From Isoetes taiwanensis (lineage: Eukaryota; Streptophyta; Lycopodiopsida; Isoetales; Isoetaceae), in contig JAJEKV010000001.1 in NCBI GenBank assembly GCA_021234155.1, forward strand, positions 38,114,826 through 38,178,825: DNA of 64,000 nucleotides, written 5' to 3'. Each line of letters opens with the position of its first letter. Position 1 is the first letter of the stretch. A model generated the notes under the pieces. The model worked only from the letters and a program-made list of their open reading frames with translations. It had not been told where the DNA came from and did not search any database. Positions 1 to 64,000 of this stretch are shown in pieces. The position numbers were made by a program, and so were the translations under genes.

Positions 1-230
1 AAGCAGTGAGGGCATGGAAGAAAGCAAACCTCATGCTCGCTGGCTTCAAAAGAGTTTAGTCATACTGTGTCTTTCTCTAAGAAAGTCTAGATGCAGGCAT
101 CTTTAGGGAATTAGTCATTGTCCATGCTCCATAAGCAGTCAAGGCATGGGACAAGGCATGCTTGCTGGGGTTAAAAGAGTCTATCTATACCGTGTCTCTT
201 CTAAGAAAATCTACATGCAAGCATCTTTGG
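1..230. repeat. Diverged direct repeat, period about 132 bp
   Basis: The stretch starting at 1 (aagcagtgagggcatgg) recurs at 133 (aagcagtcaaggcatgg). The similarity continues about 95 bases through the AAAGAGT and GCATCTTT blocks, with scattered substitutions. No coding signal was recognised in either copy. From 230 to about 820 I see only AT-rich sequence. Confidence 0.6.
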
Positions 231-832
231 TTCTCTCATTGTATATGATGAGAAATGTTCTATCTATATATATATATATTGTGGAGAGGTTTAACAAGAG
301 GGATTTCTTCCAATTATTGAGAGTTACCAGGTGGGCATCCATCAAGTCTAGTTGTTAGTTGTTTCACTGTTTTTTGTACTATAGCTTTTGTTTGTGACTG
401 AAATAGCTTTTGTTTTACATGAAAAAGCAGTAGAAATTTTGTACAGATTGTGTTAGGCCGCTAGAATTCTCTTGTTCATGAGTGTTAATACTTTTTCTCC
501 TTATGGACATGGGCCATGGCTACAAAGTCCGTGATACAAACCTATGACAGCTATAAAAAATATGCTCTCGTGGCCAACGCTTTCTTGTATAGATTTAGCT
601 CCTTCTCTGTGTGTAGATCAATAATCAATAGTATGCCAAAACAAATTATTTGATCATAATTGAGGAGTTGCACCACGAAGATGGCCTCTTATCCCTACTT
701 TCAAGTGACTTTTTGCTACTAAAACCAAATTCTATGTGAAATAATTAACAAGGTGTAAATTATCTATGCAAAATATTTATCGCGATGGCATTCTTTCCCG
801 ACTCCTTGTAAATTATCTATGCAAAAAATTTA

Positions 833-1245
833 TTGCATCGGGAAGCCAATAAACGAGGGAAGCTTTACAATCGGAAAAATTCCACTTTTCTCTTTAATCT
901 TAATGACCATGTACGAAAGATTTCATCATTTAGCATACTGTTGCAAAAGATTATACTTCTTATTTGTGTGTTTGTTGCATGTCGCAAAGGTGATAAACTC
1001 AAATTTGCAAATCATTCTCCAAATCCAAATTGCTATGCAAAGGTAATAAATATGTTTATTAGATGCTGAAAAACATTAGACCATGTGCTTTAATGGCTTG
1101 TTTTTATTGGTCAGGTCATTATGGTTGATGGAGGTATATTTGCGAAAGAAAAAATAGAAGCTGAAGAAGAGCTATTCTATGATTATCGTTATGAGCCTGA
1201 CTGTGCCCCAGTATGAGCCCGAAAACTAGAAGATGGCCCAAAGCA
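833..1245 (+). pseudogene. E(z)/CURLY LEAF-type histone methyltransferase, SET domain fragment
   Basis: Two exon pieces of a Polycomb E(z)-class H3K27 methyltransferase (nuclear, PRC2 catalytic subunit). Piece one, 833-1042, reads [15 protein letters not shown], then FLFNLND, then [19 protein letters not shown], the conserved cofactor-binding NHS region. A GT-AG intron of 72 bases follows (1043-1114). Piece two starts at 1115 and reads IFAKEKIEAEEELFYDYRYEP, with the catalytic YDY. Three lesions are visible: an in-frame 63-base insertion (908-970) between FLFNLND and FVACRKG; loss of several residues before IFAKE; and TGA at 1214-1216 where the family has Trp in APAWAR. The reading frame continues after the stop with ARK. 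Nothing from the N-terminal SANT/CXC part is present. Family identity is very likely; non-function is inferred from the lesions. Confidence 0.88.
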
Positions 1246-3380
1246 TGATGATGTGGGCAATAGCTCGGTCGAGCTCAAAAGACTGCATAACATTATGGAT
1301 CAAAAAACATTATAAAGATGGCAATTTCCACAGAATTCTCCATAACTAGTCTTGTGTATATTGTCAGGTCACATAGTGTGGATTTGATTTAAGCCAGTTC
1401 ATCCTTGGGCCATGGAGGGCAACCCTCCGTGCGCAGCACCTTGTTTTTTTTACGGGCAGGGTTTCTTATTGTGGAGCACGATCCGGGTTTCTTTCTTTGG
1501 AAGGTAGGGTTCATGGCAATTTTGTGCGGTAGGACAGGGCGGCGTGGCCATGGCGGCGTTCTTCAGGCAGTTTATGGCCGACTGCCTGGCCATGGCGAAG
1601 TTGTTCCAGCAGTCCTTTTCTATGTACCATCCATTTTTCTTACTGTGGCTTTTCTTACCGTGCCAGAGATGTCATGATCTTGTGCTGTCCTTTTTTGTTA
1701 TTGTGACAGAACTTTCTTCTTATTCTTATTCTTACGGTAGCAGAGGTGGCCTTATGCCGATATGTTAGGAATTAGCGATTATAAGGAATATTATTGTGAA
1801 TATATACCTAGCCTAACTAAACATTATGCAAAAGCATGTGCGTAATGCAAGTTGCTCGTTTGCATATTTTGCATAAGTTGCTCGTCGTTTCTGGAACAAA
1901 TAACTAGTTTATATTGGGATCTGCAATGAATCCTCAATATCATTAATATAACAAGCAATTCAAGTTGAAATAGTTAGATACATTAGAGTAATTCAAACAA
2001 ATTATGGAGCCATTGAATCAATCCATATTATTGGCACTATTCTCATCAAGTACCATGATAATTGCGGCTTCATAGATCTGATTTTATTCTTTACAGATCC
2101 AATTCTTTCCTGCATTATCCAAGTCTATTTTGGAGAGGTAGATGGAGATGTCAAATCCATCAAGTCCTTTACTGGATTAGGTTTTAACATTGCATCAACA
2201 ATTGGCATCTTCACTTTTTGTTTGAAAAACTTAGCTTTGCTTAACATGATGTACTGCAGGAGATGTTTGGTTTTATAGATCGTTCGTCGCAACTTGCTGA
2301 CCTTTTGTAAAGGGCAACAAGTTGTAAGTGTGTTTTTCACCTTTTACAAAGAGAAATAAGTTGTAAGTGTGTTAAATCAGTATGTTATCATTTTTCCTGA
2401 CGCTCCAATACATTTTTGTTTTTTTTTGAGCAATATAAGAATAATTGCAAGCCTACCTGAAGGGGATCCGGGATCTTGATGAAGCTAGCAGAATCTTTGT
2501 AGAATATTAAGAAATTTAAGGGTATCTTTATGGTACCTTTAATAATCTAGAGGAATCGGGAGGGGAAATTACGAATCAAGCATAAAGGGAAGATTAGGTT
2601 GACTTCATACAGTTCCTCGTAGCGGTGTTGGCTGATACAATCCACTGACTATAATTATCTTACTATTGCTTGCACTCTATTGCTAGACTATAGAATTACA
2701 CTCTTTTAAACTTAAAAGATTAGATTCTTTTACCGTTAGGAGAGAGGCTATGGAACTATATGGCAATGTTTTTTGCTATAATATTGGATACCGATCTATT
2801 GAAGCCTAGACTTTACTTCCGCATCTTCGTAAACCAGGTCACACACCCATTTATAGTATAAAAACTTGTTTAAATCTATTTGTACAGATTTTCCAGCATC
2901 ATATTTATGGTTGTTCTTGGTGGTGGCAGATGGTGTATATGGCATCGAAAGTCTAAGCTGCATGACAAAAATCATCATGTAAGGTGACAGGTGTAACTAT
3001 GTATTATTAGTGGCCAGGGTTGTTGACCAGTTTGTCTTAAACAAAGACCTAATTCTGTCATAAACGACCATTCATGATGGCTTCTGGTAAAGTAAACAGA
3101 GGTCGGGGCTCTGCATCGCATGCTCAATTGCGTTCTTTGCTCAAACTTCAAATATCCCATTTTATTAGCGCAGACACAGGAAAACACATCACTTTATGCT
3201 TCACTGATTCAGACAATCGCAATAGATAGAATAACAACTTGATATGATTTTCTGAAGAAAACTTCTATTGCAAAGGATTAGGATTAGGATCTGGTTGTAG
3301 AAATGTATTATAGATGTGCTTTTTTAAAAGCATTCATGAAGATGTTTTGGTCATAACGCAATAAGGAAAATCATGCTGGT
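1246..3380. other. No gene recognised
   Basis: Short open frames here have no recognisable motif, and base composition is AT-rich with T tracts. I see no repeat, RNA gene or transposon end that I can support. Confidence 0.5.
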
Positions 3381-3388
3381 AGGTTTCA

Positions 3389-3392
3389 CAAA

Positions 3393-3423
<31 letters not shown>

Positions 3424-3441
3424 CACACACAACAACAACAG
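3389..3441. repeat. Compound microsatellite A(n)(AC)n(AAC)n
   Basis: An A tract of about 20 bases runs directly into about ten AC units and then AAC units. The structure resembles a retroposon A-tail that expanded, but no upstream element was recognised. Confidence 0.9.
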
Positions 3442-5063
3442 TGATTCAAGTGAGGTTCTTATGTTGTTAGACGAATGGAGTGTGCACATCAATGCTTTTA
3501 CTGGAAAGGAAATGGTCTAAGACAAATCTGGACAGACATAAAATGCCCAAGTTCCAATGTTTTTCAAGCCATTGCAATGTGCAATTACACGTTGTATATC
3601 TAGCATAATGACAGGGGGTTTTCTTTGTATTTTTGTAGGGTTTTCATATGATTTGTTGGCCGTATTCCATGGCACATACTAATGCGTACATCTAGAGTGC
3701 GCATTGTATTCCATGTTTTAATTCCTAGTTTAGCCCCATGTTTGCATGGTTTTTTGTGCCATCCAAATTTATCGTCCCGTTTTAATGGCCAAGATTGACT
3801 CTTTAATTCTTAATCAAGGGATGATATTGAAGCCCCATTTAGCTTCTGGTATATCTCAAAACTCACATGCAGATATTGAGCTATTCCTTTCTAGGCCAAA
3901 AACTGGCAAAAGGGAAATCAAACTTTTTTACAGAGGGGGCCAGCGTCGGATTTAGTCATGGGCAGCATCGGAATTATAAGGGGGCTGCATCGAAACTTAC
4001 AGGACAGCATCAACGGCCGCCAACCAGCTTCCGGATCATCTCCAACAGGCAGCTACTGTCGGATTTGCCAAAATCGATTATGTCCCTAAGCCAGCCGGAT
4101 TCTTCTGCTGGTAATCTAGTTCTTTGCCTTGATGTTTGCTACAGCCTCCTGCCTTGTTGTTAATTCTGCCAGAGCTCTACACCGGAAGGCCCGGTTGGGT
4201 GGAGAACTGCCATTAATTACCTTGTGAATCAGAATCTTCCTCTAGTTTTGGTGAACTAGAGCCGGATCTACCTAAGCTATTGGTGTAGCTCGTAACACTA
4301 GGGTTATTTTACGGTTATTTTAGGGTCAGCAGCTGGGGCAGCTTTTCTTTCCGCCATCATAGTAAACCCGCTTGATGTTGTGAAGGTATGATGGATATTC
4401 TTCCCACTATTAAGTAGAAAGATTTGAAGAAAGCGTTATAATTGCTCATTGCCTCAGAGCCTCCGCCTCAGAAATCCAGAGACGTTGGGGCTTTGTCTCT
4501 TATCTGAGGGCCTTATGCTATGCTACTGCAACTTGCAACTGTGAGTGCTTGTTTCAGCTGGTCTTGGAATACAAGGCTCTCCGCACTTTGTTTTCAGCAG
4601 TGAATACATCTAGCGACATTCCGGAGATATCAAGTATTCTGCCACATCATCTGTTGTTAAAGTGTTTGACCCATTCACATATTATTTCCAATAAGATATT
4701 TCACAGGATTGTACATGTTATTGCATTAATCTTTCTTTCTGTCATACTCTACTAGTATTTGATCCATTGTTTTTTATTTTGATTTTTAATGTAGTTGCAG
4801 TGGCGGCAGACATGTAGTATATCAGTTCCATCACATCTCTCAAACTATAGATGCACTCAAACTTCTTCTGGTATAGATATTACTTTTGATATCCCTACTA
4901 TTACATGTGGTACTGCTAGCACACTGAATTCCTTCTTTCAAATGCTCACTAATTTTACCTCATCACTAATTTTACCTCATCTTACTGCAGCACATATGAC
5001 GTTATACTTGGTGACTTAAGGATGCCTACTGTGGCTTGCATTGGCATGCTGTTGCATTGAAGT

Positions 5064-5453
5064 GATGTGCTTTTTTAATGAGCTGATCCAGTTAAACCAG
5101 TATGGTATGACATGGATGTGCTTTTTTAATGAGCTGATCCAGTTAAACCAGTATGGTATGACATGGAGAAGAACAATTCAATTCAATAAATGTGGGACTT
5201 AATCCTCAACGAGCTCCTGTCCTGGTTGATGCAGCAGCAGCTGTGGCTTACACATGATCTCTAGTGAATTAGTATTTTTAAACAATGAAGATAATATAAT
5301 TACCAGTATGGTATGACATGGAGAAGAACAATTCAATTCAATAAATGTGGGACTTAATCCTCAACGAGCTCCTGTCCTGGTTGATGCAGCAGCTGTGGCT
5401 TACACATGATCTCTAGTGAATTATTATTTTTAAACAATGAAGATAATATAATT
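5064..5453. repeat. Two nested tandem duplications (periods 51 and 155 bp)
   Basis: The 51-base unit beginning GATGTGCTTTTTTAATG at 5064 is repeated at 5115. A 155-base unit beginning ACCAGTATGGTATGACATGG at 5147 is repeated from 5302 to about 5453, nearly identical except for one missing GCAGCA triplet pair. The two duplications overlap at the ACCAGTATGG block, so they arose in sequence. No coding role is visible. Confidence 0.9.
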
Positions 5454-5805
5454 ACCTTTCTTTCAGTCTAGCTGCATGAAAATAGCGGTTTAACAATCTT
5501 CTTTTGTTTCTTCTATATGTTCATCTTTTTGAGTTGTGTTGCAGATAGCTCTTCTCTAGGAATATTCATTAAGTTTACTTGCGTTCTCTTTTTACTTACC
5601 ACATTGTTTTTTACTTGTATTTCGTAACGAGGCACACACGGAAATGACAATTTCAATTGCAAAGCAAGATTCAAACTTTGCATTGAAAATGCACTAAACA
5701 AAGATACTTTTGGACTTTAATCTCTCGTCTTTTTATCACTCTAACATCCCCCAAATGTTTACCTACATATAACAACTAACATATAATTACTATTAACATT
5801 AATTA

Positions 5806-6156
5806 GCCCCGAAGGGGCAAAAAAAAATTTTAATCTATAACAAAAACCATTACATTGCACGCCTTACAATTAAATTCCCCCTTAAACCCCCTTTTGTTTG
5901 GGTGCTTATTCACAGGGGGGGTGACGTAGGGCAGCGAGAGCCCTTATAATTATGTTTTGCACGTACAAAAATAACACCATATAGTATATTGCTTGAAATC
6001 TTATAGTATCTTGCAAATTTTGTTATACAGTATAGCAATTTCTGTACATCCATACCCCACAAACGAGGAACTTTACGTATGGTGTAGATTAAGGAATAAG
6101 GGGTGAATATGCCTATCCAACAGCTCTCGTTGCCCGGAGTCACCCCCCGTGTGAAT
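5806..6156. repeat. Fold-back (MITE-like) element, copy 1
   Basis: Starts with a small hairpin GCCCCGAAGGGGC (5806-5818). An arm ATTCACAGGGGGGGTGAC near 5909-5925 is the inverse of GTCACCCCCCGTGTGAAT at 6139-6156, giving a stem-loop of about 250 bases. Bases 5831-5913 are the perfect inverse of 8099-8181. No protein-coding content. Confidence 0.6.
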
Positions 6157-6683
6157 ATGTAGCATTATAACAGGAGGTTTTTTTTTGTGATTTTATACGC
6201 TTTTTGGCATGGTTTTCATATGATTTCATGGGCGTATTGCACGAGGCATACTAATCAGTATATCTAGAGTGCACCAAATTTTTGCATGCAATTTGTGCAA
6301 TTTTTGTTTCATGCTCTTCAATGGTTAAGATCAGAGGGCTTGCAAAGAAAGCCCTCTTTTAATCCAAAAAGATCCAAGGGCAGCCCTTTTCTCATGAATT
6401 GAAGACAGCCGGAATTAGGGCAGGGTTAGGGTTTGTGGAATCGATGATGGCTCCATAACCTTGCCCCTTGCCATAACCTTGCCCCTTTGCATGAGCCTTC
6501 CTTTCTGCTATTATGGCAATCAGATTATTGCTACGGTAAGAGTTTTATTGAACTCAGTCTTGGGTAGGATAAAATGCCATTTCATCATCTTCGCTTTTCA
6601 GGCATTTCTGGAGTATAATGGCGGAAGAATCCTCTTTAACTGGGACGATTTCAAAGTAAAAATAGCTCCCACACTAGATTATG

Positions 6684-6818
6684 CCTCCATGGTATCGTTG
6701 TTTTTTGTTGTTGTTGCAGAATGCAAGAGGATTTCATAATAAACAAATATGTTTTGAAAAGATCGGAAGGAAACTTATCATATTGCAAGTTTTAATTTGG
6801 ATCAGATGATGAGACAGA
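6684..6818 (+). repeat. Direct repeat copy 1 (partner 7187-7338)
   Basis: From CCTCCATGGTATCGTTG to GATGAGACAGA, this block is repeated about 500 bases downstream with near identity. It follows a possible small exon: after a CTTTTCAG acceptor (to 6600) the frame FLEYNGGRILFNWDDFK runs to a GTAAAA at about 6655. That exon is not assigned to any family. Confidence 0.75.
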
Positions 6819-7186
6819 CCAGGATTTGTCTTAACTGCATTCTGTTCGCAGGCCTCTGCAAAGGTAGGACGAATGTGATAGTCTATCCAACGCATGCATA
6901 TGGCAAAAAATATTAGGGCCAATGTCTCTTCTTTCGGTTTACATGGAGCTGTAGCCGATTATGCAGAAGGAAAATAGATATGGTGTCTACTTGTTGGCGG
7001 ATCTTGGACAGCGAAAATAGGCTATTAGACACGATTTGATTTAATATGCAGTCTACAAGAAAAGATACAGGGTGTTTGGATACTCGCCCCCTTGCAAACA
7101 AGGCAGAATTTTATTACTGAGATTCGATCCCTGATACGGATGCTGGCAGGTTGATCTTATATAAGAAAATCCAAGCTAGGCCGATC

Positions 7187-7338
7187 CCTCCATGGTATCG
7201 TTGTTTTTTTGTTTTTGTTGCAGAATGCAAGAGGATTTCATAATAAACAAATATGTTTTGAAAAGATCGGAAGGAAACTTATTATATAGCCCTGTGATCA
7301 TATTGCAAGTTTTAATTTGGATTGGATGATGAGACAGA
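7187..7338 (+). repeat. Direct repeat copy 2 (partner 6684-6818)
   Basis: Same sequence as copy 1 with an extra piece of about 18 bases (TATAGCCCTGTGATCA) and few substitutions. The higher similarity than the surroundings points to a recent local segmental duplication. Confidence 0.75.
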
Positions 7339-7949
7339 AGGCATTTGTATTTAGAGCAAAAAATGTTGAATTCCAAGGAAATCCTTAATGACTATTTTTC
7401 TTCCTTTGGGGCCCCAATTTTCTTCAGATTTATTTCACAACGTTACACGGGAAAGAAACGGGTAAGTGATGAGCAAGCTCCTCAAAAGACTAGAGAAGAT
7501 TCCAAACAGACTAGGCTTGATACAGGATCTGTAGAAATGCTTTCATTTGCCATGTAGATCCTTTTTATTTTTTCTCCTTTCCGAGATTATCCATGAAAGT
7601 TTAATCTTATCCATGAAAGTTTAATCTTCCTATCCGGTTATGCCATGTCGCTATTCACATCTTGGGAGGCTGTCCATCATTTTTATCATGACCCTGCTGG
7701 TAAATATCAACAGATCTAGGTGCGATTATAGAGAACATTTGGAGGCTTTTCAAAAGATATATTAACCAATGCTAAATGTTAAATATATTCTTGCTATCTT
7801 TATATTTGGACAAATTGCATGTTCCTCTTAAAACTAATTCATGTTCTAGCATGAACCATGCCCTCTTATACATGTGTTCAACTAGAATATCCAAGCTTCT
7901 TAGTAATTAATATATAGATCCTTAAAGTTTACTTATGTTTGCTGTTGTT

Positions 7950-8181
7950 AGGGCCCGAAGGGCCCAAAATTTTTTTTAGTATAAAACACATAACTACCAT
8001 TAATATTAATTAACACAAACCATTGGGTCCAACACATTTAAATTAAAATCCCCCTTAAACCCCCTTTGGTTTGGGTGCATATTCACACGGGGGGTGACGT
8101 GAATAAGCACCCAAACAAAAGGGGGTTTAAGGGGGAATTTAATTGTAAGGCGTGCAATGTAATGGTTTTTGTTATAGATTA
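7950..8181. repeat. Fold-back (MITE-like) element, copy 2
   Basis: Begins near a small hairpin GGGCCCGAAGGGCCC at about 7950. Bases 8047-8086 and 8099-8136 are inverse copies (CCCCCTTAAACCCCC against GGGGGTTTAAGGGGG) forming a hairpin around ACGGGGGGTGAC. The right arm, 8099-8181, is a perfect 83-base inverse of 5831-5913. The hairpin loop sequences GAA at 5811 and 7956 also agree, so both elements belong to one family. Confidence 0.65.
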
Positions 8182-8189
8182 GTTCTTTT

Positions 8190-10195
8190 CTATCTAAGCC
8201 TATGATCTATGCATACACAGACTGGAGTGATAGCAATTATAATCATTGACAAAGAAAAAAAAAACTCTAAGCATAATTAAAGTTCTAAACTTTTTGGATA
8301 TAAATAGAAAATTGTTTTTAATAAATCTAATCTTTAAGTTAAACTTGACTAGAGAAAGTGTCATATTTTAGATGTTAAAATTAGAAATTGTCATTCTACT
8401 AAGAAATAGGAAAACATATGTTGCCCACTATAACCAATGGAGTGGGGCTTAGTTCTCTATACCTTAACAATTTCAATACATGGGGTAGGGTGAATGAAAA
8501 ATGATTCCTAGATACTACGCTTTGCCAACCATGAGCATTTCCCCATTATGTCAATGCATAACCAATATAGTGAATCGACACCACCTTGCATCTTACTTTG
8601 GTTTCAATCTTCCTTAAAACTAATGTCGTAACATTGTTTCTTTCAACTCTGAAATAGGAATTATAGAGCGAGCATACTTACAAGCTCCCAATGTAAGCCC
8701 TGCAATGTAACATATAATACAATATTTGCTATGTTTCCAATCTAAGCTCAGAGATATTATGCAACACTATTTAACATGAAGTAGCGAGGTTTCTTTGAAG
8801 TGTTGCTTCATTGTGGCCCAAAAAATTTACATGCTCTTAATTCATGCCCAGCAATGCTGGGCACCATTACTAGTTATTTTATAATTTGTGCAGAGCCTTT
8901 ATTCACCCAATTAGCGAAGAGCATAGTAAGATATACAACCAGCTACTGCAGTACTTTATTGGAGCTCTCTCAACCTCTTCTTGCTCATTAGTACTATGGG
9001 GGCTACTACCTTTCCAAAAAGCACTATAGCAATGGCTACAACCTCTTCCCAACATCCAAGTACTATGGAAGATAATTCCTCAATTTCCTACAATCATCTA
9101 CTTATATAACCACCACCTTGCTCCATTAACCTCAAAAAAACTGGCCCTAAGTTACAACACTTAAAGTCCAGAATCTATGAAACAATTCCAATCAGCAGTG
9201 GCACCAGAATAACCTTTGCAAGCCATCAATTCTAACCCATGATCCCAATGAAGCTTCTCCCCGAAAATAGCAGCTTCAAATGATAGCTGGATACTATGGG
9301 AGACTTGCTCTACCTTTTCTTCAGCCATCACTCCATGCAAAACTACCCTAGGATTGAAGTGCCAAAATTGACCCAACATCTAAGCCCGCGTGGCCTTGTC
9401 ACCGCTAGAACCATATGCAAATATATCATGGGCCTCTCGTCTCCTAATATTGCAGGTATAAATTATAGAAATCTCACGTAAAGCTCCTATTGGCTGGGAC
9501 AAGAGAACGTGAGCCTATCTGAACATCCTTCTAAAAGAATAGTTACTTCAGTATAGCACTTGAAAAGAAGCAAAACTTTAATGATCAAACTCCAATGTAG
9601 AGTGTAAGTACCAAATTCATCACTGCATCCACACCTAGATAAAACTTACCATCATCTAAAACGTGATCTCCAATATGCAATTCCCCACCAAAATATTTTC
9701 TTGTAAATCCTGCGCAAATGGTTCATCCACATATAATAGATAGGTTTCAAATGTCGGTTTAATATTTAAAGCCCATCAAATCCTCTACTAATGTGCTATT
9801 GCAAGAGTAGAAAGAGCACCAGCCAAAGGGAAATGCAAAGGCAAACCTGATACTATATGATGTTAGTGCCAGAGAACACAAGCAGGGCCTGCAGTGAGTG
9901 CAGACCACCGAAAAATCTGCAACAAGTGCAGACATCACGACAGTGAGTGCGGGCTTCAAGAAATGCAAGAAATAATCATTAGATCTGAAAAACTAAGCCT
10001 CTTACTATTTATACGCGCTAGCAGTAGCTAGAAAATGAGACACAGACAAAATTAGAGCGCAGAGACTCTAAGCCATCACGAATCTATGAGCACATGCTGC
10101 TTGCTAGCAACTCTGACTGAAGACCAAAAACTCATGGCAAATACATGAAATAAAATCCTTAGCAAATCACAGCTTGCTGTTTAAAAAAAATTAGT
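8190..10195. other. No gene recognised
   Basis: AT-rich sequence with several open frames under 75 codons and no motif that I recognise on either strand. Confidence 0.5.
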
Positions 10196-10200
10196 TGGAA

Positions 10201-10230
10201 CTAGTTATAGTGCCCGGCGTTGCCGGGCTT
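10201..10230 (-). mobile_element. Helitron-like 3' terminus (hairpin plus CTAG)
   Basis: On the minus strand the sequence reads GCCCGGCAACGCCGGGC (10228-10212), a 7-bp stem, then seven bases, then CTAG (10204-10201) followed by T. A GC-rich hairpin about 10 bases before CTRR at an A/T insertion site is the hallmark of Helitron 3' ends. The element would extend rightward from here; no TC 5' end or Rep/helicase gene was identified. A second copy lies at 60737. Confidence 0.6.
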
Positions 10231-11656
10231 TAGTACAATTTGAAAGATAGTTGTTTGATTGTTGGCTAGAATAGAGAATGCGGCATTTTTTGGTATTTGA
10301 CACGATGCTAAAAAGGAAGGAGTTGTGAATGTGAGTGTGGGTGTGAGGGGCATTATTACACGTTTTGTATTGTTTTGCTATGTAATACAAATGCCAAAAA
10401 GATATAAAATAGATAGAAATGTCAAGACCACACTTTTAGTATACTCCTTCTCGTGATTGAGGCCTTGACTACATACACAAATCCATCTCAAATTCTGATA
10501 GTTAAGCATCTCAAATTCTAATAGTTAAGCATTCCGATGGTTGCATGGAATAAAATAATAAAGCATTCTCACAGCTTAAAGTGATATTTGAGAAGAAATG
10601 ACGACATATACATCCAAAATAATGTTTGAAAAGATATGACGACCCATCAAATGAACCTAAACATGCATCTGTTCTAGCAAGAATATTCAATACTGTGCAA
10701 CAACAACACTTAATAGATAGATGTATTATCTGCAAATGGTGGCCCAAGTGAGGGAGTTGTCGTCCGGAGATTTAAATCTAAATTCAAAATCTAAATTATT
10801 AAATGTAATCACTTCCTGCGATGTCTATGACTTGCAAATGACACTCACCAAGAGAGGATCTTGCAAATCTTTCCATCTACATATTAAAAAGCATTTATGG
10901 TTGAATACATCTCTTTTTGGTTTGAAACAATTTATTGTTCATATAAGAATTAAAGTAAGTCAAGGCAATTTATTATTTTCCTTTTATAAACATAGGAACA
11001 TATTGTATTCCATTGGACCCAAATTTGGTGCTTATAGATATATAATAATCAAGGCATCAACCTAATGAAGGTGAAACATAATAAGATCCTGATGCATATC
11101 CTTTTGAAATTCATGCATTTTCTTGAAGGTGTCATGACTTGAAATGTCTGAGATAGCCGTGATACTCAATATTAGCTTTATACAAAATTTCTCGACTTCC
11201 AATCTGAGATGCTTTTTGCCTTAACAGTGGTTTGTCATGTTATATAGAATTGGATTAGCCAGTATCATGGCAGTGACTGCAAAACATGGAGTCTAAAGAG
11301 GGGGCAAGTAATTGGAAAATGGTATCACGTCTCAAATATCTATAAAATTAACTTTTGCAATCACAAACTGTTTTGGAGGTCACAAGCTTGTAAATGCCAA
11401 AACACTGTGGAAGTTCCCCACTGTTCTAAGATAATGTGCATTCAAATTATTGGCGATATTTTTATTATATTTTGCATGTAGCTTCGCAAAGGTTGCAAGG
11501 TGTTTTCTTTGTTTGATGAGTTCTTTAAGTGATATCATGTGATCATTTTTTTTTTTTTTTTTTTTTTTGAAAAAGTGTTTAAATAGATGAGTTTTCACAC
11601 TTTAAATCAAAGTAGGCCAAAATACCCATATAGATAGCCATTGAAATCATACCTAT

Positions 11657-12490
11657 CTATCCTACTGGACTCTTTAGGCTCAATACATCAACAACATATG
11701 TTTTGTCCCATGGCCCATGCATGGTCTCTTTAGATGTTAAAATAACTATCCTATTAGGCTCTTTAGGCTCAATAACTGAGCATCATATATTTCGTCCTAA
11801 GGTGGCTGTGCTTTGGTAGCAGATTATTTACAGATGCCCTCGGGTGAATGTGCTTGTCCACAGATTTGATCCTCGAGTGTCAGCACTCTGCCCACTGTGC
11901 AAGCAAAGGGACGAGACCATTGATCATTGTTTCTTTTTATGTGATCATCTCCAACCTGTTTGGTCTTGGCTGCTTTCACTTTTTTCATGTGACATTGACA
12001 AGTCAGCAAGTGCTTCTGGCTATTTATTCGGATACTTGGAATAAGGTGCGGAGTCAAGCATTTCATTTGGCATCAGGATGGTTGTTGTGGTCCATCTGGA
12101 AGCGCAGATATTGTGTATCTTTCAGGGTTTCGATATTCCTCCTGCAGTAGTTCTCCAAGACGCACAAGAGAATCGCTAAGGCCCACCATTGTTCTTTGCT
12201 TGCTCCTGCCAAGCGACAGTTGATATTTGAGTCCTATTTGAGTGTGTTGTCTTATGCATAGGCTGGTGGTTCTATTTAGTGGATCATGATTATCCTCTGA
12301 AATTTTATTCCCGCCTCTGCATTTGTATATGGCTTTTGGCTTGGCGTTTCAATAAAGTTTGTCGTTCTTCAAAAAACAAAAAATCATATTTTTCGTCCCA
12401 TGGCCATGTATGGTGTTCGTGAACGTTATAATAATATCTATCTATCTATTCTATTACGCTCTTTGGGCTCAATGATTGAGCACCATATAG
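11657..12490 (+). repeat. About 90-bp imperfect tandem units interrupted by a LINE
   Basis: The phrase CTCTTTAGGCTCAAT (or CTCTTTGGGCTCAAT) occurs near 11670, 11758 and 12460, each with similar flanks and a CCCATGGCCATG-like block (near 11708 and 12394). The third unit is separated from the others by the LINE insertion at 11798-12382. Confidence 0.55.
11798..12382 (+). mobile_element. 5'-truncated non-LTR retrotransposon (LINE) 3' end
   Basis: The plus strand encodes the zinc-binding C-terminal domain of plant LINE reverse transcriptases (zf-RVT): VNVLVHRFDPRVSALCPLC, then DETIDHCFFLCDHLQPVW, with Cys-Cys-His-Cys ligands. The frame shifts near 12010 and continues with LASGWLLWSIWKR. The 3' end is AATAAAGTTTGTCGTTCTTC plus a short A-rich tail. 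Flanking sequences ATCATATATTTCGTCC (11782-11797) and ATCATATTTTTCGTCC (12383-12398) match 15 of 16 and look like the target-site duplication. Homologous to the LINE at 57091-58150 on the other strand. Confidence 0.85.
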
Positions 12491-13655
12491 AGCAAAACAT
12501 TTGTGAAATGGCCCGTCTCATGCTTGCTCTCACCATGCCTTGCAAATTGGTCAAAGCCTAAAAATCATTAAATCCAAGCGTTAGCATCCACCTGCAAGCC
12601 CAACATATTTTGCATTTACAACACTACACGATGTCAAATATTCCCTTTTGTTATTCCAAGTGATTAGAATAGAATAGAATAGAGAAAATATGCAATGGTA
12701 AGACCACAAACAAATAGTTTTGTGCATTGCCCCTATGAAAACGTGTGTCGAGTATCCTCTTTTGTTGTTCCAGAAAACCTTGCAATAAGAAGACCTGCCC
12801 ATTGCCACACCGTCAACGTGGCATTATGATAGCCATGTCGTGAGTGTTATCTCTCTTATGTAATTTACATTGGATAGATTCTATTCTTTGCTACCTATTC
12901 TAAATGCTGATATGTCACTGCATGGGGTGCAATATAGTTCTTAACAATTTTTTTTGACATGTATTGGGTTTTGTTGCTTTGATTTCAAGGCAAGTTAAGA
13001 AAATTTGGATGAAGCCAGGTGCGGTACGAAATTTGGCCGGAGTATTTCTGGTGTGCAAAAGTGACGGCATGTTGCCATCGGATGCCGGCACGAACTGAAG
13101 ATTTATGCATAGAATGTATGAGATGAAAGCACCTTTAGAGGGAGTGAAAACAATGAAAATAGGTCCAATAATAAAGCAGCATGATTGCTATTATTGTGAT
13201 GAAAGTGGAGATTTTGCATCAAGTTTCAAGTATCACGAACATGAAAGTGGACAAGGAGGTTTATTTTATTAGAAGAAAAAAAAAAAGAGTTTATGACCCT
13301 CTATGAGGTCCATTATGTCAGGTCTTTATGATTTCTCTGCTTGAGTGTGCTAAACAAAGCCATTGGAATATTGAGTGTGCTCTAGCTCTTGGTAATTTAA
13401 TCTTATGTCTGCTAGCTCTAAGGATGTGTTGTTGCAGTGTTCATGTTTAAAAGTTTCTGCGTTTTCCCTCAAAACCATAGCCCCTGAGCATGAATAGTTC
13501 TTTCCTCTTTCAAGCAGATTGTGTCTATCAAATTAAATGAAAGTGTGAAATGAGAATGAAGATTTTATTTGTTGTCTATAAAATAGTGCCTCACAAATTT
13601 AGAAACTGGAGGTTGTAGTTGTATCCTCCATTTATGATTGTGTTTATATTTTGGA
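12400..13655. other. No gene recognised
   Basis: Non-coding sequence with short tandem GAATA units near 12667-12682 and no recognisable protein motif. Confidence 0.5.
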
Positions 13656-13658
13656 TGG

Positions 13659-14057
13659 TCGTAAATCCACTCCGAGATGTGGTTAACTCAGCCGCATGTC
13701 TGAATTAACCATTGCTGCTCAGTTTCAAGCTCAAAAGACAACGGTTTCTGCAAGTTTTTTCACTGATCTTGCTTGATCAGTGCTTAAATATCCTGCTCTC
13801 TTGAATGGATGAGTTTTTAGGGGATGGCAAGGCGAGTCTAATGGTGGTTGAACTAGATTGAACTGTTGAGGGAGTTGATTACAAGCTCTATTTCAAGATC
13901 AGCATGCCAGAACACAAACACGCGCTCAGTTCATCGCATGGTTATCCCGGCCTTAAAACAATGATAAGCTCAGATAAAGTAGTGGCTAGCTCGGACAGAT
14001 CAGTAGTTACTTCGGACATGTGTCTGAGCTAACCACATCCCAGAGTAGATTTACGAT
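13659..14057. mobile_element. MITE-like fold-back element, about 400 bp
   Basis: TCGTAAATCCACTCCGAGAT at 13659 is the imperfect inverse of the sequence ending at 14057 (CCCAGAGTAGATTTACGATG). The similarity extends about 60 bases into each arm (ATGTGGTTA.CTCAG, CATGTC). No convincing target duplication was seen and there is no coding content, so the family is not assigned. Confidence 0.55.
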
Positions 14058-14059
14058 GT

Positions 14060-15168
14060 TACTTTATATTTGAGGCTCTTAGGCTTGAAAGTAGAACCTC
14101 TTAGAGAGGCATCAATAGCTTCAACTCTTTTGTACTTGGAAAATGGTGTTGTGTATGTCGGTTCAAGCTATGGAGATGCACAAGTACTTTTTTTCACTCT
14201 TGTCTGATCTAAACCTTGTTTCACAAAGCTTCACAAATCCCCTCAATTCATAAAGCTTCGAAACAATTATAACAAAATATATACAAGGCCAAATTATAAA
14301 TCAACACTGGAATTTAAAGCTAGAATAAGTAGAAATAGACTCCAAGGAGGAGCACAATAGAATCTAATGCCAGACTAGAGCTTCTAAAGAATGAAATCTG
14401 TTTGAAGATCCGTGAGGAAGCAAAAGAAATCCTGGCAGATCCTGCAACACGTCTACTAGAAAAAAAAAATACTTTTAAGACGTGCAAATTCCTCTCGAAA
14501 TATGGATATGGCTTTGCAGCCTGTTCAAAAAAACATGTTTAAAAAAGCTCTATCGGCCATCGCTCTGCAAAGAATTCTTTATTCACCAACCCCCTACAGG
14601 AAACCTCTGTTTGCCGAAGATGGAAGCGCTAAAATGAAACTTTGGCAACTAGGCTGAACAAAGCCCAAAAAATTTAAAGGCCTCCCCTACCTTTAAAAAA
14701 CAGATGAAAAAAGTTTAGTGCAAAGCTTATCATGTTGAGGGGGTTGTAAGGTTGGAATTCCTATCGTTAAAAGTAGACATTGGCTCATGTTTAAATACGC
14801 AAGCACCTTTTGACAAATGAAGTCACCCAGAACAAATGTTAATTCATTTGGACGTGACATAAAATATGTCTGGTATCTCGGATACATAATCATCCATGGC
14901 CATCATTTTTGGAGGAGCGGGGCGTGATAACAAAAGTACGAGAAAGTCCTTAGAAATGTTTGTTAGTTTTGTTGTCTATTGTTTTGGGCCATAAATAAAT
15001 GATTGTCGGGTTACTTTCAGTTTGATTCATGTGTTGTATTATTGTTCATGTTGGGAAATATGCTTAGGCTCCATGTTTTTGTTATGCGTGAGGTCTTAAT
15101 TAGGTCCATGTCTTCCAGCTTATAAAGTTGAACTCTCAACCAGATCGAAAGAATTGCTATGTCGAAGT
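14060..15168. other. No gene recognised
   Basis: AT-rich, only short open frames without known motifs. It ends at the left boundary of the large inverted-repeat element. Confidence 0.5.
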
Positions 15169-16088
15169 ATTAAAGTCGTATTTAATTAAAGTGGGACTCA
15201 TTCCATTCCCATTTTTTTTCGGAACCCTGTTAATTTACATAAAAAGAAGCACCTCGACCCGAAAACTATCCTTAATTCGAATTTTTGAATAAAACTCTGC
15301 ATTCCAGCTTTGCTGCAGTTTTCCCTGGTTAGCGAGTCGAGAACAAGAACAATGCAACTGAAACAAAGGAAATTCATTAAAGATTGAAACCAAAGAACTA
15401 GTTGAAAAAGAATTTTTATTAATAAATGGAATAGGTACAATGTATTTTACATCGGACGCAGAGACCATGGCGGTCTTGCTGTCACTACAGTCACATCATC
15501 TTGGTAGGTGGTCCACCTTAGGGGATTAACTAGCGGCTTCTTCACGCCCCGACCGTAAGCCTTGGGGGCAACTTTGAAGAGTGTGGAATGCCTCACGTGG
15601 AGGTGCCTCTCGGAGCTACCGGCCGACCTGTCCACCCGACTTCTCCACTCGCCTCCATGACCTTTCATCGAATATGCTCCTTCCCCAACCTCCGTGGATG
15701 TTATGCAATGCTTGCAAGATGCTTTGAGCTTCTGGACTTTCTCTTTGTTCTTCTTTGTTCTTTATCCCTAGGGTGTAGCGAGCAACCTCTGGTCGAATTA
15801 GCGAGCAACCTTATCCAGGCGGGCAAGAGTGTAGCGTGGCCCGGGGTGCGTGCCGCAAACGGTATTTCTTTTCGCCTTGGCGGGATGACGTGCCGCCTCG
15901 GCGGTCTCTGTGATGCTGGCGGGGATGCGTGCTTCGTGTCGGGATGCGTGCACGAACCACGGAGCAAGGAGAGTATGATTAACAATTACGGTGCCATTAG
16001 TCAAAACGAAGAAAAGAATGTTGAAATCAAATTACAATGGAGGACATTCATTCCATACAACTGCATCCAATGACGTGGGAAGTAGTGT

Positions 16089-16114
16089 CTTTCTCGACTC
16101 GCGAGTCGAGAAAG
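16089..16114. repeat. Perfect palindrome, family P1 (CTTTCTCGACTCG core)
   Basis: Perfect 26-base self-complementary sequence, left half CTTTCTCGACTCG. It is the first of three copies spaced 125-127 bases apart in an imperfect tandem repeat (16060-16400) whose units also share GGTTGCATCCAATCACAC and CATACAAATGGT. Confidence 0.95.
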
Positions 16115-16213
16115 GCCCATAAAAGTGAAAGTACAACCATTCTCATTAGAATATGGTTGCATCCAATCACACACGGAAGCATACAAATGGTTTCGTCAAC
16201 GAGACAACCAGTG

Positions 16214-16241
16214 CCTTTCTCGACTCGCGAGTCGAGAAAGG
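16214..16241. repeat. Perfect 28-bp palindrome, family P1
   Basis: Left half CCTTTCTCGACTCG, right half its exact inverse. Second unit of the 127-base tandem repeat. Confidence 0.95.
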
Positions 16242-16340
16242 CCCAGGAAACGCAATGTACAAGCATTATCATAATAGTTTGTGGCTGCATCCAGTCACAC
16301 AATCAAACATACAAATGGTCTCATGAACAGGACAAGCATG

Positions 16341-16368
16341 CCTTTCTCGACTCGTGAGTCGAGAAAGG
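16341..16368. repeat. 28-bp palindrome, family P1, one mismatch
   Basis: Same as the copy at 16214 but with CTCGTGAG at the centre. Third unit of the tandem repeat. Confidence 0.95.
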
Positions 16369-16471
16369 CAGCGAAAACTCAATATACAAGTATATTCATT
16401 ACAAAATGTTCAATACATGTGTTCACGTTTGTTTACAATATTCACACAATTTGACTATCTGAAAGCAGAGG

Positions 16472-18262
16472 TCACTCTTCTTGTTCACCAAAATATTTGT
16501 CGTCCATAGCTTTCATGATCGCCTTGCTCTCTGGATCGGGTTCCGTGAGGCTCGGATAGTTCAGAAGCACATCGGCGACAAGAATGGCAAAGCGGGATTC
16601 TGCCAAGACAGGACACAGTCCGAAGGACAACCACCTATCCGTCTCATATTCTTCAGGTCGATATGGCTTAGCAATGATTGTATTTTGCGCGTTATGATAG
16701 CACTTGTAGGCGGAGTCGTCTATGATCAGCGTGTTGTGTTTGCCATAGTCCTGGAATTGCTCATAAACCCTGTCCAGCCTTTTCACCATTATATGCTTCC
16801 CCTTTGTGACGGCTGGATCGAGGTCCGACACATGCTCGACCCTTTCGTTTCCCCAAACGAACTTGAACTTCAAAATTGAAATGCCGAGAACACCAAGAAC
16901 ATTGACAATATTTTTCTTTGCCATACAAGACCATATGCCCGCCGAATCCCCGTTCGGGCACCATTCAACAATTTCCTTAGCTCTAGGCCTCGGATACACT
17001 ATTTTATGCTCCGTTTTGGTGGGATCTGCGAGGTGTTAATCTCGGGGGCGTCTTTATCGTGGTATCTGCAGGCTAATACTCCATTGACGTCAAATATTAC
17101 AAGCTTGGCGGTACCATTTGGATCCCGGTTGGAGTTTGGCTCGACCATATATCCGGTTCATCGGGATCCAAATGCGGGATCATTATCTTTTCAGGTCCTT
17201 TTATTTTGTGGCGGTGTCTTGCTCGGATTGTCTTTGTCCTTTTCATTCTCCTCCTCGCGGCGTGAACCGCTGCCCAATGACAATGATCCGAGTCGTTGAC
17301 ACGGAATTCCCGAAATGATGACATCCGTCGAAAGGAACGAGTTTTCTCGACTCATGAGTCGAGAATGAAAAAGGTATTGAAAGGGAACGAGTTTTCTCGA
17401 CTCGCGAAGTCGAGAAACACCGATAGAGCAAAAGTAAACTCACCTCAATCTCGGGTTTTCAAGAATGTGTTCGGCAGCATTCGGGTCCAAACCTTCGACA
17501 TTCTCGTCTCCGTCAGCTTTGTCTCCCTCGTCCTCGTCGTCTTTACTGCTTCCATTTGTCTTCCTCCCCTTGAAATGCTCATGAAGCAGATCCAGGTATG
17601 ACCGAATGGTTTCAACCATGTCCTTATTTCCAACCACGGATATAGGTTTCATTCCAAACAGCATAGCCCCCTGAGAGAACAGGCCATTCATGTACCACTC
17701 GCATACAATTTGATCTTCCTCGACCAAGCTGGTTATGAAGTACTTGATAACTCTTGGCCGGATAGGAATTCTATGTATAGGACCTGTCGCAACTCATGGA
17801 AGAGTGAGAATAATTTGCAACTGCTAATTTTTTGGTGTGGTAGAACTTACTCTTCTGGCAGTCCTCGACATGTAGTGTTAAATGCTTCGAATCTGGCGCT
17901 GAGACGGAGAGCACAACACCGATTTTCTTGTACTTGTCTCCGGAGCTCTTCTTGTCCCTTTGGTGGAGAAACAGATCTTTCTCCTTCCCACTTGTTGATA
18001 CCTCGACATACCACCAAGAATCTGCTGGTGTGTCAAGAAGCTCTGTCTCCAGTCCCTCGATGACGAAGAACGGAGTTGACCCGATGATCACTAGTGAGTC
18101 CAGGTGAATCTTTGCAAGAAGAAAGGATGGATCAGTTAAGGTATTCCGACAAAGAAAAACCTCGAGAGCTCACGGGGTGTTAGTCTTCTTCTTCTTCTTT
18201 GCCGCTAGAACTAGTATCCCCTCCGGCGCCTCGCTTCTTGGACGGAGTCATGTCTGTATGCC
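16472..18262 (-). pseudogene. FCP1/NLI-interacting-factor-like phosphatase (HAD fold) gene, decayed
   Basis: Read on the minus strand. A likely start (MTPSKKRGAGGDTSS, 18262) is followed by an exon (about 18109-17853) ending at a GTAAGT donor. A further exon (about 17750-17444) contains EWYMNGLFSQGAMLF and an acidic run, and ends at GTGAGT. Near 17110 comes LVIFDVNGVLACRY, a HAD motif I of the plant DxNG type. The C-terminal 175 codons (16999-16472) hold KEIVEWCPNGDSAGIWSCMA, KRLDRVYEQF and LIIDDSAYKCYHNAQNTII, which match FCP1-homology motifs including the acidic IDDS motif. Between motif I and this block the frame shifts, and upstream of motif I there are two in-frame stops, so it is broken unless unusual introns are used. 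Family members dephosphorylate phosphoserine, for example on RNA polymerase II. The N-terminal exons are not recognised. Confidence 0.7.
17344..17416. repeat. Two P1 palindromes inside a probable intron
   Basis: 17344-17365 is TTCTCGACTCA plus its inverse, a perfect 22-base palindrome. 17394-17416 has one extra A at the centre. Both lie between the GTGAGT donor at about 17443 and the motif I exon of the FCP1-like gene on the minus strand. Confidence 0.9.
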
Positions 18263-19139
18263 CTCTCATCCTCTTCGGACCCCTCTGTAAATTAAGTTTC
18301 CTCCGCGCGTTGTGAGTTTTAGGACTGCATGTAAAAAAGATCGGGCATGTTCTTTAGTTTGAATTTAAGGACATGCAATCATTTATGAAAAAAAAGCGGG
18401 CTAAGGGTACAGCACGGTCGGCTTTAGCCCGCCCAAACAATATTTCGAAATTTAATCACATCAAGGGACTTAGTGAGCGGAGCGTAGTTTATCTTCACTG
18501 CGGCATTGGCGACCTCGAGTTCGGAGGGGAGCATCGACTGTAAGCGACTTCCGGAATGGCGCCCTTGACGCGATAAAGCCGCTAACTGGCGCCTTTGCAT
18601 GTGTGTGTTTTTCCTGACCGCGCGTCCTATTGCAAGCAGTTGATTTGATCGATGAGCACGGAGCTAAGGTAGGGAGCGGAGTGGAGCTGCCAGACACGGG
18701 AACTCTACACTGCGGCGCCATGGAACGGGGATACGCGAGAATCGCAGTGATACAAGTATTAGATGCGAATACACTCTTGATGAGACCGACAGAAGAAGCA
18801 AAGACTCTAGGTGAGGCAGCGGGATCCGTGGATCTGATGGCCCAAGGAATTACTGGGTGAAGAGGTGAGTTTCAGAGATGCCTATGTTATTTCGCTTGTA
18901 GAACATGCCGTCTGTGTTTAAATAATGGAACTGCTGATAAGCTCGACGGATTCATTGTTTCCTTGTCCAGCATTTTTCAGCTTCGAGAGATGATTTACTC
19001 TCTCGGTTGAGAGAAGCTCGGCAAGGAAACAATGGTTCGGGGTTATAGAACAGCTCCGTTTTAGGTGTCTTTTTTATGGAGTGTTTTCTTGGAATGTTGT
19101 ACATAGATCGGGGGCTAGGTCTAAGGCCCGGGAGATGCG

Positions 19140-20470
19140 GTTCAAATGCATCCTCTTGTAGTTAGTCGGAGGGGCCTCCACCTGTCCAGAACCACTCCTC
19201 TTCGCAATATTCGAGGAAGATGGTTGAAGGAGAGTGGCTCGCAGACGAGGCTAGAGGCACTTGGGACTAAAAAGCGAGGAGAATACAAAGTGCAGTAGTT
19301 GTGGAAAATGCAAGCCTTGGCTTGCTCTCTCAGGGTTACCACGTGGTTAGTTGTAGAGGCCTCCACCCGGTCCAGCCCCTCCCTTCGCAATATTCTAATT
19401 TAAGATGGTTCGAAGGAGAGTGACTCTGACTGGGTCGAGGCCACTGCTACCATACACAGGAGAATTGGCTGGCTAAGGGATTCTCGACTCGCTACAGGAG
19501 AATGCGGTGAAAGCAAGCTCTATGGTTTCCCCGTGGTTAGTTCGGAGATGCCTCCACTGGTCCGAGCCCCTCCCCTCGCGATATTCGGCCGGGGAGGGGC
19601 CTCGACCGGTAGAGGCCACCGCGACCACACATGTGAGAATTGGTCGGTTAGAGGATTCTCGACCAGCCGAAGTCGAGAATGCGCCCCGTTGGTGTCTTCA
19701 TTCTCGACCGCAAGTCCAGAATGCCTTAGCCATCGAGAACTCAGGATGGTACACATGGAGTGCGGTTGGGTAAGGCATTCCCGACTCCTTGAGCCAAGAA
19801 TGCATACACAGCAAGCTCTGTCTTTGATTGGGTAGAGGCCACTGCGACCACAAACAGGAGAATTGGGTTGCTAAGAGTTGGCCTGCAGACGGTCAAAACA
19901 ACTTCCCTTCGCAATGTCCGAGGAAGATAGAAGGAGAGTTGTTAAGACTGCTCGCAGCGAGCTCTAGAGTGCACTAGAACTGCGTTTTCTCGACTCACGA
20001 AGTCGAGAAAGTGGCCAGCAACTTCGTGGTTAGTCGCCGAGGGCCTCCACCCAATCGAGCCCATCCCCTTCGCAATATTCGGCGAAGATGGTTCAAGGAG
20101 ACGGTCTTTGATTGGGTAGAGGCCACCTGCGACCACACACGGGGAGAATTGGGTTGCTAAGAGTTGGCAGACGGTGAAAACCACTTCCCGCCGCAATGTC
20201 CGAGGAAGATAGAAGGAGAGTGGTTAAGATGTCTGCAGCCAGCTCTAGAGTGCACTAGAGCTCGCGTTTTCTCGACTCGCGAAGTCGAAAGCCGCCAGCA
20301 CCTTCGTGGTTAGTCGTAGAGGCCTCCACCGGTCGAGCCGGTCCCTCGCCGCAATATTCGATGAGCATGGTTCGAAGGAGAGTGGCTCGAGGTGGGTGGA
20401 GGCACCTGCGACCGCACAAAGGGCCATTGGCGGTATCACATTCTCGACTCACGAGTCGAGAAGGCCGCAG
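19140..20470. repeat. Degenerate repeat array with embedded P1 palindromes
   Basis: Units share the order GGCCTCCACC, CGAGCCCCTCCC, TTCGCAATATTCG, AAGATGG, AAGGAGAGTGG, GTAGAGGCCACC, GGAGAATTGGG and then a P1-type sequence. At least five imperfect units run through the block. P1 sequences: 19491 (half only), 19656-19679, 19987-20009, 20269-20290 and 20441-20462 (perfect 22 bases). Composition is GC-richer than the flanking host DNA. Confidence 0.8.
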
Positions 20471-20593
20471 CGAGCTTCTAAAGAATGTGAAGACATTGGG
20501 TAGGCGTGCAATCCGAATCGCGAAGTCGAGAATCCCTCAGCCCGGCCAGCAGGTCGGAGTGTACAATCCCTCTTCTCGCCTGCGAAGTCGAAG

Positions 20594-20618
20594 TTCTCGA
20601 CTTCGCGAAAGTCGAGAA
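20594..20618. repeat. P1 palindrome variant
   Basis: TTCTCGACTTCGCG followed by its inverse with one extra A. It abuts another half copy (CTCGCCTGCGAAGTCGAAG, from 20575), so two palindromes overlap back to back. Confidence 0.85.
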
Positions 20619-21626
20619 GAAGGCCCTGTACTTCTGGAATTTGTTGGCAAGCTGAAATATTCTCAACTCGCCACTCCATTCTCCGCATGTCTCCCCGGTG
20701 GATTTGCTTTGAGTTAGAAATGGAGATTCCGTGAAGCAATTCCTATTCTTAGTTCTTCTTTGCGGGAGAAAGACATTCCTAGTTATGTTCTGTTAATGCT
20801 CGCAATATCTTACTTCCTAACACCCGGTCTATGATGATTTCTATCTCGGTTGCTTGCTACTACTCTAACCACTATTCTCACACTTGTGCCCTGTACATAA
20901 TGTATTCAATTCAACCACAAGCAAGAAAAAGATAACAAAAGCGAGAAAACAATACAAAGGGAAAACAGATAAATGAGAGATTAGTGAGATTAATGAGAAA
21001 ACAGAGAACAGTGGAGAACAAAGCAGAAATGAGATTAAAAAAAGGGTATGATATTACAAAACATACACGGAAGATTTCTTTGGATGAGGAGGAGGCTTCC
21101 ATGTGGGTATAGTCGTTCGCAAAGCGTGAATAAGGATTTGTCGGTCGTAAATTGTATCGGGGATTAATAAGAGCCTCTAACAACGAGAATATAAGTAAAA
21201 ATGCAAGAAAGGACTTCTGAAAAAACTAAAAAGCACTAAAAGGGGCTCACTTTCTTCTCAGCGATAACGCCCGCTCGAAACCTCAATCTGTAGCGAGAAC
21301 CGGTCTTTGAAAGCGTCCGATCCGTCGACCAAGTGCCTTTGTCATAAGATGGCCTTGGAATCGCATTTCGGTTCGATCGAGCCTTGATCCGGAAAAAAAG
21401 GGCTTTTGAGGAAAACAGAGTGATCGAGAAAACAGGGAGGAAGAATGGTTGGGGGAGAGGAAGAGGGTGCGGTTAATTACGGCTGCACCCTCGAACCTCG
21501 TAAAAAGTGCAATAATAAACTTACATCGCGTGTGGGCCATGCCCTCCATGGCGTGGCGGTCGCGGATTTTGACATGGCCACGCTTTCGACCTCAAGAGGC
21601 GCCACGTGGCCATGACAAGATATGAA

Positions 21627-21865
21627 AGGTTATGTTATATGTTTATATATGTTATCTTATGTATTTAATATGGTTTCAATGGTTGAATAGTTTCAATGGT
21701 TATATATGGTTACAATGTTTACATATGGTTTAGAATGAGTATGGTTGTATGCTTTAATATGGTTATATGATTTTAGTTAATATGGTTGTATGATTTAATA
21801 TGGTTATATTTAATATGTTTGTATGGTTTTATATGGTTCATATGGTCATATTTGTGGTGTTTGGG
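21627..21865. repeat. AT-rich low-complexity block (ATGGTT/ATATGG units)
   Basis: About 240 bases of repeated TATGGTT, TTTAATATGG and TTATATATGG words between the left cargo and the transposase-like gene. No coding content. Confidence 0.85.
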
Positions 21866-22252
21866 GCTATATGGTTTTAATAATGTGAGCTTTTTTCATT
21901 CGGGGAGCATGTGAGAGAGGTAAAAATGGAGCCAAGGAAGTCCAAGCAAAGAGCATTGCCCTAGGCTCCAATGGAGGAAGATGGGTTGCCTTTTGTTGCA
22001 CCCTTGACCCGGGGCGGTATTTGAGAGAGGGCATAATAAGCTGCGAGTTGATCCATTTGATAGTGTGAATGATGAAAGGTGGGAGATGAACATCTTGGAG
22101 TTGGCATTGTGAAGCTTCTTATCGAAGTTGATACAATCATGTCCCGTGGAAGCTCCATTGATTGCATTGTGTGCTCGGGGCGCTTTGGAGTCCCAAGCTC
22201 GGTTGAGATGGCCAATTAGATATATTACACACAAGAATGGTGATACTCTAGA

Positions 22253-24840
22253 ATGCCCCTTGAACTACACACCCCAAGGCCCACCCAAGACCATGTGGAA
22301 GATTTGGTGGTCGATGAGCATCCTTTGATCACAAGGAAGAGACGCTATGTTTTTCATAAAAGGCAGACCAAGGGTGCCAAGAGGCCTAGAAGTGACAAAT
22401 ATTTAGAAAGGGTGGAAAGTATGGCACCAACCAAAGAAAACCTAGAGACAATTAGGGGTCAAGAGTGTTGCAACCTAGATTGCACAGTGCAGTACAATGT
22501 GGATGACCTCGTGCAGATAAGGTCCCAATACAATGGACAGCTTCAAAAAGATAGGATTAATTTCATTTACTCCTTGTGTAGGAATTCCAGCTATGATGAA
22601 AATACAGGAAGGCTACTATATCAATTGAGGGGCATGAAGGTATGTATGAGAGCATTGAGATGGATTCTTGGGGTGAGCAAGTCTTCATTTTACAGATACT
22701 GGGAGCAGGTTAGAAAAGGGCACAGTTTGTTCCAACATGGTAATGCACTCACTTTGAAACCTAGAGCAAATACTCTCAAGGCCATTGCAGTCTTCGAGAG
22801 CTTTGTGAGATACATGTCTCAATCTATGCCCCACAAGTCGAAGGTGAACGAGCACGGTGTGCGAGTGGTGCAAAGAGTGTTGCCACAACACTATATCCAA
22901 AAGGAGTGCCTTAAGGAGGTCAACTCCATCCTGGAAACTCTTGGAGGTAGGCCTCTTTCTCAATCACATTTCAGCAAGTTATGGAGCACTCACTTCTCGG
23001 GGCGTGAGTGTCCTACAACACATGCCATTCTCAAAGTGCAACACTTGCATTCAACTCAAGGATACACTTGCATCAACTGCAATAGAGAAAGAAAGAATGG
23101 CAATTAGGGAGCAATTTGCGAGATCACCAAAGGGACCAAATATCATGTAGACAGGTTGTATTGGCGGTGGAGAACATTTTCCGAGATGTGACCCGGACAA
23201 ATTTTTGTGTATAATTCATGATAAGATGGACCAACACAAGACTTTCTTGCCAAAGCTAGATCCTTTACCCAAGCATTGTCAAAACGCTTTTTCGGATGAA
23301 AGTAAGTCTGGCGGGTGTATTAACACATGGTCATGGAACTGGAACATATGGTCATTTTGTGCTTGATCTATGGAGAGATGATCCAAACTTCCATGTGAGC
23401 TCTATTTTCAAGTGCCTGAGAACACTAGAGAAAGGATCGATAGAAGGGAGGAGGTATTCCCCTCAAACACCCATTTTTGAGGCTTTGATGGATGATCAAC
23501 CGCTTTGTTACCAAAGGCAGATAAAAAACCTCACATCCAAGGTGTCTAGTGAATCAAGGAGGACTTGGGATGATTTCCCCTTACTTGAGAAATCACTGCC
23601 TGAGGAGCTATGTGTTCAGTTGGACAACTGTTGGAAAGAAAACAAGAATAGATGGATGTTTGGGGCAATGTCATACTTGACAGCAGTTGGAGTATTCAAA
23701 GTTGTCAAAGTGGGATTCATGATGGTTGGGCATACGCATGATGATATAGATGGATTCTTTGGAACTTTCTCCACCAAGCTCAAGAGAGAAAACGTGACCA
23801 CTCTCCCCCGAACTAATGGATGTGTTTGAGAGCTGCATTGACCCCAACCCAATGGCTTTCTTGATGGATGAGGTTGCAGATTGGAAATCATTTGTAGAGG
23901 GATACTTGCTAGATGGTAAGGACCGGTTTGCCGGGACACACACAAAGCCACCAGTTCAAGTTTTGGGTTAGGGATGGAATACCAATCATGCAATATAAGT
24001 GGAGACCCGGTGACAAGTTGTGGATGCCACGTACAAGGTATCGAAGTTGTTGCAAAGGGGTGCTTCTTGGTGAAGTTCTCATTCCTAAAGGGCAGCCAAA
24101 ACCACTACCTCCCTTCAAGGCAGTCAAAGACTCTAGCCAACTAGTGAAGGGCATCAAGGATTACATAAGCGACTTTGGGATGATGTTGAAATGGAAAGCA
24201 CACCTCCACTCTTAAGAAAAATCAAATGGACTCCCTAATCAGAAATCTTTGGGAGAAAGTTGTGACATGCTTAGAAACCGAGCGACCATGTGGGAGGGAG
24301 CTAAGAGGCGGGTTCTTGCCGAGTCAAGATGGGAGGGTTCTCAAGGTGCAAGCACGCGTCTAAGAATGCTCACCGGGTCCCAACAAGGGTTCCAAGTGGT
24401 TTGTGGGAAGTAAGGCCTCAAAGCCGAAGTGGTTTGATCTTCCTGAGTGGGATCCCTTTGAGGACATCAAGGAAGGATACTTTGTGCTAGTAAGGCCTGA
24501 TGATGAGGACTGTCCAATATGGTTAGGGGTGGCACTCTCTGATGTAACCACCACTATGCCTGATGGAGAGGAGTTGCGTCCAGGGATTCCAAATTCAATA
24601 TTGGGAGCCCATTGGGAGACACAAGAAGGGCAACTTGAAGGAGCAATACAATCGGCTGGCCGGGAGAAGAAGTGGAGGGCAAATTATGCTGACCCTCAAA
24701 GGAGGGAATTGGTGGAGTGTGTAGTATGGTCATATCCAAGTTCTCACATTGCGAAGGACAACACACACAAGATCCCAAGAAGGGAGATGGACAAGGCCAT
24801 GAGCAACCTCCATGCTTTATCATTGTATGAGGGTAGATAA
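22253..24840 (+). pseudogene. Transposase-like gene with LDNC and GHTHDDID motifs (DUF7869-like), broken
   Basis: Open frame 22253-23107 has a Cys pair (ECCNLDC), a MKVCMRALRWILGVSKSSFY segment resembling a helix-turn-helix, and basic stretches. The frame shifts near 23015, where another frame reads FSKCNTCIQLKDTL (a Cys-X2-Cys). Near 23215 comes IHDKMDQHKTFLPKL. Open frame 23296-23829 then has GTYGHFVLDLW, QLDNCWKENKNRW and VGHTHDDIDGFFG. Another shift leads to 23913-24215 and finally to 24403-24840, a separate C-terminal domain (EGYFVLVRPDDEDCPIWLG). From memory this arrangement resembles the DUF7869 family of plants, algae and animals, whose conserved D, LDN and GHTHxDID acids suggest an RNase H-like fold. 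The link to transposition is inference. At least three frameshifts make it non-functional as it stands. It lies inside, and near the right end of, the inverted-repeat element. Confidence 0.65.
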
Positions 24841-25150
24841 TATTGAGAAGTCTGAAAACTTTCTCAACTAGTGGTTTGTAAAATTTATGAGGAAAACAAG
24901 TAACCCAATTCTTTGTGTGTCATGTGTAATTCTATTCAAGCAATCAATTCCGAAATTTCCTTTTTGGTGTGTGAGTCCCATTTTCAGTCCGAGTCCCAAA
25001 ATTCAAGATTTGTCCCACTTTAATTAAATACGACTTATTAGAAAGTTTTTGTCAATCTTGGGCCCATTGTTGATTTATGTGTCATGGACCTTGGGCCTAT
25101 TGTTGATTTATGTGTTGTGGATCTAGAATGACAAGGTCAGTGACAAGTAG

Positions 25151-25507
25151 TGACATGCTCGAGTGCCTTTAAAGATGGTTCTCTCTGGATTGTGCGAAAT
25201 GTGATTGGCATAAATGAGCAGGTATGGAATTTCCAAATGCTTGATGAATCTGATTAGCGAATGCTATATCTCTTACTTTAGTTGCTTTCAGGCTTCTGCC
25301 GAATTACACGGGATAAAAGGGACGTGGTCTTTACGAGCTTCTTCAGGAGATGTCTACGATACTTTTTTGGTTGTCAGCTTTATAAGTGCAATTTGCATCT
25401 TGGCGATGAATACCCGTGATGAGCTAGAAGAAATAGGAATTGATGGCTTTGATTCTGAAGCTCAAAGTCTGTTCTGCCACAATGCAATACATGATCAGCT
25501 TGTGCAG
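25151..25507 (+). pseudogene. DDB1: DDB1 (DNA damage-binding protein 1) fragment, two exons
   Basis: DDB1 is the beta-propeller adaptor of CUL4 ubiquitin ligases. Exon one, about 25151-25221, reads SSAFKDGSLWIVRNVIGINE and ends at GTATGG. Exon two, 25292-25507, follows a TTTCAG acceptor, is 72 codons long, and contains ELHGIKGTWSLRASSGD, YDTFLVVSFISA and DSEAQSLFCHNAIHDQLVQV before a GTGG donor. Splicing the two keeps frame. Only this region (around residues 340-430 of the about 1090-residue family) was found, and substitutions occur at otherwise invariant places (SLWIVRNVIG for SLRIVRNGIG). It starts about 110 bases right of the large inverted-repeat element. It may be a relic or part of a gene extending outside my recognition. 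Confidence 0.85.
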
Positions 25508-27280
25508 GTGGAAACAAGCCAACATTAATATTCACTTTATAGTCTTGTCTGCCTCAAAGTAAGCTGCATTGAAAAGTTTCTATTATTGCTTAAAGGACAA
25601 GTATGTTATGCCTTACTTGACAAGTAAGTTAGGTGGTACATCATCCTTAATATTTTTCAATCCTTGCCCTTGAAGCGGTCAGATCCACAATTCCAAGAGT
25701 ACCATTACACTTTGTTTGCGAATTAGAAGGTGTGAGAACGCACATAGCTTTTGTCCAGTATCCATAGGAAAGGGAGAGATTGTGAAGTTATTATCTGAAG
25801 GAAAGTGACACTTATGAGGTCTAATACTACCTCTCTCATATTAGCACCAAAGTTTTTAGCAATCAGGTTACTGCAGGGCTGTTAATATCTTTCCAGAAAC
25901 GTTATTTGATGTGTCCTATATTGCAATATCGAAAATGCAGAGGTGCACATAAATCTCCAATTAAGAGGTGCTATATTTTGGATTGAGTGGTTCTCTCTTA
26001 TCAATGACAAATTGTCTTTTCTTAACATTGATTACAATTCACTAAAGCAAAATATTCACACGGGTTCACAGTCTATTGTAACTCAAGCTCGACATCAAAT
26101 TTTAAGCATAACTTAGTCTTGCAATCTCCTTCATTTATATCACGAGGAACTTTGATATGATCCCCCACGATGTGGGCATCTCTGCTTTTGGGGTGTTCAT
26201 TGGAACTCAATGAGCATCAGAATTAAACCATTTGGACATTTGTTTGATCACCTTCTGAGATGGTACTCGAGCTTTTAAGTTACTTCTTAGATGCATTTAA
26301 TATTGACGCTGGGAATTTCATGGTCATTAGGAACACCCATAGGCAGAAACACGAGTTCAGACCCCCCGCGTTTTAGAACCCGCGTTTTAGAACATCTTCT
26401 GCTTTGTTTGAACTCACACAATACTTTAAAGCGGGTTCAATATACTTTGCCCAATTCGTTTTGGGTTGGGAAAGGGTATTCTGGCAGTGGTTAGGACTAT
26501 GATTTCAGTATCGTATTGTATAAAAAATGGTATAATTTGCCATGTGCGAGGATGTTTTTGCAAAGGCTCGGTTGGTCCAAATTTAGAATGCATGTGAAGG
26601 CGGCTGTGCAGCGGACAAGTGAGGACCTCCTGGGCGTGGGCATGCCGGACTTGGAAGCTGGCTGTGGGGGATTTCTTGTGTGTTTATTTCTTACAGGGGT
26701 TAGTGTTTATGCATCCGGGTGTCTGGCCCTATTTCAGATGGCAGGCTGGTTGTGTTGCTAAAATGCAAGGGAAGTAAAACAGAATAGAGGGTTTCATCCC
26801 CTGCCAGAATGGAGGAGCATGCCGCATTAGATCTGGCCCTGAGCAGGTTAGCCCTTACTCCTGCATATCCGGCAACCAATCGGCCTCTTTTCCCCCGGTT
26901 CGTCGGATTTGACCCTTTCTTAGCCGATTTGGAGCTCGAATGCTCCAATCTGCTCGAATGTGCTCGAATGCTTTGATTTGGAGCTGAGGAATGCCCGGAA
27001 GGATACCCTGAAGCCACTGCAGGCGAAGAATACCCTGAAGCCACTGCAGGCGGATTTGCACTGATGCAGACTTGCCTGACCATGGGACAGGCCTGGCCGA
27101 TGGGGTCAAGCTCAGCTATTAGCACTTTTGTTAGCCCTTCTGTTCATTCCGGCAGTCCATAGCCGCCTTCAATGTTTTGCAATTATTATTTTTTTCTTTT
27201 CTTGTTTTTGGCACGAACCATTGGTCTGTTTTGCACCATTGAAACTTTCGTGGGGTACGTGTGTAAAAAATTAAGGGCCC
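25508..27280. other. No gene recognised; one short direct repeat
   Basis: Bases 26399-26441 are identical over 43 bases to 27383-27425 (CTGCTTTGTTTGAACTCACA onward), about 1 kb apart. A 28-base tandem (ATACCCTGAAGCCACTGCAG) occurs near 27003 and 27031. Otherwise no supported feature. Confidence 0.6.
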
Positions 27281-27289
27281 TTGATTTGA

Positions 27290-27432
27290 GAATATTCCTC
27301 AGATCAATGGTCCAGAAAACAAGATATAAACATCCCATTAAGTACGGAAAAAACGAATGCGAAGATATTATTGCAGTTCTAACTGCTTTGTTTGAACTCA
27401 CACAATACTTTAAAGCGGGTTCAATTGCACAG
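27290..27432 (+). other. Possible unassigned exon
   Basis: An open stretch reads KYGKNECEDIIAVLTALFEL then TQYFKAGSIAQ and meets GTATGG at 27433. Its second half is the 43-base repeat also present at 26399. I do not recognise the family. It could be an exon of a decayed host gene or chance. Confidence 0.25.
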
Positions 27433-27999
27433 GTATGGAACCAAAGAAATGTTTGTGGCGGCCTTGTCTATCTAAATTTAGTTTTCGAGGACCGTATCCA
27501 CATCGTGTTTAGCTTTGACAAAAGAAAAATAACATTGAACACATGTTGCAGTGATATATACATATCAGACCGATCAATCTAATGACTCGTGCCAACTAGA
27601 TTAATTATACTGCTTGCTTTCCTTGGATGCTATACCATGCAAAAATTACAGGACACAAATTTTTTTGCAGGAACCAGAATGCTAGCTTGTTGTCAGATAA
27701 CCAGCACAGGTCTAACCTGTTTCATTAAGAACTGCAGGTTTTGATCTTCCAGTTGAGTGTGAGTGCCAGCGCCAATGGTGCTTGGCATTTACTGCTTTAT
27801 CATATTTAAAAAGATGATACAACAGGCCTGTGCTACTCCAAAAACAATACTACTATTTAAAAGCTAACGACCCACTCCTCCACTAAGTAAAACAATTTCT
27901 ACAAAAGAACCACTAAATGACATAATTTTGAAGAGAGATTTATTCTGCTCTATAGAAACTCCAGACTATGCTTTTCTCCAAACAAGCACATTCTAGCTC

Positions 28000-30051
28000 C
28001 TACATAAAATGTGTAAGGCTTGCATGTGTCAACGTAACTGCTGCATGATCACCCGTTTCTCCTGATCCAGAAGCACCTCGGTGATTGCATATCTCCATAA
28101 GGGATGGAATACAGTCTGTGGCAGAAAGCTCATTTTCAAAAGAAGAATCCTCCACAAAATTTTGAAGTGCTTCAGCAGCATTTTCTTTTACTTCTTCAGA
28201 TTCATCACCCAAACAGCAAACCAGCAAGGGGATTGCTCCAGCATCACACATTGCCTGTCTGTCACTCTCATCATAACTTAATTGAGCAAGTGCTCCGGTT
28301 GCTCTCTCTCTTGCTTCTTCATTCGCCTCTTGAAGCAAAGACACCAACAAAGGTATGGCACCAGAGGCCCTCACAACAGGTGTAGAGTGCTTATAGCTAC
28401 AAAGGTCCCACACGATATCTGCAGCAGCAGCCTTTGCTGAAATTGATGCAGTTTGAAGAACTCTTACTAAATGGTCAGCAATTGCAATTGCGTTTTCTTC
28501 AGAAACAGCAAGGATACAGAATGCATCTTCAGCAATTTCTTTGCCTAGTGGATCATCTACCTCAAGTAGGTCCACAAACAATGGTATTGCACCAGCTTGT
28601 GCAACAGGTCTGAGATGGTCTACATGGGCAGATAGAATCCCAAGTGCATTGCCAGCAACAAGTTTTGCCGCCATATCTCCATCTCGTAACAAGTCCACAA
28701 GTACAGGGATTGCATCAGCATCTGCTATAATCCGCCGGAACCTTTTCCTAAATGCAAGCAAGCCAAGAGCATGGGCAGCTCTAGTTCTAGATACCATATG
28801 ACCCACCCTAGCTGCTTCAACAAGCATGGGTATGCCTGCTAGCTCCACAATAGCCCGACGAACTTCAGCAATCCAGGCAATAGCAGCAAGAATTTCTGCT
28901 GCACATTGCTTGACTATTGGCTCTGTAGAACGTAGGAGATGCAGAACCAATTCCAAGCAACCTGCATTTGCCAGCAGAGTTTGATTCCCAGCAGAAAGCA
29001 CCACAAGTTCTTTCATAGCAGTCAATACTACTCTCTGCATCCTGCCATTGGCGCCTGATAATATATCAAGTAGGTCTAATAAAACTCCTGATTCTCCAAT
29101 CAAATCGCTCAAACGACTTCCTTTCCTTCCAAGTCTTCCCAATGCAAAAACAGCAACCTCCTTCAAAGATGTTGCCTCTGAATGCAGCTCTGAACATACT
29201 TCCACAGAATTTTCACGAACTAAGCTAATCAATAAATGAACTACCTCGATTGAAGATTCAGCAGAGCAATACATTGCAGCTCTTCCAAGTACTACACATG
29301 CTGACATGCGGACCTTCTCAAATTTAGATTGCATAAGCTGCATCAGGATTTCCACTCCTCCTTTATCAGCAATCTCTCTACAAAAATGTCTGGAAGCAGA
29401 TGTGCTGACCAAAAGTTTGGCCATTTTCTTCTCAAAAAATGCGCCTTGGCTTAGCCTTCCAACACTAAAATTTTCAGCAGTAGAAGTCTCAGCTGAGTCC
29501 ATATTCCTGTCCTCCAATCCTTCACCCCCTTCTGCATCACCGACATCACCGTCCACACTTTCTCCAAATGTTGCAATATTCTTAATCCTGCTGTTAGATT
29601 CATCATCCATTTCCACCCTTTCAGCAGCACCCTCTGCCCTAACTGCTAGACGAGTATTTGAAATACCTCTTGCAAGCCCTACTCTGGAGGCTAAAGAAAC
29701 AAGCTCCTCTACAAAAACCTTGGGATCAAGACGCTTAAGCGGTACATGGGCAAGGACCAAATTGAGAAACAAAACTCTTACCTTGGTCCAATACTCCTGA
29801 GTGGCCGATTCAAACCACGAAAAAGAGGCCGCTGCAGCAAGGGAGCGACCGACCAATTGAAGGAGCAAAGGTTGAGAACAAATCCGGTGGGCAAGGAATC
29901 TGAGCCATGCGATCGATGCAAGCTTTGCCGCCACAGCCCGGATACAAAGCACGCAGCCGCGCACTAGAAGGTGCGAGATACCCTCTGCCATATATACTTT
30001 ATACTGTTGGTTCTGGGTCCGTCGTTTACATGGGGTTAACGTATTCATCAT
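28000..30051 (-). CDS. Intronless armadillo (ARM)-repeat protein
   Basis: A single uninterrupted frame of 683 codons. The likelier start is Met21 (29991, MAEGISHLLVRGC), because the first 20 residues are not protein-like and lie next to a repeat; the first ATG is 30051. The N-terminal 150 residues are helical and hydrophobic. Residues about 165-220 are acidic and low complexity (DDESNSRI, DGDVGDAEGGEG). From about residue 240 to 660 there are ARM repeats recognised by GAIPLLVSLLQ, AGAIPLFVDLLE, NALGILSAH, AAEALQNF and similar, about nine units. No U-box, F-box or BTB domain is seen, so this is an ARM-only type, probably a protein-protein scaffold. Its exact function is unknown. It is the only complete host gene in the window. 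A T-rich tract and a palindrome-bearing repeat lie right upstream (30060). Confidence 0.9.
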   Translation of the reverse strand: MMNTLTPCKRRTQNQQYKVYMAEGISHLLVRGCVLCIRAVAAKLASIAWLRFLAHRICSQPLLLQLVGRSLAAAASFSWFESATQEYWTKVRVLFLNLVLAHVPLKRLDPKVFVEELVSLASRVGLARGISNTRLAVRAEGAAERVEMDDESNSRIKNIATFGESVDGDVGDAEGGEGLEDRNMDSAETSTAENFSVGRLSQGAFFEKKMAKLLVSTSASRHFCREIADKGGVEILMQLMQSKFEKVRMSACVVLGRAAMYCSAESSIEVVHLLISLVRENSVEVCSELHSEATSLKEVAVFALGRLGRKGSRLSDLIGESGVLLDLLDILSGANGRMQRVVLTAMKELVVLSAGNQTLLANAGCLELVLHLLRSTEPIVKQCAAEILAAIAWIAEVRRAIVELAGIPMLVEAARVGHMVSRTRAAHALGLLAFRKRFRRIIADADAIPVLVDLLRDGDMAAKLVAGNALGILSAHVDHLRPVAQAGAIPLFVDLLEVDDPLGKEIAEDAFCILAVSEENAIAIADHLVRVLQTASISAKAAAADIVWDLCSYKHSTPVVRASGAIPLLVSLLQEANEEARERATGALAQLSYDESDRQAMCDAGAIPLLVCCLGDESEEVKENAAEALQNFVEDSSFENELSATDCIPSLMEICNHRGASGSGETGDHAAVTLTHASLTHFM

Positions 30052-30059
30052 TTTTTTTT

Positions 30060-30082
30060 GGGTTGCCCGTAGGGGGCAACCC
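30060..30082. repeat. Palindrome GGGTTGCCC-N5-GGGCAACCC at the edge of a short repeat
   Basis: A 9-bp perfect stem with loop GTAGG, preceded by a T tract and followed by ATAGAAGGCCTCGATTTGT. The same order (T tract, AATTGCC-AGTAG-GGCAATT, ATAGAGGCCACGATTTGT) recurs at 50772. This looks like one end of a small dispersed element that lies next to the ARM gene start. Confidence 0.6.
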
Positions 30083-30639
30083 GAGGGTGGAGTGACATAT
30101 AGAAGGCCTCGATTTGTTCTGAGTATAATATGCCATAGAATATTCTATATACGTGGTTGCGATTGCCTGGGTTTTTTTAGGGTTTTTGTGATGCTCAGTG
30201 ACACTTAGACGGCCCCAAGATTTGTTTGGGATGTCTGGCGGTAGAGATTGTTTGGGTCTTATTTGGATAGCTATGCAATCTCCTCCGGATTCATGATGAG
30301 AGAACAGATGCGAGAAAACTGTGACTTGAATGAGCTCCTTTCTTTTCTTCCGGTTGATCCATGGCAGTGGAAGCAAAATATGAAGTAGGGGAAGCGGAAT
30401 CTGAAGCACAATTGTAGGTACATATCTCTGGCTCCTTTCAGGGAATATAGTCCGAATTCGAGCTAGGCTTTGCTCATGTGAGGCTTTCTTGATGTTGGAA
30501 AAATGTGTCAAAGGCTTGGCTTGATCATGTTAATTCGCCATGTGTTTCTTGCTATCAATATATGCCAGAAGCACTACTTTTACATTTGTGCAGGATTATG
30601 AAGCAGAAACAGTCTACAGATCATTTTTTGTGGCTTTGC

Positions 30640-32330
30640 CGTGCCTCGATCTATCAACTGCTTGTAATTGGTAACAAACTTTACATGTTTGGTGGATTTG
30701 ATGGGGCCATTATCTTTGGTGATATCTATATGTTTGACATCTCCACATGTACATGGACGAAGGAGATCACAATTGGTGACCAACCCGTTCCAAGGTTTCC
30801 ACATTCATGCACTGCTTTTGGTCAATACACGACACTACTAGGTGGATGTCCTATCAGAAAACAGAGCAATGAGTTGTTCATATTGGATACAAAATGCATG
30901 AATTGGAAACAATATAGAGTTCAAGTGCCTTCCGACACCGTTCTTGTGTGGCATCCAGTCACTGTTTTTTAGAATAAACTTATTGTTGTTGGTGGTGGAA
31001 CCTCATGCTTATGCATTTGGAACAAGAATGCTTAGTTGGCATGTTTTGAAGGCCCTTTTTTAATCTCAAAAAAACCCTAATGGTTTTTCAGTTTGATTCT
31101 ATTCTTGCAAAGATTGGCAAGGATGCATTGAAAACCCTTGGTTGGATTGACAGGAGAAGAAAGGTTCAGATAACATGCATGGGTGCTAAAGTTGCATTTC
31201 CTATTACACTAGTTGCTGCGAATCAAATTATTTGCATGAAGCAGTTACTTTTGGGAAAGGAAAATGACATCTCAGCTCTAAATCTTGGAGGTGGAACTGA
31301 TAGGTCACAGACAAAGCTGGCATTAGAAAGATGCATCATCAATGAAGGAGAGGCCAGAGAAGTAGAAATATCAGATAGACGTAATTGTGTTGTGAGTCCA
31401 TACACTATAATGAGAGAACGTATTAGTTTATTACTGAGAGACAACAACCTTCCTATATACCTGATTGAAGTGTTGCCAACTTGGTAAGTAATTTATGATT
31501 AGCTGATTGAATGGTCTATAGCTTGCACTAGGTATATCTTTTTAAAAGACATCATTATCTTCTAGATGGGAGTGTCTTGGTGACATGGCAGTTCTGCCTT
31601 GCTAATTCCTTGACCAGCAATAGTTGGGCATCTCTGGGAGATGTAGTGCTAAAGTTGCATTTCCTATTACACTAGTTATTGCGAATCAAATTATTTGCAT
31701 GAAGCAGTTACTTTTGGAAAAGGAAAATGACGTCTCAGCTCTAAATCTTGGAGATGGAACTGATAGGTCACAAGCAAAGCTGGCATTAGAAAGATGCATC
31801 ATCAATGAAGGAGAAGCCAGAGAAGTAAAGGTATCAGATAGACGTAATTGTGATATATGAGTCCATACACTATAATGAAAGAACGTATTAGTTTATTGGT
31901 GAGAGACAACAACCTTCCTATATACCTGATTGAAGTGTTGCCAATTTGGTAAGGAATTTATGATTAGCTGATTGAATGGTCTATAGCTTGCATGTATATT
32001 TTTTTAAAAGACATCATTATCTTCCAGATGGGAGTGTCTTGGTGACATAGTGGTCCTGCCTGCTAATTCCTTGACCAGCAATAGTTGGGCATCTCTGGGA
32101 GATGTGCTCTGGATTATTCTGGCTGAAATACTTAATGTGTCTCGAATTTCATGACAGGTTTGCTTTTTCATTATTTTTGTTCAATAATTACTTAAGTTTC
32201 ATAACATAGTCTTTCATACCACAAGACTATTAGGCTAGCTAATGATTCCATTAGCACTTTGAAAAAGCTTCTTATCGTACAATTGCAGGGAACTGTGGCT
32301 TCTACAGGAACAAGAGGCAGCACCCTGCAG
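30640..32330 (+). pseudogene. Kelch-TYW2 wybutosine synthesis fusion gene, degenerate
   Basis: In plants a fusion protein carries TYW3, kelch repeats and the TYW2 (Met-10-like) aminocarboxypropyl transferase that modifies G37 of tRNA-Phe. Here 30655-30972 encodes two kelch units (NKLYMFGGFDGAIIFGDIYM, then YTTLLGGCPIRKQSNELFIL). A stop at 30970 is followed in frame by NKLIVVGGGTSCLC. From 31080 the TYW2 start region reads KDALKTLGWIDRRRKVQI and AKVAFPIT, then ERISLLLRDNNLPIYLIEVLP (31410-31480) before GTAAGT. The next exon (WECLGDIVVLPA) and GTVASTGTRGSTLQILYG (about 32290) complete the matches. About 463 bases (31183-31645) are tandemly duplicated as 31646-32103. The SAM-binding core is missing. 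Stops and the duplication argue for a pseudogene. Confidence 0.8.
31183..32103 (+). repeat. Tandem duplication inside the TYW2 pseudogene, period 463 bp
   Basis: Copy one 31183-31645, copy two 31646-32103, roughly 95 percent identical by eye, covering one TYW2 exon, its intron and the start of the next exon. The junction is at GGGAGATGT|AGTGCTAAAG. Copy two but not copy one reads through correctly into DVLWIILAEILNVSR. Confidence 0.85.
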
Positions 32331-32415
32331 ATACTTTATGGGAATCCATTTATCTATGAGCTCCTATAGATAGGTATAGTAAGTGATGGAGCCGCAAGCA
32401 TCTTTGTAAGCTAAT

Positions 32416-32990
32416 GCCATCGATTCGCGTAGCGAATCGCCATTCTTGCACGAGACGAGCATGCATGCATTGCATGCGTCGCATGCATGCATCGCATGCA
32501 TTTCTAGGCCGTTCAGCAGGTTGGGGGATCGCTACTTATTGTGGAGTTCTTCATCGACGTTTCATCGGCGCTTTCTCATCTCTCAGCAGTATCCATGGCT
32601 TCTATTCTTTGATCTCATGCGGAGGAGGGGCTTCTTCTTGCATGAGCTACGCTTTCTTGGCCTTTCCTATCCTTTCTAACCTCTTCTATCTTTGCCCTTT
32701 TGTCCAGCTTAGGACAATCTTCAACCTTTTCTCCTCGGATCTAGTATTCGAAGTTCTCTGGTATCGGGATGTTGTTGTGTTCATGCGAGTCGTAGTGCAA
32801 GAATGCCATCGATTCGCGTAGCGAATCGCCATTCTTGCGCGAGGCGAGCATGCATGCATTGCATCGCCGCGCATGCATGCATCGCATGCATTTCTAGGCC
32901 GTTCAGCAGGTTGGGGGATCGCTACTTATTGTGGAGTTCTTCATCGACGTTTCATCGGCGCTTTCTCATCTCTCAGCAGTATCCATGGCT
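32416..32990. repeat. 185-bp direct repeat with CGATTCGC-GTA-GCGAATCG palindrome
   Basis: 32416-32600 and 32805-32990 are nearly identical. Each starts with the 19-base palindrome CGATTCGCGTAGCGAATCG, then GCATGC-rich self-complementary words (GCATGCATGC), and ends at CAGTATCCATGGCT. The sequence just before copy two (GGGATGTTGTTGTGTTCATG through GTGCAAGAATG) recurs at 33520-33557. Open frames here are shadows of the repeat. Confidence 0.85.
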
Positions 32991-33267
32991 CCCACCCTTC
33001 CCCCCCTTAAAATTGTTATTATTTATATGTTCATATTTGTTATACTTGTCGCGTGGCACGCGTGACCAGCCCCTCGCTTTTCGAGGTGTAAATGTTGTTT
33101 TTGTCGCGTGTGGCACGCTGCGGACCAGCCCCTCGCTTTTGAGTTTTTTTTTTCTCTATTGGTTTTTCTGTTGGTGATGTGCAGGTCCAGGGGTGATGCG
33201 CGACTTCGGTATTCTCGGTGGAGCGTGGGTTTTTTTTTGGGAACGTTTAGCAGCCCTGCGTTGTCCA

Positions 33268-33356
33268 AGCCCCTTGCCGAGATTTTATCGCTAGGGTTTT
33301 TCCTCGAAAACCCGAAAGGGCGGGGTTTTTTAATCCCGGCGATAAACTCTCGGCAG
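33268..33356. repeat. Imperfect 90-bp inverted repeat
   Basis: TGCCGAGATTTTATCGC at the left end pairs with GCGATAAACTCTCGGCA at the right. The loop has AACCCGAAAGGGCGGGGTTT, itself self-complementary. No terminator or RNA family is claimed. Confidence 0.7.
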
Positions 33357-33909
33357 GTACACTAGCCAACATCTATAGCACACAATTTTATTTGGGGTCC
33401 AGGTGTTATAACTGGATATTCCCTATGTTTTTCATTTTTTGGGTAGCCTGCGATGTGCAGCTACCCACCCTATACCATTGTAGAAAAAACTGCTGAGATG
33501 AATGAAAAGCCTATCTATCGGGATGTTGTTGTGTTCATGCGAGTCGTAGTGCAAGAATGAGTGTTGAATGAAAGTGGGAGGAATTGGAATTTGTAAGAAT
33601 CATTTTTGCGTAAAGTCTTGCTATACTTTTGTAAACATCCATTATCTTTGTAATTGAAATAGTCTGAGGAGTCAGTAAAACTAGAAGAAATGAATTCCAC
33701 AGTTTTCAAGTTGTGGGATTAGTTGCAAAATTTCCATGTATTTATTTGATCATGTTTACAGACAGAAGAAAAATATCGGCGGTATGTGAACGCCCTTACA
33801 GGGCACCTTCAAACATGTGAAAGCATTCTTAATCAGTAACTGATTTGAAACTACCCTTGATGTTTGTTCAACTTTCTGTTTAACTCAAGCTTCACATATG
33901 CAACCTCAG

Positions 33910-34217
33910 GTGGATAACACACTTGGTTTATTTGATGATTTGCAAATGCAACACCACCAAGTAGTTGCGATAAAGACCAGTACACTTCATGCATGCAATT
34001 TAATCTTCATGAGGCAACCGTGCGTCTCCGATTGCAGTGTTATGGTGGAATTATCTTATAGTTGTCTTAAATATAGTTTCCCTTTAGTTATTGATTTCTA
34101 TAGCTATGCAGATTAGTCTTCAAGTTTCTTTAGTCCGTTTATGCTAATTATGTGGCAATTTGATGGGATTGCAGGTCATGGAGAAAGACAAAGTAGTTGA
34201 ATTTGCTGATGCTCTGA
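33910..34217 (+). pseudogene. COG3: COG3 (conserved oligomeric Golgi subunit 3), left exon fragments
   Basis: COG3 is a core subunit of the Golgi tethering complex. After a CCTCAG acceptor, 33910-33995 reads VDNTLGLFDDLQMQHHQVVA then IKTSTLHAC, matching the family region before FAEALRSKL, with one residue missing in TLH(D)AC. The next exon follows ATTGCAG at 34174 and reads VMEKDKVVEFADAL up to 34217, where it is cut by the LTR at 34218. The first exon lacks a clear GT donor. The gene resumes at 49187 on the other side of the retroelement block. Confidence 0.85.
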
Positions 34218-34788
34218 TGTGACGTCCCCTGCCTCTTATACGATGCACACATCGTATTCGAAGACGGAACATTCCCCCTGACAGTCAACTGGCAGGGGCC
34301 ATCCACCTGACTCCACTCCCAGTGGAATGAGCCAGCAAGGGAAGAGTGGATGTGTCATTCACCCGTCTCTCATCGGGTCGACCTATCTGCGGAAGCGTGA
34401 ATAAACATGAGCACATAACACAATATAACAATACAATCACCTCGAAGGGTGAAACATCATATCCTCATCAATATAACAACATGAACATGAACATCAACAG
34501 CAGAGGGAATTCCTACCCAGGGCTCAGACTCAAGGGTATGACTGACGGCTTGGGCCTCCAGAAGTCGTTGCAGACAGAATTCATGGCACATGGATTTGGC
34601 TGGCATATGAACATGGCTAAGGGTAGTCCACTCCATCCGCCCCTCCTGTGCACACTTTGCAGATTGGGTTGAAAAGTGTTGGGACCGGACCGTAGCCTGC
34701 CAGGTACATAGCCTAAAGGGCTACTACTGGGTTGCATCTCCCCAACCCTGATGAGGCAGGAAGTGAGTCACCTCTCCTCCAGGGACTC
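34218..34788 (-). repeat. Left LTR copy (A), truncated
   Basis: Matches the first about 570 bases of the LTRs at 40025 and 47597 (for example GAATTCCTACCCAGGGCTCA), then breaks at about 34788 directly into internal sequence equivalent to 44518 onward. The missing part covers most of the LTR and the gag-chromodomain end. Confidence 0.9.
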
Positions 34789-35030
34789 TATGTTGGGTAT
34801 GTCTTGCAGTGCTATCTTGAGGGCCATGCTTGGTGCAAAATATCCTATGCAAGGTGGGAGCTCTACTAGAGAAGGCCCTATCTTGGCATGGAACTCAGGG
34901 GGTGGCATTGATGGTGGCCTCCATATCAACCTCCTTCTGGAAGACGGCGAAGACGGAGTTGATGTCGGCCTCTCCCACATGAGCTGTGGCACTGTACCAT
35001 CGCCTAAATACAGTGGTTGCCATGGTCTAT
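34789..35030 (-). pseudogene. Truncated copy of the unknown retroelement ORF
   Basis: Corresponds to the N-terminal part of the ORF at 43221-44774 (shares EFHAKIGPSLVELPPCIGYF), with an internal deletion of about 25 bases near 34900 that shifts frame. Belongs to internal region 1. Confidence 0.8.
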
Positions 35031-35285
35031 GAGCAGCTGGGGATATCAAATAGATGGGAAAGCGCCTTAGGGGCCTGGAAAATCGGCTTGGAGTGAGGTG
35101 GTCTACTTATAGGCAAAATCCTAATTTTGGGAGATTTTAGGGTTTGGGGAAAACCTGTGATTCTAAGATATTGCTATGCAAAAGACAGGTTAATCATACT
35201 AAGGAGTGCATCCTAAGGGTCCTATTGCAATAAATTCCGTCTAATTTGGTGAAAGTTAAGCCAAGTTAGGACAATTTAAGTGTGA

Positions 35286-35357
35286 CCACTCACACAGTGC
35301 GCGAGGCGCGCTTTTAAGCATGGGCAAAAGTGGTCTGGGCGCACTCTGTGAGGGGTG
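35286..35357. repeat. Long hairpin element, copy 1 of 9
   Basis: Outer arms CTCACACAGTGCGC and GCGCACTCTGTGAG pair at 13 of 14 positions; an inner stem forms between CTTTTA-type and CAAAAG-type words. All copies share this architecture, and they lie in the spacers of the retroelement. The sequence is nearly self-complementary, so a hairpin could form in RNA from either strand. Confidence 0.85.
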
Positions 35358-35490
35358 GGGCCTTGTTTGGGTCAAAGATGATGCCAAACATGCAAACTAA
35401 GGATAGAATCCTGCATATCTCGTCGAGATAGGTGGGATTGTGTCGTTACTTGCTTCATTTGGACAAGTTTTGGCCTAGATCAATGCTCGA

Positions 35491-35562
35491 CCACTCACAC
35501 AGTGGGCGGGGAGCACTTTTGAGCTTGGTCAAAACTGGTCTTGGCGCACTCTGTGAGGGGTG
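35491..35562. repeat. Long hairpin element, copy 2 of 9
   Basis: Same architecture, with AGTGGGCGGG in the left arm and a C in place of G in the inner right arm (TCAAAACTG). Confidence 0.85.
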
Positions 35563-35604
35563 AGGCCGGTGCTTCGATCGGCTCCCGAAAGTAACCAGAG
35601 TTAA

Positions 35605-37300
35605 CCAACGGGTTCGCCAAGCGAACCCCAAAAAACCGCCAGCGAACTCGGGCCGGTCGCCAAAGCGAACCCGCAACCCCGACGTGGCAAATTGTCAGCG
35701 GAGTGATGACATGCGTGGCATTAGCTACCGGGTTCGCCCAAGCGAATCCAAACTCGGGTTTGGCATATGTGTGGTGGCAGAGGTGGCAGTGGCAGTGGTG
35801 GCAGATCGCTTCCCTGCCGGGTTTGCCCAGGCGAACCCACCGGCGGGGTCGGGTGGCAGGCAGAGCAGACGATCAGAGCAATTATGGCGCCCAGATCGAA
35901 GCCAAAAATAACACTGGGAGCTCGACCGGTTCTCTACTATCATCAGCTGTTTACGCGTTGAATCTTGAAGAGCTAGCTGGTTTCCGAGTAATGTGACCAT
36001 GGCAGATCCAATATGGTTCGTGATATGAATAAATTTTCTGCAGCTTGGAAGCGTATTGAGGCCGGATTTTAAGACCGAGATTTGTTAGACTTTTGGGTAT
36101 GGCGTATTTAGGCAAAAGAAGAAATCCAGGAGATGATGAAGTAAATGAAAACGATTGCCAAGGTTCCAAGGGTTTGGATGAGGGTCGACGGGCGAAAAAG
36201 ATGTGAATCGCCAAGCATGGGCTACTGGCGGATTGATTGACCAATGGATGAGGCTAAATCCTTCCACGCCATTAAATTTTCAGCAAAGGGTAATGGGTCG
36301 CGGCGGCATTGCAAGAGATTAGAGGTTATGATTCGGAAGAAATATGTATCAGCCCCCGGGGGCAAAATCAACCTCAAATCAAATATAATCCTGAGATGCA
36401 ACCACGGATGCAGGTACGAGATTCAAACCCAACGGCGGATGCAAGCTCAGTGACCTATTTCTTTTTTTGGCCCGGATGATTAGCCCGCCGGCTTCTCGGA
36501 GCTCTTGCTTTTCTTACGGAGCGGATGCCCCCGGCCACAATGGGTTCGTCTAAACAAACCCGGTAGGCTGTACCGGCGTTCTACCCCGTCACCTACGCCC
36601 GCACGGCTGGCCGTGTCCGCGTCAAGACTTTCGATTGGGCCCGCCCAGCGAACCCGGTGAACGACTTCGCCATCCGCCTGCGATACGCCATGCCCGCCAC
36701 ACGACGGCTGACCGGGTTTGGGTTAAGCCCAAAGCGAACCGGTAGGGAATGCCACGGGCATCCAGCGCCCGCACCGGCCGATCCCGCCATGTCGTCCGCG
36801 GGTTCGCCTAATTTTTGGGGTTCTGTAACGTTCCTAACCGACATGCCCTTAACCAACTGGGCAAAACCATCTAGACGTTTATGAGTAGTCGCTTCTACCT
36901 ATTTATGCCGGTGTCTCGGGAACGCCCCACAGGCACATTCAAGGTTCGAATACTCGAGTGGTCTACCATGGGCCCGTTACAGTCTCTCCCACTAGAACTA
37001 TGCTCGTCCTCGAGCATCGAAGGCTATACCATGTCACAATGATTACCAAGTCTTTGCAAATTACCCATGCATATAGGCACCCATGGAGACTCGAACTCGA
37101 GACCTACTCTGATACCAACTGTAACGTTCCTAACCGACATGCCCTTAACCAACTGGGCAAAACCGTCTAGACGTTTATGAGTAGTCGCTTCTACCCATTT
37201 ATGCCGGTGTCTCGGGAACGCCCCACAGGCACATTCAAGGTTCGAATACTCGAGTGGTCTACCATGGGCCCATTACAGGTTCGCCTGGGCGAACCCGCTT
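35605..37300. repeat. Dispersed palindrome family P2 (GGGTTCGCC/GGCGAACCC)
   Basis: Copies or half copies of GGGTTCGC-N2-4-GCGAACCC occur near 35609, 35667, 35730, 35818, 36541, 36640, 36714, 36799 and 37278. Several are near-perfect 18-22 base palindromes. They differ in the loop and in T/C changes (GGGTTTGCC). They are confined to the insertion in internal region 1. Confidence 0.75.
36824..37277 (-). mobile_element. TRIM (miniature LTR retroelement), complete
   Basis: Two 158-base LTRs, 36824-36981 and 37120-37277 (TGTAACGTTCC ... TTACA), differ at only three positions by eye. Before the right LTR is TCTGATACCA (37108-37117), the inverse of a tRNA-Met primer-binding site. After the left LTR is GTCTCTCCCACT, the inverse of a purine tract. 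The element is thus on the minus strand with a 138-base non-coding interior. GGTTC flanks both sides (36819-36823 and 37278-37282), a perfect 5-bp target duplication. It carries no gene and would rely on enzymes of another element. Confidence 0.93.
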
Positions 37301-38008
37301 GGTTTGCGAAGTTAGTTTCGGGAGCAGGGTTGCCCTTAAGGCCATATCTGCATAGGCGTGATTTAGAAGATGAGGCGAATCATAAGCTTTCTATATTAAT
37401 TTTGTAGGCGATTACTTTTTGCGACTTGAACTGTTTCATAGAAACTCTGGCGAACCTTGCCAACGTTAATGTGGTAATTGAAATAAATAAATTAGATGTC
37501 AATTCACATGCAACTTACAGGATTAAGGAAACCTATTATGTTTAGCAAAATTTGAGTATTCTACTATGGTCCACTAGAGCTAGCAAACAATTACTTGATC
37601 TACAATGTTGGTAAGGGGATAATCTATGATCCTAAACACTTAGATCCATGGAACTGGAGGCGAAACTCTAGATCTGAGCTTAAGAATGCATGGCTAATTT
37701 AAGAAAGGCGGGCGGACGAAATGGTAAAACTTTGGCGAAAAAATATAATTTATTTTCAAAAGTAACCTATTCAGGTTTAGTATCTCATTTTCGAAAATAT
37801 TCAAAATATAGCCATTTGGCTATAAATAGCCCCTTAAGGGCAACCCTGTTCGGGAGCCAATAAAGTGTGCGGGGTGGGGCTCCATTTGAGTTTGGGTTGG
37901 CCAATTTCTACAATCTAAGGGTCAAATCCTACTAAACAAAATGAGCTGAGTCGAATGGTGTTCTTACTTTCTGCATTTGGACAAGTTTTGGCATAGATCA
38001 GTGCTCAA

Positions 38009-38080
38009 CTACTCACACAGTGCGCGGGGAGCACTTTTGAGCCTGGTCAAAAGTGGTCTGGGCGCACTCTGTGAGGGGTG
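38009..38080. repeat. Long hairpin element, copy 3 of 9
   Basis: Same outer arms and a perfect inner stem CACTTTTGA/TCAAAAGTG. It lies about 140 bases past the stop of the H3-like gene at 38221 (minus-strand direction). Confidence 0.9.
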
Positions 38081-38220
38081 GGGCCAAAAACATTGAGTTT
38101 TGATCCAAATTTGTTAGTTTCAAATGCAGAACTTAGTAACACACCCCACTTAAACATGTTTTAACACATTAATTCAACAAAATTATAAATTTGTATTTAT
38201 AAAAATGATTTACAACAGAC

Positions 38221-39419
38221 TTAATAGTATTCCTTCTTTATGTATTTAGCTAGCTTCAAGTCGTTGGGCATGTATGTCACCCTTTTGGCATGGATTGCAC
38301 ACGCTACCGAGTTTTCAAAACTTTGTACTACGTGCTGCTCGGCTGCCTCCTGGAGCACTAGTAGCATGTCATCCGTGACCCTCTTTGTGTTGTCGAATTC
38401 TTGTAATATTTCGCGAGTGAGTCTCGCGAAGGGGGCTCTTGGTATCAAAAGTCCATAGCTCCTCTGGAAATGTCTGATCTCCCGAGCAGCTCTGGAAAAA
38501 CGTGAGTCAGCCTTTCTTTTAACCGGCTTCCTCGGAGGTGCTGGTCTCTCTAGGGGCGGCTTCAGTGTGCTCTTCTTTGTTGGCCATCCTCCCTCCACAT
38601 AGGTGACCTTGTGCTTCTCGTAATACTTGGAGTACGCCTCGTACATTTTCATGTACTGGGTGTACTCCTTGACCTTCTTCCTGCACTCAAGATCCTGCTT
38701 GAGTACATATGACTCCCGCTGCGGCCTCGGCTTCTTGTTGTCATTGCTGGGGTGCTTCGGTGAAGGCCACCTAGGGTACGGAGGTACCTCTGCTACCTGC
38801 TCCTCCTCCTCGTTTGCGGGATTCGAGGGTCCTGAGCCCTCAGCTGGGGAGGGAACCCTTCTTTCCTCATCTGACTCAGTGTCAGATGAGGGGCCGGAGC
38901 TTCGAGTGCGGCTCTGAATGGCGGCGCCTTTGGCGGGGTCGTCTTCAATTTCCGCCGTGTCTTTGGCGGGCCTTGGGGGCTTTTTTCCTTATGCGCTTTC
39001 TTCTTCAAGCGCTCCTCCCTGTGCTTCCTCCTCTCCTCTTCTGCCTCCTCTCTTCAGTTTTCGGCGGTCCTCCTTCTCTCGCCGGCGCTCCTCCTTTGTC
39101 TTCTTTACTTCAGTTCCTTCGCCCTCCCGTTTTCTCTTCTTTTCCTTTTTCGCCAGGTTCTCGAGCTCCCTACTCAACATTTCTGCAGCTTCTTCTTCTA
39201 TAACTTCTTCAGCCCCCTCCTCAAGGTCTTGGGGCCGATCCTTCTCCTGGTGCTCAGGGGCCTCCTCTTGGGCATCTGGGTTGGGGCTGAAACCTCCTGC
39301 TCCTCTGTTCCCTTTGGCTGGCTCGAGCCTGGCGGCCCTTCTGTTAAGCCCCTAGCTCTTGAAATTTGGTATGTCGTGGGGGGCACTACGATCCTGGCGG
39401 TTTGTTTGGTGCGGGCCAT
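38221..39419 (-). pseudogene. Histone H3-like gene of the retroelement, copy 1
   Basis: Minus strand. It starts at 39419 with MARTKQTARIVVPP, whose first nine residues equal the H3 tail through Arg8; Lys9 is replaced by Ile. A long Glu/Lys-rich linker follows (KEKKRKREGEGTEVKKTKEE). The last 144 codons (38652-38221) are uninterrupted. They include KPVKRKADSRFSRAAREIRH, SYGLLIPRAPFARLTREILQ, LQEAAEQHVVQSFE and CAIHAKRVTYMPNDLKLA, which align with H3 helices alpha-N to alpha-3 with the same loop-1 length as canonical H3. At least two frameshifts interrupt the linker. The predicted full product is about 400 residues, three times normal H3. It could mark or occupy chromatin, or bind readers of the H3 tail; this is inference. 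An alternative origin is a CENH3-like variant. Confidence 0.9.
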
Positions 39420-39622
39420 GTTTTGGTTTGAAGCAATCTGAGCTCGGCTTCGGGGACGAGCTGTTCTCTGAAGGCGCTGAGGACAAATGAGGAACCCTAA
39501 TTTTCTATTTATAGGTTGGAATAATTTAGGGTTTGGACCTGCAATTCCATATTAGGCCAATCTAGAAGGTATTAGTGTAGATATGAGGAGTACATTAGGT
39601 TTATTTAGCCAAAAAGTATCCA

Positions 39623-39669
39623 CCACTCATATAGTGCGCGGGGAGCACTTTTGAGCATGGTCAAAAGTG
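39623..39669. repeat. Long hairpin element, copy 4 of 9 (right arm deleted)
   Basis: Left arm and inner stem are present. The sequence then jumps into TATGTAATAAG, a deletion of roughly 90 bases relative to the equivalent copy at 47098. Confidence 0.85.
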
Positions 39670-39738
39670 TATGTAATAAGCTGAACTGTACTGTCAAATT
39701 AGCTAAATTATGCATCTAACTAGGTCAACATGGGTCCA

Positions 39739-39809
39739 CCACTCACACAGTGCGCGAGGAGCAATTCTAAGCATGGTCAAAATTGGTCTGGACGCACTCT
39801 GTGAGGGGT
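39739..39809. repeat. Long hairpin element, copy 5 of 9
   Basis: Inner arms are CAATTCTAA and TCAAAATTG. Relative to CACTTTTGA/TCAAAAGTG, a paired C-G is replaced by A-T, which preserves pairing. Confidence 0.85.
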
Positions 39810-40010
39810 CACCTCTTTTGGACAATTTAGGTTGGGTTTTTGCTAAAACTTATTACTAACTTAGCATTAACCTATTTACTACACTAGAAATAGGGAAAAA
39901 AATTTCCAATTTTCGAGGTTCCTGCTTGGGTGGCTATTTCCCAAGACTTGAGTCTATTGTTAGTCCTATGGGAAAAATGGTCAGTGCTCGATCTTGGTCT
40001 ACCAATATCA

Positions 40011-40023
40011 TGCTCTGATACCA
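40011..40023 (-). other. Primer-binding site of internal region 1
   Basis: TGCTCTGATACCA is the inverse of TGGTATCAGAGCA, complementary to the 3' end of plant initiator tRNA-Met. It lies one base from the LTR at 40025. Confidence 0.95.
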
Positions 40024-40024
40024 C

Positions 40025-41546
40025 TGTGACGTCCCCTGCTTCTTATACGATGCACACATCGTACCCTGACAGCCAACTGGCAGGGGCCATCCACCTGACT
40101 CCACTCCCAGTGGAATGAGCCAGCAAGGGAAGAGTGGATGTGTCATTCACCCGTCTCTCATCGGGTCGACCTATCTGCGGAAGCATGAATAAACATGAGC
40201 ACATAACACAATATAACAATACAATCACCTCGAAGGGTAAACATATATCCTCATCAATATAACAACATCAACATGAACATCAACAGCAGAGGGAATTCCT
40301 ACCCAGGGCTCAGACTCAAGGGTATGACTGACGGCTTGGGCCTCCAGAAGTCGTTGCAGACAGAATTCATGGCACATGGATTTGGCTGGCATATGAACAT
40401 GGCCAAGGGTAGTCCACTCCATCCGCCCCTCCTGTGCATACTTTGCGTATTGGGTTGAAAAGTGTTGGGACCGGACCGTAGCCTGCCAGGTGCATAGCCT
40501 AAAGGGCTACTACTGGGTTGCATCTCCCCAGCCCTGATGAGGCAGGAAGTGAGTCGCCTCTCCTCCAGGGACCTCCATGCCCAACACAGGTGACTAGAGG
40601 GCCACTGCCCTTATTCGACTTGAACCCAATGGAGAGTGACGCATCACCCCATGGATGTCGAGCTCATGCCTTGCCCACACGCAGTGGCAAGCCCTAGTCT
40701 ACGGGGATCCCCGATAGGCTTTACACACCAGAGGGATCGTTCTGTGTTGGGACAAGTACCCCATTGTTCTGCCAGTCTAGCCCCTCAACCCACAACCCGG
40801 TGGGCTCCTGTGCACAGGCCGCATTAATTGGGAGCTAGTAGGCTACCTATGATCATCTGCTACACAAGCTTTAGGCCTCTACCCCCCTTCCCAATACATG
40901 GAGGTCACAGAGTGAAATACCAACATCATCACAGACTGAAATGAAGAACATCATCTAATCTATCTACCTAAACATCTAGAGTTAGGTTCCTTAGTTAGGG
41001 CTTATGATCTTGGGATCTACAAGGCCTCTATGGCTGAATGAATATGCTAAACTACCTTACTGCCTAGCCTAAAGGCGGCTTGACCTGCTCCAGATCCTCG
41101 GAATGCATCCATGTCCCTGATCTTGCTGAAGATGGTTGCTACTCGACGATCTGTTGTGCAAAGGCGGCTTTACAGAGCCTGGCAATGCGAATTTGGTTCC
41201 TAGCTTGGCCGGAATGGCTCAAGGGAACCCTAAATGCGAAAAGGGAAAGGAGCTCTATGAAAACCCTAAAATGCAAAGAGAAGAAAAGGGTTTAGGGTTT
41301 AAGGGGAAGCCCTTATATAGAAACCCTTAGGGTTAGGTTAAACATTGGCAAATGGGGTTTAGCCATTTGGCAATGGGGTCCATGGGGTTTATAATTGTGT
41401 ATGTTTATTTAACATGCACAATATTCGAAGTTGCCCCCCTAGGGCAACCTATTACGGCCACCAAATACATGTCAGCCGTGACATGTACGGGTGACGTGGT
41501 AGTATAATATACGTATTCGGGACGTATATTATGCTGGAACGTCACA
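40025..41546 (-). repeat. Middle LTR copy (B), 1522 bp
   Basis: Starts TGTGACGTCC and ends GGAACGTCACA. It serves as the 3' LTR of internal region 2 (purine tract at 41547) and as the 5' LTR of internal region 1 (PBS at 40011). It lacks about 20 bases (TTCGAAGACGGA region) present in the other two copies. Confidence 0.93.
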
Positions 41547-41559
41547 TTCTCCCCACCTT
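41547..41559 (-). other. Polypurine tract of internal region 2
   Basis: Read on the minus strand, AAGGTGGGGAGAA directly precedes the 3' LTR (TGTGACGTTCC). This is where plus-strand DNA synthesis would start. Confidence 0.85.
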
Positions 41560-42231
41560 GACTTGATGCTGTCCTCAGCATCACGCGTCTCCCCACCTTG
41601 GAAACCTGCATATCCTGCACTCACATTCAATGTACATACAATTTTATAATGCAATTACTTCAAGGTAATATTTTAATTAATCATAAAATATCCTTGTATA
41701 ATATTGTACTATGGTGAGAGGCTCTTTCGTCCTCTACTTCATCATCTATTATTCACAAAAATTTTATGGCTTATACTATAATTATAAACATAGTTCCAAA
41801 ATTTCCTACTTAAGGCTCTTATCGTGTCCTCACAACACATTATGACAAAATTATGTGTTGCGAGTCTTCGTAGTGCGATCTCCCTGTCGCTCAACTCCTC
41901 TATTGGCCTGCAGGTCCAACACTACGTTAGTACACATTTAATTATTATAAAGGTTGGTTGTTAGGGAACCACCCATTAAATACAATTACATGAATGCAAG
42001 GCATATCTCCCGGCATAGGAAGATTACGTTTCTTCCATCATGGCCGTGGAGACAGCGCCCTATCATGCCTAGGATGCCAACTCATGCCTACACCTTTAGT
42101 TGCCTTTGGCGTGGAGGATAGTGTCCTTCCCGTATTTGGGCGTGAAGGATAGGGTCCTCCCCGTGATAGGCATTGGCCAAAGGTGCTTTCCTATCAATGC
42201 ATACCTGAATGACCTCCTTTCTCTCGAGGTC

Positions 42232-42258
42232 GTCTACTTCCGTGGGACGGAAGTAGAC
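42232..42258. repeat. Perfect 12-bp-stem hairpin
   Basis: GTCTACTTCCGT-GGG-ACGGAAGTAGAC. It lies just past the chromodomain end of the retroelement. Only one copy was noticed in the window. Confidence 0.9.
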
Positions 42259-42289
42259 TTTTTAATCTACCTTCCACTCACCTATCGAG

Positions 42290-43003
42290 TCGATGTCGAC
42301 TACTTCGGTGACGAGCCGACCCTTGCATTGCTCCATGAATTCGGGGTACTACTTCTCCAGATCTGATTGTAGTACCCACGTAGCGTCTTCCACAGGTAAG
42401 TGAGTCCATTTCACAAGGTATTGGAGAAATTTGGATCTTCTTGTCTTCTTATAAGCCCTGTCAAGCTGCTTAGCCCATGTGCTTTGGAGTAGCCTTTCCA
42501 CCAAATCCTGGCGGCTCCCTTCAAGTTGGCTGTAGCTACTCTGCCTTTGTCCTTGTCCTTCATGCCATTGGCATTTCCATACTCATCTCGTCCAGCCATG
42601 CTTCTGCTTCCATTCCGGACCTGCTATCCCCTGAAAATTGCTCCAGTTTTCTTGCTTTCCATACATTACTGAGCGCTGAGTCAACCTTTTTCTGATAGTC
42701 AGATTGTGCCCTGCCCCTATCATGGTTTGGACCCTCCCGACGGTCTTGCCTCTCTTCCTCCTGCTCTTTCGATCCGGAGTCAGAGTCTGAACTAGAGTCG
42801 GAGGAGCCGCCCGAGCTAGGAGATCTTCTCCGGCTTCGCTTCCTTTGTTGCACTGTTCGTCCGGCTGGTGTTTCTGGCAATGGCACATTCTGATCCTGTC
42901 CTTCTGTTGCTGCTCCTGCCAGCAATGCTCTTATCTCATGAATGTCGGACCTATTCTGGGATAGCTCTTCCTCTGGTGTTGCTGCATCAAACTCTTGGTA
43001 CAT
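42290..43003 (-). pseudogene. Ty3/gypsy gag joined to chromodomain, pol deleted
   Basis: Minus strand. From 43003: MYQEFDAATPEEELSQNRSD, an Arg/Ser-rich stretch (RKRSRRRSPSSGGSSDSSSD), then LEQFSGDSRSGMEAEAWLDE and ANLKGAARIWWKG, the capsid-type gag motif of Ty3/gypsy elements. Past a frame change, the sequence continues near 42470 with YKKTRRSKFLQYLVKWTHLP and VEDATWV, the C-terminal chromodomain of chromovirus integrases, then a stop at about 42359. Protease, reverse transcriptase, RNase H and the integrase core are absent: about 3 kb is missing between the WWKG and chromodomain pieces. The element cannot move without enzymes from elsewhere. The chromodomain in related integrases binds methylated histone and steers integration. 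Confidence 0.85.
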
Positions 43004-43220
43004 ATTTCTTGGCTGGAAACGCCTTGGTGGAGTACGCTCTTGGTCATGATGTCCTTGTTGTTCAACATTTCTAGGTACTCTACATTAGATTATACTCTGA
43101 TAATTAGTTCATTGTTTTGTCATTGCATTGGTTGTTTGATGATATAATTGTGGGGACAAAATATATCAAGAGAACATAATTGAGATTATCATTTACATTC
43201 ATGAATATACATTCAAGGAG

Positions 43221-44774
43221 TTAGTCATAGAAATTGAAAATATTTTTAATTCTTATTCTTGAAATTTCTTCAAATAGTCGGGGTCGTCCTCCAAAAATTT
43301 CTTGACTTGGGCTGTGCCGATTGTTTGCCCTAGGTTCCTGAGGATATTTGTGGCCGTGGCTCGTGCCTCCTTGAAGTGCGGTCACCAAGCCTTCAATCCT
43401 CCTTTCCGATGTATAGGCTGCAGTCACTGCCAATCTGCCCTGCCGTCTATAGGGGACTGCGAAGTCGAAGATGCTCAATGCTATTGTTCTCTTGACGAGG
43501 ATGACATGGTCGATGTTTGGGGCCATACGAGCATAACTTCTGACTCCTGAGAGAGCAATGAGCATGAAGACTCCTTCTTCACCCCGTGGGCTGAATTGGC
43601 GGTGTATAACCGCTATCCTTCCATCTATGAGTAAAGGAAGGTAGAACCTAAGGGCTTTGTCATGCCCTGCCTCTCTGCCTGATGTGAAGGCTGCTCTGTG
43701 TCTTCCGGAGTACTCATCAACCGGTACTTCCACCATCTCTCTGTAGTCGCGGTACATGGAATGTGTCAGGTTGACGCTTCTTTCAGGTAATGCTAGTGCC
43801 GATGCCGATGTGCTAGGTAGGAGTGTGGACGTTGATTTTTCCTTGATTCCCATGCGCTCCTGTACCGCCAAGAACTCCTCTTCCTACGACAACTCTCGCT
43901 CAGCCATCATCTGTCTGATGCCGGTGTAGGCTTCAATATCTGTCGATGTCTGGCCGGTATATAGTCTGGCTTCCCTTATGCTGATGGGAAAGTCCTGAAT
44001 TTCTCTGTCGATGAAGTCGTCGAGATCAGGGTCTTGCCGTAGGAGATGCAGAAGTTCGTCTACTCTGTAGCCCCTGTCTCGGCACTCGGAGAGGTTCTTG
44101 ATATCATGGAGGCTTAAGTATGCCTCTCCTTGTATAATCACTGGGGTCAAGCTTGTAATTCCTTGCCCAAGTGGTGGGACTATTCTTGTGGCTCTGAGCC
44201 CTTCTTCAAAGCTTTGGAGCTGCTGCTCTGCTTGATGCCTTTCTTGTACTAGGTCGATGTCCTCTGTGTCCGAGTCGCATCCTTTCTCTTCTTCTTCCTC
44301 TGCCTCTTCGTATGCAAGGCGCATCTGCTCTTCTTCTGCTGCTGCCATGGCCATTGGCTCTATGTCTAAGGGTTGCACAGATGGTTCTCCTATCTGAGTT
44401 TGGGCTCGAAGAGATTGGAAAATAGCTACGACTGCATTGTAAGAAAAGTATCTCCTCCTATTGACGGATATGGACATGTAATTAGGTAAGCGACTAGCCT
44501 TGTTTTCTAGGTACTTATCTATGTTGGGTATGTCTTGCAGTGCTATCTTGAGGGCCATGCTTGGTGCAAAATATCCTATGCAAGGTGGGAGCTCTACTAG
44601 AGAAGGCCCTATCTTGGCATGGAACTCAGACATAATGTCTTGGTAGAAATAGGTGGCATTGATGGTGGCCTCCACATCAACCTCCTTCTGGAAGACGGCG
44701 AAGATGGAGTTGATGTCGGCCTCTCCCACATGAGCTGTGGCGCTGTACCATCGCCTCAATGCAGTGGTTGCCAT
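43221..44774 (-). CDS. Unknown retroelement ORF, 517 sense codons plus one internal amber codon
   Basis: One frame runs from ATG at 44774 (MATTALRRWYSATAHVGEAD) to a stop at 43221. It is interrupted only by TAG at 43884-43886 (…RELS-stop-EEEFLAVQERM…). The first 296 codons have an acidic coiled-coil-like middle (AEEEQMRLAYEEAEEEEEKG) and helical segments. The second part includes YSGRHRAAFTSGREAGHDKA and LRFYLPLLIDGRIAVIHRQF. I do not recognise either part. It lies between the H3-like gene and gag, and internal region 1 has a truncated copy. The length of open frame on both sides of one TAG suggests either readthrough or a very recent nonsense mutation. Confidence 0.6.
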
Positions 44775-44998
44775 GGTCTATGAGCAGCTGGGGATATCAA
44801 ATAGATGGGGAAGCGCCTTAGGGGCCTGGAAAATCGGCCTGGAGTGAGGAGCAAAGGTGTAGGATGCAAATGAGGGTTGTGGTCTACTTAAAGGCAAAAC
44901 CCTAATTTTGGGAGATTTTAAGGTTTGGGGAAAACCTATGATTCTAAGGTATTGCTATGCAAAAGACAGGTTAATCTGCTAAGGAGTGCATCCTAAGG

Positions 44999-45055
44999 GC
45001 GGGGAGCACTTTTGAGCCTGGTCAAAACTGGTCTGGGCGCACTCTGTGAGGGGTG
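44999..45055. repeat. Long hairpin element, copy 6 of 9 (left arm deleted)
   Basis: Only the inner stem region and the right arm (GCGCACTCTGTGAG) remain. It lies upstream of the unknown ORF. Confidence 0.8.
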
Positions 45056-45191
45056 GAACACCATTTGAGTTTGGGTTGGCCAATTTCTACAATCTAAGGG
45101 TCAAATCCTACTAAACAAAGTGAGCTGAGTCGAATGGTGTCCTTACTTTCTGCATTTGGACAAGTTTTGGCATAGAGCAGTGCTCGACCGC

Positions 45192-45442
45192 TCCAAGGGG
45201 GGTTCACTCGTGTATAAGGGGGATATGCCATCTGCGTGCATGGGGTGGCAAAAAACCCCCCTGTATACGGATTTTTAAAAGCAAATTTTGACCCCTTCCG
45301 AATAAAAATTACCTAGGATAGTGCAAAAAATACCAGAAAAAGGACCCCCTGCCGACCGTATATGTACGAAAATGGGTCCAAAAAACCCCCTCCCCGTGCA
45401 TGCATATGGGTTATACGCCCAAAACTGTGAACCCCCCTTGGA
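45192..45442. mobile_element. 251-bp MITE with 16-bp perfect inverted ends
   Basis: TCCAAGGGGGGTTCAC at the left end and its exact inverse at the right. Interior is non-coding with runs of C and A. The equivalent sites at 35480-35495 and about 38000 lack it (GCTCGACC directly followed by ACTCACAC), so it inserted at the edge of a hairpin element after the internal regions diverged. A duplicated ACC(G/A)CT is possible at the borders. Confidence 0.85.
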
Positions 45443-45516
45443 CCACTCACACAGTGCGCGGGGAGCACTTTTGAGCCTGGTCAAAAGTGGTCTGAGCGCA
45501 CTCTGTGAGGGGGGTG
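45443..45516. repeat. Long hairpin element, copy 7 of 9
   Basis: Complete arms and perfect inner stem, with two extra G near the right end. It is the counterpart of copy 3, about 140 bases past the stop of the second H3-like gene. Confidence 0.9.
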
Positions 45517-45656
45517 GGGCCAAAAACACTGAGTTTTGATCCAAATTTGTTAGTTTCAAATGCAGAACTTAGTAATACACCCCACTTAAACATGTTTTAA
45601 CACATTAATTCAACAAAATTATAAATTTGTATTTACAAAAATGATTTACAACAGAC

Positions 45657-46886
45657 TTAATAGTATTCCTTCTTTATGTATTTAGCTAGCTTTAAGTCCT
45701 TGGGCATGCATGTCACCCTTTTGGCATGGATTGCACACGCTACCGAGTTTTCAAAACTTTGTACTACGTGCTGCTCGGCTGCCTCCTGGAGCGCTAGTAG
45801 CATGTCATCCGTGACCCTCTTTGCGTTGTCGAATTCTTGTAATATTTCGTGAGTGAGTCTCACGAAGGGGGCTCTTGGTATCAAAAGTCCATAGCTCCTC
45901 TGGAAATGTCTGATCTCCCGAGCAGCTCTGGAAAAACGTGAGTCAGCCTTTCATTTAACCGGCTTCCTCGGAGGTGTTGGTCTCTCTAGGGGCGGCTTCA
46001 GTGTGTTCTTCTTTGTTGGCCGTCCTCCCTTCACGTAGGTGACCTTGTGCTCCTCGTAATACTTGGAGTACGCCTCGTACATTTTTATGTACTGGGTGTA
46101 CTCCTTGACCTTCTTCCTGTACTCAAGATCCTGCTTGAGTACATATGACTTCCGCTGCGGCCTCGGCTTCTTGTTGTCATTGCTCGAGTGCTTCGGTGAA
46201 GGCCACCTAGTGTACGGGGGTACCTCTGCTACCTGCTCCTCATTCGCGTTTGCTGGGTTCGAGGGTCCTGAGCCCTCAGCTGGGGAGGGAACCCTTCTTT
46301 CCTCATCGACTCGGTCGGATGAGGATGGAAAACTTCTCGTGGTCGGCTCTGAATGGCGGCGATTTGGCCGGGGCCGTCTTCAATTTCCGCTTCGTGTCTT
46401 TTGGCAGTGCAGGGGCTTTCTCCTTGTCTGCTTTCTTCTTCAAGCGCTCCTCCCTGCGCTTCCTCCTCTCCTCCTTCTTATGCCTCCTCTCTTCAGTTTT
46501 CGGCGTTCCTCCTTCTCTCGCCGGTGCTCCTCCTTTGTCTTCTTTACTTCAGTTCCTTCGCCCTCCCGTTTTCTCTTCTTTTCCTTTTTCGCCAGGTTCA
46601 CGAGCTCCCTCTGGAGCTCCTTACTCAACATTTCTGCAGCTTCTTCTTCTGTAACTTCTTCAGCCCCCTCCTCAAGGTCTTGGGGCCGATGCTCCTCCTG
46701 GTGCTCAGGGGCCTGGTGCTCAGGGGCCTCCTCTTGGGCATCTGGGTTGGGCTGAGCCTCCTGCTCCTCCTGTTCCCGCCTGGCTCGCTCCTGAGCCTGG
46801 CAGGCCTTCTGTTGAGCTGCTAGCTCTTGGGCGCTGGTATGACCAGGGGGAACTACGATACTGGCATTTTGTTTGGTGCGGGCCAT
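45657..46886 (-). pseudogene. Histone H3-like gene of the retroelement, copy 2
   Basis: Minus strand; starts at 46886 with MARTKQNASIVVPP (an upstream in-frame ATG at 46967 is also possible). The linker is better preserved here: QKACQAQERARREQEEQEAQ, then EEVTEEEAAEMLSKELQREL and KEKKRKREGEGTEVKKTKEE. A frameshift near 46500 leads to a false stop at 46440, and a nonsense change (AGA to TGA, about 45950) lies before the fold. The fold itself (45884-45657, plus the upstream LLIPRAPF region) reads LQEAAEQHVVQSFENSVACA and IHAKRVTCMPKDLKLAKYIK. It differs from copy 1 by a few substitutions. Both copies sit at the same position behind the PBS, so the gene belongs to the element. Confidence 0.9.
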
Positions 46887-47097
46887 GTTTTGGTTTGAAG
46901 CAATCTGAGCTCGGGCGCCTAAAAATCGTCTTCGGGACGAGCTGTTCTCTGAAGGCGCTGAGGACAAATGAGGAACCCTAATTTTCTATTTATAGGTTGG
47001 GATAATTTCGGGTTTGGACCTGCAATTCCATATTAGGCCAATCTAGAAGGTATTAGTGTAGATATGAGGAGTACATTAGGTTTATTTAGCCAATCCA

Positions 47098-47167
47098 CCA
47101 CTCACACAGTGCGAGGGGAGCACTTTTGAGCATGGTCAAAAGTGGTCTGGGCGCACTCTGTGAGGGA
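47098..47167. repeat. Long hairpin element, copy 8 of 9
   Basis: Complete; upstream of H3-like copy 2. Counterpart of the deleted copy at 39623. Confidence 0.9.
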
Positions 47168-47310
47168 TCACCTCCTTTTGGGTCCAATTTTCAATCTACA
47201 AGGGCTTTCTTAGTGTTTTAACATGCAAAACTAGCTAAATCTATGTAATAAGCTGAACTGTACTGTCAGATTAGCTAAATTATGCATCTAACTAGGTCAA
47301 CATGGGTCCA

Positions 47311-47381
47311 CCACTCACACAGTGCACGAGGAGCAATTCTGAGCATGGTCAAAATTGGTCTGGGCTCACTCTGTGAGGGGT
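47311..47381. repeat. Long hairpin element, copy 9 of 9
   Basis: Complete; nearest to the PBS. Inner arms CAATTCTGA/TCAAAATTG carry the same paired substitution as copy 5. Confidence 0.88.
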
Positions 47382-47582
47382 CACCTCTTTTGGACAATTT
47401 AGGTTGGGTTTTTGCTAAAACTTATTACTAACTGAGCATTAACCTATTTACTACACTAGAAATTGGAAAAAAAACTTCCAATTTTTGAGGTTCCTGCTTG
47501 GGTGGCTATTTCCCAAGACTTGAGTCTACTGTTAGTCCTATAGGAAAAATGGTCAGTGCTCGATCTTGGTCTACCAGGATCA

Positions 47583-47595
47583 TGCTCTGATACCA
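47583..47595 (-). other. Primer-binding site of internal region 2
   Basis: TGCTCTGATACCA, inverse of the initiator tRNA-Met primer-binding sequence, one base from the LTR at 47597. Confidence 0.95.
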
Positions 47596-47596
47596 C

Positions 47597-49186
47597 TGTG
47601 ACGTCCCCTGCTTCTTATACGATGCACACATCGTATTCGAAGACGGAGCATTCCCCCTGACAGCCAACTGGTAGGGGCCATCCACCTGACTCCACTCCTA
47701 GTGGAATGAGCCAGCAAGGGAAGAGTGGATGTGTCATTCACCCGTCTCCCATCGGGTCGACCTATCTGCGGAAGCGTGAATAAACATGAGCACATAACAC
47801 AATATAACAATACAATCACCTCGAAGGGTGAAACATCATATCCTCATCAATATAACAACATCAACATGAACATCAACAGCAGAGGGAATTCCTACCCAGG
47901 GCTCAGACTCAAGGGTATGACTGACGGCTTGGGCCTCCAGAAGTCGTTGCAGACAGAATTCATGGCACATGGATTTGGCTGGCATATGAACATGGCTAAG
48001 AGTAGTCCACTCCATCCGCCCCTCCTGTGCACACTTTGCAGATTGGGTTGAAAAGTGTTGGGACTGGACCGTAGCCTGCCAGGTGCATAGCCTAAAGGGC
48101 TACTACTGGGTTGCATCTCCCCAGCCCTGATGAGGCAGGAAGTGAGTCGCCTCTCCTCCAGGGACTTCCATGCCCAACACAAGTGACTAGAGGGCCACTG
48201 CCCTTATTCGACTTGAACCCAATGGAGAGTGATGCATCACTCCATGGGTGTCGAGCTCATGCCTTGCCCACACGCAGTGGCAAGCCATTAAGCCTAGTCC
48301 ACAGGGATCCCCGGTAGGCTTTACACACCAGAGGGATCGTTCTTTGTTGGGACAAGTATCCCATTGTTCTGCCGGTCTAGCCCCTCAACCCACAACCCGG
48401 TGGGCTCCTGTGCACAGGCTGCATTAATTGGGAGCTAGTAGGCTACCTATGATCATCTGCTACACAAGCTTTAGGCCTCTACCCCCCTTCCCAATACATG
48501 GAGGTCACAGAGTGAAATACCAACATCATCACATACTGAAATGAAGAACATCATCTAATCTATCTACCTAAACATGTAGAGTTAGGTTCCTTAGTTAGGG
48601 CTTATGATCTTGGGATCTACAAGGCCTCTATGGCTGAATGAATATGCTAAACTACCTTACTGCCTAGCCCAAAGGCGGCTTTGCACAACAGAATGGCTGA
48701 TTACCTGGTCCTTGACCTGCTCCAGATCCTCGGAATGCATCCATGTCCCTGATCTTGCTGAAAATGGCTGCTACTCGACGATCTGTTGTGCAAAGGCGGC
48801 TTTACAGAGCCTGGCAATGCGAATTTGGTTCCTAGCTTGGTCGGAATGGCTCAAGGGAACCCTAAATGCGAAAAGGGAAAGGAGCTCTATGAAAACCCTA
48901 AAATGCAAAGAGAAGAAAAGGGTTTATGGTTTAGGGTTTAAGGGGGAGCCCTTATATAGAAACCCTTAGGGTTAGGTTTAATATTGGCAAATGGGGTTTA
49001 GCCATTTGGCAATGGGGTCCATGGGGTTTATAATTGTGTATGTTTATTTAACATGCACAATATTCGAAGTTGCCCCCCTAGGTGCAACCTATTATGGCCA
49101 CCAAGTACATGTCATCCGTGACATGTACGGGTGACGTGGCAGTATAATATACGTATTCGGGGCATATATTATGCTGGAATGTCACA
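47597..49186 (-). repeat. Right LTR copy (C), 1590 bp
   Basis: Longest copy, TGTGACGTCC to GGAATGTCACA. It is the 5' LTR of the block (minus strand) and so would hold its promoter. Small indels relative to copy B show that the copies have diverged by more than a few bases. Confidence 0.93.
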
Positions 49187-49386
49187 TCTGCCAAATATGA
49201 GTGTTGCTAATATTCATTTCTTGCCCTTGCTGGAGCGTTTTGATGAGTGCATTGCGTGAGTACCCAGCATTTACATCTGCTCTTTTCATCTTGATGTTAG
49301 CTACTGTTCTACGGTGAAGTTATGTGGGTAATAATTCTCAATATGCTGACTTGGGCGTTTATCTCATCAAGTTCAAACAGTTGCAG
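49187..49386 (+). pseudogene. COG3: COG3, right exon fragments
   Basis: Directly after the LTR, 49187-49255 reads PNMSVANIHFLPLLERFDEC then I. A short GT-AG intron (49256-49319) follows, and 49320-49386 gives YVGNNSQYADLGVYLIKFKQ then LQ, all matching COG3. The codon split across the intron (GC|T) is kept in frame. The donor after LQ is GCAAGT, a GC-AG type. About 17 family residues (the RSKLxYFDELE region) between the left and right pieces are missing. No later COG3 exon was found. Confidence 0.87.
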
Positions 49387-49389
49387 GCA

Positions 49390-50770
49390 AGTGCTACGTT
49401 ATTCTGCACTACTCGTATAAAGGAAAGGAATCTGCATGGGATGGTGAAAATCTAAATAAATTGATAAACTTAATTAAAACTTTAAGCACCAAACTGTTAT
49501 AATTGTACAAAAAATAATATGGGTGCTGAACATTGTGAATATGTCATTATGGAGTGGTTACAACTTATAAGCGACCCATCCCTTGTCAAGGCAGTGAGGC
49601 ATATTTTATCTTACGCCACAATTTGGGCCTCCTTTAAAGGGCAACCAATTGATGCGTCAGCATCTTGTTTTTCACTATATCTCAAAAATTTGGTTCGTAG
49701 GCCTAGGCCCTTTTAGGGCGAACAACAATATAGGCATTTCATAGTTCGGCCTCCTCCCAATGTCCTTTCCTTTCAAGCAGTCACCAATTGCGCATCTTCA
49801 ATCCCTGAGCCATAAGCAGTCATTGTCATCTTCTTTGTACAAAAACTTATTGACTACTACGAGGTTACTTAGATAGTATCACTTTATTTATCGTGGTTGT
49901 TTCCACAGTTAATTCTTGGCCCTCAGATTATGGCAGATTCCATGGAATCTTGCGTATCCCAAGCCCAGTCTATTTTGCTCCCTAAAAACACTTGCACAAA
50001 CTAATGGTGCAAGAAGACCATTGCCTTTTCCTCTTTATCAGACATTCATTTTTCTATTGCAACCAACGAACGGACCGGCAGTGTCATTCTGCTCAAGCGG
50101 TCATCTGACATCGATCAACAGGTAAAAATTGCTGGCGCTCCCCATTTATCATGATGTGGCTCCCGCCGGTCGCGGGACCCCCTGGAATCATCTCCCCTGT
50201 TTCCACCCCCCATACAAACGGACCAGCACAAACACAAACTAGCATAAAGACTAGCATCGTGTACAGCCTATTCCTGATGGCATGGACACCAAGACAAGCT
50301 GGCTTTTGCAAAAAACACAGAGCAATCAGAAACACAAACTAGTCCAAAAAAAAACACATGCCCGTGGCAAAAGCCAAACATGAAAAGAAGATGCGCGAAA
50401 CCAAACAAGAAAAGGAGTTGGAGGAATCGAACCCCCCCATTCAGCACCAGCGCCTATACAAGTTACGCACACCACCCACAAATAATCCTGCCAACAACGA
50501 AATATAGCATTGCTAAATCCGCTTCATCATTCAAAGCCTCTGCTATGGGAGCCTATCCATCGTTGCACCTCTGCTCTGTTTTGTTAGATCTATATGTATC
50601 TTTGCCGAACTTGCAGAAGCAAAGAAACGCCGGACCTGCAGAAGAAATGGGAGGCGGGTAAGAAGCCAAACCGTGTCGTGCGACATAGCTATCGAGTCGA
50701 TGTGTTTACACAAAAATTTTGATGGTTGTTTTTTGCCTATTATTTTGCCCTTTCTTGCCTATGCTTTTTT
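49390..50770. other. No gene recognised
   Basis: Open frames at 49519 and 50380 show no motif that I can assign. This could be COG3 intron or unrelated DNA. Confidence 0.45.
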
Positions 50771-50771
50771 G

Positions 50772-50790
50772 AATTGCCAGTAGGGCAATT
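50772..50790. repeat. Palindrome AATTGCC-N5-GGCAATT, same family as 30060
   Basis: Preceded by a T tract and followed by ATAGAGGCCACGATTTGT, paralleling 30060-30115. The similarity weakens after about 60 bases. Between it and 51210 nothing else is recognised. Confidence 0.55.
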
Positions 50791-51215
50791 ATTGGGGGAT
50801 GGATAGAGGCCACGATTTGTCAGTATTGCAGCATATTTTTTATCTACGGCTGTGCAGTTTTAGGATTTGAGGTAGGATTTGAGGGACACCTGAGCATAGT
50901 TAGACGGTGTGGATTTTATGGGAATCTTGATGGAAGGTGGAGATGTGATCTCTGGCTTCTTGACAGCGCCTAGAGGCAGCAAAGCGAAGTAGAGGGGAAT
51001 TTTGTCCCTCTTTTTCCTCGGCATTGGCCAGTGCTCCAATTTCTGGGTTTGTTTTCACAATCCTTTCCTTCTCTATGCCTTCGTAAAAAACAAGGGCTAT
51101 GGCTTGTTTGGCTTTTCTGTTATGATGGGGCAAGAGATAATGGTAACCAGAAGCATTTGTTAGTGGACAAAGAATTAGTGCTAGTTTGTTTCAAGTTGTT
51201 ATTGTAGAAGGTTCA

Positions 51216-51439
51216 TGCTATATGCTAAGGACGTGGAGTCCAAAGATGGCTTTTAGGCCAAAGAGGGCCTTTAGTCCAAAAGGGGGCCTATGGTCCAAAG
51301 AGGGCTTTGGTCCAAAGATGGACCAAAGGGGCGTGCATGCTATATAGTAGCTCGGGGGAGAGCTCTGGGGCAGCTGTGTCATAGCTGAGGGCTCGTGGTT
51401 GGGTGGTGAGATAGCGTGCCACGTCAAGTGTCTGTCTTA
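51216..51439 (+). repeat. 5' LTR
   Basis: Contains short imperfect repeats of GGCCAAAGAGGGCCTTTAGT type (51245-51330), a likely U3 enhancer array, and TATATAG at 51341-51347, a candidate TATA box. Identical to the 3' LTR. Confidence 0.97.
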
Positions 51440-51440
51440 G

Positions 51441-51453
51441 TGGTATCAGAGCA
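51441..51453 (+). other. Primer-binding site
   Basis: TGGTATCAGAGCA, complementary to the 3' end of plant initiator tRNA-Met, one base after the LTR. Confidence 0.97.
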
Positions 51454-51463
51454 ACAAGTTTCG

Positions 51464-52326
51464 ATGGCCGGTTCCCCTGCCAATGTTAACTTGGAAGATG
51501 AAGAGCTCAAGGAAAAACTTTTTGAGTTAGAGCATGATAATTCGCTCATGAGAGAAAAAACTTTTACCGCCGAGAGGCTCGAATTATGAGTCGCAAGAAT
51601 TGGATTCTCTGCTTGGCCTTGAGGTGGCGAATTGCGGCAAAGTCGCGCGAGGCGCCCACGTAGTGGCATCAAAAGCGGTGCCAATGTCAAAATTGAATTC
51701 AAAAAGTATTCACGCCACTAGTGATGCGGATGAATTATTCAGCGTGGCCGGGATTTGAATTCATATTTTGCTAAGACTAAGGATGACGAGGACACTTTCG
51801 GTTATATTTTCTTTGGCGTCATCCGGATGGGGTTGCAAAGGACCTGGTGGCTCGATATCCGGAAGAAACCCGGTCGATCAACCTATTGTTACCTTTGCGG
51901 AATTTGAAAAGCAAATCAAAAATCGTTTTTGGGTCATAATTGGGGAGCGATCTTATCGCTGAATGGAATAAGTTGACCCAACAAAACATGGAAACTATTC
52001 GATCTTTTTTCGCCGACGAAGTTTTAAAGAAAGGACTTGGCTTAGTAAAAATGATCTTTGAGAAGTCCGAAAAACTCATGGGTGGGGTGCATCGTTGGGT
52101 ACGGGCAAAGCTCGACCTGCAAGTTGCCAATCTTTCTTTTGGTGAGCTCTGTAAGATGGCAGAGAAAGTAGAGGAGGAAGGTTTGGCCCTTACTGAAGCC
52201 ATTAATGCTCAACGTGGCCTCAAAGTTTCTATGAAAGAGGCGAGTGGTTTTCGGGATAAATCAATGGGATTTGCTCCAGGGTCTGGGCCATTCAAACGGC
52301 CGCCGCGACACGTGACGCTGCGATAA
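51464..52326 (+). pseudogene. Gag, frameshifted
   Basis: ATG at 51464 opens MAGSPANVNLEDEELKEKLF, a coiled-coil-like start that ends at TGA 51587-51589. After frame changes, FAEFEKQIKNRFW appears near 51897. Open frame 51940-52326 carries AEWNKLTQQNMETIRSFFAD and LSFGELCKMAEKVEEEGLAL, the gag core. At least two frameshifts separate these pieces. Confidence 0.85.
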
Positions 52327-52333
52327 TGAACTG

Positions 52334-52750
52334 TTGGGGCCAAAGAGCCAAAGGAATCGTGATCAAGCACGCAAGAAGCGGCTTATGCGAGAAAATAAGT
52401 GTTTTGTTTGTTATTCAACTGATCATAAGTTTTATGAATGCCCTACTTATTTGGAAAAGAAGAAAGGGGAACGAAAGGAAGCTACACCTACTCTTAAGTC
52501 TGGGACTAAGAAAGAGGATAAAAGTAAGAAAGTAGCTTCTGTTCGCGGAGATGGAAAAGGGAAGAAGGTGGCTACGATGGAAAAATCGGATATGGATTAC
52601 GTTGAGAATAGTAGTCTCTTACGATTTTGGGCTACTATTCAAGATCAAAAAGTACATGTCCTATTCGATCCAGGGCAAAGTGAGTTTGATTTTATTTCGC
52701 TTTCGCTTGGTGAAAGAACTCAAATTAACTTCTATTCCTTTATCAAGTGA
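52334..52750 (+). pseudogene. Gag zinc knuckle and protease N-terminal part
   Basis: CFVCYSTDHKFYEC fits the CX2CX4HX4C nucleocapsid knuckle. A Lys-rich stretch follows. Then VLFDPGQSEFDFIS sits where the aspartic protease D-T/S-G-A-S motif is expected, with Pro in place of Thr/Ser. The frame ends at 52750, and the protease C-terminal part (IILGMPWHKAINPLIDW) resumes in the next frame, so the protease is split. Confidence 0.85.
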
Positions 52751-52771
52751 TGTAGAATTAGCTACGCTTTC

Positions 52772-54379
52772 TTGAATGTTGCTCCTCCGCCTTCTTCATT
52801 TATGGTCAAGGATGTTGAATTTCAATTGCGGGGATATATCTCAGAACGTTCTTTCATGGTTTCTGACCTTGGAGGTATGGATATTATTCTAGGCATGCCA
52901 TGGCATAAGGCTATTAATCCTCTTATAGATTGGAAAGCGGGTATTGTTATGTTATCCTTGGAAGGGGGTAAAAAGACCTTCAAGTTTGTGAAGGATGATA
53001 TTGTATCCCCTATTCCCACAGTTTCTGTTGTACAGTTTAAACGTTTGGCAATGAAAACTCATTTTGTGTATTTGGTGGTTTTGCGTTCTAAGTTAGAAGT
53101 ATCCCCATTAAATGAGCGTCAAACAGTCTTTTTGCATTATTTTGATGATGTCTTTTCAAATGAAATTCCACAAACTTTGCCACCCCAACGTTTGGAGGAC
53201 CACAGGATTGATCTTCTTCCTGGGAAAGAACCTCCTAATCAAGCTCCTTATCGGAGAATGCATGGCCAACAAGTTGAGATTAGGCGCCAGCTTGATGAGT
53301 TGCTTCAAGCTGGATTGATCCGCCATAGTTCTTCACCTTTTGGTGCTCCTGTCTTGTTGGTTAAGAAAAAAGATAATTCCTGGCGCATGTGTATAGATTA
53401 TCGCGCTTTGAATAAGATAACCATAAAGAATCGGTTTCCTATACCAAGGGCGGATGATTTGTTTGATCAACTCCAAGGTGCCACAGTTTTTAGCCGTCTT
53501 GATCTTAAGTCAGGGTATTGGCAACTTAAGGTTGCGCCTGAAGATGTTCACAAGACTGCGTTTAGGACAACCTTTGGACATTATGAGTTTTTAGTCATGC
53601 CATTTGGACTTACAAATGCGCCAGCTTCTTTTGCGAGGCTAATGGGGCGAATATTTGAAGATGTGCATGGGGTTTATGTTGTCGTGTTCTTTGATGACAT
53701 ATTAGTTTTTAGTAAGTCCGAGGAAGACCATTACTTGCATTTGCGGGAGGTTTTCCGTCGGTTAAGGGAGGAGTCTATTACTCTTAATCCTAAGAAAAGT
53801 ATATTTTTCCAATCGGAAATTGAATATTTGGGTCATATTGTTTGCGCTGAGGGTCTTAAAGTTGATCCCAGTAAGGTACAAGCAATTGTGGATTGGCCTG
53901 TACCTACTTCAGTTGCTGCATTGCGTTCCTTTTTGGGCTTATGCAGTTATTATAGGAAGTTTGTACAGAATTTTGCTCGTTTAGCTTCAGATTTATATTT
54001 GTTGCTACGAAAAGACGTTCCTTTCCAATGGAATCATAATCATCAGTTTGCTTTCCAAGTTTTAAAGGATGCCATGGTTAATCCTCCTGTTCTGCGTTTG
54101 CCAAAGTTTGGTCTACCTTTCTTGTTATGTGTTGATGCAAGTGGTATGGCTTTGGGCGCGGTTTTGATGCAGGATGGTCATCCTATTGCTTATGAAAGTC
54201 GGAAGTTTTCTGACACGGAAAGTAGATATAGTGTTTATGATAAGGAATTTCTAGCTGTCATTCATGCTTTGAAAGTGTGGCGACACTATCTTATAGGGTC
54301 AACAGTTCATATTTTGACTGACCACCAAAGCATTAGGCACATTGTTTCACAGAAAACATTATCGGAAAAGGCGGTTTGA
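52772..54379 (+). pseudogene. Reverse transcriptase and RNase H part of pol
   Basis: Frame of 535 codons. Residues about 1-65 complete the protease (IILGMPWHKA). Reverse transcriptase follows: SPFGAPVLLVKKKDNSWRMC, TVFSRLDLKSGYWQ, FLVMPFGLTNAPASF, and the active site VVFFDDILVFSK at about residue 307 (FFDD in place of the usual YxDD). RNase H begins near residue 450 with LLCVDASGMALGAVL, then YDKEFLAVIHALKVW and ILTDHQSI. The frame stops just after SQKTLSEKAV, and the RNase H tail continues in the next frame from 54376 with a 4-base overlap, a frameshift typical of decay. Confidence 0.95.
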
Positions 54380-55743
54380 AATGGGTTGCTTTTATGCAGC
54401 AATATGATTTCTCAGTGGATTATCGTCCTGGTAAAGAGAATGTTGTAGCTGATGCTTTAAGTAGACGTTATGCAGTTTGTTCTCTTTCTATAGCACAATC
54501 CAACCATTTGGAGGAAATGAAGCCATTGTATGCCACTGACCCTGATTATAAGGATATTTGGTTGTTAGCTCAAAATGGCAATGCATATGGATATAAGATC
54601 GTTAATGGGTTCTTGTATAAAGGTCCAAAGCTATGCATTGTTCGGAATTTTCGATCACTTATTCTTAAAGAAGTCCATGATGCACCTACGGCGGGTCATC
54701 GGGGCGTGGGGGCAACTTTGGCAAAGCTTGAACCATACTTTATTTGGCCTGGATTACGGAGAGATGTTTTGGTTCATATTCGCATTGTGTTACTTGTCAA
54801 CGATAAAGAAAGTTTAACAAGAAAACCTCATGGTGTTCCTTTATCCTTGCCTATTAGGAGGCAAAGTGGGAACAGATCACTATGGATTTTATTGTTGGTC
54901 TTCCTCCCGGTTCTCAAGAACACCATCATTTGGACAATTGTTGATTGTTTAACTAAGCACGCTCATTTTATTCCTTGTTCGGATAAGTTGACGGCTTATA
55001 GTGCGGCTACGCTCTTTATCAAAGAGATATTTAGGTTACATGGTTTGCCAAAGATTATTGTATCCGATCGTGATACAAAGTTTACTAGTAAATTCTGGAA
55101 GGCATTATTTATGCAATTGGGGACAGAGTTGAGGTTCTCCACTGCTTTTCACCCAGAAACTGATGGACAATCCGAGGTGGTCAATAAAGTTATTTGTTCC
55201 ATCTTAAGGGGTTTGTCAATGAACATCAAGGTCATTGGGAAGAGTATTTGCCTATTGCTGAATTTGTGTATAATAATACCTATCGGGTCTACCATAAAGA
55301 TGACTCCTTTTCAAAGCGGTCTATGGTCACCAGGCGGGAGCCACTCTTCGAAAGTGTGTGAAGATGTTCCAGTGGCCGATGATTTGGTTATTGAGCATAA
55401 GGATCTCATAGACTTGCTTCAAGTCAGATCACGAGATGCTCAAGCATCTTTTGCAAATAAATCATCTAAGTTGCGGCAACCAATAGTTTTTAAGGAAGGA
55501 GATTGGGTATGGATGAGGATCCATAAAGGCCACTTTAAGAAAGATGCGCGCAAGAAGGATCTTAAGTTGGCACCCCGTTTCCATGGACCATTTCAAGTTA
55601 TTAAAGTGGTCAATGAGAATGCATATCAATTAAGATTGCCTCAAGGTTGGAAAATGCATGATGTAGTGAATGTTTCATTCCTAAAGGCTTATCATGGTAA
55701 GGAGTTACCTCAACTTGGGAGGTTAACTGTTTTAATTGATTGA
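54376..55743 (+). pseudogene. Integrase part of pol
   Basis: Starts with the RNase H tail (VDYRPGKENVVADALSRR). The zinc finger keeps its two His (HDAPTAGH), but its Cys-X2-Cys is in another frame (HCVTCQR near 54785). The core keeps D (WTIVDCLTKHAHF), D (IIVSDRDTKFTSKFW) and E (GQSEVVN). A stretch from about 55200 to 55330 is again out of frame. The C-terminal part (FHGPFQVIKVVNENAYQLRL) leads to the chromodomain. Confidence 0.93.
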
Positions 55744-56008
55744 TGATTCAAGTTCTAGAGCGGAAACAATTTTGGCGGATAAATCCACTAGTGGTTCAAG
55801 ACAATATTTGGTTAAGTTCGCTCACAAACCTTTGGAGGACGCTTCATGGGTGCGTGGCAATGTTTTAGAAGCTTATCCGGATATTCTTAGAGAATATAAA
55901 GATCGGAAAGCAAAGGAAGCCGAGGGACAAGAGGAAGTCCAAGCAACAGGGCTTCTACTAGCCGGCCTAAGCGAGGGGGCCAAGGAAGGATTATGCTCGG
56001 ATGGCTAA
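55736..56008 (+). pseudogene. Integrase C-terminal chromodomain
   Basis: SRQYLVKFAHKPLEDASWV matches chromovirus integrase chromodomains. It overlaps the integrase frame by 8 bases in a different frame. Confidence 0.85.
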
Positions 56009-56065
56009 AGGTATTTAGATACCCTTTTGCAGCAGAGGACTGCTGCAATGTCAAGAGGGGGGGAA

Positions 56066-56289
56066 TGCTATATGCTAAGGACGTGGAGTCCAAAGATGGC
56101 TTTTAGGCCAAAGAGGGCCTTTAGTCCAAAAGGGGGCCTATGGTCCAAAGAGGGCTTTGGTCCAAAGATGGACCAAAGGGGCGTGCATGCTATATAGTAG
56201 CTCGGGGGAGAGCTCTGGGGCAGCTGTGTCATAGCTGAGGGCTCGTGGTTGGGTGGTGAGATAGCGTGCCACGTCAAGTGTCTGTCTTA
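56066..56289 (+). repeat. 3' LTR
   Basis: Base-for-base identical to the 5' LTR. Preceded by the purine tract AGAGGGGGGGAA (56054-56065). Confidence 0.97.
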
Positions 56290-56294
56290 GTTCA

Positions 56295-57070
56295 TCAGTA
56301 TTATCCAGTATTCTTCCACGCTTCTATCCTCATGCTTTCTTTGTTCGTCTCTAACCTCGCATCTCAATATTTTTAGTTGTAACGGATTTACTAAAGGTCA
56401 CTTATTTGAATTGCATTCCCATAATTGAAGGTTGTGAATTTGCATCTGTATTTGTTCGGAGGATGGCTTTTATGTTGAATAATTGTATGCGGTCAGTTTC
56501 TATTTATCAACGATCTGGGTAAGAAATCTTTGATAAAGGAAGCTTGTTTTCCTTTAGAAGTGAGATGCCCCCTATATAGATTCTTGGATGACTATTTTGG
56601 CATCCACATAAGGAGGAACATTGTCTTTTTTGCACAGGTATTATTTAGTGAGTGCAGCTCCGGCACCAAATCAGTTTCTATGTAATCAGTTAGAGTATAA
56701 ATATGCCAGGCCTCTTGACTAGGATTGCTCAAACTTGCGTAATGAATCCTTCCTTGTATAAACTTGGGTGTGTGACGGACGATGTTCTATTAAGAAACTG
56801 GCATTGACGTGATGCAGAACTCTGGGATGATCTTAGCTGGATCTCAAACGCATTCCAAAGTGATAGCTCTCTGGTAATATTTCTATTCCTTTACATTTGC
56901 AATGATTCTTCCTCATTCTCTAGGATCTGGTAATCTTGTTGTTTAAATTGCCCCAAGATCCGGCAGCTAAGTTTTTGGTGGTGTCTGGATTTATGATGGA
57001 CAAGTAAGCTTTTTCCTGGATTTTGTTGTGTATAAACAGCGATTCTATTAAATTGATGCAGGCTTGCTCC
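56295..57070. other. No gene recognised
   Basis: AT-rich; nothing that continues COG3 or any other family was seen. Confidence 0.45.
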
Positions 57071-57090
57071 ATAATGCTTCCTTTTTCCAT

Positions 57091-58150
57091 TTTTTTTTTT
57101 TTTGAAGGACGTGAGGCTCTTTTTATTGACAAGAACAAAGGCACAATACACAATGCACAGACGGGAATAAAACCCTAGTGGATAGGCTGACTCAACTAGG
57201 CAAAAACACCCGTCTATGCATAAGAAGAACACCGTAAATACGTCTGCCAAATTATCTCTTTTTTTATCATCAGCTAGAGATGAGCAATGATAAGCTTTAG
57301 TGATCTTCTACTGAGCACAATGAAGAAGCTGCTGATCAGAGATGTGTGCACCTTGGAAAATACACAAACATCGCCTCTGCCAGATAGACCACAAAATCCA
57401 ACTAGAAGCAAGATGAAATGCCCGCTTACGCAAGTTAGGCCAAACAGGGGGATAAAGTGCAAGTAGGATCTCCTGGCTAGTGAGAGACACACTGAAAAGA
57501 GTGAACAACCACGCCCAAGCAAGCCGTACATGATCGCACAAGAAGAAGCAGTGTTCAATAGTTTCAACACGTTGGCCACAGAGAGGGCAACGATCTGAGA
57601 CTCTAGGGTTCATCTTGTGAACCAAGACATTCACTCGAACACATCTATGGAGAATTTGCCATCGCAGCGCTGACACTTTAGGATGGAGCAATTTATCCCA
57701 TGTCCACATCCAAACACGTTTCCACTGTGGTTGAGGAACCTGAAGATGGCAGTGCTGGGATGGGGGAAGAGGCTCACAATCTAAAAGTAGCCTGTACGTG
57801 GAAGAAACAAACTTTTCTGGCTTAAGACGTGCATCACGTATCCAAATAGGCACATCAGCTTGTGGTTGCTGCACAGTGGATGGCAAAAAATCAGTCAATC
57901 CAGCCCATATTTGCCGATCCCATCTGTATAACAGAAATCTCGTCTGAAAAGCCTCCCATGACAAAAGATGACCAGAATCATACCAAGCTGCAATCGTTAA
58001 AACCCCAGCTAGCCGCCAACGTCGTTGGGTCTTTGGATGTACAAGTGCACATAAAGGCTGCTGATCATGCATACCTTGCAGGGGAAGCCACCAGCATGAC
58101 ATTGACAATGAAGCACAAGCTTGGGGATTAACATGGAATAAAGATCCAAC
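57091..58150 (-). mobile_element. 5'-truncated LINE with 16-bp target duplication
   Basis: Minus strand. The frame runs to a stop at 57308 and encodes the C-terminal part of a plant LINE ORF2, ending in the zinc-binding domain: WTWDKLLHPKVSALRWQILH, then RCPLCGQRVETIEHCFFLCD. The 3' end is an A tract (T tract at 57091-57103). TGCTTCCTTTTTCCAT occurs at both ends (57075-57090 and 58151-58166). The reverse transcriptase and endonuclease domains are missing through 5' truncation. The long open frame suggests a fairly recent insertion. Confidence 0.95.
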
Positions 58151-58169
58151 TGCTTCCTTTTTCCATGTT

Positions 58170-60435
58170 TGAATGAAATGACTTTTGTTTTTCTTCGACG
58201 AGCTCTGCAAACTGGTTGGCATAAAACATATTGATATCTAAGACAATGAAATGGCAAAGAGCAAAATATTCTTTGGTTGTGATAGATTATTTGTGTACTT
58301 CCCACTATACAAATTGCATGGTATCATGATAGGGCATCAATGCTGTCATGTTTGCAGTTGCAAAATCATATTATGGATATCCTCTGTGTCTTCCATATTG
58401 AGGTTTTCTATTTTCTGTTGGAAAAAGATTAGCTTCCTGACTGTATTTTGCAGAGCACATAGCTGGTACATTTTGTATAAACCCTAGATTATTGCATACA
58501 TTGAAATTTCTTGCTCTTTCAAGTTTTTTGCCATGTTTTACATTGCTTAATGGAATACTTGTTATCATCAAGTTGTTTTTTCTCAAGATTAAGTGTTGAT
58601 GTGGTTTTAAATGCAAAGTCTGCTCTTTATGACCTAGCATTGTGCCTTTATATCTTGACAGCTGATGGATGCTTGAACGAAAGCTAGTTGCACCTATTGT
58701 TCCTGAGGAAAAGCAGAACAATGTTTTGAAAGATTTGGGGAGAAAATAAACAGAAATTATCAGACTGCAGAGACACAAAATGAGTGTTGAGCTTTCAACA
58801 ATCATTGAATGGGGAGCATTTGACAGGTTAGGTTATGTAGGGAAAAATTAACTGGCAATGTCTTTGCCATGAAAGCTAAAAAATACTGAAATGTTCAAAG
58901 GGCATGTAGGTCACGTGATTGTATTTGTAAATGCATTTTGCCTTGAAGAGGCTTTTCTTATTCCTGATTTTGATGCAATGCTAGGTAAAGCATAGGAGAG
59001 TAGAAAGGAAATTGTTAGCAGAAGTAATAGCAACTGTATCGTCAAACTTTACTGCTCATTCCAGGATGAGGAGTATCTTTACCTTACATCTGCAGTTCAT
59101 TCGTTGGACATCTTATGTTTGATGTTTTTGCTTGATTCTTACGTCTGATAATCTGCAGTACATAGGTTCTATCCTCTAATACTTGTTAGATTTTTTGTAA
59201 ACATGGTACTTAGTGCCAAAAATGATGTGTTCACGCATGCAGATAGAAATTGTTGGGGTTTTATGCTATCAACTATTTACTGCTAGTTATTTTCCATGGC
59301 ATCTATACCCAATGATGCTTAACCGTAAGTGGAATTGATTGCTCTAATATGTTCTCAAAGGCACATCCCTTATTTAGTACGTATCTACAGATTTGTTTTT
59401 TATCTTTCTCATTATTACAAATCTAGATAGTTTGATCTGAACCTTAGCCTTGTTGATTCAACTTTTCAGTATTCGGTGAATCAAGTAATTTTGTCACTTC
59501 TTTCCATAGCTGTATATGCAAAGAGACATCCATGTGCAAAGTACACCTACGTCGCACCTCTGATTTTATACAACATCCTACTTTCCTGCCAGGCATGCTC
59601 TACACACCTTAGGATCAACTAGGGCAGAATACTCACATGTGTTTCTTATAGCTTCAAATTAAATATTTACCTGCCAGTTGAAATTTGACTGGTATTTTGC
59701 AGATATTTGTAGCCATTATGGTATTTAAGGTTTCTAGGATGATAATGGCTGATGATGATGGTCATATTTTTGCTAACTGTCATAGAAGGCAATCAACTTC
59801 TGCTGAATCTGAAGAGCATGCACGCTCTCTTGTAAGTTTTTCTTTCGACAAGCAGAATACTGTCTACACTTATGTCAAACTTCCTTTATTTTTTTCACAA
59901 TCTACAAACTTGCTCAGGGAATTCGGTGGCGTTGCAGATAGGGTATTTAGATTGTTCTGTTGCCTACAATACGGTACTGGCATGCATATGATAGCCAGGC
60001 TTGCAGATATGCTAAGTGTCACTGCCTCAACTGTTTTCATATTTCTTTAAACGGTTGCTAGTTGTTAGTTAGTTAGTTACGGTGTTGCTTTGTTGTCTTT
60101 GGTGAGTGTAATAGAGGCCTCTTGTTGGGATTGGGCCGCTTTGCACAGTTGCAGTTTGCAGGCAGCTTGAAGGGGCTTGCATGGCCATAGTTTATTACAG
60201 AAGCTAGGCTATCGTAATAAGAGATAAGATGGCTTATCTCTTAGTTCAAGCATTTTGATAGCCAGATTCAGAAGTATTCTCGTGGGGAAGAAAAGGTTAT
60301 GATTTGGAGCTATTGTACATCTATGTACTGCTATATGAGCTGGAACTGATATTGTGTATTGGCAAAAGAAAAGAATGATTGATATCCTGACAACATGGGT
60401 TATATAATCCAATGAACACTTTATGTCCCAACTAT
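58170..60435. other. Mostly non-coding, one exon candidate
   Basis: AT-rich host-like DNA without recognisable genes apart from the exon candidate at 59703-59831. Confidence 0.45.
59703..59831 (+). other. Possible unassigned exon, 43 codons
   Basis: Bounded by TTTTGCAG and GTAAGT, open in phase 0, encoding MIMADDDGHIFANCHRRQST then SAESEEHARSL. I do not recognise the family. The splice borders and polar composition make it a plausible relic exon. Confidence 0.35.
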
Positions 60436-60439
60436 TTGT

Positions 60440-60736
60440 AGGATTGGGCCTTTTTAATCACTTCTCCTTGGTAGAATACAGTGGTAGGCTGCATGCCAAA
60501 GCCCAGGATCTTGGTTTTTTCCAAATTGACTGTAAGACCAAACTCTGAGCAAAATTCACTTAGCAGATCAAGCTATCTCTGCAAGTCTTCTACAGTGTGG
60601 GAGCATAGAAGTAAATCATCAGCATAAAGCAAAAGAATTACCATTTCGTGGAAGATACATGGGAAGTGGCATCTGGGTCCTTTTTTTACTAGTGATACAC
60701 ACTTTAGCATGTCGTGACATGCTGGTTTAGTACTAA
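60440..60736 (-). pseudogene. LINE reverse transcriptase fragment
   Basis: Minus strand: VILLLYADDLLLCSHTVEDL is the YADD active-site motif of plant LINE reverse transcriptases. After one stop comes LDLLSEFCSEFGLTVNLEKT then KILGF. Only about 80 residues remain. The Helitron-like end at 60737 bounds it on the right. Confidence 0.85.
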
Positions 60737-60770
60737 CTAGTAACGGGTGCCCGGCGTTGCCGGGCATAGA
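60737..60770 (-). mobile_element. Helitron-like 3' terminus, second copy
   Basis: Minus strand: GCCCGGCAACGCCGGGC (60765-60749), eight bases, then CTAG (60740-60737) followed by T. It shares the hairpin and the neighbouring TACAATT with the copy at 10201. The element would extend rightward; its 5' end was not found. Confidence 0.6.
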
Positions 60771-60782
60771 TACAATTCCATG

Positions 60783-60957
60783 TAGACATGTGTGCCTAGC
60801 TGTATTTGATAGGAAGGCGATATGTACAAAGATGATCCACATTAGGGTGGTAGATTGCAACCCTTCCTAGACATGTGTACAATGCCTAGCTGTATTTGAC
60901 AGGGAGGAGCTATGTACAAAGATATTTCACATTAGGGTGGTAAATTGCAACCCTTCC
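60783..60957. repeat. Two tandem units, period about 85 bp
   Basis: Both units contain TAGACATGTGT, CCTAGCTGTATTTGA, TATGTACAAAGAT and ATTAGGGTGGTA. They begin just inside the Helitron-like end at 60737. Confidence 0.85.
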
Positions 60958-61376
60958 CGATAAGTCTTTTTGCTCTTAATAATCAACACATGCATGCATT
61001 GGTCGCCACAATGTCATTGGGTGCCACAGTGTAGTGGCTTCAAACTGCAGACCAATACAGTGGAAAAAGAAAGATTTCTAGATTGGAAACTATTAAAGTT
61101 ATATTGAACAAAAATAAAGTTGCATAATTAGGTGCCTTGCTTTCTGGGGCTTTAAAGACATTGTATAAGGTTGTGAATGTCATGTGGTTGGAAGCATTTA
61201 TTTGGTGTTTTTGTTGATAAGAGATGAGTTAGGGGAGTTTTATAATATTGTAATTATAATAGGTTAGTATCTTTGTATTTCTGTGAACCCTTCCCTATGA
61301 AAGTGTAAACTAATGTGTAGACACTTGTTGCACTTTGCTCTTGATTCTAGATTGTGTAGTGTATCTGTTGGCACTG

Positions 61377-61484
61377 TAAAGAGCCTTATAGATCATTAGT
61401 ATAGTATAACCTTGACCTTTATATGGTGGTGTAAAGAGCCTTATAGATCATTAGTATAGTATAACCTTGACCTTTATATGGTGG
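61377..61484. repeat. Two identical tandem units of 54 bp
   Basis: GTAAAGAGCCTTATAGATCA onward, repeated exactly with period 54. No function visible. Confidence 0.9.
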
Positions 61485-61489
61485 CCTCC

Positions 61490-64000
61490 AACTTGAATGA
61501 AAAACAGATACTAAATTATGTGTATCTATGTTTATGGCTTGGACTATACTTCAAATGACCTAGTGGAACATGGAATTTCATTCTTCTTCAATCAAACGTA
61601 TGCGAACAACCAAGTTGCCAATCCGTATTTCTGAAAGCAGCAAATTGTCATGTGATCGTCATACAAATGCTACATTCGTTGCATCTTCTTCATGTCTTCT
61701 AGATTAGCTTCTGCCACAGCATCAACCTAAGAAAAATAGAGCACTCAGATATCATTTGTAACCTAAAAAATAATGCCACCTCCAAACTGAATAAGACTTT
61801 TATAACCATACCATCAGAGGGCTCGTCGCAATGTCTTGAAAACGTTTCAAAAAGCAAATAAGTTATGCTATGCTGATAGTCCACATAATTTTTTAGTAGA
61901 TATCTCCATCCCATCCTTAGTGCATCCAAATTTGTAGCCATTTTGGACCATCAGCCAGGGTGGCGTTAAAAAAGAATTTTACATCATGGCAAATCTCTGG
62001 CCCAGGCCATGATAATTTGCATTTGCGTTAAGAACAGTCATGTGTCGAAAGATTTTTAACTTTAATTGGATATAAAACAATACTATTCCATTCAAATATA
62101 CATCTTCTATTTATTTCAAAAGGACTGGGTGACCACTTGTATTCATCTTCATAAAGATAAAAACACCAATGAATGTGGACAGGATTTAGTCTTTGATGTT
62201 TTTCTCAAATTTTTAGCAGGTGCATGAAATGGCATACAAATGAGGAAAAAAGATCATAAAAGTATTATATGCCTAAGAGGTGTTCCTTGCATACAACATA
62301 AGGTATTGAGGAAGAATGTCTAGACTTGAATAACAAAAAGAAATTCAGCATCAAATTCAAAGATCGTTTCTGGGACAAAATGGCAAATCAGTAGTCTACA
62401 ATTCTAGGTATTTCTACTCTCTTGAATTGAAAGTCCACTTTTTATTGGCTTACGGACTTTGAAAGCCCATTCCATCCCCAAATGGAGGAGAGTTATTGTC
62501 TTATAAATTTAATATTGAATGAGCTGAGCGGTATTCTTGAGCATCTCTTAATATATTCTTTTTGCATCCTGATGCATTTACCGCTATAGGATAAGGTGTT
62601 AAAGTAAAGCACAAAAGGTTTGGAGCTTCATGCCTTCACTTACTAATGATTCAAACAATAGGAATTAGACCATATTGAGCTGTTTTTCTTACATAATTCT
62701 ACTTTCCAACATAGTGTGGAGTACACCAGGAAATACTATGAACAGTTCCTATGGATAAAGTTATTGTCCAGTATAGCAGGCAAACTACAAAATGCTTAAC
62801 ATCATGGGATATTTATACATGGATACAACACACAATTACACTCTGCAATGATTGCGAAGCAAGCATAAGATGCTAATTTTTCTAAGAGTTCTCTAAGAAT
62901 CTATATTATAGAGCTATGAATACGAAATTGAACAAAACAAACAATTACAACAGATTTGCTCGGATAACTATACCTAGTTGAGTACGATCTTGTTGTTTAA
63001 AGGCTCCAACCCGCTTGAATGCCCTTTTATAGATTGCAATGCAATCCATGTCGCCTCGAAATAGATGCCCTAAAATATCTCCTTGTTTTTCGTTCCTTTA
63101 TCACCTTTAACCCCTGTCATGACCTAGATTTTGTAGCAAGACATAATCAAAATGTAAAAGGTGCATCCAACAAAAAGAATGTGGAAAAATATAAGCGTGA
63201 ATGACATTTTTTTTGTGTCATACGCCTAACCAAAAGTTGTTTGTAATCGCTATATCATTGCATAAATCAAATATGATCTACCACGGCGAAAACAATTCCC
63301 ACTGAACCTAGTTGCCGTCGAGCGGCACATCTATCGGCTAGCGTAAAAAAGCGTGAAAGGGGACTAAAACGCATAAAAATGAAGCTCTTGATATTTGAAC
63401 CACCTCAAGCATCATAGAGGGCATCCGGGAGTATTACGCAAAATATGATGCTTAGTCCCGATGACTTTCATAAATAATTAGAAAAAAAAGACATTTTCAT
63501 TGTGTCAAAGAGGAAGGCTAAATTCAAGATGCCATTGCAATATCGACATTGGAAAACAAATATGTGTGAGTTTAGGTTCAAAAGAATATGAAGCTTTGTA
63601 TCTCATCCCCGGTCAAAAAAGCACTTGGAAACAAAGACACGACCACAATATTTCAAAAACACGCAAGCAATTATAAGAAATAAAGCAAAACGGGGTTTCT
63701 AATTCTACAATAGAGCATAAGAGTTAAAAAAAAAATACCTTATCGGGTTGATTATGATTAGGACAACAGACCACGCCAAAGACTTTATAGCAAGCTTCGG
63801 GCCCGCACTGCAGACGAAAGGGTTAGGCAATTACATAGGATCAATTTAGCAAAACCGACCTAAACAACATTCCTATTACTCCTAGTGGATAAAGGCTGAT
63901 CCTTTTGGTCGGGTCTATTTGCCGACCTCTTCAACCTCTTACCATCAAAATTAAGGCATAAATCTATTCAACAAACCCAAGCAAAGCGATTTTGAGAGCC
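61490..64000. other. No gene recognised
   Basis: AT-rich sequence with only short open frames on both strands. No repeat or transposon end that I can support. Confidence 0.5.

Follow-up and report, generated by a model that had tools for sequence, protein, structure and literature searches.

A tandem array of LTR retroelements in the genome of Isoetes taiwanensis contains a frame with a histone H3 fold in both of its internal regions, which raises the question whether this frame is a working gene of the element or a host sequence that is carried along. The array was analysed in a window of 64,000 nucleotides (contig JAJEKV010000001.1, forward-strand positions 38,114,826 to 38,178,825), to which all coordinates given here refer. 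The H3-like frame probably stands first in the gene order of a lineage of Ty3/gypsy LTR elements with a chromodomain, and its protein would enter nucleosomes together with H4.

The array and its H3-like genes

Within the 64-kb window, LTR, primer-site and purine-tract sequences define a tandem LTR-internal-LTR-internal-LTR arrangement, all on the minus strand (Table 1). The LTRs, the purine tract and the TGGTATCAGAGC primer sites, which we take to be those for tRNA-Met, bear out the earlier identification of an LTR retroelement. The sequence-only reading had set a primer site just before each H3-like gene; the sites exist but lie about 600 and 700 nt 5' of the start codons. LTR C differs from LTR B by 42 substitutions in 1521 sites. 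A candidate target-site duplication (GCAGA/TCAGA) is identical at four of five positions, and its flank also resembles a primer-site remnant. Rfam and tRNA scans of the 64-kb window gave no matches. Covariation in the hairpin repeats was rejected, as two-sided change occurred in one pair only and did not exceed that in shuffles.

Table 1. Features of the retroelement array, by position in the window
Feature	Position	Strand	Basis
LTR A, partial (last 570 nt only)	34218..34787	-	LTR comparison
ORF2 5' piece, copy 1, cut at junction with LTR A	34788..35023	-	sequence comparison
Hairpin repeat, 3' of H3-like gene, copy 1	38005..38089	-	z -5.3
H3-like gene, copy 1 (residues 1-8 exact, then frameshifts)	38221..39419	-	translation, Pfam
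TATA-like site TATAAATAG, 5' of H3-like gene, copy 1	39505..39513	-	sequence
Hairpin repeat, 5' of H3-like gene, copy 1	39735..39819	-	z -5.1
Primer-binding site TGGTATCAGAGC, copy 1, after LTR B	40012..40023	-	sequence
LTR B (3' LTR of copy 2 and 5' LTR of copy 1)	40025..41546	-	LTR comparison
Purine tract preceding LTR B	41547..41559	-	sequence
Chromodomain piece, copy 2, close 3' of gag	42330..42459	-	Pfam Chromo 2.2e-9
gag piece, copy 2, frameshifted	42480..43003	-	Ty3_capsid E 0.017, below cut-off
ORF2 (second extra gene), copy 2, in-frame TAG at 43886-43884	43221..44774	-	ORF
Hairpin repeat, 3' of H3-like gene, copy 2	45439..45523	-	z -4.8
H3-like gene, copy 2 (MARTKQ tail, Glu/Lys-rich middle, H3 fold; stops inside)	45657..46886	-	translation
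TATA-like site TATAAATAG, 5' of H3-like gene, copy 2	46986..46994	-	sequence
Second hairpin repeat, 5' of H3-like gene, copy 2	47094..47178	-	z -3.7
Hairpin repeat, 5' of H3-like gene, copy 2	47307..47391	-	z -3.6
Primer-binding site TGGTATCAGAGC, copy 2, after LTR C	47584..47595	-	sequence
LTR C (5' LTR of copy 2), TGTGAC...GTCACA	47597..49186	-	LTR comparison

Two minus-strand genes with MARTKQ starts and H3 folds had been proposed at 39419-38221 and 46886-45657, and both were found at these coordinates. As reported, copy 1 reproduces H3 residues 1-8 exactly and has Ile in place of Lys9 (MARTKQTARI); the N-terminus of copy 2 is MARTKQNASI. The open 143-codon C-terminal end of copy 1 (38652-38221) matched Pfam Histone (PF00125) at 3e-23 and, among PDB sequences, had solved H3 histones as its best matches (1.8e-22), which excludes a chance similarity. 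The AlphaFold model of this end was poor (mean pLDDT 56) and retrieved nothing with Foldseek at an E-value of 0.001 or better, so that the folding of the H3-like protein is argued from sequence similarity. Scans of the fold against IMG/VR and prokaryote genomes gave 21 and 154 pattern matches, respectively, none of which was confirmed.

Neither gene is a single open frame. Copy 1 is frameshifted and contains stops, and the MARTKQ frame of copy 2 is interrupted by three stops. Reverse transcriptase, RNase H, protease and integrase were not detected at E ≤ 0.1 on the minus strand of positions 34200-38100 and 41550-44999, and in copy 2 pol is absent between the gag and chromodomain pieces. Given the damaged H3-like genes and the lack of reverse transcriptase and integrase matches, both window copies are dead remnants. 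The chromodomain attributed to the element is real, but copy 2 retains a mere piece of it. A full H3K9me cage was rejected for this domain, since an alignment to HP1 puts Leu at its third aromatic position, both in the window and in a full class-1 copy (see below); the group II chromodomain type also has such a cage change (PMC3350952, excerpt). ORF2 gave no Pfam match up to E 10, a best PDB match of only E 0.17 and a poor AlphaFold model (mean pLDDT 35).

The window LTRs differ by 2-3% and the last 660 nt of the H3-like gene by 5% (Fisher P about 0.01), and this greater divergence of the gene hints at an older separation of the window copies. The tandem array was downgraded as proof that two insertions occurred independently, the difference between LTR and gene divergence being insufficient for this.

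Genomic copies and selection on the fold

With the fold as query, the 1.66-Gb genome from which the window was taken gave no fewer than 150 scored matches, spread over many contigs at 72-100% identity, so the frame is not confined to the window array; among the 150 matches listed, 18 had an open frame of at least 438 codons. The window's family is referred to as class 1 and a sister family as class 2, and one full element of each was read. The class-1 element, located elsewhere in the genome, measures 13.4 kb, has paired LTRs that are 97.3% alike and encodes an unbroken H3-like protein of 397 residues (PF00125, 1.5e-22). It also holds pieces of gag, reverse transcriptase, RNase H, the chromodomain and the second gene; neither pol nor the second gene is intact. 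Its gag match lies just under the Pfam cut-off (Retrotrans_gag, 1.1e-4), its chromodomain (Chromo, 7.7e-11) is situated after SH3_Tf2-1 (1.1e-9), and an integrase-like piece matched no Pfam family at E 0.01. The sequence-only reading had taken the gene for cargo of the element, as opposed to a host gene hit by chance, and the genomic copies, the selection on their fold (see below) and the full element uphold this; its argument from both internal regions is weak alone, because duplication can yield a tandem array.

A second search returned 135 further matches, and all 14 of those examined belonged to class 2. The full class-2 copy has paired LTRs and the same layout as class 1. Its fold matched PF00125 at 4.9e-41 and is identical to host H3.3 at 71-72 of 82 residues, with a different N-terminus (MA[INT]T in nine of ten copies, MARTKG in one). 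The host H3.3 itself is 99% identical to Arabidopsis H3.3. An integrase (rve, 6.4e-8; Integrase_H2C2, 4.4e-21) and a chromodomain (Chromo, 1e-7) were recovered from the class-2 copy, whose pol is split by an apparent insertion. Reverse transcriptase and RNase H are of the Ty3 type in the full copies of both classes. The class-1 fold is not simply canonical H3. That a sister family has a nearly canonical fold had not been foreseen. Many genomic copies, the window's two among them, are broken.

A MA[RC]TK start was found in 38 of 49 class-1 loci, and these 38 continue with Q5 (36), T6 (35), A7 (33) and R8 (35). Lys9 is present in 17 of them, so that its loss, correct for copy 1, is not a general trait. 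Beyond residue 8 or 9, the resemblance to the H3 tail stops and an unrelated middle region follows; neither class has a canonical H3/H3.3 tail (ARTKQTARKSTGGK...K36) that leads into the fold. A TATA-like site lies within 160 nt 5' of the start codon in 28 of the 38 copies (at 109 nt in 22 of these 28), and a hairpin core precedes the gene in 35. All 16 unbroken class-1 frames retain C110, H113, R116 and D123, presumably residues of the H3-H3 interface, and have substituted R63 and F84. Several synonymous codons are used for their ARTKQTAR tail.

Selection was measured on loci that had all been sampled by protein search, which lowers dN. The class-1 fold has a dN/dS of about 0.06 among genomic copies, indicating strong purifying selection. 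A frame confined to the array, or one free of purifying selection, had been named beforehand as refuting a working element gene, and neither was observed. In a set of 30 loci taken by rank, dN/dS was 0.064 for 260 pairs with dS 0.5-2 and 1.67 for two pairs with dS <0.05, with 111 of the 435 pairs being saturated or outside the bins. For 28 loci, the window's two left out, uncorrected pN/pS was 0.118 (0.109-0.125 when loci were bootstrapped), and codon positions 1/2/3 showed differences of 0.097/0.065/0.364. In the 16 unbroken class-1 frames, picked as long and open, the fold had a value of 0.057, with 63 of its 120 pairs being saturated or not covered by the bins, and the middle one of 0.15. 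The class-2 fold reached 0.03, and in both classes the fold value is below that of the middle.

These values bear on the idea that the frame is an unused passenger, picked up by transduction of a host messenger for H3 or CENH3. The broken window copies, whose fold ends differ by 12 amino-acid changes, 2 silent changes and 1 stop, would fit such a passenger, as would the dN/dS above 1 of the two closest genomic pairs and the captured H3 of fungal hAT elements, which is inactivated in P. fijiensis (PMC6710886, excerpt). Against this stand the fold dN/dS of 0.03-0.06 among distant copies, at a mean dS of 0.7-1.1, and the retention of the fold by two families, which make an unused frame very improbable. 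A dead transduction was rejected on the fold values of 0.06 and 0.03 and the pN/pS of 0.118. Judged by the genome-wide copies, the low dN/dS and the sister family, the H3-like frame is a gene that a chromovirus lineage retains under selection.

Relationship of class 1 to CENH3

An origin of class 1 from host CENH3, which is compatible with all functional readings and may mark element chromatin as centromere-like, is possible but on the whole doubtful. The window copies differ from three H3s at 36 of 82 fold columns, and when these sites were compared with three CENH3s of plants other than the host, 10 agreed with one or more of them (3.2 expected by chance, P 0.0007) and 7 with at least two (1.1 expected). 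The Arabidopsis row used agrees at all seven residues named in an account of angiosperm CENH3 (PMC4564284, excerpt), where five of the seven are without variation across 53 sequences, including P102, the counterpart of the R63 column. By these rows, the window class has CENH3-type fold residues: R63P, L65A, Q85T and V89L are common to it and all three plant CENH3s, which also share its MARTK start and divergent tail. The tree places class 1 on the plant-CENH3 side with a support of 87/84.

Other characters speak against such an origin. Loop 1 of class 1 has the length found in H3, whereas that of the plant CENH3s compared is 1-2 residues longer; Q76, F78, P121 and the QTAR(K) continuation of the tail are H3-like, and E77, present in 14 of the 16 unbroken frames, also occurs in host H3. 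When the comparison was reversed, agreement with H3 was seen at 3 of 29 sites, against 1.1 expected (P 0.085). AU tests did not reject a union of class 1 with class 2 (p 0.18) or with class 2 and H3 (p 0.21). A further difference from plant CENH3 is that class 1 belongs to a retroelement for which at least 150 matches were scored.

Possible function and known systems

In the element, LTR and primer site precede the H3-fold gene, which is placed behind the conserved TATA-like site; then come the second extra gene, gag-pol with the chromodomain, and the other LTR. Selection on active copies would maintain the fold and, in class 1, also the ARTKQTAR tail. The H3-fold protein would pair with host H4 and go into nucleosomes, most likely those on the element's own DNA or at its insertion targets, and the host H3 tail, which bears most mark sites, would be swapped for one that keeps K4, has K9 in about half of the copies and lacks the K14-K36 stretch. 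The outcome may be weaker silencing of the element or a preferred nucleosome that is located by the chromodomain integrase. That the lineage makes its own nucleosomes, with near-canonical and CENH3-like H3 variants and host H4 taking the place of host H3 along the element or where it inserts, is a tentative proposal to which we would give slightly less than an even chance. We hold with the same reserve that these nucleosomes may form a counter-silencing or targeting system based on a core histone and kept through long element evolution. The middle and tail could have a role outside nucleosomes, and the substitution of R63 and F84 in all 16 unbroken class-1 frames also counts against the nucleosome reading.

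Alternatively, the protein might stay with the particle or integrase and reach chromatin readers or the chromodomain in a non-nucleosomal manner, serving targeting or packaging. Its gene precedes gag and a chromodomain ends pol in both families, the charged middle region is long, and ARTKQTAR is the stretch bound by host H3K4 readers. Such a function is nevertheless unlikely: the fold is more constrained than the middle in both classes, as expected if histone partners matter, and the TATA-like site suggests expression separate from gag-pol. Still less likely is a decoy that acts outside chromatin, its tail titrating host H3 writers, readers or chaperones and thereby weakening silencing. The tail is retained as protein despite synonymous change, and its likeness to H3 ends at residue 8 or 9 in class 1, in keeping with a decoy, but class 2 is without most of the tail and yet keeps the fold most strictly.

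Retroelement silencing by hosts works largely via histone H3 marks. If the H3-fold protein does enter nucleosomes, the parasite would seem to bring its own form of the very protein that receives these host marks, and would contest silencing on its own ground. With at least 150 class-1 and 135 further matches, questions of nucleosomes, H3K9 methylation and insertion sites can be tested now. The lineage also offers a natural experiment on the limits of H3 divergence under selection and on whether CENH3-like residues can arise away from centromeres.

The nearest precedent found is that of fungal hAT transposons with captured H3, in which a mobile element of Pseudocercospora fijiensis and its kin likewise amplifies an H3-fold frame (PMC6710886, excerpt). 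ESTs are known for H3L, the hAT-carried H3 frame of Pyrenophora tritici-repentis (PMC6710886, PMC3538342, excerpts). The fungal elements are DNA transposons with inverted repeats, whereas the Isoetes family has LTRs and a Ty3 pol in place of terminal inverted repeats and a hAT transposase. The fungal copies are RIP-inactivated in P. fijiensis and recent and near-identical in P. tritici-repentis, and the available parts of both accounts do not mention long-term purifying selection on element copies. Plant chromoviruses share with the Isoetes lineage LTRs, primer site, gag, reverse transcriptase, RNase H and C-terminal chromodomain, and with its class 2 also the integrase; the Isoetes lineage differs in having two extra genes ahead of gag, the first for an H3-fold protein. 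A plant survey mentions extra ORFs but, in the portion available, no histone gene (PMC6317226). Orchid Gypsy elements, too, have acquired and kept a host-type regulatory domain, but their cargo is an m6A RNA demethylase ORF (PMC9289625, excerpt), whereas that of the Isoetes elements is a core histone.

State of the window array

The window contains a tandem array on the minus strand, in which two internal regions of a single LTR element are arranged as LTR C - internal 2 - LTR B - internal 1 - LTR A, with an H3-like gene (copy 1 or copy 2) as the first gene of each internal region. The array's LTRs carry the terminal sequence GTCACA, and the primer site TGGTATCAGAGC follows LTR C and LTR B. 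The C-terminal H3 part (fold) of copy 1 matched Pfam Histone at 3e-23 and a solved H3 at 1.8e-22. Copy 2 is accompanied by a second extra gene, for which no known relatives were found, a gag piece and, close behind it, a chromodomain piece (Pfam Chromo, 2.2e-9); reverse transcriptase (RT), RNase H, protease and integrase were not found on the minus strand of 34200-38100 and 41550-44999. Both H3 genes are broken, and their fold ends (143 codons) differ by 12 amino-acid, 2 silent and 1 stop changes; both copies have therefore decayed without visible constraint.

Features of the window, with their positions
Feature	Position	Strand	Remark
LTR C	49186-47597	minus	begins TGTGAC
Copy 2, H3-like gene	46886-45657	minus	broken
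Short insertion, copy 2 only	45190-45441		15-nt inverted ends (CCAAGGGGGGTTCAC)
Second extra gene, copy 2	43221-44774		between H3 gene and gag
LTR B	41546-40025	minus	begins TGTGAC
Copy 1, H3-like gene	39419-38221	minus	broken
Bounded stretch, copy 1	35580-37867		GGCTCCCGAA/TTCGGGAGCC ends
TRIM-like pair of direct repeats	36823-37285		167-nt repeats, TGGTATCAGAG site
LTR A, partial	34787-34218	minus	
Flank behind LTR A	34198-34217		starts TCAGAGCAT
Ty3/gypsy element	51215-56291	plus	227-nt LTRs

The flank behind LTR A matches the primer site past its first letters, and LTR A may originally have continued into another tandem unit. The short insertion resembles a MITE and lies within the region of the hairpins. 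The bounded stretch of copy 1 contains the TRIM-like pair and encloses a smaller stretch with CAGGGTTGCCCTTAAGG-type ends. The plus-strand Ty3/gypsy element is a young insertion, since its LTRs are mutually identical.

Two element families and selection on the H3-like gene

The window's assembly (1,658,258,908 bases, 1110 contigs) was searched with the 143-residue fold. The sequence-only reading had taken the H3-like frame for element cargo, and the frame indeed occurs outside the array: at least 150 scored matches (9606 first-look candidates) were obtained on many contigs at 72-100% identity, with an open frame of at least 438 codons at 18 of the best 150. The loci examined in this class (class 1, with a MARTKQ-type tail) comprised 30 taken in order of rank (L001-L030, among them the two window copies), one full region (L031, L032) and 20 loci (L033-L052) picked because their open frames span 345-489 codons. 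A full element lies on the minus strand at C1089:8432609-8446006, with LTRs 97.3% alike and matches to the window that are 72-88% identical. Its H3 gene is unbroken (397 residues, starting MARTKQTARK), and its second extra gene is present in part only (219 residues). Gag scored under the cut-off (Retrotrans_gag 1.1e-4, 22.7 bits; cut-off 24.1); pol, in broken pieces, matched RVT_1 (3.2e-23) and RNase H (4.1e-35), followed by SH3_Tf2-1 (1.1e-9) and Chromo (7.7e-11), and an integrase-like piece was without a Pfam match at E 0.01.

An Arabidopsis H3.3 sequence used as query gave at least 150 scored matches, 15 of them full-length host H3 genes at 97-99%. Among the matches listed, 135 at 72-87% start at H3 residues 3-36, many in frames of 420-567 codons; the 14 fetched, picked for a frame length of 421-567 codons, all have a nearly canonical H3 fold at their end (class 2, a sister chromovirus family). 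In the 10 with a start by the pattern used, which were analysed further, 71-72 of 82 fold residues are the same as in host H3.3, versus 41-45 in 16 class-1 frames. The class-2 N-terminus is unrelated to H3 past MA-x-T, with one frame reading MARTKG. The class-2 region at C908:21536247-21550711 (L077, L078; LTRs 93.8% alike) has an unbroken H3-fold frame as its first gene, besides frames for a second extra gene, gag-protease, RT, RNase H, integrase and a chromodomain; a stretch of ~1.3 kb that looks like an insertion separates the RT and RNase H frames. RNase H is 84% identical between the classes and 48-49% identical to that of the window's plus-strand Ty3/gypsy element. The second extra genes are weakly alike (E 0.055, ~25% over 80 residues) and are thus evolving far faster than RNase H.

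Among the 30 ranked class-1 loci (435 pairs, 111 of them outside the dS bins), dN/dS was 1.67 at dS <0.05 (2 pairs) and dropped with distance to 0.064 at dS 0.5-2 (260 pairs); the fold was stop-free in 23. The 28 loci remaining without the window's two (378 pairs) gave an uncorrected pN/pS of 0.118 (bootstrap over loci, 0.109-0.125), with per-site differences of 0.097, 0.065 and 0.364 at codon positions 1, 2 and 3. Sixteen frames with an in-frame MA[RC]TK start, two of which (L040 and L046) look alike in the portion inspected, were taken from 22 loci (L022, L031, L033-L052). Their dN/dS was 0.057 in the fold (63 of 120 pairs saturated and excluded) and 0.15 in the Glu/Lys-rich middle (49 of 120 excluded); the ten class-2 frames gave 0.027 (7 of 45 pairs saturated) and 0.11 (15 of 45), so that the fold is the more constrained part in both classes. 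Finding the loci by protein similarity, and picking some of them for their open frames, biases dN downwards; such sampling alone, though, cannot yield dS of 0.7-1.1 alongside dN of 0.04-0.07. Purifying selection among class-1 copies, as expected of a working element gene, was thus found (fold dN/dS ~0.06); copies are constrained as long as the family is active and decay following insertion.

In 28 of 38 class-1 loci, a TATA-like site is found no more than 160 nt upstream of the start codon (at 109 nt in 22 of these), and a hairpin core lies upstream of the gene in 35 of the 38. The window's hairpins flank the H3 gene and the second extra gene; seven of eight fold at z -3.4 to -5.3, with no covariation beyond chance. 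Judged from sequence, this arrangement suggests a candidate transcription unit separate from the LTR promoter.

Tail, affinity and possible role of the protein

The tail was surveyed in 49 loci (L003-L031, L033-L052). An MA[RC]TK start, a pattern that fixes the positions up to K4 save for R/C, was present in 38 (R in 34, C in 4); past it, Q5 was kept in 36, T6 in 35, A7 in 33 and R8 in 35. A1, R2, T3, Q5, T6, A7 and R8 are each encoded by at least two synonymous codons in the 16 unbroken frames, and the tail is therefore conserved as protein. Position 9 (codon 10) is Lys in 17 of the 38, Ile in 15 and another residue in 6. The loss of Lys9 read from the sequence holds for the window copies and fails for the family, which presents a natural split at a main heterochromatin mark site. 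The tail retains K4 and sometimes K9, and lacks the K14-K36 stretch.

Departures of class 1 from H3 are common to plant CENH3 at 10 of 36 sites, more than the 3.2 expected (P 0.0007, with a simple substitution model as the null). In the reverse test, H3-like residues occupy 3 of 29 sites (1.1 expected, P 0.085). R63P and Q85T occur in 15 of 16 class-1 frames, L65A and V89L in all 16. The tree places class 1 weakly with plant CENH3 (87/84), as did an earlier, smaller one (88/92); AU tests rejected neither union of class 1 with class 2 (p 0.18) or with class 2 and H3 (p 0.21), the class 1-H3 unions of the earlier tree giving p 0.22 and 0.16. A CENH3 origin of class 1, to which the shared sites, the four substitutions and the tree point, is nevertheless somewhat doubtful, as loop 1 has H3 length, the QTAR(K) tail, Q76, F78 and P121 are H3-like, and E77 is found in 14 of 16 frames, as in host H3. 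The Arabidopsis CENH3 row fits all seven residues named in PMC4564284.

C110, H113, K115, R116 and D123 are kept in all 16 class-1 and all 10 class-2 frames. These are presumably interface residues and, together with the stronger constraint on the fold than on the middle, their retention fits a histone that would pair with H4. The kept residues, the constrained fold and a tail without K14-K36 favour an element-made H3 variant that would enter chromatin and could change which marks can be written there; its binding, deposition and effect are predictions.

Among the titles and abstract openings listed by a literature search, largely within sources other than subscription papers and bioRxiv, none described an LTR retrotransposon that carries a gene for histone H3. 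The nearest precedent found is that of fungal hAT transposons with a captured H3 (PMC6710886, PMC3538342).
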